From positions 1 to 32,785 of the forward strand of contig VEMX01000040.1 in assembly GCA_009711805.1 (NCBI GenBank): a stretch of DNA of 32,785 bases, given 5' to 3'. Below the pieces are notes generated by a model that worked only from the letters and a program-made list of their open reading frames with translations, did not search any database and had not been told where the DNA came from. Numbering within the stretch: position 1 is the stretch's first letter; the number at the start of each line of letters is the position of its first letter. This stretch comes from Balneolaceae bacterium. GTDB taxonomy: Bacteria; Bacteroidota; Rhodothermia; Balneolales; Balneolaceae. Positions 1 to 32,785 of the stretch are shown here, in pieces. Both the position numbers and the translations under genes were made by a program.

Positions 1-123
1 GGAGGAAGCAAATAGGCAGTCTCACGATCCACCAAGCGAAAATTAACAGACATTAAAGTATTTTTGGTTCATTGGAAGTTCAACCTAAACTAATAATTTA
101 ACCTCAGAAAGTCCGACAGGCTC

Positions 124-720
124 CTAGTTAAGGTTTTTCACAGCCTTAGCTAAATCCAATGTTTCAAACTTATCTATTCCTATATATCTACCTAATATAA
201 TTTCGTCAGTAACAGTAACCCATGGGGATTTTGAAAGCGAATCAGAATAAGTGCGTTTGGAAAGAACAATTTGTGGGGTAGCATATTCAGATTTAAACGT
301 ATTTGTATAATACCGAAGGCTGGTATTTTCCCATTCATTTCCCATTGAAATTTCATCGAAATTTATTCCAAGCCTTAAGAGATGTTTAACCCCTTCAATT
401 TTATTCTTTTCATTACTTAAACCAATAAAAGTATAATTAATTTTGTTGGTCATTGAGTAGTCCTTTATTTCTTTAGACAAAGAAGTAAGTGTTGAGTCAA
501 CTGTAGGAGTATTACAAAAAGGACATGAACTACTGCCAATATAGGTTAAAACTAGCTCTTCATATCCATCGACTCTCGGATAGTCTGGATAATATTCTTT
601 ACCATGAATTATAAAATCATATGTATGATTTGCTGTTCTAACTCCATATATAGTAAAAAATATTACTAAGAAAACTATTATGCTCTTTAAATAACTGTTT
701 TTAAATAAGTCAGGTTTCAA
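124..720 (-). CDS. membrane-anchored thioredoxin-like protein with CPFC motif
   Basis: A 198-residue protein with a short basic N-terminus and one hydrophobic segment at about residues 12-30, so it is probably anchored in the inner membrane with its domain in the periplasm. After a beta-strand-like stretch comes SSSCPFCNTP, with Cys66 and Cys69 forming a CxxC pair placed as in thioredoxin-fold proteins. A later TPQIVLSK segment fits the cis-proline region of that fold. The start ATG overlaps the stop of the upstream beta-propeller gene by a few bases, so the two are translationally coupled. A role in oxidising or reducing cysteines of exported proteins is inferred; the six-cysteine peptide encoded upstream is an obvious possible client. 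The family cannot be named more precisely. Base composition is AT-rich compared with the permease genes. Confidence 0.7.
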   Translation of the reverse strand: MKPDLFKNSYLKSIIVFLVIFFTIYGVRTANHTYDFIIHGKEYYPDYPRVDGYEELVLTYIGSSSCPFCNTPTVDSTLTSLSKEIKDYSMTNKINYTFIGLSNEKNKIEGVKHLLRLGINFDEISMGNEWENTSLRYYTNTFKSEYATPQIVLSKRTYSDSLSKSPWVTVTDEIILGRYIGIDKFETLDLAKAVKNLN

Positions 721-1805
721 AACTTATATACTTTATAGTTGGAATTGGTAGATTTTTCAAATGTGACAAAAGTACTATCTGTTATGGCCATAATATTAGG
801 TAGCTTTCCTATCTTGATTGCACTTCCATCTTCAGAGTTTATTATGTAACTGTCTAACAATTTTTTTCCCAGAAGATCTTTAGTTAAATCATTTCTAAGC
901 ATTTGAAGTAAGGCATAGTTTTCATCAATATGTAAAAGGGTCTTTATTTCATCGAAAGGAACACCATCTTTGGTATGTTTTTCATGAAATTTTATAGATA
1001 AAGGTGGTTTATTATTGCTGATTGTTTGAAAAGGCAGAAAATCAGGAAATTTTTTTTCCCATTTTATATCTCCACTTTGATATGCACTGAGCACAGGAGA
1101 ATGATAGTTAATTGAAAGAAGAGTGTTAGAGCCGGGTATATATTCTATGACACTCTGCGAATATTGATGTACTGGCATAAAATAATCACTTATGTAAGCA
1201 TCGCCCACACTATAAAGCACTTGATTATTGTTTAAATCTACAAAATCTATCGTCTTGAGTTTTCCTTCTGGGTTAGGTTTATAGAACAATTTACTTGTAT
1301 ACAAACCATTCTCACTTACTTTAATATCCATATAATCTTGTCCGGGAAAAACATCATCATTATCTAAAGAATCATCCTTGTTTTTGTTTATTAAAACAAC
1401 TCCTCTAACCAGGTCACAAACAAATATGTTGTTATCTATAATTTCCATTGATATTGGAGAGGTCATTTCACCGGGGCCTCTTCCGCGGTTTCCTAAGGTA
1501 TCTACTTTACCTGAGTTGAATTTATAAATCTCGATTTGATCTTGATCTAACAAATAAATGTTACCAACAGAATCAATTTCTACATCTGCTATTGTTCCTA
1601 AAACTAAATCTTTATCTATTTCTGAAACCAGAGTTGCATTAGATAGACGATTAGACAAATTGCTATCATCAGTATTTTTAAAAGGTAGCGTATCAATAGT
1701 ATCGAAACTGTAATTCAATTCATTAGGATGTAATTCAGATTTTGAATTACCACATGCGATCATAATCAGGGTGACAGATATTATAATGAGTTTTCTATAG
1801 TACAT
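717..1805 (-). CDS. 6-bladed beta-propeller lipoprotein
   Basis: A 362-residue protein starting with a lipoprotein signal: basic MYYRK, a hydrophobic stretch, then IMIACGNS with Cys18 as the probable lipidated residue. The body has NHL-like propeller repeats, for example DVEIDSVGNIYLLDQ followed by a hydrophobic strand and a GRGPGEM turn. This pattern is characteristic of the 6-bladed beta-propeller proteins abundant in Bacteroidota and Balneolota. It probably sits on the periplasmic face of an outer or inner membrane as a binding scaffold; its ligand is unknown. It overlaps the downstream thioredoxin-like gene and lies about 80 bases after the small cysteine-rich peptide gene, from which a hairpin terminator separates it. 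Composition is AT-rich. The family call is fairly secure and the function is unknown. Confidence 0.75.
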   Translation of the reverse strand: MYYRKLIIISVTLIMIACGNSKSELHPNELNYSFDTIDTLPFKNTDDSNLSNRLSNATLVSEIDKDLVLGTIADVEIDSVGNIYLLDQDQIEIYKFNSGKVDTLGNRGRGPGEMTSPISMEIIDNNIFVCDLVRGVVLINKNKDDSLDNDDVFPGQDYMDIKVSENGLYTSKLFYKPNPEGKLKTIDFVDLNNNQVLYSVGDAYISDYFMPVHQYSQSVIEYIPGSNTLLSINYHSPVLSAYQSGDIKWEKKFPDFLPFQTISNNKPPLSIKFHEKHTKDGVPFDEIKTLLHIDENYALLQMLRNDLTKDLLGKKLLDSYIINSEDGSAIKIGKLPNIMAITDSTFVTFEKSTNSNYKVYKF

Positions 1806-1831
1806 AGATTTAATTTTGTATTCTGCGTGAA

Positions 1832-1860
1832 TAAAAAGCGAGAATGAAAACTATTCTCGC
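1832..1860 (-). terminator. rho-independent terminator or attenuator after the small peptide gene
   Basis: On the minus strand a perfect 8-bp stem (GCGAGAAT/ATTCTCGC, 1838-1845 with 1853-1860) closes a 7-base loop and is followed by TTTTTAT. It lies between the cysteine-rich peptide gene and the beta-propeller gene, both on the minus strand. It could end the peptide transcript completely or let only part of the transcripts run into the lipoprotein genes. Confidence 0.75.
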
Positions 1861-1887
1861 CTTATATTTTGTTAGTTGCAATTTACC

Positions 1888-2120
1888 TTATTCAGGCCCA
1901 CAACTTGTCCACCCATCACAGCCATCAGGGTTATTATCAAACACACATGTTAGCCTTAAATCTGGTTTAGAATCCCTACACAGGCCTTGTGTGCTCCACC
2001 AGCATATTTTATACCAACATTCATCAGGGCCGGCTCCGCTTGTATCAACGGGTAATAAGAATCCAGCGATTAGCGCTAATGGAATTACTAAAAGTTGATT
2101 TTAGATATTAGTTTCTTCAT
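1888..2120 (-). pseudogene. small secreted six-cysteine peptide, apparently frameshifted in its signal peptide
   Basis: On the minus strand an ATG at 2120 opens MKKLISKINF and then hits a stop. One base out of register the same strand continues as a hydrophobic stretch LLVIPLALIAGFLLPVDTSG followed by a mature region with six cysteines (ECWYKICWW, GLCRDS, LTCVFD, DGCDGW, TSCGPE) and a stop at 1888. Adding one base to the A4 run at 2090-2093 (T4 on the coding strand) restores a continuous 77-residue protein with a normal signal peptide. The 233-base span is one short of a multiple of three. The upstream frame has no usable start codon of its own. Small exported cysteine-rich peptides next to propeller lipoproteins are known in Bacteroidota (NVEALA-like), but this sequence is not recognised as a named family. 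It could be a real mutation, a phase-variable run or a base-calling error. Confidence 0.6.
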
Positions 2121-2142
2121 GTTACTATTGTTTTATTAAGGA

Positions 2143-2160
2143 AATAAACAAATGTTTATT
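2143..2160. promoter_or_regulatory. short palindrome upstream of the peptide gene
   Basis: A perfect inverted repeat AATAAAC-AAAT-GTTTATT lies about 23 bases upstream of the peptide start at 2120. Its position would suit an operator, but AT-rich palindromes arise easily by chance and no second copy was seen. Confidence 0.25.
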
Positions 2161-2205
2161 ATTTACTTCCTAAAAAACTGAGCTAGTTAAAAGTAGAATA
2201 TTTGT

Positions 2206-2256
2206 CCTCGTTGCGCAAGCTCAGCTCCGCAATGCCCTATGGAGGCTTCACCTCCA
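2206..2256 (+). repeat. REP-type hairpin pair, left flank of the REP-associated transposase
   Basis: Two adjacent hairpins. The first is TTGCG/CGCAA (2211-2215 with 2228-2232), whose loop holds GCTCAGCTC. The second is GGAGG-CTTCA-CCTCC (2241-2255). The reverse complement of 3141-3196 has the same arrangement with a different stem but a similar loop (GCTCTGCTC), so the two form inverted flanks around the transposase gene. This is the usual layout of REP-associated tyrosine transposase modules. Confidence 0.65.
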
Positions 2257-2343
2257 ACTATTATTAACCGGTCATCAGTCTGCCAAAAAATAATGCAAGG
2301 ATTCCTTCCCAAATCGCCCTTACTAAGAAAAAAGAATATTGCC

Positions 2344-3137
2344 ATGGGAAGAAGCCGGTACAAATTTCACGAATTCCATTATCCCTACTTTATAACGAGT
2401 TCTGTGGCAGAGGGTTTGCCGCTGTTTATGAATCCTGTCCTCACCGATATTATTCTGAGGGTTTTATGTTACATGCAGCAGGAAAATAATGTTTTTTTGA
2501 GGGGGGTACGTTATCATGCCAAACCATATTCACCTGATTGCCAATCACGAACAGTTGCCAGATATGTTAGCCTGGTTTAACCCGAATTATTCACGAATGG
2601 ATGCAAAATGGCGATCTATATACGTGAATATATTACCGTTGAATTGCTTTATGTAATAGCCCAATTTTGAGGTGCGGATTAGGCGGCGAAATTTCCCCGT
2701 ACGCTGCGTTCAAGTGAAAATTGGGGTACTCACGGTACCACAGTACCCTTCCGTTCCCATTTCCACTTCGCCTTGCGTACGATTAAATTTCTTGGTGAAT
2801 AATCCGGGTTAAGTCATTTACCGTAAGATCAATCATCGACCACTTAAACGACCATAACAAGCAGCAATATCTTGCCAGGTTAAAGCTGGGGAAATTAAAA
2901 CATCACCGGGACAGTGAATATTAAGTTTGGCAGGAGGGATTGCATCCCAAACAATTATTCACTCTACAAATGGCGACACAAAAAGTGGAGTACATTCATT
3001 ATAATCCGGTGAAAGCAGGCTTTGTGGATTCCCCGCGTGATTGGCGGTATTTATCGGCAAGAAATTATGCAGAACAGGAAGGGTTGATTCCCGTGCAGCG
3101 ATTCGGAGAAAAGATGGCAGATGTAGTGGTAATTTAA
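2344..3137 (+). pseudogene. REP-associated tyrosine transposase (TnpA_REP, Y1 family), broken
   Basis: The reading frame begins MGRSRYKFHEFHYPYFITSS, the hallmark N-terminus of this family. It continues in pieces through the HUH-type motif YVIMPNHIHLI and the C-terminal QKVEYIHYNPVKAGFV, which carries the catalytic tyrosine. At least three lesions are visible: an extra G in the G6 run near 2502-2507 that shifts frame just before the HUH motif; a 228-bp insertion at 2581-2808 that splits the codons for WFKSF; and a TAA near 2921 where the family has the Gln of EYQVWQEG. With these undone the product would be about 190 residues, normal for the family. Intact members cleave and rejoin single-stranded REP hairpins. 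The gene is certainly inactive as written. Confidence 0.85.
2581..2808. mobile_element. 228-bp MITE-like foldback element with TTAA target duplication
   Basis: The ends are 14-bp inverted repeats with one mismatch (CCCGAATTATTCAC at 2581-2594, GTGAATAATCCGGG at 2795-2808). They are flanked by TTAA at 2577-2580 and 2809-2812. Removing the element and one TTAA restores the transposase reading frame exactly (W-F-K-S-F). Inside are more inverted repeats: a 17-bp pair with four mismatches at 2688-2704 and 2775-2791, CCAATTTT/AAAATTGG at 2661-2668 and 2717-2724, and GGGTACT/AGTACCC at 2724-2730 and 2742-2748. There is no coding capacity, so movement would need a transposase elsewhere. The TTAA target and CCC-starting ends resemble the IS1380 family, from memory and not verified. 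Confidence 0.8.
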
Positions 3138-3140
3138 CAT

Positions 3141-3196
3141 AACAAGAGGCGGAGCCTCCGGGATTACGTTTCGGAGCAGAGCCCGCGGAACGAGAA
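3141..3196 (-). repeat. REP-type hairpin pair, right flank of the REP-associated transposase
   Basis: Contains the stem GAGGC-GGA-GCCTC (3146-3158) and a second imperfect stem with CGTT/AACG ends (3167-3192). Read on the minus strand it matches the order and spacing of the left flank at 2206-2256. It lies directly after the transposase stop and just before the end of the first permease gene. Confidence 0.6.
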
Positions 3197-3233
3197 TAAA
3201 CCAACACTAATATGTGTGGATGCATCAACGCAA

Positions 3234-5690
3234 TTACTCACTCCTTAAACTATCCACGGGGTTAACCATAGCGGCTTTTATGGAATAATAGCTTACAGTA
3301 ATCAAGGCAATGAGCAGGGTTGCAATTCCTGTTACAAAGAATAATCCGGCTCCAATTTCAATGCTATAGGCAAAGTCGGAGAGCCATTGCTCCATCACAT
3401 ACCACGAGAGAGGTGCGGCTATTATAATGGACATCAGGATCAGTTTTACAATCCCTTTATTCAGCAGAAAGATAATCTGGCTTATCCCGGCACCGAGCAC
3501 TTTTCGAATGCCAATTTCTTTGGTTTTATTGACAGCGGTTAATCCAGCCAGCCCAAATAATCCAAGACAGGCAATCAGGATAGCCATTAAGGTAGAAACA
3601 CCCATAATTTGTAGCCATTGCTGATATTGTTCGTATTGACGGGCTACGGCATCATCCAAAAACCAGTAGTTAAATGGGGTGAAAGGGGCTGCTTTTTTCC
3701 ACGAAGCTTCCAGTTTTGGAAGGGTTTCTGCGATCATACCTTCTTCAATTTTAATGGCAATATCTGTTATTCCACCTTGGTCGGGATCCATATGGAAGAG
3801 CATAGGCTTTATTTCTGATTCCATGGATTGAAAATGGAAGTTCTTAACCACCCCAATAATCGTAGAGGGGTTTTCTTCTCCTTTCCATGGAAGCTGCTCA
3901 CCAACCGGTTTTTCCCAACCCATTGACTCAACAAGTGCCTCGTTTACAATAATGGATTCAGTTATATCGGCAGGACGGTCTTTGGAAAAATTACGCCCCG
4001 CAACCAGTTCTATCCCCAGCGTGTTAGCAAGATCTGTATCCACAAAATAAATAAAGGATTCTTTCATTTCGCCATCTACGCCAAACCCATACACATTTGA
4101 TCCTTTGGTGAAGGCTGGGGCCATTCCGCTCACATTTTTAATACCCGGAATACTGGCTAATTCATCTCGGTAGCGTTCCATAAGTTTGGTACCATTCTCA
4201 TCAAAGCCGGTAAAGGTGGATACAAACAGCACCTGCTCTTCATTATAGCCCAATTCTTTTCCGCTTACATAATCCAGTTGCTTATACATGATCAGGGAGC
4301 TGATGATGAGAAAAATGGACAGACTGAATTGTGCTACCAAAAGTCCTTTGGTGAGTCTCGGTTTGAACTGAAAAACACTCAATCCCTTTAATACTTTAAC
4401 AGGTTGAAAACGGGACAGAATGAGCGCAGGATAACTTCCGGCAATGAGTCCGGTTGTAAAGGTGATCCCGAGCAAAATGGCCAGGAATCCCGCATCCGTA
4501 AAGTAATTGATGGAGAGCGATTTTCCGGCAATTGCATTGAAAAAAGGTAAGCTCAGTTCCGCAATGCAGACCCCGGCAAGCATGGCAAAAAGAGTAAGTA
4601 ACTGTGTTTCGCCCCAAAACTGGAGAGCAATTTGGCTGCGATGGGCCCCGGATGCTTTTCGAATGCCGACTTCTTTTGCCCTTCCTGCCGAACGAGCCAG
4701 GGCCAGTGTGATATAATTGATGCAGGCGATAATCAAGATCAGTACGGCAATGGTGCCAAGGATGTAGGAATACAAGGGGTTGCTAACATTGTACCATTCA
4801 GCGGCGGCATCAAGGTGAATGCCTGTGAGCGGAGAGATAACGAATTCGGCAATGGGGGCCTCTTCCGGTAAACCGAGGCGGTCTCGGCTCCCCTGCCAGT
4901 TTTCAGCATAGCGTTCTTCGGCAAGATCATTTAGTTTTTTGGTGAATTGTTCGATATCTGCCCCAGGATTAAGTTGAACAAATATCGGTGTGTTAAAACT
5001 AGTCCAGCGCTCAATGTTGAAATCATAAAAGGGCTTGTTTTCGATCCGGGCCACCATGGAAAAGGGCAGGCTGGAATTTGAAGGAGGGGCTTCTGCAATA
5101 CCCGTCACCGTAAACACATGTTCCTCGTTTTGAATGGTAACAGCCAGGGTTTGGCCCATGGGATCTTCATCGCCAAAATATTTATGGGCGGTTTCAGGGG
5201 TAAGCACGAGATTTCGGGGGTCGCTTAACACATTTTCTGCTGAGCCCTTGAGCAGGGGAAATGTAAACACTTCAAAAAAGGAAGGATCCACTAAAAGAAT
5301 GTCTTGCTCATAAGAAAGGGTTTCATTCCGGACGATTAAGTTGCTTTCGTCTGTACGGACTACCTGCTTAATTTCGGGAAAAAGATCACTGATGGTGGGG
5401 CCCAGGGGGAGAGGAAGCCAGGGAGTTTTACTTTTTCCTTCCGGGAATCTCGAATCAAAAAATGGGGTGGGTTCGATGTCGGATTTTAGCTTTTGATACC
5501 TGATTTGTTCGATCCGATATATATTATCCGCATTTTCATGGAAGCCATCATATGAATACTCATCCTGTATAAACAGATAAATGAGAATACAACAGGTGAT
5601 CCCCAGTGTCAATCCAAAGATATTAATGAGGGAATACAGCTTCTGTTTGCGGATATTCCGAAAGGCAATTTTAAAGTAATTCTTTAGCAT
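3234..5690 (-). CDS. FtsX/MacB-like ABC transporter permease (paralogue 1)
   Basis: An 818-residue membrane protein with the duplicated layout of large Bacteroidota MacB-like permeases. There is an N-terminal transmembrane helix at about residues 18-40 and a periplasmic MacB core domain to about 290. A first FtsX block carries the cytoplasmic motif AKEVGIRKASGA, then come a second periplasmic domain and a second FtsX block with KEIGIRKVLGA. The protein ends in VNPVDSLRSE, shared by all paralogues here. It has no ATPase domain, so it must borrow an ABC subunit; the only one in the window is at 15810-16499. It is the last gene of a three-permease run, 37 bases after the upstream paralogue, with no promoter of its own seen. 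Substrate is unknown; such systems export or extract lipoproteins, peptides or toxic compounds. Confidence 0.88.
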   Translation of the reverse strand: MLKNYFKIAFRNIRKQKLYSLINIFGLTLGITCCILIYLFIQDEYSYDGFHENADNIYRIEQIRYQKLKSDIEPTPFFDSRFPEGKSKTPWLPLPLGPTISDLFPEIKQVVRTDESNLIVRNETLSYEQDILLVDPSFFEVFTFPLLKGSAENVLSDPRNLVLTPETAHKYFGDEDPMGQTLAVTIQNEEHVFTVTGIAEAPPSNSSLPFSMVARIENKPFYDFNIERWTSFNTPIFVQLNPGADIEQFTKKLNDLAEERYAENWQGSRDRLGLPEEAPIAEFVISPLTGIHLDAAAEWYNVSNPLYSYILGTIAVLILIIACINYITLALARSAGRAKEVGIRKASGAHRSQIALQFWGETQLLTLFAMLAGVCIAELSLPFFNAIAGKSLSINYFTDAGFLAILLGITFTTGLIAGSYPALILSRFQPVKVLKGLSVFQFKPRLTKGLLVAQFSLSIFLIISSLIMYKQLDYVSGKELGYNEEQVLFVSTFTGFDENGTKLMERYRDELASIPGIKNVSGMAPAFTKGSNVYGFGVDGEMKESFIYFVDTDLANTLGIELVAGRNFSKDRPADITESIIVNEALVESMGWEKPVGEQLPWKGEENPSTIIGVVKNFHFQSMESEIKPMLFHMDPDQGGITDIAIKIEEGMIAETLPKLEASWKKAAPFTPFNYWFLDDAVARQYEQYQQWLQIMGVSTLMAILIACLGLFGLAGLTAVNKTKEIGIRKVLGAGISQIIFLLNKGIVKLILMSIIIAAPLSWYVMEQWLSDFAYSIEIGAGLFFVTGIATLLIALITVSYYSIKAAMVNPVDSLRSE

Positions 5691-5727
5691 GGTTTTAAGC
5701 GTTAAGTCGTCATTTGTCAGCTATTCA

Positions 5728-8187
5728 TTATTCACTTCTTAAACTATCTACGGGGTTGGCTAATGCTGCCTTTAGAGATTGATAACCTACAGCCAGTAAA
5801 GCTATGCTGGTGGTTACAATTCCCGCTATTATAAATTGGGTAATGCCTACTGTTGTTTTATATGCAAAGTCTTGCATCCACAAGTGTGTGGCATAAAAGC
5901 TCAAAGGAGCAGCAATAAAGAAAGCTACAACAATCAGCTTGGTATACTCTTTGTTTAACAGCATTACGATGCTTGTTGAGGTAGCTCCCAATACTTTACG
6001 CACTCCAAGTTCTTTGGCTCGCCGGGAACTTGATAGTGATGCCAGGCCAAATAGTCCAAGGCAGGCAATGAAGATGGCCAGCATTGAACCAGCCGTTACA
6101 ATTTTACTCAATCGTTCTTCCTGCCGGTATTGTTGGTCAATGGCCTGATCTAAGAATAAGTAATTAAACGGTTGACCACCGGTGATTTCATCCCAGGCTG
6201 TTTGTATGGTATTTATAGTTTCCGGAAGATCAGATGAAGCGAGTTTAAGAGTGATTCTGGGAGATGGAGAATTAAGAAAGCTAAGATTGTCGATACCCGA
6301 AAAGATGATAGATGGGTTAATGGTTATAGCCAGCGGTTTTACTTCGGAATGCAGAGATTCATAGTTAAAGTTTTCAGTCACTCCAATGATCTCATGATCA
6401 TCAAACGTCCCTGGAAGGCGCTTTCCGACAGGGTTTTCCCAGTTAAATTCGTTTGCCATAGCCTCGTTAATGATAAGAGCACGTCGTGCGTCGGATGTAT
6501 TATCAACAGAGAAATGTCGTCCGGATGTAACGGAAATATCCATTGTCTTTAGGTATTGCTCGTCAACTATATTGACATTGAATTCGTGTTTCTTGTCATT
6601 TGGGTCTCTGTAATCAACACTAATCCAACCCAATTGTGCAGGAGTATAGACCGAACTGGAGATATCTTTGACCGATGAAAGAGAAGCAATTTTGGATCTC
6701 AATAAATCACGCTTTTGAGTAGCTTGATCAATAAGGCTGGAGAATCCTTGTCCTGGAGCAGAGGTGGCATCTGTTTGTATAACCAGAACCTGTTCCTTTT
6801 CATAGCCGAGATCCACCGAACGAACGTAGTTTAGCTGCTTCTGAATAATCAGCGTACTGGCAATTAAAAAGATGGATAAGCAGAATTGAAAGACTACCAG
6901 GCTGCGGTGAAATAAACTTTTATCTCCTTTTATTTGGAGTTTGCCTTTCAGGATCTGGATGGGTTCAAAACCGGACAGGATAAGTGCCGGGTATACACCT
7001 GCAATCAGACTAATCGATACTGTCAAAGCGATGAGCAGAAGCATGGAGTCACCATTAAAAGTGAAGGATAAGTGGGTACCTGATAAACTATTGAATAAAG
7101 GTAATAACAGCTCTACAAAGATAATACCTACAGCCAGAGCCAATACTGTCATTAATAGTGTTTCACCCCAAAATTGATACATGAGGTTCCGACGCAGTGC
7201 CCCTATCGTTTTACGGATACCTACTTCTTTGGCCCGGTCGGCAGAACGGCTTACCGAGATGGTCATAAAATTAATACAAGCTATAAGAAGTAGCAGAAGG
7301 GCAATGGCAGCCAATACATATGAATAAACCGGGTTGCTGACAGTAGCAATACCCATCGGCATGTCAACATTAAGGTGGATGTCGGTTAAGGGTTGAAGAG
7401 CTACTGTGTAATTGCTGTTTTCATATTCTTCATCACCAAGTACCTGGCGCATCATTGCAGGGAATTTTGCCTCCACTGTTTTATAATCTGCCGTTTTGTT
7501 TAATAGCACATATGTTTCGGGTGCTACATTATACCATGCCTGATAGGCACGGGGATTAAACATGTCTTTTCCCTTTTCAAATGGAATCAGTATCTGGTAT
7601 TGAATGCTGGAGTTAGCCGGGGCTTCCTCGATCACACCAGTAACCGTGAAGGGCTGGAATTTATCTCCTATCTTGATTAACAGCGATTTCTGTATGGGAT
7701 CTTCATCATCAAAATAGCGCTTGGCTGCCGGTTCAGAAAGCACCACCTGGTTGGGCGAGGTGAATACGGAGGAAGCATCTCCTTTTAAAAACTCAAAATC
7801 AAAGATAGAAAAGAAAGAAGGATCAACAAGCTGAATGGGTTCGGAAAATGATTCTGAGTATTCGTCTTGTTTAACCAGGTCGTTAAAGAGGTATCGTCGA
7901 GTTGCCGATTCTATTTCGGGAATGTGCTGCTCAAGGGTAGGCTTTAGGACAAGGGGAGTAGTAGTGTTAAAATAAATATCGCCCTCGCCATAATCCTCTT
8001 TTACAGATGCACGATAAATACGATCAGATTCGGCATGGAAGGAATCATAGCTCCACTCATTAATCACATACAGTGAAATCAGAATACAACAGGCAACTCC
8101 AATGGCCAACCCAAAAATATTGATCGCCGAGTAGATTTTATACTTAGTCAGATTTCGTACTGCAATTTTAAAGTAATTCTTTAACAT
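5728..8187 (-). CDS. FtsX/MacB-like ABC transporter permease (paralogue 2)
   Basis: An 819-residue paralogue beginning MLKNYFKIAVRNLTKYKIYS, with a first transmembrane helix near residues 20-42. A large periplasmic domain follows, then an FtsX block with AKEVGIRKTIGA, a second periplasmic domain, and a second FtsX block with AKELGVRKVLGA. It ends in ANPVDSLRSE. Spacing of 37 bases to the next gene and 44 bases from the previous one points to a single transcript with its neighbours, started at the sigma-54-like promoter near 10745. The EVGIRK-type loops are the expected contact points for the ABC ATPase in the FtsX/MacB superfamily. No substrate can be read from the sequence. Confidence 0.88.
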   Translation of the reverse strand: MLKNYFKIAVRNLTKYKIYSAINIFGLAIGVACCILISLYVINEWSYDSFHAESDRIYRASVKEDYGEGDIYFNTTTPLVLKPTLEQHIPEIESATRRYLFNDLVKQDEYSESFSEPIQLVDPSFFSIFDFEFLKGDASSVFTSPNQVVLSEPAAKRYFDDEDPIQKSLLIKIGDKFQPFTVTGVIEEAPANSSIQYQILIPFEKGKDMFNPRAYQAWYNVAPETYVLLNKTADYKTVEAKFPAMMRQVLGDEEYENSNYTVALQPLTDIHLNVDMPMGIATVSNPVYSYVLAAIALLLLLIACINFMTISVSRSADRAKEVGIRKTIGALRRNLMYQFWGETLLMTVLALAVGIIFVELLLPLFNSLSGTHLSFTFNGDSMLLLIALTVSISLIAGVYPALILSGFEPIQILKGKLQIKGDKSLFHRSLVVFQFCLSIFLIASTLIIQKQLNYVRSVDLGYEKEQVLVIQTDATSAPGQGFSSLIDQATQKRDLLRSKIASLSSVKDISSSVYTPAQLGWISVDYRDPNDKKHEFNVNIVDEQYLKTMDISVTSGRHFSVDNTSDARRALIINEAMANEFNWENPVGKRLPGTFDDHEIIGVTENFNYESLHSEVKPLAITINPSIIFSGIDNLSFLNSPSPRITLKLASSDLPETINTIQTAWDEITGGQPFNYLFLDQAIDQQYRQEERLSKIVTAGSMLAIFIACLGLFGLASLSSSRRAKELGVRKVLGATSTSIVMLLNKEYTKLIVVAFFIAAPLSFYATHLWMQDFAYKTTVGITQFIIAGIVTTSIALLAVGYQSLKAALANPVDSLRSE

Positions 8188-8231
8188 ATCGACGTGCTTT
8201 AACGTGTTAATGATTTGTTTTGATAGGAGGA

Positions 8232-10655
8232 TTACTCACTCCTCAAACTATCCACGGGGTTAACCATGGCGGCTTTTATGGATTGATAGGAAACGGTGAT
8301 CCAGGCAATAGCCAGGGCTGCTGTTCCTGCCCAAATAAAAGTTATCAGGGGTACATCAATCCGATATGCAAACCCACCCAGCCATTGGTCCATGGCGTAC
8401 CACGCAATGGGTATGGCAAGGGTAATACTCAACAAGACCAGCAGGGTAAACCGCTTAGATATCAAAACAACAATTTGAGAGATAGTAGCTCCCAATGTTT
8501 TCCGGATGCCTATTTCCTTGATTCGCTGTTGGGCGGTAAACGAAGCCAGCCCAAACAAACCTAAAGAAGCAATGATGATGGCAAGGATGGCAAAGGCTCC
8601 GAAAATCTGTCCCAACCGTTGTTCCGATGCATATTGTTCTTCAAAATTGTCTTCTATAAAATAATAGGTGAAGGGGTAGTCGGGACGCCAAAAGGTCCAT
8701 TTCTCCTCAAGAAAAGAAAGTACTTCGGCGCGGTGTGTATCTTTAAATTTCACAGCAACATTCCGGATCCTGGTGTCAGGTATCAGGAATACAATAGGTG
8801 CAATGTTTTGATGCAAAGACTCAAAATTAAAATCCCGGACGACCCCGATAATATGGCCCCGACGCCCGCCATAGTGGAATTGCTTGTCAAGTGCTTGTTC
8901 GGGGGACTCCCACCCGATAGCCTTAACAGCGGACTCATTCAGAATAAAAGCTTCGGTTGAATCACTAGCTAAATTGTAGTCGAAATCACGTCCTGCAATT
9001 AATGAGATGCCAAAAGTTTCTAAATAGTTGTGGCTTACATGTATGTCGGCAACCCTGGTATTGATGGTTTGAAGTTCTCCATTTACTTCGGCCGTGGTTC
9101 CCTGGGCATCCAACAGTCGGCCCGATGGTACCCGGCTGGCTTCGGCTACATTTATAATGCCGGAGTGTTGTAGCAGCTGTTGGCGGTATTCGGTAAAATT
9201 GGAGACAATCTGGTTGCTTACCGGTAGCACGGCAATGTTCTCTTTGTCGAACCCAAGGTCTTTATTTTGCATAAACTCAAGTTGGTTGTATACAATACCC
9301 ATGGAGGCAATTAAAGCTACTGAAATAGTGAATTGGGACACTACCAGTACGGATCGGAATTTTTGATGTGCGCCGGCTATTTTGAAGGTTCCCTTCAACA
9401 CTTTGGAGGGCTGAAATCCGGAAAGGAAAAAAGCAGGATAGCTTCCTGCAATCAACCCTACAAATGCTATGATACCCAGCAGGCCAATAAGGTGAGTGTA
9501 ATTTTCAAGTAAATTGAGGGAGAGTTCTTTCCCAATAAAACTGTTAAAGTAGGGCAGCGATAGTTCTGCAAGTATAATAGCAACCATCATAGCTATGAAC
9601 GAGAGAAACACTGATTCACCTACAAACTGGTTGATCAGAGACCGACGGTCGGCACCTATTACTTTTCGCAATCCAACTTCTATAGCACGCCTGGCCGATC
9701 GTGCAGTACTCAGGTTCATAAAGTTGATACAGGCAATCAGAAGAATGAAAATGGCGATAGCGGTATAGATATATACATATTCGATATTTCCATTCGCTTC
9801 AACTTCAGAGTCAAGCTGGGAGTACAGGTGGATATCGGTGAGGGGCCAGAGATTGAGCTGGGTACTTGTTGATGCTGGCGAACCATCCTGGTTGGGTGCC
9901 ATATGTTTGTCGATGAAATTGGGTAACTGTGCCTGAAGCAAGTCCGGATTATAGTCTTCCGGCAACAAAAGGTAGGTTGCAAAATTGTTACTTCCGAAGC
10001 TGCTCATAAATTGTTCCTGGCCACCATAGAATTGAACCACGGGTTCCATAGAGGCTAAGAAATCGAACTGGAAGTGTGAATTTTCCGGAATATCTTCCAT
10101 AACACCTTTTACCTGAAACTGAAGAGGCATGCCGTCAATTTCTACGTCGATCGGCTTCCCCATAGGATCGGTATCACCAAAGTATTTTTTTGCAGTGCTC
10201 CGGGTAAGTACCACGCCATCGGGATAGGTGAGAGCCGTAGCCGGGTCACCCTGTAGCATCTCCCAGGAGAATACTTTAAACAAGTCGGCATCAGCAAAGA
10301 AAAACCGGTTCTCTACAAATGTTTTGCCTTCATACTTCACCAATGGGCTGATTTGCAAAAACCGAACAGCTTCTTTTACGGGCTCAAAATCTTCTTCTAA
10401 CAGCGGAGCAAAGGGTGGTGCTGTATGTCCCAGGTGCAAATTGGTTTTCCCGTCCTGATTAATCCATTCTCTTGAAACCCGGTAGATACGGTCGGAGTTG
10501 TCGTGGTAGCGATCGTAGCTGAGTTCATCCTGGATATAAAGGAGAATAAGTATGCTGACAGCCATTCCCAGGGCAAGGCCAAAAATGTTTATAAAAGAGT
10601 AACTTTTGAACCGTTTTATGTTCCGGTATATAACTAAAAGAATATGTTTAAGCAT
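8232..10655 (-). CDS. FtsX/MacB-like ABC transporter permease (paralogue 3)
   Basis: An 807-residue permease counted from MLKHILLVIYRNIKRFKSYS. An in-frame ATG 45 bases upstream would add a non-conserved leader, but the chosen start matches the other paralogues (ML-K-...-RN). It shows two repeats of periplasmic MacB-type domain plus FtsX block, with the loops AIEVGLRKVIGA and KEIGIRKTLGA, and the common C-terminus VNPVDSLRSE. It is the first gene of the three-permease operon. A sigma-54-like promoter lies 83 bases upstream of this start and a 37-bp activator-type dyad a further 53 bases upstream, so it is probably switched on by the NtrC-type regulator encoded at 18208-19587. Confidence 0.88.
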   Translation of the reverse strand: MLKHILLVIYRNIKRFKSYSFINIFGLALGMAVSILILLYIQDELSYDRYHDNSDRIYRVSREWINQDGKTNLHLGHTAPPFAPLLEEDFEPVKEAVRFLQISPLVKYEGKTFVENRFFFADADLFKVFSWEMLQGDPATALTYPDGVVLTRSTAKKYFGDTDPMGKPIDVEIDGMPLQFQVKGVMEDIPENSHFQFDFLASMEPVVQFYGGQEQFMSSFGSNNFATYLLLPEDYNPDLLQAQLPNFIDKHMAPNQDGSPASTSTQLNLWPLTDIHLYSQLDSEVEANGNIEYVYIYTAIAIFILLIACINFMNLSTARSARRAIEVGLRKVIGADRRSLINQFVGESVFLSFIAMMVAIILAELSLPYFNSFIGKELSLNLLENYTHLIGLLGIIAFVGLIAGSYPAFFLSGFQPSKVLKGTFKIAGAHQKFRSVLVVSQFTISVALIASMGIVYNQLEFMQNKDLGFDKENIAVLPVSNQIVSNFTEYRQQLLQHSGIINVAEASRVPSGRLLDAQGTTAEVNGELQTINTRVADIHVSHNYLETFGISLIAGRDFDYNLASDSTEAFILNESAVKAIGWESPEQALDKQFHYGGRRGHIIGVVRDFNFESLHQNIAPIVFLIPDTRIRNVAVKFKDTHRAEVLSFLEEKWTFWRPDYPFTYYFIEDNFEEQYASEQRLGQIFGAFAILAIIIASLGLFGLASFTAQQRIKEIGIRKTLGATISQIVVLISKRFTLLVLLSITLAIPIAWYAMDQWLGGFAYRIDVPLITFIWAGTAALAIAWITVSYQSIKAAMVNPVDSLRSE

Positions 10656-10737
10656 GATGTTTGGGATAGTTAGCAGTAGAAACCCAGACCGTTTTGACAA
10701 TTTTTATATATGGTATGGCCGTGCGTTTATTATACTA

Positions 10738-10753
10738 TTCAACAACCGTACCA
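10738..10753 (-). promoter_or_regulatory. sigma-54-like promoter of the three-permease operon
   Basis: The minus strand reads TGGTACG-GTTG-TTGAA, matching the -24/-12 layout of sigma-54 promoters (TGGCACG-N4-TTGCW), with the invariant GG at -24 and A in place of C at -12. Three sister sites in this window share the form TGGYAYG-N4-TTGA. Start codon of the first permease is 83 bases downstream. Confidence 0.7.
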
Positions 10754-10806
10754 AAATGAACGGTCAGTGCTTGTTGGGTTGATAGGTTGCTTGTAAGGGG
10801 TGTTAC

Positions 10807-10843
10807 TGTTCGATACCATACAGGAAGTGTACGGTAATGAACA
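10807..10843. promoter_or_regulatory. 37-bp dyad, candidate upstream activator site (copy B)
   Basis: Two inverted 16-bp half-sites, TGTTCGATACCATACA and the complement of TGTTCATTACCGTACA, are separated by five bases. The half-site consensus across all copies is roughly TGTYCnnTnYCnnACA. It lies 53 bases upstream of the sigma-54-like promoter at 10738-10753. Copies A and C have identical length and layout. Confidence 0.75.
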
Positions 10844-11044
10844 TTACCAAGGGTTAATACTATATATCTTTAGGTTCTCTCGCATTTTTTTTGATACCAG
10901 ATATTTTCTTAACACACGTACGGCTGCATATTATTTCTTCTTTAAGCTGTTCCACTCCTACCTAAGTTTTTTACATGCATTAGGGTTTCAGACATTTAAA
11001 GTTTGTGTATTTATGCCAACACATATACATACGTTTTAATGTGA

Positions 11045-13423
11045 TTATTCACTCCTTAAACTATCTACAGGTTTAATTGTAGCAGCTTTTATCGCCTGAA
11101 TACCTACCGTGAGCCAGGCAATAGCCAAGGCTATGAGAGAGGTACTAATAAAGTACCAAGGCTTCAACTCTATGTGGTAGGCAAAACCGTTGAGCCATTT
11201 GGCCGCCATTATATAGCTTATGGGTATAGCTATGATAATGGCTGTTAACACAATTTTGGCAAAATGTCCGGATAATAAATAAACGATACCAATATCATCG
11301 GCACCAAGTACTTTACGGATTCCGATTTCTTTTTGTCTTCTTTCGGCGGTAAAGGCGGCTAATCCAAATAATCCAAGGCAGGAAATAATGATGGCGATTC
11401 CTGCAAAGTATCGGGATAGCACAGAAACCCGTTGTTCAGCTTTATACTGAGATTGAAAATTTTGATCCAAAAAGCTGTATTCCAGAGGGTAGCCGGGGTT
11501 AAAGGAATTGTAATAATCTCGTAGCTGGTTAAGTGTTCGTTGCTCAGTTCCTGCTTGTATTTTAGCCATCACCAGGTTGGTTTCATCAGGATCGAACCTG
11601 ACCATAAGTGGCTTTATCTCGTTATGGAGAGAGGTGAAATGAAAGTTCTTAGCAATTCCAATTATCTGTTTAGTTTCTCCCCAGAGGCTAATCGGTTTCC
11701 CAATGGGATCGTTGTAACCAACCAGTTCTGCGGCCGCTTCATTAATTATGACTTTTTCATTTTCGTTGCTAAACTTTGTTGAGAATGTACGTCCTTCTTT
11801 GAGTTTAATATCCAGCGTTTCAAGCAAATTGTAATTAGCAGTTATTAGGTAGAATCGTACAATCTCATCCTCGTTCTTCCCTTCCCACCAAACACCACTG
11901 GTTGAACTGGTGTTGTCAATGATGTTTTGCCCTATACTTGAGGCATTCACTATTCCAGGGATGTTGCGTACTCCTTTGAGGAAGGTGTCATGGTTTTTAA
12001 CAGCTCTGCCCTCCATCGAAAAGTATGCAATATTGTCTTTGTTGTATCCAAGGTTTTTGTCTTGTATAAACTCTACCTGTTTATATACAACAAGTACGGA
12101 TGCAATCAGAATTACCGATAGTGTGAATTGGAATACAACCAAGCCTTTTCGTATCCAGTTTTCGCCAGCTGAGCTGTATGATTTGCCCTTTAATATTTTT
12201 GCAGGGCTAAAACCAGAAAGGTGCAGTGCGGGATAACTTCCAGCCAGAAGCCCGGTAACCAGAACTATGCCCAGAACAATTAATGCCAGGGTAGGGTCGA
12301 ATATTAGTGAAAGTTTCTTACTGGTGATCTGATTAAACTGAGGAAGAAGAAGTTCAACCATAAAAAGTGCCAGAATCATGGAGCACAAAGTTATGGCCAC
12401 CGATTCAACCAAAAACTGAATAATAAGTTTTTCCCTGCCTGCTCCTATAGCTTTTTTTACCCCAACTTCTTTAAGCCGTTGGGATGCCTTGGCTGTTGCA
12501 AGATTCATGAAATTTATACAGGCTATGATCACTATAAATAGAGCTATGATCGAAAACAGCCGTACATATTCGATACGCCCTCCAGCCTGTATGCCATTTT
12601 CAAAATTCCCATATAAATATCGATCCGAATAGGATTGTGCAAACAGGGTTACATTTGAAGTCTCTATTTTTTGTTTAATGAAGTTTTCAATGTCTTTGTT
12701 GAACTGGTCAATATGGACTCCTTCCTGCAACACTATATAGGTGCTGGGTCCGTGATTGTCCCAGTTTATGGGCCTTCCAGTGGTCTTACTCATTTCTTTG
12801 AATATTTCGAAGGTTAATACAAAGTCGAATTCTTCGGTTGAGTTGGCTGGTACATCTTCAAAAACACCGGTGATGGTTACTTGTTTGTCAAAATCCCTCA
12901 TTTTCCAGCGCAGGGTTTGGCCAATGGCTTGTTGGGGAGAGTCAAATAATCGGGAGGCCAGAGTTGTGGATATAACAATAGATTGTTTGTCAGCTAAAAC
13001 CTGGCTCTTATCACCATATATTAAGTTGTATGAGAACAGATTGAAGAAATCGCTCCCGGCAAACTGTCCCATGGCTTTAATGTTTTCTGATGGGGTTGAT
13101 AAGGTGAATTTTCCAAACCATGAAGAGGGGGTGACAGCAGCAGCATATTCAACTTTTGGTATTTCCCGGGCCATAGTTTCGGCAAGGAGGTCGGGGGTAA
13201 ATTCCTGGGTAACAATGCGGTTGGCCAGTTGCTGGTTCTCCATTATTTGATAAAGCCGCTCATTGTTTTCGTGAAAGGCATCAACCTGTAATTCATCATT
13301 CACCCACAGAAAAATGAGTGTGGCACAGGCCAGCCCAACCGAAAGACCTATAAGGTTAATCAGAAAAGAGCTTTTAAATCTCTTGATATTTCGATAGATG
13401 AGCAGTAGTGTGTGTTTAAGCAT
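11045..13423 (-). CDS. FtsX/MacB-like ABC transporter permease (paralogue 4)
   Basis: A 792-residue permease counted from MLKHTLLLIYRNIKRFKSSF; three codons upstream could be added (MVN) but the ML-K start matches its paralogues. Layout is transmembrane helix, periplasmic domain, FtsX block with LKEVGVKKAIGA, second periplasmic domain, second FtsX block with KEIGIRKVLGA, and C-terminus IKPVDSLRSE. It is separated from the three-permease operon by about 390 bases that hold that operon's promoter, so it forms its own transcript. A sigma-54-like promoter is at 13581-13596 and a 37-bp dyad at 13649-13685. The VKK in the first loop, instead of IRK, is a small deviation. Confidence 0.88.
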   Translation of the reverse strand: MLKHTLLLIYRNIKRFKSSFLINLIGLSVGLACATLIFLWVNDELQVDAFHENNERLYQIMENQQLANRIVTQEFTPDLLAETMAREIPKVEYAAAVTPSSWFGKFTLSTPSENIKAMGQFAGSDFFNLFSYNLIYGDKSQVLADKQSIVISTTLASRLFDSPQQAIGQTLRWKMRDFDKQVTITGVFEDVPANSTEEFDFVLTFEIFKEMSKTTGRPINWDNHGPSTYIVLQEGVHIDQFNKDIENFIKQKIETSNVTLFAQSYSDRYLYGNFENGIQAGGRIEYVRLFSIIALFIVIIACINFMNLATAKASQRLKEVGVKKAIGAGREKLIIQFLVESVAITLCSMILALFMVELLLPQFNQITSKKLSLIFDPTLALIVLGIVLVTGLLAGSYPALHLSGFSPAKILKGKSYSSAGENWIRKGLVVFQFTLSVILIASVLVVYKQVEFIQDKNLGYNKDNIAYFSMEGRAVKNHDTFLKGVRNIPGIVNASSIGQNIIDNTSSTSGVWWEGKNEDEIVRFYLITANYNLLETLDIKLKEGRTFSTKFSNENEKVIINEAAAELVGYNDPIGKPISLWGETKQIIGIAKNFHFTSLHNEIKPLMVRFDPDETNLVMAKIQAGTEQRTLNQLRDYYNSFNPGYPLEYSFLDQNFQSQYKAEQRVSVLSRYFAGIAIIISCLGLFGLAAFTAERRQKEIGIRKVLGADDIGIVYLLSGHFAKIVLTAIIIAIPISYIMAAKWLNGFAYHIELKPWYFISTSLIALAIAWLTVGIQAIKAATIKPVDSLRSE

Positions 13424-13580
13424 GTTAACCAATTTGTGATGTTAGTTTGGATTCAACCAAATTCAGGGACCTGAAGGCGGGTGGCAAATCTAAAAGTGTT
13501 AAAAGCCTACGGAAGAAATTGCGAACAGTTATTTCTCCGCCATGTTCAGGATTATGTGATGACTATTTTGTTGTAGGTTA

Positions 13581-13596
13581 CTCAATAATCGTACCA
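13581..13596 (-). promoter_or_regulatory. sigma-54-like promoter of permease paralogue 4
   Basis: The minus strand reads TGGTACG-ATTA-TTGAG, followed by TAAC as in the adaptor promoter at 17895-17910. It starts about 158 bases upstream of the permease start. The spacing between the -24 and -12 parts is exactly that of the other three sites. Confidence 0.72.
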
Positions 13597-13648
13597 AAGC
13601 AGGCAGAGTGTTTAAAAGCTTAACTGGGCGAGGTGTTACAGTTTTTTC

Positions 13649-13685
13649 TGTCCGGTACCATACAGTAGGTGTGCGGAAATGGACA
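13649..13685. promoter_or_regulatory. 37-bp dyad, candidate upstream activator site (copy A)
   Basis: Half-sites TGTCCGGTACCATACA and the complement of TGTCCATTTCCGCACA, with a 5-base spacer, lie 52 bases upstream of the sigma-54-like promoter at 13581-13596. The first half-site shares TACCATACA with copy B. Its outer edge is only 12 bases from the strong terminator at 13698-13731, which shields the site from transcription coming from upstream. Confidence 0.75.
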
Positions 13686-13697
13686 TTCTGAAATAAA

Positions 13698-13731
13698 AAA
13701 GGTGAAAAGGAAGCTGTGCCTTTTCACCTTT
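13698..13731 (-). terminator. strong bidirectional-looking terminator after the TlpA remnant
   Basis: A perfect 13-bp stem (AAAGGTGAAAAGG with CCTTTTCACCTTT) closes an 8-base loop. On the minus strand it is followed by TTTTTTATTT, the expected U-tract for transcripts coming from the remnant gene at 13767-14015. The plus-strand side is less T-rich. Confidence 0.82.
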
Positions 13732-13766
13732 AATAAAGAGAGAGTTGAAATAAATAAGAAGTATTT

Positions 13767-14015
13767 TCAATCCATAGCTTCCAGACGCCAGCTAAATTCT
13801 TCCACCAGTTTTTCGGTATATCCTTCTTTTATAAACCGGATTTTGCTCTGGGTATCAACAAACCAGGAAGTGGGGAATACACTGATTTGTTGATCGGTTA
13901 GGTAGCCGTCATCACGCAATACCATAAAGTTAAAGTTCCGTTCCTCCATCCATTCCCGAACCTCGTCTATGTTGGGATCGTTGTTAATTCTGGATAATAA
14001 CCCAGTGGATGACAT
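13767..14015 (-). pseudogene. C-terminal remnant of a TlpA/redoxin-like protein
   Basis: An 82-residue open frame whose sequence matches only the second half of a thioredoxin-fold protein. It has a DEVREWMEERNFNFMVLRD helix-strand, the cis-proline segment FPTSWFVD, and the C-terminal strand and helix IRFIKEGYTEKLVEEF. The CxxC-bearing first half, signal peptide and anchor are missing, so it cannot be a redox enzyme as it stands. It follows a permease remnant on the same strand and is closed by a strong terminator. It was probably once the last gene of a permease operon. Confidence 0.65.
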
Positions 14016-14112
14016 CTCAAGTACCTCTGCTATTCATGCGATAGTTAAGAATGGGTTTATTTAGATCACAATGAACTAAAGCAATTGCTAAAATAGCACC
14101 ACAACACCGATT

Positions 14113-14290
14113 TTATTCACTTCTTAAACTATCCACAGGATTCGCCACCGCGGTTTTGATGGACTGCCAGCTTACCGTCAGCAAAGCAATTACTATAGCT
14201 ACCCCGCCAGCCAAAACAAAAATCGCCGGAGCCAATCTCAATGCGCAGGTAAAATCAGCTAATCGGCCAAAAAACCGAGCTATCGGACCG
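14113..14290 (-). pseudogene. C-terminal remnant of a fifth FtsX/MacB permease
   Basis: The minus strand encodes a fragment of about 55 residues with the last transmembrane segment of the family (LAPAIFVLAGGVAIVIALL) followed by WQSIKTAVANPVDSLRSE and a stop. This is the same ending as the four intact permeases. Upstream the frame soon meets a stop and loses similarity. It shows that the array was once longer and lost a member next to the DUF4143 gene. Confidence 0.8.
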
Positions 14291-14393
14291 AAATTTAAAC
14301 GAAAAGCTGAAGCTTGATAGGCTTTTGTATTTTACACTCCAATCTTCTTATGGAATCTCTTTTGGTGAGGTGTTTTGATTCAGTTATGAAGCA

Positions 14394-14431
14394 TTGTTTA
14401 TTAAACAACAAGCTTATTGTTTAATAAACAA
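14394..14431. promoter_or_regulatory. pair of 15-bp palindromes upstream of the DUF4143 ATPase gene
   Basis: Two palindromes, TTGTTTATTAAACAA (14394-14408) and TTGTTTAATAAACAA (14417-14431), differ only at the centre base and are separated by eight bases. Their centres are 23 bp apart, about two helical turns. Both are followed by CAA, so they also form a direct repeat. They end 9 bases before an in-frame ATG at 14441 and 33 before the preferred start. This looks like a tandem operator for a dimeric DNA-binding protein. Confidence 0.6.
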
Positions 14432-14464
14432 CAAAAGTGTATGTTTCTATCAAATACTATTGCT

Positions 14465-15673
14465 ATGATATTAAAATCAGTGTTAAAAGAGATTGCAGCA
14501 GTGCAAAAGAGCAATCTGCTAAAGCTAAGCACAGGATTAAAAAGACATCAGTTGGATGTAATGCCTGAGTTGGCTTCTCACGCTCTTATTATTTCTGGAA
14601 TAAGGCGGTGCGGGAAAAGTACGTTGCTGCATCAGTTGCTTAAAAAGAAATACCCGGATGCGTTTTACCTGAATTTTGAAGATCCACGTTTGTATGATTT
14701 GGAGTTGAATGACTTTACTCGCCTTGATGAACTGATCGCAGAACGAGAAAGCAAGGCTTTATTTTTTGATGAAATTCAGGTGGTGGAAGGATGGGAGCGA
14801 TATGTTCGTCAAAAGTTGGATGAGGGATTTTATTTGGTTATCACCGGTTCTAATGCATCGTTGTTGAGTAGTGAATTAGGAACGAAACTGACCGGACGTC
14901 ATATCACCAAAGAATTATTTCCGTTTTCGTGGAAAGAATTTTGTGAGTATAAATCACTTGATTTGTCGGAAGATGTGTTAAAGAATTATATGAAGATCGG
15001 AGGATTCCCGGAATATGTGAAAACAGAAGACGATGATATTCTGCATCAGCTTTTTGAGGATATTTTGGTTCGGGATATTGCAGTGCGTTATGGAGTCAGA
15101 GATGTGAAAACACTGCAACGGTTGGCGCTTTATTTAGTATCTAATGTTGGAAATCTGGTAACCGGTAATAAACTCAGAAGTATTTTTGGAATAGGGGCGA
15201 CCAGCACAGTGATGGAATACTTTTCATATTTGGAACAAACCTGGCTGCTACATTTCATCCCAAAATTCAGTTATTCGGTACGGAAACAATCTATCAATCC
15301 ACGAAAAGTATATGCCATAGATACCGGATTGATAAATGTGAATTCAAAATCCTTTTCAGGCGATCATGGCCGGATATTGGAGAATCTGGTATTTCTTCAT
15401 CTTCGCAGAAATTACAAGGAGATTTATTATTTCTCGGAGAAGGGAGAATGCGATTTCATAGTTGTTGAAAAAGGGGAAACAACTAAAATTGTACAGGTCT
15501 GCTACGAATTAAATCCGGACAACCTGGATCGTGAGTTAAACGGTTTATTTGAAGCCCTTTCCTTTTTTGAAATGGAAAAAGGCTTTATCATAACCCAAAG
15601 TCAAACCGATCAAATGGAACGGGATGGTAAGATAGCAGAGGTTGTTCCCTGCTATCAATTTTTTAACGATTAA
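14465..15673 (+). CDS. AAA+ ATPase with DUF4143 domain
   Basis: A 402-residue protein from the preferred ATG (MILKSVLKEI). In-frame ATG at 14441 and TTG at 14417 are alternatives, but the latter lies inside the palindrome. The N-terminal AAA domain shows Walker A GIRRCGKST, Walker B ALFFDEIQ and a sensor-like VITGSNA. The C-terminal DUF4143 part contains YYFSEKGECDFIVV with a following KIVQVCYEL strand, which resembles a PD-(D/E)xK nuclease-type core. Such proteins are common, often scattered singly, and their cellular role is poorly defined. It stands alone on the plus strand between minus-strand transporter genes and next to gene remnants, which suggests insertion into the locus. Confidence 0.85.
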   Translation: MILKSVLKEIAAVQKSNLLKLSTGLKRHQLDVMPELASHALIISGIRRCGKSTLLHQLLKKKYPDAFYLNFEDPRLYDLELNDFTRLDELIAERESKALFFDEIQVVEGWERYVRQKLDEGFYLVITGSNASLLSSELGTKLTGRHITKELFPFSWKEFCEYKSLDLSEDVLKNYMKIGGFPEYVKTEDDDILHQLFEDILVRDIAVRYGVRDVKTLQRLALYLVSNVGNLVTGNKLRSIFGIGATSTVMEYFSYLEQTWLLHFIPKFSYSVRKQSINPRKVYAIDTGLINVNSKSFSGDHGRILENLVFLHLRRNYKEIYYFSEKGECDFIVVEKGETTKIVQVCYELNPDNLDRELNGLFEALSFFEMEKGFIITQSQTDQMERDGKIAEVVPCYQFFND

Positions 15674-15809
15674 GAACTCTTTATCTCATTCCTGAACAGC
15701 CTGGAACCCAAAACCTCGATCTGACCGATTGCCGGTCTCATCGATGACCAAGGCCCTGAAACTCGAATTCCACATCGGTGGGTCGGACTCCAGCCGGCAG
15801 TCTTAGCTG

Positions 15810-16499
15810 TCACACATGAAACCCTTCCTGCATATTCTCAGTTACAACATGTCCGTCAAATAAGTGGATGACCCGTCGGGCATAATCAGCATCATGCGGA
15901 GAGTGCGTTACCATCACGATGGTGGTTCCGGCTTCATTGAGCTCCGCTAAAAGCTTCATTACTTCGTCGCCGTGGTCAGAATCCAGGTTACCGGTCGGCT
16001 CATCGGCAAGAATCAGCTTGGCGTTGGCTACTACGGCCCGTGCTATGGCCACCCGTTGCTGCTGTCCACCTGATAGCTGCTGAGGGAAGTGATTGCGGCG
16101 ATGCATCATGCCCATGCGGTCGAGAGCGGTTTCAACTTTCTCTTTACGTTCAGCTGAATCCACTCCAAGATAGAGCAGGGGAAGTTCTACATTTTCAAAA
16201 ACAGTAAGTTCATCAATCAGGTTAAAACTCTGGAAAATAAAGCCAATATTTCCTTTACGGAGCTGTGCACGTTCCCGCTCGGAGTGAGTGGATATTTCGT
16301 GATCTAAAAAATGATATTCCCCGCTGGATGGGTTGTCCAGAAGCCCCATAATATTAAGCAGTGTTGACTTTCCGCATCCTGAAGGCCCCATAATAGCCAC
16401 AAATTCACCTTCCTGAATTTCGAGATTTACATTACTCAAAGCGGTAGTCTCTACTTCCTCAGTGGTGTATACTTTCTTAAGGTTCTTGGTTTTAATCAT
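15810..16499 (-). CDS. ABC transporter ATP-binding protein (MacB/LolD type)
   Basis: A 229-residue ATPase from [11 protein letters not shown]; nine more codons upstream are open but not conserved-looking. All ABC motifs are visible: Walker [10 protein letters not shown], signature LSGGQQQR, Walker B LILADEP followed by TGNLD, and the switch histidine in VMVTHSP. These are typical of the MacB/LolD/FtsE group that powers FtsX-type permeases from the cytoplasm. It follows the adaptor gene by about 95 bases on the same strand and is the only ABC ATPase in the window. It is therefore inferred to drive all four permeases encoded at 3234-13423. Confidence 0.92.
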
Positions 16500-16593
16500 G
16501 ATGTTTATGTTTGATTTAATGGTCAATTAAAGTTGTTTGTAAGAAACTTGGTACCGGTTGTTCTAATCGTGAATCATCTATTGTCGTTTGTCA

Positions 16594-17856
16594 TCAGTCA
16601 AGCACAAGCACCTCATTATTTCCAAAAGTATCGTAACCGGAAGTAATTACACGGTCACCGGCTTGCAGGCCCGATACCACTTCAAAGTATTCCGGATTCT
16701 GGCGGCCCAGCCGAATGTTTCGCCGAACCGCTTTGGTACCGTCCTCATTAAGCACAAATACCCAGTTACCCCCGGTTGTTTGATAAAAGCCACCCCGGGA
16801 CAGTAATATGGCATCCGAAGATTCCCCAAGTTCCAGCCGGATACGCAGGGTTTGTCCACGCCGGAGCCCGTCGGGAGCTTCTCCTATAAATTCCATATCT
16901 ACCTCGAACTGTCCTTCATTAATAACAGGGTACACCTTGGTAATTGTAAGATTGTGTGTGTTCCCGGCAAAGCTAAAAGATCCTTTTAGGCCGGTTGTTA
17001 TTCTTGAAAGGTGATATTCGTCGATGCCTACCCGTACTTTATAGTCATCAAGGATATCCACCTGCCCAATACGTTCACTATTGCTGATCGACTGCCCCTG
17101 ATTCAATTCAATAGTACTAAGCTGACCGGATATAGGAGCTTTTACAACCAGGCGATCCAGCATCTGTTGAACCCCTTCTAAACTCTGTTGCATGCGATCC
17201 AGTGACTGATCAATTTGCTGAATTTGGCGATTTGCTTTTATAGAGTCTTGTTTAAACACTTCATACAAAAGGTCATACCGCTTTTTCTGGTAATTATAAT
17301 TCTCTTTCGCTTCCAGAAAAGTTTGTTCCGATACCAATCCTCTGTTTCTCTCATACAGCTTTTTTTGGCGAAGGAATTCTGCCCGGTTAATATTCAGCTG
17401 ATTTTGTGCTCCGGCCAGTTGTTGCTTAAGGTTTAAGGTGTTTTGCTCAATGTTCAGCCTGGAGTTCCTGGTTTGGTTGATTTGGTCGTATATAGTAGAT
17501 GTTTGGCGAAGCACATTAAGCTGGAGGGTTGAGTTTGCAAGGGTAAGGATGGTATCTCCCTTTTCAACATTTACCCCGGATTCTATATAAACTTCTTCTA
17601 CCACCCCTCCTTCAATGGCATCCAGGTATATAGTTTGAATAGGCTGAACGATACCGTTCTCCTGAATAAATTCCTGGAAAGTGGATTCTTCAACGGTAGA
17701 GATGGTAATCTTCTCTTTTTCAACATTCAAAGTTGAACGGACATCCATAAAGACAAATGCGTAAACACTCAACCCAATAATTGCAATCACCCCGATCACC
17801 ATTAGTATGCGTTTAGATGTCCATGTTTTCTTTTTAATTTTTTTATCCATTCCCAT
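16594..17856 (-). CDS. periplasmic adaptor subunit (HlyD/MacA family)
   Basis: A 420-residue protein with a lysine-rich N-terminus and one membrane helix at about residues 17-36. A split lipoyl/barrel-sandwich domain follows (GGVVEEVYIESGVNVEKGDTI and later VVKAPISGQLS). Between the halves is a long coiled-coil hairpin at about 110-230. Beta-barrel and membrane-proximal domains end in GDRVITSGYDTFGNNEVLVLD. It should link inner-membrane permease to an outer-membrane channel or substrate partner. It is the first gene of the adaptor-ATPase operon, directly under the sigma-54-like promoter at 17895-17910. A methionine at residue 3 is an equally possible start. Confidence 0.9.
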   Translation of the reverse strand: MGMDKKIKKKTWTSKRILMVIGVIAIIGLSVYAFVFMDVRSTLNVEKEKITISTVEESTFQEFIQENGIVQPIQTIYLDAIEGGVVEEVYIESGVNVEKGDTILTLANSTLQLNVLRQTSTIYDQINQTRNSRLNIEQNTLNLKQQLAGAQNQLNINRAEFLRQKKLYERNRGLVSEQTFLEAKENYNYQKKRYDLLYEVFKQDSIKANRQIQQIDQSLDRMQQSLEGVQQMLDRLVVKAPISGQLSTIELNQGQSISNSERIGQVDILDDYKVRVGIDEYHLSRITTGLKGSFSFAGNTHNLTITKVYPVINEGQFEVDMEFIGEAPDGLRRGQTLRIRLELGESSDAILLSRGGFYQTTGGNWVFVLNEDGTKAVRRNIRLGRQNPEYFEVVSGLQAGDRVITSGYDTFGNNEVLVLD

Positions 17857-17894
17857 AGAGTACGTATTGGTTAAATTTGTTTTATCAGTTGTTA

Positions 17895-17910
17895 CTCAAT
17901 TAGCGTGCCA
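17895..17910 (-). promoter_or_regulatory. sigma-54-like promoter of the adaptor-ATPase operon
   Basis: The minus strand reads TGGCACG-CTAA-TTGAG. The -24 half is a perfect sigma-54 match; the -12 half has GA where GC is usual. It lies about 39 bases upstream of the adaptor start, giving a short leader. The flanking TTTGG and GAGTAAC are also found at the permease 4 promoter. Confidence 0.78.
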
Positions 17911-17962
17911 AACTTAGCAAATTGTCTACAAAGCCATATAGAGGTGATTATTACAAAAAAAA

Positions 17963-17999
17963 TGTTCACATTCCAACAACGAGTGTGCGATATCGGACA
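17963..17999. promoter_or_regulatory. 37-bp dyad shared by divergent promoters (copy C)
   Basis: Half-sites TGTTCACATTCCAACA and the complement of TGTCCGATATCGCACA lie with a 5-base spacer. The site sits between two divergent sigma-54-like promoters, 52 bases from the adaptor promoter on the left and 53 bases from the regulator promoter on the right. It could serve as activator site for both directions. Confidence 0.75.
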
Positions 18000-18052
18000 G
18001 TGTAATTTTGTTAGCCCATATAATAGAAGATGTTAAGCAGGATTTGTTACAA

Positions 18053-18068
18053 TGGTATGGTATTTGAA
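18053..18068 (+). promoter_or_regulatory. sigma-54-like promoter of the regulator-kinase operon
   Basis: The plus strand reads TGGTATG-GTAT-TTGAA, the same form as the three minus-strand sites. It is 140 bases upstream of the regulator start. Its placement 53 bases from dyad C predicts positive autoregulation. Confidence 0.6.
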
Positions 18069-18207
18069 GGTAGTGTATTCAACAAGGGGCATTTGATTCA
18101 AAGACTTAAAACCTAAATGGGATTATTTTGGTTGTAAGTTGGGGAATGCAGGCCACAATTTTAATGATTAAGCACCGAAATGGGTGTATTGTGAAAACTG
18201 AAATAAT

Positions 18208-19587
18208 ATGACTAATAATAAAATCGGAAGGGCACTGGTAGTTGACGATGATAGTGATGTGTTGCATGCAGCAAGACTCTACCTGAAACAACATCTGGAG
18301 AAGGTGGATGTTGAAAGTAATCCAAGATTGATTCCCTCACTTTTAAAAAATTATGATTACGATGTAGTATTGCTGGATATGAATTTCCATGAAGATGTAA
18401 GTAGTGGAGAAGAAGGATTTCATTGGCTGGAGCGTATCCTGGAGATTGATCCTTCAATGGCCGTAGTGCTAATAACGGCCTATGGGGATGTAGAAAAAGC
18501 CGTAAAAGCTGTTAAAAAAGGAGCATCCGATTTTGTGCTAAAGCCGTGGCAAAACGAAAAGCTTCTGGCTACGGTCAACTCGGCACTTAATCTCAGTAAG
18601 TCGAGAAGGCAGGTTACAAAACTGCGTACCCAGAACGATATGCTGAAGTCAGAGACCGATCAGCACTACCAGGATATCATCGGGAAAAGTAAGGCGATAA
18701 CCAAGGTTTTTGAAACCATAGAAAAGGTTGCTAAAACCGATGCCAATATTTTAGTAACAGGTGAGAATGGAACAGGAAAAGAGTTAGTAGCCCGCGCTCT
18801 GCACCGGCGGTCGAACCGGAGTGAGGAAGTTTTTATTACGGTTGATATGGGGGCATTGCCAGAGAGCTTATTTGAGTCGGAACTATTTGGACATGTGAAG
18901 GGGGCTTTTACAGATGCCCGGGAGTCGAGGGCCGGACGATTCGAGGCTGCTTCGGGGGGAACCCTGTTTCTGGATGAAATCGGAAACCTTCCTCTGCAGT
19001 TACAGCCCAAACTGCTTTCGGCATTACAAACTCACAAAATTACCAGGATTGGAGCCAACAAACCCACAGAAATTGATATCCGGCTGATATGTGCTACCAA
19101 TGTGGCGCTTGGTGAAATGGTAGCACAGCAAGATTTTCGGCAAGATCTGCTGTACCGTATCAACACTATTGAAATTAATTTACCACCTTTGCGGGAGCGA
19201 ATGGAAGACATCTCCTTGCTGGCTGAACATTTTCTCAAGAATTACCGCAAAAAGTATAAGAAGGAAATAAAAGGAATTAAGGAGCGGGCATTAAATCACC
19301 TGGAGGAGTATCACTGGCCGGGGAATATACGAGAGCTAGAACATGCTATTGAACGCGCTGTGATTATGACAGATTCGGCTATGCTGGAGAAGGGTGATTT
19401 TTTGTTGACGTCTATATCAGGAAAAGAACACCAGCTGCCTGTGAGTGGACTTAATCTGGAAGAAGTTGAAAAAACAGTGATACGAAAAGCCATGGATAAA
19501 CATGGAGGAAATATATCGCATGCAGCAGATGAGTTAGGATTAACCAGAGCCTCGCTGTACCGACGGTTGGAGAAATATGATCTTTAA
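18208..19587 (+). CDS. NtrC-family sigma-54-dependent response regulator
   Basis: A 459-residue protein with three domains. The receiver domain has VVDDDSD at 11-17, phosphoacceptor Asp57 in LLDMNF, and Lys in the FVLKPW segment. The AAA+ domain spans about 160-400, with Walker A GENGTGKE near 185, Walker B GTLFLDEIG and sensor motifs. A Fis-type helix-turn-helix is at the C-terminus (GGNISHAADELGLTRASLYRRLEKY). The sigma-54 contact loop reads GAFTDA (near residue 232) instead of the usual GAFTGA. It is divergent from the adaptor-ATPase operon and overlaps the kinase gene. With four sigma-54-like promoters and three shared dyads around it, it is the likely activator of the whole transporter set and of itself. 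Confidence 0.93.
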   Translation: MTNNKIGRALVVDDDSDVLHAARLYLKQHLEKVDVESNPRLIPSLLKNYDYDVVLLDMNFHEDVSSGEEGFHWLERILEIDPSMAVVLITAYGDVEKAVKAVKKGASDFVLKPWQNEKLLATVNSALNLSKSRRQVTKLRTQNDMLKSETDQHYQDIIGKSKAITKVFETIEKVAKTDANILVTGENGTGKELVARALHRRSNRSEEVFITVDMGALPESLFESELFGHVKGAFTDARESRAGRFEAASGGTLFLDEIGNLPLQLQPKLLSALQTHKITRIGANKPTEIDIRLICATNVALGEMVAQQDFRQDLLYRINTIEINLPPLRERMEDISLLAEHFLKNYRKKYKKEIKGIKERALNHLEEYHWPGNIRELEHAIERAVIMTDSAMLEKGDFLLTSISGKEHQLPVSGLNLEEVEKTVIRKAMDKHGGNISHAADELGLTRASLYRRLEKYDL

Positions 19588-20944
19588 AAGTTTTAGGATG
19601 GGGATTGTCATCAGGATATCATTCCTGACGGCTACAATTTTCATGGTTACATATCTTGTGCTGGATACCCAGTATTATGTGAGCCAGTTTATTCTGAGTA
19701 TCATAATCGTAATACAAGTGATTATGCTCGCCAAATACCTGGAGCGAACCAACGTACTGCTGACCCGCTTTTTGGAAGCTATTAAGTACTCTGATTTTAC
19801 CGGTGCATTTCGGAATCATGAAATGGGAGCGGGTTTTGGTGATTTAAATAAAGCCTTCAGCAGGGTGATCGACAAGTTTAAAGATGAGCGGAGCAAGAAA
19901 GAAGAAAGCATTCGTTACCTGGAAACAGTAGTGCAGCACATAGGAATTGGATTGATGTGCTTTAATGCAAAAGGGGAAGTGGTGCTATTAAATACGGCCG
20001 CTAAACGGTTGTTCCAGGTAGCAACCATCCGTAATATTGATTCATTAAAATCGATCTCTGAGAAGCTGTTTGAAGTGGTAAAAAAAATGAAAGGAGGCAG
20101 CCGTTCCCTGGCTCGCGTTTCCGTCAATAAAGAAACATTACAGCTGGCCATCTATGCCACCGATTTTAAAATGAGAAGTAAAGCATACAAGCTGGTGTCT
20201 TTTCAGAATATCCATACAGAACTGGAAGAGAAAGAGATGGAAGCCTGGCAGAATCTGACACAAGTGCTGGCACACGAAATCATGAATTCCATCACACCTA
20301 TTGCCTCTTTGTCTGCCACGGTGCATATGCTGCTGGATCAGAATGCGACCACTAAAGATGAAAACTATGAAATTAACGGGGAAACGATACAGGACGTGAA
20401 AGATGCGCTGAACACTATCAGCAAGCGGAGCCAGGGCTTGATGCGTTTTGTAAATTCATACCGTGATTTTACACAAATACCGGAACCCGATTACACCATT
20501 TTTGAAGTTCGTGAACTACTCGAACGTGTGGCAAATCTGATGAGGTCGGAGGCAAGCCATCAACACATTAAACTGGAAGTGACCGTTGACCCCCAAAGCC
20601 TGGAGCTAACGGCTGACATCCATTTGGTAGAACAGGCACTTATAAATCTGGTAAAGAATGCAATACGTGCTATGGAAGGCCAGCAAGACGGTGTTATTAA
20701 ACTGAAAGGAAGCATCGATGAAGTAGGAAAAGTGAACATTTCCATTATCGACAGCGGGCCTGGAGTCAAGAAATCCGTTTCCGAGAAAATATTTATTCCA
20801 TTCTATACCATGGGGAGTAAAAAAGAAGGTAAAGGTTCTGGTATAGGGTTGAGTTTGTCGCGGCAAATTATGAGACTTCACGGAGGTACTTTAACACTGG
20901 ATTCAGAACTGGGTGAAGGTTCTGAGTTTAAACTCCGGTTTTAA
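19577..20944 (+). CDS. NtrB-like membrane sensor histidine kinase
   Basis: A 455-residue kinase with two closely spaced N-terminal membrane helices (about residues 8-27 and 33-52) and almost no periplasmic loop, so it probably senses within the membrane or cytoplasm. A PAS-like region follows (about 115-215, starting near IGIGLMCFNAKGEVVLLN). Next come the HisKA motif LAHEIMNSITP with His near residue 233, and a HATPase domain with NLVKNAIRAM, DSGPGV and GKGSGIGLSLS. Its start overlaps the response regulator by 11 bases, so the two are a coupled pair. The signal is unknown; membrane or envelope stress is a reasonable guess given the transporter targets. Confidence 0.92.
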   Translation: MIFKSFRMGIVIRISFLTATIFMVTYLVLDTQYYVSQFILSIIIVIQVIMLAKYLERTNVLLTRFLEAIKYSDFTGAFRNHEMGAGFGDLNKAFSRVIDKFKDERSKKEESIRYLETVVQHIGIGLMCFNAKGEVVLLNTAAKRLFQVATIRNIDSLKSISEKLFEVVKKMKGGSRSLARVSVNKETLQLAIYATDFKMRSKAYKLVSFQNIHTELEEKEMEAWQNLTQVLAHEIMNSITPIASLSATVHMLLDQNATTKDENYEINGETIQDVKDALNTISKRSQGLMRFVNSYRDFTQIPEPDYTIFEVRELLERVANLMRSEASHQHIKLEVTVDPQSLELTADIHLVEQALINLVKNAIRAMEGQQDGVIKLKGSIDEVGKVNISIIDSGPGVKKSVSEKIFIPFYTMGSKKEGKGSGIGLSLSRQIMRLHGGTLTLDSELGEGSEFKLRF

Positions 20945-21084
20945 TCCCGGATGATGGATTCAACTCTTATCGATAATTGAGAGCAACAATACAGACTTTT
21001 TTTCGTAGCTTTCCAAGGCTATGGCAAAGTTTTGGTCTATAGTATTAATTACACAGTATCAAATTAATTGGGGCAATCACCACA

Positions 21085-23619
21085 TTGATCAATAACAGGT
21101 CGTACATATTATTATTGGGGGGACTAATAGGCATACTCAGTTATTTTTTGTTGAGGCCTGAAATTGAGTTCTTTTCTGATGGCCCGATACAGAAAACAAG
21201 AACAGAGGTAGAGGCTAAAGCCAGGCATCTTGCTTCCGATTTAGGCTTTTCAGTAGATTCTTTAGCTTTATACTTTAATTTACAACAGCATGCCGATTAT
21301 GTAGAAAGTCTTCGGGATTCCATGGGGAAAGATATAACCCCTGCCGATTTGAATAAGAGAAACGCTCATATACAGAGCTGGGAAACCGTTATTGGGGCTG
21401 CGGATGAAGTACAAACTATTTTTGGTACCGGTGGTGAACTTTTTAAAAGTGTGGGCAGGCTCAAAATTCACTTCTCAAATAATGGAAATGTTATCAGGGT
21501 TAATGCTCATCAGGAAAACCCTAACCCCACATTTGTTATGGGAGATTCTGTCCAGGCCGTAGCAACCTATGTTGTAGGAGATGTAATGGGGTATAATCTG
21601 CGTAACTATGAACTGGCAGGCGATCAAAATATAGACTCATTGCTGACTATCACCGAAGGCCAGCAAGCTTCCGGTTCGTTACAAGAAGGGGATGAAGCCC
21701 TTGAATTTAACTGGCAGCGTAAAGCTGGGGTAACTACCGGCCCGGAGATGTTGAGATTGCGGTTGAGTCCGGTAGTACGGGAATTTGATAACGAGGAAGG
21801 CTTTCGTACTGAGTTTGGATATAGCACAGAACAGTTTGTAGCCAAAAACAGGCTGGAACCGGAAGAACTAAACCGGGGTGTTGACGGTAGCGAGGATGAT
21901 CAGCTATGGTACAATTATATTTTTCTTATATCCATACTGTTGCTCGCCATATTAGTGTTTATTATAGGTCTTCAAAACGTAATAAAGGGTAAGGTTGAAA
22001 AGAAAAGAGCGCTCTTCGTATTTCTGATAATATTGGCAGCAACCTATGGCTGGCGCAGCATATATTTTATGTATAGCTATAATCCCTTTTTAAATAACAT
22101 AGGTATGTTCGCCGTAACAGCAAACACGCTGTTATTTAGCCTGGTGCTCGCTTTATATGGAGCGCTGGCATATATAAGCTGGGAAGCCCTGGCGAGATCC
22201 CAAAATCAAAAACAGGTAGATGTAATTGATGCGCTATGGCGCAGAAAGTTTTTTGTAAGTGAGACTGGAGCCGCCCTGGTTCATGGGTTTGCAATCGGCG
22301 GTATTGCTATAGGATTGTTTTCTGTTCTGGTATACCTGAGCGGGGAATTTATGTATCAGTCCGACAGTCAGTTTGGGTATGCAGAAGCGTCTATTCCGCT
22401 CAGGTTGTTTACCATCAACCTAAGTACGTGGAATAATGCCTTGGTAGTGGTTGTAGCTCAAATTGGTTTCGTATATGGAATTTTAAACCATTGGATAAAA
22501 AAGAACTGGCTGGCGGCATTAATTGCTATTGTACTTATCGGCTTCTTTGATACTGTATTAGGGAGAATGATTGGCGTGAGTGGAGGGGCTGGTATTCATT
22601 ATGTATTATACACTGGCCTGGCTATTATTTTTGTGTATGCCATTAAGGAGTACGGTTTAGTTACCGTTTTAACAGCCTTCTGGTTGTTCAGTGCTTTCTT
22701 TATGATACAGCCGTATCTGACAGCTCCTAAAACAGAAATAGCCTATGTAGCCTGGGTAGAACTTGGCGTAATGCTCATTCCTCTTATCTATGGTTTTGTT
22801 GCATACCGATTTGGGATTTCAGTGTCGGAAGTTGGCGAATATACACCAGAGTATGAAGAGCGGCGTGCCAACCACCTGCGGGTAGAACGGGAAATTGAAA
22901 TAGCCCGGGAAAGCCAGTATAAACTGATGCCCCTGCAACCACCTAAAGCAGATGGCATAGATGTGTATGGCTTTTTTCTGCCTTCTTTTGAAGTGGGAGG
23001 AGATTACTTCGATTATGTTCTCAGTGAAGGAGAAAATGGCAAGCCGGAAGCTCTAACCATGGCAGTAGTTGATGTATCAGGTAAAGCGATGAGAGCAGCT
23101 ATGCCTGCCATTTTTACCAGTGGACTGCTGCTGTCCAGGATGAAGGAAGATAAACCCGCAAAGATTCTCAGCCAGGTTACCGCACCTATTTTTTTCCGAA
23201 CCGATAAAAGAACATTTATTACCTGTGCTCTTGCCCGGTATGAACTGGAGAGCCGAAAAATTTCTATTGCAAATGCCGGACATTGTAAACCCATATTAAA
23301 GAGAAACGGAGTTGCAGAGTTTGTACATAATTCTGATCCGAAATATCCTTTGGGGATTAGAGAAAAAGTGGAGTATCAAGATCAGGAGATTATACTCAAA
23401 AAGGGAGATTTCTTCTTTATGTACTCGGATGGACTACCCGAGGCTGAAAATGAACAAGGAGAACGATTTGGCTTTGAAGAAGTACCCCGGTTGATTGAAA
23501 GCATTGATACGGAAACACTTTCGGCCAACGAAATTGCACAAGAGATTAAGCGAACTATTCAGAAGTTTAGCAATTATCAATTGGTTGATGATACCACTAT
23601 CATATGCCTCAAGGTATAG
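21085..23619 (+). CDS. membrane PP2C/SpoIIE-type serine/threonine phosphatase
   Basis: An 844-residue protein starting at TTG (no in-frame ATG nearby). One N-terminal membrane helix is followed by a periplasmic region of about 250 residues that is not recognised. A block of roughly nine membrane helices runs from about 277 to 575, then a short coiled-coil linker rich in Glu/Arg (about 590-610), then the SpoIIE/PP2C domain from about 620. Metal-binding motifs are visible as FEVGGDYFDY, VVDVSGKAMRAA, FMYSDGLPEA and LVDDTTIICL. Such enzymes dephosphorylate anti-sigma-factor antagonists in partner-switching systems. No anti-sigma gene is nearby. It follows the kinase gene by 140 bases on the same strand, but no sigma-54 dyad was seen in that gap. 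Confidence 0.88.
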   Translation: MINNRSYILLLGGLIGILSYFLLRPEIEFFSDGPIQKTRTEVEAKARHLASDLGFSVDSLALYFNLQQHADYVESLRDSMGKDITPADLNKRNAHIQSWETVIGAADEVQTIFGTGGELFKSVGRLKIHFSNNGNVIRVNAHQENPNPTFVMGDSVQAVATYVVGDVMGYNLRNYELAGDQNIDSLLTITEGQQASGSLQEGDEALEFNWQRKAGVTTGPEMLRLRLSPVVREFDNEEGFRTEFGYSTEQFVAKNRLEPEELNRGVDGSEDDQLWYNYIFLISILLLAILVFIIGLQNVIKGKVEKKRALFVFLIILAATYGWRSIYFMYSYNPFLNNIGMFAVTANTLLFSLVLALYGALAYISWEALARSQNQKQVDVIDALWRRKFFVSETGAALVHGFAIGGIAIGLFSVLVYLSGEFMYQSDSQFGYAEASIPLRLFTINLSTWNNALVVVVAQIGFVYGILNHWIKKNWLAALIAIVLIGFFDTVLGRMIGVSGGAGIHYVLYTGLAIIFVYAIKEYGLVTVLTAFWLFSAFFMIQPYLTAPKTEIAYVAWVELGVMLIPLIYGFVAYRFGISVSEVGEYTPEYEERRANHLRVEREIEIARESQYKLMPLQPPKADGIDVYGFFLPSFEVGGDYFDYVLSEGENGKPEALTMAVVDVSGKAMRAAMPAIFTSGLLLSRMKEDKPAKILSQVTAPIFFRTDKRTFITCALARYELESRKISIANAGHCKPILKRNGVAEFVHNSDPKYPLGIREKVEYQDQEIILKKGDFFFMYSDGLPEAENEQGERFGFEEVPRLIESIDTETLSANEIAQEIKRTIQKFSNYQLVDDTTIICLKV

Positions 23620-23755
23620 AATAAGTTTTTTATCGATTTAAAAAATAAAAGAGTTAGCTAATGGCATCATTCTTTGTTATCTGCAGTGGTAATAAATACT
23701 ACGATGCTGGACTATTAACGACAATATTAGATACTTAATAAACGAACAAACACAT

Positions 23756-24769
23756 ATGGCACAGGAACAAAATTTTGAATTTAATCTGCCGCCGCAGTTT
23801 GAGAAAATCTCAAAAAACATACGGGTCATTATTATTGGTCTTGTGGTGGTAGCGGCATTTTTCTCCTCTTTCTTTACGGTAGACCCGGAAGAAGTAGGCG
23901 TGGTTATGCGCTTTGGAGAATATGTAAGAACAGCGGAACCGGGACTTAATTATAAAATTCCTTTTATAGAAGATGTACGGTTAGTACCTGTAGAACGACA
24001 ACTGAAGCATGAGTTTGGATATCGAACAACATCAGCAGGGGTAAATTCAACATACCAGAAAAGAGGATACGCAGGTGAGTCGTTAATGCTTACCGGCGAC
24101 CTGAACCTGGCTGATGTGGAGTGGGTAGTTCAATATCGGATCGATGATCCCTTTAGCTACCTGTTTAAAGTAAGAAATGCAGAATCTACTTTACGCGATA
24201 TTTCGGAGGCGGCGGTTCGCCAGATTGTGGGAGACCGCACGGTGAACGAAGTACTTACGGTGGGCCGTGCCGAAATAGCCAGCGTAGCACGAGTAGCCAT
24301 ACAGGATTTGTGCAACGAATATGAAATGGGAATAAGGGTAGAGCAGATTGTACTACAGGATATCAATCCCCCGGATCCTGTAAAACCTTCCTTTAACGCT
24401 GTGAACGAAGCGCAGCAGGAAAGAGAAACGTTCATTAATCAGGCACGTGCCGATTACAACCGGATTATTCCGAGAGCAAGAGGTGAGGCCGAACAAACCA
24501 TTCAGCAAGCCGAGGGGTATGCCACCCACCGGGTAAATACAGCCGAAGGTGAAGTTTCGAGGTTTAACGACCTTTACTCCGAATACATTAAAGCACCGGA
24601 AGTAACCAAGCGGCGGATATTCCTGGAAACCATGCAGGAAGTGATCCCGAGAATGGGACAGAAAATTATTACCGATGAAGATGGAAATAATGTACTTCCA
24701 TTGCTGCAAATGCAGATGAATGGAATGCAAAAAAGTACTGGTTCAACTAACAATCAGGGAGGAAACTAA
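23756..24769 (+). CDS. hflK: HflK, FtsH-modulating SPFH membrane protein
   Basis: A 337-residue protein with a short cytoplasmic N-terminus, one membrane helix at about 24-42, and a periplasmic SPFH/band-7 domain starting at DPEEVGVVMRFGEYVRTAEPGLNYKIP. A central insert with GYRTTSAGVN and the DVEWVVQYRI-DDPFSYLF strands are typical of HflK. The helical tail has RARGEAEQTIQQAEGY and ends in a Gln/Asn-rich stretch. With HflC it forms a cage around the FtsH protease and limits its access to membrane substrates. The stop overlaps the hflC start by one base (TAATG), so the pair is coupled. Confidence 0.95.
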   Translation: MAQEQNFEFNLPPQFEKISKNIRVIIIGLVVVAAFFSSFFTVDPEEVGVVMRFGEYVRTAEPGLNYKIPFIEDVRLVPVERQLKHEFGYRTTSAGVNSTYQKRGYAGESLMLTGDLNLADVEWVVQYRIDDPFSYLFKVRNAESTLRDISEAAVRQIVGDRTVNEVLTVGRAEIASVARVAIQDLCNEYEMGIRVEQIVLQDINPPDPVKPSFNAVNEAQQERETFINQARADYNRIIPRARGEAEQTIQQAEGYATHRVNTAEGEVSRFNDLYSEYIKAPEVTKRRIFLETMQEVIPRMGQKIITDEDGNNVLPLLQMQMNGMQKSTGSTNNQGGN

Positions 24770-25713
24770 TGAATAAGGGTTTAAAAATTTTATTAGCAGT
24801 ATTAGCTGTAGTCCTGGCATTTGTATTAATAGACGGGATGTATGTAGTAAATGAAACCGAACAGGTAATTATCACACAGTTTGGTAATCCTGTGGGAGAG
24901 GCCGTGGGAGATCCCGGTTTAAAGTTTAAAACACCGTTTGTCCAGAAAGCCAATTTCTTTGAAAAGCGTTACCTGGAATGGGATGGCGACCGTAATCAGG
25001 TGCCTACCAAAGATAAAAAGTTTATTTTTGTGGATACCTATGCCCGATGGCAGATAACCGATCCCCTGCAATTCTTTCGCCGCCTGGGAGACGAACGAGG
25101 TGCACAATCCCGATTGGATGATATACTGGATGGGGAAACACGAAATGCTATAGCTTCCCACGACCTGGTAGAGCTTATTCGTTCTACCAATCGTGAGCCG
25201 GCTTCTGAAGGTATCATATCTGATATCGTGCAGGACTCTCTGGCCGATATTAACGTGGGGCGCGATAAGATACAGGAAGAGATTCAGCAACTGGCCAACC
25301 AGCGTGCCTCTGACCTTGGAATCGTAATACTGGATTTCCGGTTCAAACGCATCAATTATGTTGAAGAAGTGCGGCGTACAGTATATGACCGAATGGTCTC
25401 GGAGCGGAACCGGATTGCGGACAAGTTCCGGTCAGAAGGGCAGGGCGAAGCCTCCCGAATAAATGGTGAAAAGGATCGTGAGCTTCAAACCATACAGTCA
25501 GTGGCATTTCGCGAAGCTGAAACCATTAAAGGTAAAGCCGATGCTGAAGCCGCGGCTATTTATAATAACGCATACAACAAAACACGGCAGGCGCGGGAGC
25601 TGTATTCCTTTACAAAATCGATGGAAGCATATGTAAATTCTATCGATGAGAGTACATCTATAATTCTGTCTACCAATAGCGAGTTCTTTAAATACCTGAA
25701 CAGTATTGATTAG
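24769..25713 (+). CDS. hflC: HflC, FtsH-modulating SPFH membrane protein
   Basis: A 314-residue partner of HflK with an N-terminal membrane helix (about 5-25) and the SPFH start NETEQVIITQFGNPVGEAVGDPGLKFKTPF. RWQITDPLQFFRRL follows in the core and the coiled-coil region has RIADKFRSEGQGEASRINGEKDRELQ. It ends with the short conserved tail SIILSTNSEFFKYL. Length and order match HflC elsewhere. It is the last gene of the hflKC operon, followed by a clear terminator 37 bases downstream. Confidence 0.95.
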   Translation: MNKGLKILLAVLAVVLAFVLIDGMYVVNETEQVIITQFGNPVGEAVGDPGLKFKTPFVQKANFFEKRYLEWDGDRNQVPTKDKKFIFVDTYARWQITDPLQFFRRLGDERGAQSRLDDILDGETRNAIASHDLVELIRSTNREPASEGIISDIVQDSLADINVGRDKIQEEIQQLANQRASDLGIVILDFRFKRINYVEEVRRTVYDRMVSERNRIADKFRSEGQGEASRINGEKDRELQTIQSVAFREAETIKGKADAEAAAIYNNAYNKTRQARELYSFTKSMEAYVNSIDESTSIILSTNSEFFKYLNSID

Positions 25714-25749
25714 ATATTCCTGTCATTACATCATTGAAGAACATTACAG

Positions 25750-25780
25750 GCACCTTGGTTCATAGCTGAGGTGCTTTTTT
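25750..25780 (+). terminator. rho-independent terminator of hflKC
   Basis: A 6-bp stem GCACCT/AGGTGC (25750-25755 with 25769-25774) closes a 13-base loop and is followed directly by TTTTTT and an AT-rich stretch. Confidence 0.85.
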
Positions 25781-26157
25781 ATTTATTTGAGGAGTGTCTT
25801 GATCCTCCGACCTCCCCTGAATCCCCTCCTTAGTAAGGAAGGGACTTTTGAGGCGTTGTTGAAGTATTATTTGGGTTTTGTTTGTGAGCTCCGGTGGTAT
25901 TTACCCACTTAGTTTATTCTGCTTGGGATTCTCGCTGGAAAGCCGAACGCTACGAGGACCTGCGGACGCTCGTAGGTTCTCTAAGTGGTACTTCTAACCG
26001 GTAAACGCGTTATGTTAGTTATTTAGCAAGGATCTTAATCAGCGGGTCCTCCTCCTTGTTGTGCCGCAGACATCCCTACGGGAAAGGAGGTGACAGCCCC
26101 ACAGAGGTGCTTCTGGCGAGGAGGTCGGGAGTCGGGGGCATTCAATAAAAAACTCTA
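25781..26157. other. repeat-rich intergenic region between hflC and recQ
   Basis: No gene is supported here. The segment holds a near-palindrome CCTCCTTAGTAAGGAAGG (about 25826-25843), one copy of the 88-bp inverted repeat (25925-26012), and GGAGG/CCTCC-rich sequences at both outer ends (25801-25820 and about 26090-26135). It looks like a landing place for small hairpin repeats in the space between convergent genes. Confidence 0.5.
25925..26012 (+). repeat. 88-bp repeat, copy X of an inverted pair
   Basis: This segment is the reverse complement of 29176-29263 with 86 of 88 bases matching by eye. It contains the hairpin GAAC-g-CTACGAG / CTCGTAG-GTTC (25945-25979) around the loop GACCTGCGGACG. 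Its last 17 bases (AACCGGTAAACGCGTTA) recur at 29332-29348. Read on the minus strand, part of it would encode TRLPVRSTT and a stop, close to the end of the DUF5615 protein. Confidence 0.85.
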
Positions 26158-28353
26158 TCACTCACTATTTTCACTCCACACATACAACTGCACAATGCGG
26201 AGTTCATCGTAAGAAATGTTTTCGTTGTGAGCTTTATAGACAGGACGTAAAAAGTCATCTCCCAGCTTTGCGAAGGTTTTGCAGACATCTGTGAATTGCC
26301 GGTCGGAAAGGGAGGAGAGATCAACCAAGCCATCGGAGCGGATAGGGTTTCCATCCTTATAATATTTAGAAAGGTTATTTACTACCGTGCTGGTTTTTAC
26401 ATTATACTTTGACGCAATAGCCCGGATGCTGGTTCCTTTATTATAAGCCCGGCCTACCTGGTAGTATCGCTTGTTTTGTTGAGATCTTCCCGACCCCCTT
26501 CGTTTTTTTGTGTTCCCTGATTTCGGTTTTTCGATGATGTTATGCTCTGAACAATACTCGATAATCACATCCAGGAACTCATCCCCGAATTTATGCTTCT
26601 TCACCGAACCCACCCCATGTATTTCCAGCAGGTTCTTGTCGCTGTGTGGAAAGTAGGTAGCCATTTCTATAAGGGTACTATCTGCAAAAATGATATAGGG
26701 AGGTACACCTTCCTTCCGGGCCAGTTCTGTTCTTTTTTCTTTAAGAAGTTTGAACAAAACCTGGTCATAATCGAGCGATTCAAAGTCGGATTTTTTGCTG
26801 CGGCTGTAATCACTTTGTGTATCCTCGCTTATGATACCCGACAGACTTGCTTCTCCTTTTAATACAGGAACCGCTTTTTCCTGCAATTTCAAGCTGCCAT
26901 AATCTCCACCTTTTGCAATCACCTTTTGGTTCATGAGCTCCCGATACAGCTGTTTCCACTGTTTGGCTGTGTACTCATCCCCAATGCCGTAGGTGGAAAG
27001 GCGGTCATGATTCAATTGCAGGATTCTCTTTTTCTTTGATCCCATCAGTATGTCCTTAATATGATGAAAGCCAAACCGCTGGTCGGTGCGTATTATAGTG
27101 GAAAGGAATTTCTGAGCCGGCACGGTAATATCTTCAGTGTCGGGAACATCGCCGGTACAGATGTCACACATTCCGCAATTGTCTTCCTCATACTGTTCTC
27201 CAAAATAATCCAGCAAGGGAATACGGCGGCAGATCCTGGATTCTGCAAAACTCAATAAGTCCTCCAGGTGCTGATTGGCAACCTGGCGTTCCTGGTCACT
27301 TTTTTGATCGATGAAATACCGGATTTTAGCTACATCCCCATACCCAAACAAAAACAGGCAATCAGAATGCAGTCCATCCCTTCCGGCACGACCAATTTGT
27401 TGGTAATAGGATTCGATATTCTTGGGCAGATCGTGGTGAATCACAAAACGTACATCCGGCTTGTCGATGCCCATCCCAAAAGCAATAGTAGCTACTATAA
27501 TATCTGTCTTATCATGGATGAAGGCCTCCTGATTCCGGGCTCGTTGCGTTTCCCCTAATCCCGCGTGGTAAGGAAGCACATTATATCCCTGATCTCTTAG
27601 GTCGAGAGTAAGCTCATCAACCTGCCGGCGTGAGAAACAATAAATAATCCCGGATTGATCGGGGTGTTTCTCCAGGAAGCTCAGGGTTTGAGTGAATGGA
27701 TTTTGTTTGGTGACAATATCCAGGAACAGGTTGGTTCGGTTAAAACTGGCTACAAATTTATTCGAGTCTTGCAAACCGAGGCTGTCAGAGATGTCATCCT
27801 GAACGCGCGGGCTGGCCGTAGCAGTAAGGGCGAGGCAGGATGCTTCGGGAAATCGGTTTTTGACATCGGCCAGCTGCCGGTACTCCGGACGGAAGTCGTG
27901 TCCCCATTCCGAGATACAATGGGCTTCATCAATAGCCAGGCAATCTACCCGCAGGTTTTCCAGCATGCCAAGTATTGAAGGTTTTAGCAGGGTCTCCGGA
28001 GCCAGGTACAGCAGGTCTAATTTCTGTTGTCGGATGAATGCTGTTGTCTGAGAATACTCTTCCATCGAAAGAGAGCTATTCAGAAAAGCGGCATCTACCC
28101 CATAAGCCCGCAGTTGATCTACCTGGTCTTTCATCAGGGAAATAAGGGGAGATACTACGATCGTCAGTCCGTCAAAGATAAGGGCGGGAATTTGGTAGCA
28201 AAGTGATTTGCCGCCGCCTGTCGGCATAATGGTGAGGGTGTCCTGTTTCTGGAGGACATTAGCAATAATATCTTCCTGGAGCGGCCGGAAGGAATCGAAC
28301 CCAAAGACCTCCTTTAAAAAAGTTTCCGGTGTTTTGTAGGCTGTATCAGTCAT
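26158..28353 (-). CDS. recQ: ATP-dependent DNA helicase RecQ
   Basis: A 731-residue helicase with the full RecQ order. The DEAD-type domain has FRPLQ, Walker A TGGGKS, IDEAHCISEWGHDFRP and LALTATA. The second RecA-like domain has GIIYCFSRRQVDEL, HAGL and the arginine-finger motif QQIGRAGRDG. The zinc-binding region has four cysteines (ICRR...NCGMCDIC), followed by the RQC winged helix and an HRDC domain around KKHKFGDEFLDVI. A C-terminal extension of about 100 residues carries a helix-turn-helix-like segment (GTSIRAIASKYNVKTSTVVNNL). It unwinds DNA 3' to 5' in recombination and fork repair. The start ATG matches a duplicated leader found at 29501. Confidence 0.95.
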   Translation of the reverse strand: MTDTAYKTPETFLKEVFGFDSFRPLQEDIIANVLQKQDTLTIMPTGGGKSLCYQIPALIFDGLTIVVSPLISLMKDQVDQLRAYGVDAAFLNSSLSMEEYSQTTAFIRQQKLDLLYLAPETLLKPSILGMLENLRVDCLAIDEAHCISEWGHDFRPEYRQLADVKNRFPEASCLALTATASPRVQDDISDSLGLQDSNKFVASFNRTNLFLDIVTKQNPFTQTLSFLEKHPDQSGIIYCFSRRQVDELTLDLRDQGYNVLPYHAGLGETQRARNQEAFIHDKTDIIVATIAFGMGIDKPDVRFVIHHDLPKNIESYYQQIGRAGRDGLHSDCLFLFGYGDVAKIRYFIDQKSDQERQVANQHLEDLLSFAESRICRRIPLLDYFGEQYEEDNCGMCDICTGDVPDTEDITVPAQKFLSTIIRTDQRFGFHHIKDILMGSKKKRILQLNHDRLSTYGIGDEYTAKQWKQLYRELMNQKVIAKGGDYGSLKLQEKAVPVLKGEASLSGIISEDTQSDYSRSKKSDFESLDYDQVLFKLLKEKRTELARKEGVPPYIIFADSTLIEMATYFPHSDKNLLEIHGVGSVKKHKFGDEFLDVIIEYCSEHNIIEKPKSGNTKKRRGSGRSQQNKRYYQVGRAYNKGTSIRAIASKYNVKTSTVVNNLSKYYKDGNPIRSDGLVDLSSLSDRQFTDVCKTFAKLGDDFLRPVYKAHNENISYDELRIVQLYVWSENSE

Positions 28354-28417
28354 ACTTGCTTTTTACTTTTGTAAGAGTGAAGGATACAGGAATCCTTACA
28401 GAAAAAATATTCTGATC
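28301..28417 (-). repeat. recQ leader and first codons, copy 1 of a direct duplication
   Basis: This stretch covers roughly the first 18 codons of recQ and about 65 bases upstream. It recurs at 29449-29565 in the same orientation with about four in five bases matching. In the upstream part is a short hairpin AAGGAT-ACAGGA-ATCCTT that may be a regulatory site of recQ. Confidence 0.75.
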
Positions 28418-28606
28418 GGTGTATAATTTTCTTGTGACCCTCAGGTAGGATGATAAGCACCTGGTTTGTTGAGTTAAATACAGATGAGGAATGGAATTTA
28501 AATCATTATCTCGTTTGCAACATCTCGTTGGAATCCGAGGTTTGTTACGATAAAAAATAATTATACAGTTTTCAGATTAATGAAGTTGGAAGTTTCGATA
28601 CTGCAT

Positions 28607-28625
28607 ATTACATTTATATTGTAAT
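28607..28625. promoter_or_regulatory. candidate operator of the DUF433/DUF5615 pair
   Basis: The inverted repeat ATTACA-N7-TGTAAT lies immediately upstream of the DUF433 start. Antitoxins usually repress their own operon from such a position. Arms are short and AT-rich, so the call is weak. Confidence 0.3.
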
Positions 28626-28635
28626 TAAATGGTTT

Positions 28636-28875
28636 ATGATGAGAGAATTAACTCAGCGAATAATAATAGATGAAGGTATTTGTAATGGAAAACCGATAAT
28701 TCGGGACACCAGGATTACAGTACAATCTATATTGGAGTATTTAAGCACCGGAGATTCGGTTGAAGATATTTTAGAAGCTTATCCTTCCTTAAGCAAAGAA
28801 GATGTTCTCGAGTGTATCCGCTTTGCAGCAAATTTGATGAATAGAAAATTTATCATTGACCCAACAGCTGCCTGA
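28636..28875 (+). CDS. DUF433 family protein, likely antitoxin
   Basis: A 79-residue protein with the DUF433 pattern: RIIIDEGICNGKPIIRDTRITVQSILEYL, then a helix-turn-helix-like SVEDILEAYPSLSKEDVLECIRFA. The family is related to VapB-type antitoxins and is usually found directly before DUF5615 or PIN-like genes, as here. The downstream start overlaps its stop by one base (TGATG). Two adjacent ATG codons are possible starts. Binding to its own promoter and to the toxin is expected from the family, not shown here. Confidence 0.88.
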   Translation: MMRELTQRIIIDEGICNGKPIIRDTRITVQSILEYLSTGDSVEDILEAYPSLSKEDVLECIRFAANLMNRKFIIDPTAA

Positions 28876-29207
28876 TGCCCCGGTTTCTTATTGATGAAAA
28901 CCTGCCTTTTAAATTTTCCCTTTGGGATGATGAAGACTTTGTTCATCAATATGAATTAGAGGGGATAAAAAGTGACGAAGAGATTTGGGAATACGCAAAA
29001 AATTATGAGCTAACGATTATCACAAAAGATGCGGATTTTTCAGACCGAATAATTTTCGCAAAACCCCCTCCAAAGGTCATCCATATTCGAATTGGAAATA
29101 TGCGTATTAAGGAGATGTATCAGTTCTTCGAGAAAAACTGGGAGGAAATTCAGAATCACTCAAAAAGCTATAAATTAACCCGTTTACCGGTTAGAAGTAC
29201 CATTTAG
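28875..29207 (+). CDS. DUF5615 PIN-like protein, likely toxin
   Basis: A 110-residue protein with acidic motifs of the PIN-like/Mut7-C group: FLIDENLP at residues 4-11 and TIITKDADFS at about 48-57, followed by the strand PPPKVIHIRIGN. These acidic residues are those expected for a metal-dependent ribonuclease site. Its last ten or so codons (LTRLPVRSTI) lie inside the 88-bp repeat copy Y, so the natural C-terminus may have been replaced when the repeat arrived. It may still be active because the catalytic part is upstream. Confidence 0.85.
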   Translation: MPRFLIDENLPFKFSLWDDEDFVHQYELEGIKSDEEIWEYAKNYELTIITKDADFSDRIIFAKPPPKVIHIRIGNMRIKEMYQFFEKNWEEIQNHSKSYKLTRLPVRSTI

Positions 29208-29263
29208 AGAACCTACGAGCGTCCGCAGGTCCTCGTAGCGTTCGGCTTTCCAGCGAGAATCCC
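29176..29263 (-). repeat. 88-bp repeat, copy Y of an inverted pair
   Basis: Inverted match of 25925-26012. It holds the hairpin with stem CTACGAG/CTCGTAG (29209-29243). It overlaps the end and the stop codon of the DUF5615 gene. The two copies bracket recQ and the toxin-antitoxin pair (about 3.3 kb). Confidence 0.85.
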
Positions 29264-29300
29264 GTAACGCTCGCAGGACCTACGGACGCTGCGAGGTTAC
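29264..29300 (+). repeat. second REP-like hairpin, paired with copy Y
   Basis: The hairpin GTAAC-g-CTCGCAG / CTGCGAG-GTTAC closes the loop GACCTACGGACG. The loop differs by one base from that of copy X (GACCTGCGGACG), while the stem sequence differs at several positions yet still pairs. It is head-to-head with copy Y, giving a BIME-like bimer. The region from here to 29423 otherwise holds only the 17-base partial copy at 29332-29348. Confidence 0.75.
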
Positions 29301-29331
29301 TCCCTTTCAATACTGTTTTAAGCTAATCTCC

Positions 29332-29348
29332 AACCGGTAAACGCGTTA
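29332..29348 (+). repeat. 17-bp partial copy of the inverted repeat end
   Basis: AACCGGTAAACGCGTTA is identical to the end of copy X (25996-26012) and in the same orientation. It may mark the far edge of the bimer formed with copy Y. Confidence 0.6.
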
Positions 29349-29423
29349 ATGTTTATAGAGATCGAATTGAGGGTATTGAATAGTAAGTAAACCCACGAGA
29401 TCTTCCTATGGAAGAAGGTTTGG

Positions 29424-29501
29424 TTAGAGAATATGAAATGCAACGCCCCCAAAGACTTCCTTTAAAACAGTTTCTGGTGTTTTGGTGGCTGTGTCAGCCA
29501 T
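29424..29501 (-). pseudogene. truncated second recQ leader
   Basis: The minus strand encodes MADTATKTPETVLKEVFG, closely matching the RecQ start MTDTAYKTPETFLKEVFG (14 of 18 residues), then seven unrelated residues and a stop, 25 in all. The 5' flank (to about 29565) also matches the recQ upstream region. It is what remains of a second recQ copy or of a partial duplication. Confidence 0.75.
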
Positions 29502-29565
29502 ACTTACTTTTCACTTTTGTAGGAGTGAAGGATACAGGAACCCTTACAGAAAAAATACTTTGATC
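29449..29565 (-). repeat. recQ leader and first codons, copy 2 of a direct duplication
   Basis: Second copy of the segment at 28301-28417, in the same orientation and about 1.15 kb away. The DUF433/DUF5615 pair and the copy Y repeat lie between the two copies. Similarity ends just before the end of the AarF-like gene. Confidence 0.75.
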
Positions 29566-29592
29566 CGGGAAAAGTGAGCTTTATCAAAAGTC

Positions 29593-30897
29593 TTAATCCA
29601 GCATCTCACTCAAAATCTCCTTACTCTTTCGCGTATCGATGACAGCTCCCATCTTCATCAACAGGTTATACAGGCCGAGGTGTACACGGGTAGTATATAT
29701 AAAGTGCTCGGAACCGCGGGGTTCATTCGAAAGGGGAGCCTCCCGGGTATAGTGCCGGATGGTTTGCTCATATTCTGCATCCCCAAAATCAAAAGAATCC
29801 TCTTTATAAGGCAGCGCAAAGGTCATCCCGTAATTTCGGGCAAAGTCAAAATACATCTGTTCCTTTTTCGGTTTATCGGTATCAGGGTTAATGACTTTCA
29901 GGCGTATATATAACTCCCGGATGGTTTCTTCATCCTCAGCCAGGTGAGAGGGGAGTAACTTTAGATAATTGTTGAAGAACCTTTCCGGGAATTTTTTTAC
30001 GCATCCGAAATCCACCACTCCCAGCCGCTCATCACGGGTAAACAGGAAGTTGCCAGGGTGAGTATCAGCATGCACATAATCTTTATCTTGTATCTGCTCG
30101 TGGAAAAAGTCCCATAACAACTGTCCAAAATGATTGCGTTGTTCCTGGCTGGGGTCTTCTTTTAAAAACTCGCCCAGGTGTCGTCCTTCCAGAAAGGTCA
30201 TACAAAGAACCTTGCCGGTTGAGTACTCCTCAATCCATTCGGGGATTTCGATATTGAAACTATCAAACCGCTCACGGAAGAGTTCAATTTGATTGCCCTC
30301 CCGTTCGTAATCTGTTTCTTCCAGCAGGGTGTCTTTTACTTCATTAAAATAAGGGTCAATATCAGATCCCTTTTTTACAATCCTTTTGGCTAAGGTTTTA
30401 GCCAGGCTCAAATCCGAGTCTATGGTCTCCCGTACATTGGGATATTGAATTTTAATAGCAGCCACTCTACCATCCTTAAGAGTAGCCTTGTGTACCTGCC
30501 CGATGGAAGCGGCAGCAAAAGCCTCCGGTTCAAAATGTTCGAATATCTGTTCAGGATAAGCTCCCAGTTCCTTTTTTATAATGGAGCGTATCAGAGCCTT
30601 GTTAATAGGAGGAACTGAATATTGAGCCTGGCTCATCACATCGGCAAATTCATCAGGGAGAAACCCCTGGTCCATGCTCATGCCTTGGGCAATTTTAAGG
30701 GCGGTTCCCCTCAGCTTGGTGAATTCTTTAAATACCGCTTGGGCATTTTTGGAATGAAATTGCTTATCGGCTTCTTTATCCGACTTTGAAACTTTTTTCT
30801 TCAAATACCGCTGGGCATAGTTAGTACCTACTTTAATGCCGGTCTTTGCTATTATCTTGCCTCTCTCAAATTTTGATGATGGAAAATCTTTATTCAT
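29593..30897 (-). CDS. AarF/UbiB (ABC1/ADCK) family atypical kinase
   Basis: A 434-residue protein. Its N-terminal region contains the family-specific motif KIAQG (LKIAQGMSMD), equivalent to the KxGQ motif that covers the active site. Then come AAASIGQVH (the alanine-rich loop replacing the usual glycine loop), VAAIKIQYP with the ATP-site lysine, HADTHPGNFLF as catalytic loop and VVDFGCVK as metal-binding DFG. Family members are ATPases or kinases that support ubiquinone or other isoprenoid lipid metabolism. No quinone biosynthesis gene is nearby, so a broader lipid role is possible. It follows the TetR-type gene on the same strand. Confidence 0.88.
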   Translation of the reverse strand: MNKDFPSSKFERGKIIAKTGIKVGTNYAQRYLKKKVSKSDKEADKQFHSKNAQAVFKEFTKLRGTALKIAQGMSMDQGFLPDEFADVMSQAQYSVPPINKALIRSIIKKELGAYPEQIFEHFEPEAFAAASIGQVHKATLKDGRVAAIKIQYPNVRETIDSDLSLAKTLAKRIVKKGSDIDPYFNEVKDTLLEETDYEREGNQIELFRERFDSFNIEIPEWIEEYSTGKVLCMTFLEGRHLGEFLKEDPSQEQRNHFGQLLWDFFHEQIQDKDYVHADTHPGNFLFTRDERLGVVDFGCVKKFPERFFNNYLKLLPSHLAEDEETIRELYIRLKVINPDTDKPKKEQMYFDFARNYGMTFALPYKEDSFDFGDAEYEQTIRHYTREAPLSNEPRGSEHFIYTTRVHLGLYNLLMKMGAVIDTRKSKEILSEMLD

Positions 30898-30925
30898 TAG
30901 GGATAATGTTAAATTTTTAATTCTT

Positions 30926-30957
30926 AAATGTTAAATGGGTCGTTCCATTCAACATTT
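30926..30957 (-). promoter_or_regulatory. long hairpin between the TetR-type and AarF-like genes
   Basis: AAATGTTAAATGG and CCATTCAACATTT form a 13-bp stem with one mismatch and a 6-base loop, 29 bases upstream of the AarF-like start. Further TTAAAT/ATTTAA stretches surround it (30906-30980). There is no U-tract on the minus strand side, so an operator or mRNA structure is more likely than a terminator. Confidence 0.45.
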
Positions 30958-31029
30958 AAAACTATAGCATTTAAAATTAATCAGAGCTGTTATTGGTCTC
31001 GTCTTCTTCTTCTTCGTTCTCTTTTTTTC

Positions 31030-31773
31030 TTATGATGCAGCACCCGGTTGATCCTCGGATGCCTCTTCATCTTCAATATCTATTTCAACTTCTTCATCGC
31101 TGCACCATCCCGAAAACCAATCGGTAAAATCATTAATGTCATCCGAAAGCCCCGTTTGGGTGAAAATGTACTTCATCAGGTCAAGACCTTTGTCTACTAC
31201 TTTATTATATACCACCTCTTCAATAAAAGAAGTCAGCTTATCGGTGAGGGCCATGGTGCGTACCTGGTCGTCACTCTCATCATCCAGCCAGGTATTAACC
31301 AGCGACAGGTATTGGTTTCGGAGGAAGGCATAGAAATAATCGTTCAACAAGAAAGCTGCGCTGACGGCCATGTGCTCATCAGTAGTAAAAAAGTCTTTAA
31401 ACAGCTCTTTAACCTCATTGTGAAAATCGGTATTGGTCCAGCGATCCCCAATCATCGGGTGGAAGGTTTCCTCAACAAAAGCCCGCCGATCGTCCATCAT
31501 ATCAAAAACCGTGTATATAAAATTGGAGAGCTTCTCGCTGATAGTATATGTTTCAAAACCCTCAATCTCACCAACCATAGCCCGGTAACGAATAATCAAT
31601 GATGGATAATAGAATTCAAGAATGGATTGCTTGTTGGGGAAGAGGGTATAAATTTCGGAAGCGGTTTTGCCTGTTTTCTTTACAAGCTTGGGGATTTCGA
31701 ATGCATCCTCCAGGTAGAGATCAATGGCCGCTTCACAAATTTCAATCTTGGTATTTATTTCTTCAACCTTCAT
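31030..31773 (-). CDS. TetR-type transcriptional regulator with acidic tail
   Basis: A 247-residue protein with an N-terminal TetR-like helix-turn-helix (about residues 6-55: AAIDLYLEDAFEIPKLVKKTG then ASEIYTLFPNKQSILEFYY). An all-helical ligand-binding part follows, ending in a very acidic tail (EEVEIDIEDEEASED). Such regulators pair with AarF-like genes in related bacteria (from memory), and the AarF-like gene follows in the same direction after about 130 bases. Just past its stop another frame continues with ENEEEEDETNNSSD, so the tail may have been shortened by a frameshift. Confidence 0.75.
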   Translation of the reverse strand: MKVEEINTKIEICEAAIDLYLEDAFEIPKLVKKTGKTASEIYTLFPNKQSILEFYYPSLIIRYRAMVGEIEGFETYTISEKLSNFIYTVFDMMDDRRAFVEETFHPMIGDRWTNTDFHNEVKELFKDFFTTDEHMAVSAAFLLNDYFYAFLRNQYLSLVNTWLDDESDDQVRTMALTDKLTSFIEEVVYNKVVDKGLDLMKYIFTQTGLSDDINDFTDWFSGWCSDEEVEIDIEDEEASEDQPGAAS

Positions 31774-31902
31774 ATTTATTGCCGTTGTTGAGGATTGTTA
31801 ACGAATGGTTTGGGAATTCAGTTCGTTCACTTACGGAAGAAATTAACCAATAGTTTAGTTTTATTACTATTTGCTTTAAACACCGGAATTCAAAATAAAA
31901 GA

Positions 31903-32661
31903 ATGTCGAATAAAAATGTAAGCCAAGCTAAAAGAGATGCCCTTTTTCTAACGCTTTCGGGGATTTTTCTTACATCATTGGTTTTGGGGAATGTCATCGG
32001 GACTACAAAATTTGTAACGCTTTTTAGTCTGAATTTGCCGGAATGGTTTCAGTCGTTTGTGCCCTCGCTGGTTCGGGACGAATCGATATATACCATGAGT
32101 GTGCCTGTTGGGGTGATTGCCTATCCTTTTACTTTCCTGGCCACGGATTTAATCTCAGAACTCTTTGGGCGAAAGAAAGCCCAGCTTGTGGTTTGGGTGG
32201 GGTTCTTTATGAATTTTTTCATGTTGTTTTTGATGACAGTAAATCACTGGCTGCCCAATTCGGCCGGAGTAAGTGGCGGGTTGAATCTTTTTGAGGGAGT
32301 ATATGAGTTTATGGTAGGGAACACTATTGCCAGTATGATTGCATATCTGATCGCGCAAACCGTAGATGTTCGCCTGTTTCATTTCTGGAAGAAACTTACC
32401 GGGGGCAAACATCTGTGGCTTCGTAATAATGCCTCCACCATGATCAGTCAACTGGTAGACTCCACCGCCATTCTGACTATATTATATATAGCCGGCAATC
32501 TCGGGGAGAATATCAATACGGTATGGGCTCTTTTGGTGTTGATTGTGAACAGCTACTTATTCAAGTTTTTCTTCGCTCTTTTCGATACTCCACTGTTTTA
32601 CCTTGGGGTGAAGTTATTCAAAGACTATGATGAGGATCCTTCGGGGCATAGTTTGTACTAG
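31903..32661 (+). CDS. yhhQ: queuosine precursor transporter (YhhQ/VUT family)
   Basis: A 252-residue membrane protein from MSNKNVSQAKRD. The open frame extends 36 codons upstream without a membrane-protein-like start, so this ATG is preferred. About six or seven helices are visible, including the opening LVLGNVIGTTKF, PVGVIAYPFTFLATDLISELFG, and late NNASTMISQLVDSTAIL. These match PF02592 transporters that import queuosine precursors for tRNA modification. It is divergent from the TetR-type gene across about 130 bases. Confidence 0.85.
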   Translation: MSNKNVSQAKRDALFLTLSGIFLTSLVLGNVIGTTKFVTLFSLNLPEWFQSFVPSLVRDESIYTMSVPVGVIAYPFTFLATDLISELFGRKKAQLVVWVGFFMNFFMLFLMTVNHWLPNSAGVSGGLNLFEGVYEFMVGNTIASMIAYLIAQTVDVRLFHFWKKLTGGKHLWLRNNASTMISQLVDSTAILTILYIAGNLGENINTVWALLVLIVNSYLFKFFFALFDTPLFYLGVKLFKDYDEDPSGHSLY

Positions 32662-32668
32662 TGTCATG

Positions 32669-32785
32669 TCAATCCTGAAAAGTCGGGTAAAGTCGGTGTA
32701 ATTTTATTCGGGCATCGTCTGTTGTGAATTGCCAATTGATTGTTTTGGATTTCTTGTTTCTGGCCTTTTCCCATGCCGTTGATTC
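32669..32785 (-). mobile_element. C-terminal part of an IS630-like transposase, cut by the window edge
   Basis: The minus strand is open from the window end to a TGA at 32669 and encodes a tail ending TINWQFTTDDARIKLHRLYP plus a few residues. The NWxFTTxDARxKLxxLYP pattern is recalled from the C-terminus of IS630-family DDE transposases. The catalytic part would lie outside the window. The stop is eight bases from the end of the YhhQ-type gene, on the opposite strand. Confidence 0.6.

Follow-up and report, generated by a model that had tools for sequence, protein, structure and literature searches.

A paired-box element between divergent sigma-54-type promoters in a Balneolaceae bacterium and its probable service to adaptor-ATPase, regulator-kinase and scattered permease genes

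Described systems of related design

A single NtrC-type activator working through divergent sigma-54 promoters, one of them for its own operon, is known from the two-component system ZraSR of Escherichia coli and Salmonella, in which the regulator activates both zraSR and zraP in connection with envelope stress (PMC4987338). A table in PMC4641369, citing Fievet et al. 2011, lists a second case, the ORP operons of Desulfovibrio vulgaris, where two divergent sigma-54 operons share one GAFTDA activator, DVU2106; as that table presents it, this differs from the present locus in having a one-component regulator, a cell-division function and other genes. An over-representation of COG0577 (FtsX-like) permeases at predicted sigma-54 promoters was recently described for Bacteroidia and termed the first evidence of such a link (PMC12316311, 2025), although the portion of that article drawn on here deals in COG-level statistics, without regulator assignment, UAS, spacing or regulon.

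The locus described here resembles ZraSR-ZraP in having one NtrC-type regulator and divergent sigma-54-type promoters that include that of the regulator's own operon, and ZraR (1ojl) is among the closest solved homologues of this regulator by sequence. It differs in its predicted targets, an adaptor-ATPase operon and many distant permease operons, and in the GAFTDA motif of the regulator, which scored 343.9 bits against the NCBIfam equivalog for ZraR, below the cut-off of 760. To our knowledge, sigma-54 regulons in Bacteroidota/Balneolota lineages are little documented. The wiring is thus of the type known from ZraR (one activator, divergent sigma-54 promoters), while the pump regulon appears to be undescribed: a limited literature search, which also covered the ADOP permeases and the GAFTDA variant, found no description of the regulator, its box or its regulon and brought up only PMC12316311 and PMC4641369.

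Genes of the locus

The window, i.e., the whole 32,785-nt stretch analyzed (contig VEMX01000040.1 of assembly GCA_009711805.1, positions 1 to 32,785), contains these genes:

16594..17856, minus strand: HlyD/MacA-type periplasmic adaptor; nearest NCBIfam model DarC, score below its cut-off
15810..16526, minus strand: ABC ATPase by domain match; 67-nt intergenic gap to the adaptor gene
18208..19587, plus strand: NtrC-type response regulator (REC, AAA+ with GAFTDA, Fis HTH); presumed UAS-binding activator
19577..20944, plus strand: histidine kinase with 2 membrane helices and ~5 residues between them; its start overlaps the regulator gene
8232..10700, minus strand: duplicated MacB/FtsX permease; first gene of an apparent three-permease operon
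5728..8187, minus strand: permease-size ORF (819 aa); second gene of that apparent operon, assigned by size
3234..5690, minus strand: permease-size ORF (818 aa); third gene of that apparent operon, assigned by size
11045..13432, minus strand: duplicated MacB/FtsX permease; 308 bits to TIGR03434 ADOP, cut-off 622

The ATPase gene probably shares an operon with the adaptor gene. Their products and the permeases are like those of MacAB, the DarBCD exporters and the ADOP permeases in combining an adaptor, a LolD/MacB-like ATPase and duplicated MacB/FtsX permeases, but the scores here lie under the curated cut-offs, and several of the permeases stand alone with no recognised adaptor neighbour. In an NCBIfam search, five permeases matched TIGR03434 ADOP over the full length at 270-308 bits (cut-off 622.3), and none of the Dar exporter models reached its cut-off (DarB 110-150, DarC 226 and DarD 248 bits versus 700, 450 and 375). 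Judged by these scores, the permeases are homologous to ADOP TIGR03434 and not filed as members of it.

The regulator matched PF00072, PF00158 and PF02954, all above cut-off. Its sigma-54 contact motif (residue 232) reads GAFTDA, versus GAFTGA in the 3 other sigma-54 activators of the genome; GAFTDA is among the variants listed as expected to maintain activation (PMC4641369), and 78 of 80 distant orthologues carry GAFTDA or GSFTDA. A narrow recognition-helix pattern matched 32/80 of these orthologues, and the listed misses had, by eye, nearly the same helix. The kinase architecture of two helices with ~5 residues between them was similar in most of the orthologues examined. Intramembrane-sensing kinases likewise have two helices with a very short linker, and given the ~5 residues here the kinase may respond to something within the membrane or to a cue passed on by the transporter. 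Among solved structures, the receiver domain of a two-component response regulator, PDB 2qr3, matched the regulator (E 1.4e-29), and the protein it comes from may be an orthologue.

Two boxes, and seven copies in the genome

Between the adaptor and regulator genes, the first-pass annotation had placed two sigma-54-like promoters pointing away from each other and, at 52 and 53 bases from them, a 37-bp inverted repeat. Both promoters are present and the distances were borne out. The element itself is real, at 17963-17999, but as a single dyad it is a weak inverted repeat (9/18 pairs symmetric), and two 16-bp boxes, TGTTCACATTCCAACA-ACGAG-TGTGCGATATCGGACA, describe it better. Two further copies in the window, and with them the control of permeases that they suggest, had been missed. 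The elements and promoters are:

17963..17978, no strand: UAS box 1, TGTTCACATTCCAACA; the weaker box, nearer the adaptor promoter
17984..17999, no strand: UAS box 2, TGTGCGATATCGGACA; the palindromic box, farther from the adaptor promoter
17896..17910, minus strand: sigma-54-type promoter of the adaptor-ATPase operon, TGGCACGCTAATTGA (TGGCACG-CTAA-TTGA); 52 nt from the UAS
18053..18067, plus strand: sigma-54-type promoter of the regulator-kinase operon, TGGTATGGTATTTGA (TGGTATG-GTAT-TTGA); 53 nt from the UAS
10807..10843, no strand: two-box UAS, second copy, upstream of the three-permease operon
10739..10753, minus strand: sigma-54-type promoter of the three-permease operon, TGGTACGGTTGTTGA; 53 nt from the UAS at 10807
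13649..13685, no strand: two-box UAS, third copy, upstream of the single permease gene
13582..13596, minus strand: sigma-54-type promoter of the single permease gene, TGGTACGATTATTGA; 52 nt from the UAS at 13649

Both boxes have the form TGT-N10-ACA, with the consensus TGTnCG-N4-CGnACA, and their starts are separated by 21 bp; 7 of 8 pairs match in the right box, nearly a perfect palindrome, and 5 of 8 in the left, the weaker one. The 37-bp dyad was missed by a plain search for inverted repeats, which gave only the palindrome 17984-17999, as the two-box reading explains. The NifA UAS is TGT-N10-ACA. The GlrR box is TGTC-N10-GACA (PMC4987338), and the outer triplets of both sites are similar to those of the present box. 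The boxes here differ in reading TGTnCG-N4-CGnACA and in being paired 21 bp apart, and the regulator scored far under the GlrR and NifA cut-offs.

The exact pattern TGTnC-N8-ACA-N5-TGT-N8-GnACA occurs 7 times in the 4.08-Mb genome versus ~0.02 expected from base composition, three of the copies being those in the window. Six of the 7 precede adaptor, regulator or permease genes, each with a TGG[CT]A-N6-TTG[AC] promoter at 42, 52 or 53 nt, and the seventh lies by a decayed permease. The 4 copies outside the window are on contigs C48 (two), C12 and C85, and 3 of them precede permease genes; the copy at C48:16066 stands before what is left of a permease (50 residues) and lacks an intact promoter at the distance seen elsewhere. 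Several copies in one genome could reflect coincidence or the spread of a mobile repeat, but the count far exceeds expectation, the copies have only boxes and promoter in common with unrelated DNA intervening, and their position is conserved over several phyla, and we judge this explanation refuted by the comparative data. Contig C48 carries permease remnants at L065:11762-12103 and L065:9142-9342, one of which keeps the two-box element beside a decayed promoter. Next to the C12 and C85 permeases no adaptor or ATPase was recognised in the stretches read, where annotation was by ORF length only.

The near-identical spacing of the divergent pair had been taken as hard to explain by chance. The element is indeed well beyond chance, whereas the spacing is not special to this pair: a gap of 52 or 53 nt separates UAS and promoter at 4/4 window promoters and is therefore a rule of the module. 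In other genomes, 33 module copies that do not lie by the regulator gene precede 30 MacB/FtsX permease genes, 1 ABC ATPase gene and 2 genes of the beta-lactamase fold (PF00144). The latter two are in other Balneolaceae (L168:320-1438 and L178:319-1443), one being followed by an MscS-like channel gene.

Linkage to the neighbouring regulator

Orthologues of the regulator, defined by at least 63% identity (the next matches being at ~42%), are present in 28 of 92 Balneolaceae genomes. A scan of these related genomes found the element with TGGYAY-N5-TTGA at 48-57 nt in 27 of the 28 genomes with the orthologue and in 0/64 of those without it, the backward control being zero; for a relaxed box-plus-promoter module (gap 37-67 nt) the figures were 28/28 and 0/64, the backward control again giving none, all of them counts of genomes of one family that are not independent samples. 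The conservation at homologous loci that the first-pass annotation implied for its dyad is also found: all 28 orthologous loci keep both boxes, none departing from the two-box pattern by more than 1 mismatch, and the fixed letters of that pattern are conserved by construction.

A wider set comprised 80 orthologues (59-80% identity) from Balneolaceae, Cytophagales, Bacteroidales, KSB1, Aminicenantes, Acidobacteria, Latescibacteria, Zixibacteria, Desulfobacterales and others, with MAG names as deposited. When all palindromes of abcNde-N4 form were ranked, without bias towards any one, in the DNA upstream of these 80 genes, TGTnCG came first with 30 regions, followed by the related TGTnCA with 7 and an unrelated motif with 3. 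The full box TGTnCG-N4-CGnACA occurred 31 times in 38 kb of upstream DNA versus 0 in 693 kb of control DNA. One Acidobacteria locus (L111) has both boxes flanked by TTGC-ending promoters, 53 nt away on one side and 54 nt on the other. Many of the Cytophagales orthologues have no divergent adaptor gene, and no two-box element was found at them.

Since the module co-occurs with the regulator (28/28 versus 0/64) and the box ranks first across phyla, the NtrC-type regulator 18208-19587 most likely binds the boxes and would activate the adaptor-ATPase operon, the permeases and its own operon. The genome encodes 3 other clear sigma-54 activators, and binding by the regulator is itself read from sequence comparison, so one of the three, or a repressor, might be thought to occupy the boxes instead. 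Related sigma-54 activators are, however, present in all 64 family genomes that lack the orthologue, where the module is absent, which argues against them as the binder; as the box also tracks the regulator gene across phyla, we consider another binder very improbable.

Spacing and polarity at the divergent region

In the 28 orthologous loci, the adaptor-side promoter lies at a gap of 51-54 throughout. A regulator-side promoter was present in 25/28 (shuffle mean 1.3, wrong strand 0) and was not found in the other 3; it is often further from consensus, and its gap drifts among the relatives (ten at 52-54, eleven at 62-66, three at 59-61 and one at 42) while that of the adaptor side is constant. 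Near-equal two-sided spacing like that in this genome was seen also in L044, L046 and L111. As the regulator-side gap varies, equal spacing is seen in only some of the relatives and is a consequence of the usual distance between UAS and promoter in the regulon.

The boxes also have a polarity, which rests on letters outside the search pattern. Of 38 single-target sites, 32 have the palindromic box on the side away from the promoter, 4 have equal boxes and 2 have the reverse order, and at the 28 shared sites it is distal to the adaptor promoter in all 28; the shared site is thus oriented for the transporter, and equal activation of the two sides is not predicted. The first-pass annotation had proposed that one bound regulator could activate both sides equally. 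The comparisons favour one element serving two promoters, and the equality is the part that falls away. Activation of both sides alike by a single symmetrically placed complex draws on the 52 and 53 nt of this genome and on the three similar loci, but it has to contend with an element that is asymmetric in fixed polarity (a distal palindromic and a proximal degenerate box) and with a regulator side that drifts in gap and promoter quality beside a steady adaptor side, and we regard it as improbable.

The same observations could be carried further, to a UAS that serves the transporter promoter only, with the regulator-kinase operon on a housekeeping promoter, no sigma-54 feedback and a regulator-side match that is weak or a relic. 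The polarity in all 28 loci fits this, as do the variable gap, the departures from consensus, the 3 loci without a promoter and the ~140 nt between the regulator-side promoter and the regulator start codon in this genome. Yet a regulator-side promoter with GG and TTG/GC recurs far above the shuffle mean and never on the wrong strand, most of its gaps are near 42, 53 or 63-64, and the promoter pair is found again in the Acidobacteria locus L111, so that we think service to the transporter alone unlikely, if the least unlikely of the alternatives. The reading that we prefer, at a probability of roughly 0.87, is that 17963-17999 is a UAS of two adjacent dimer sites for the regulator 18208-19587, serving both divergent promoters, with its like serving the permease modules, and with feedback on the sensor. 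Against it count the TTGA or TTGG at -12 in place of TTGC, the GAFTDA of the regulator in place of GAFTGA, the shifting regulator-side gap with 3/28 loci where no promoter was found, the gaps of 59-61, the kinship of the family genomes and the Cytophagales orthologues at which neither two-box element nor divergent adaptor was found.

Gaps of the relaxed module (81 matches, with 37-67 nt allowed) fall at 41-42 (3), 51-54 (66), 59-61 (3) and 63-66 (9) and nowhere else. In distant phyla, distances from the best box cluster similarly (Rayleigh 0.62 at 10.5 bp, with 0/20000 random sets as high). The gaps of 59-61 are outside strict helical phasing and the genomes are kin, and helical phasing of the UAS-promoter gaps is therefore put no higher than likely.

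Promoters with an altered -12 element

Sigma-54 promoters have GG at -24 and GC at -12; the -12 position is considered nearly invariant, TTGC being canonical. In all four window promoters the -24 part and the spacing match the consensus TGGCAC-N5-TTGC, and the -12 element is TTGA. Single-target sites in Balneolaceae have TTGA (25) or TTGG (11) in 36/38, and in distant phyla canonical TTGC was found in 24/38 sites. Across these alignments, TTGA/TTGG at -12 is a lineage-specific change of the promoters of the predicted regulon in Balneolaceae. Genome-wide, TGGYAYG-N4-TTGA is enriched (20 versus 7 in the backward control), and TGGYAYR-N4-TTGC is not (14 versus 11). The genome has a single rpoN gene (Sigma54_DBD domain, 190.9 bits), and the RpoN sequence is ordinary by eye. 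A coupling of the -12 change to the GAFTDA variant was considered and dropped, because GAFTDA is general also in the phyla whose promoters have TTGC.

A proposed course of activation

In the mechanism that we propose, the two-helix membrane kinase 19577-20944 would sense an envelope- or export-related signal and phosphorylate the regulator, dimers of which would bind the two boxes on the same face of the DNA (21 bp being two helical turns) and assemble an AAA+ oligomer. This oligomer would remodel RpoN polymerase about five turns away, helically phased, at the adaptor-ATPase promoter 17896-17910. The regulator-kinase promoter 18053-18067 would also be activated, probably more weakly, giving positive feedback on the sensor, and UAS modules of the same type at 10807, 13649 and elsewhere would switch on duplicated MacB/FtsX permeases. 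With such modules before many permeases, one adaptor-ATPase set would be co-induced with many permeases. More tentatively, as something possible rather than probable, the whole may be an old cross-phylum code in which helically phased TGTnCG-N4-CGnACA boxes, a GAFTDA regulator and a kinase nearly without a periplasmic part tie scattered, stand-alone MacB/FtsX permeases to a shared adaptor-ATPase, making one pump with exchangeable permeases; if so, a single sensor would equip the cell with one pump whose permeases can be swapped.

What is gained for one widespread unnamed regulator is a predicted binding motif with its spacing rule and a list of putative target genes, along with a prediction of which adaptor-ATPase partners the stand-alone permeases. 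The natural series of UAS-promoter distances (~42, 53 and 64 nt) is also material for testing face-of-the-helix rules of sigma-54 activation. Downstream of the kinase gene, window positions 21085-25713 hold a gene for a SpoIIE-type phosphatase together with two of the SPFH/Band-7 kind.
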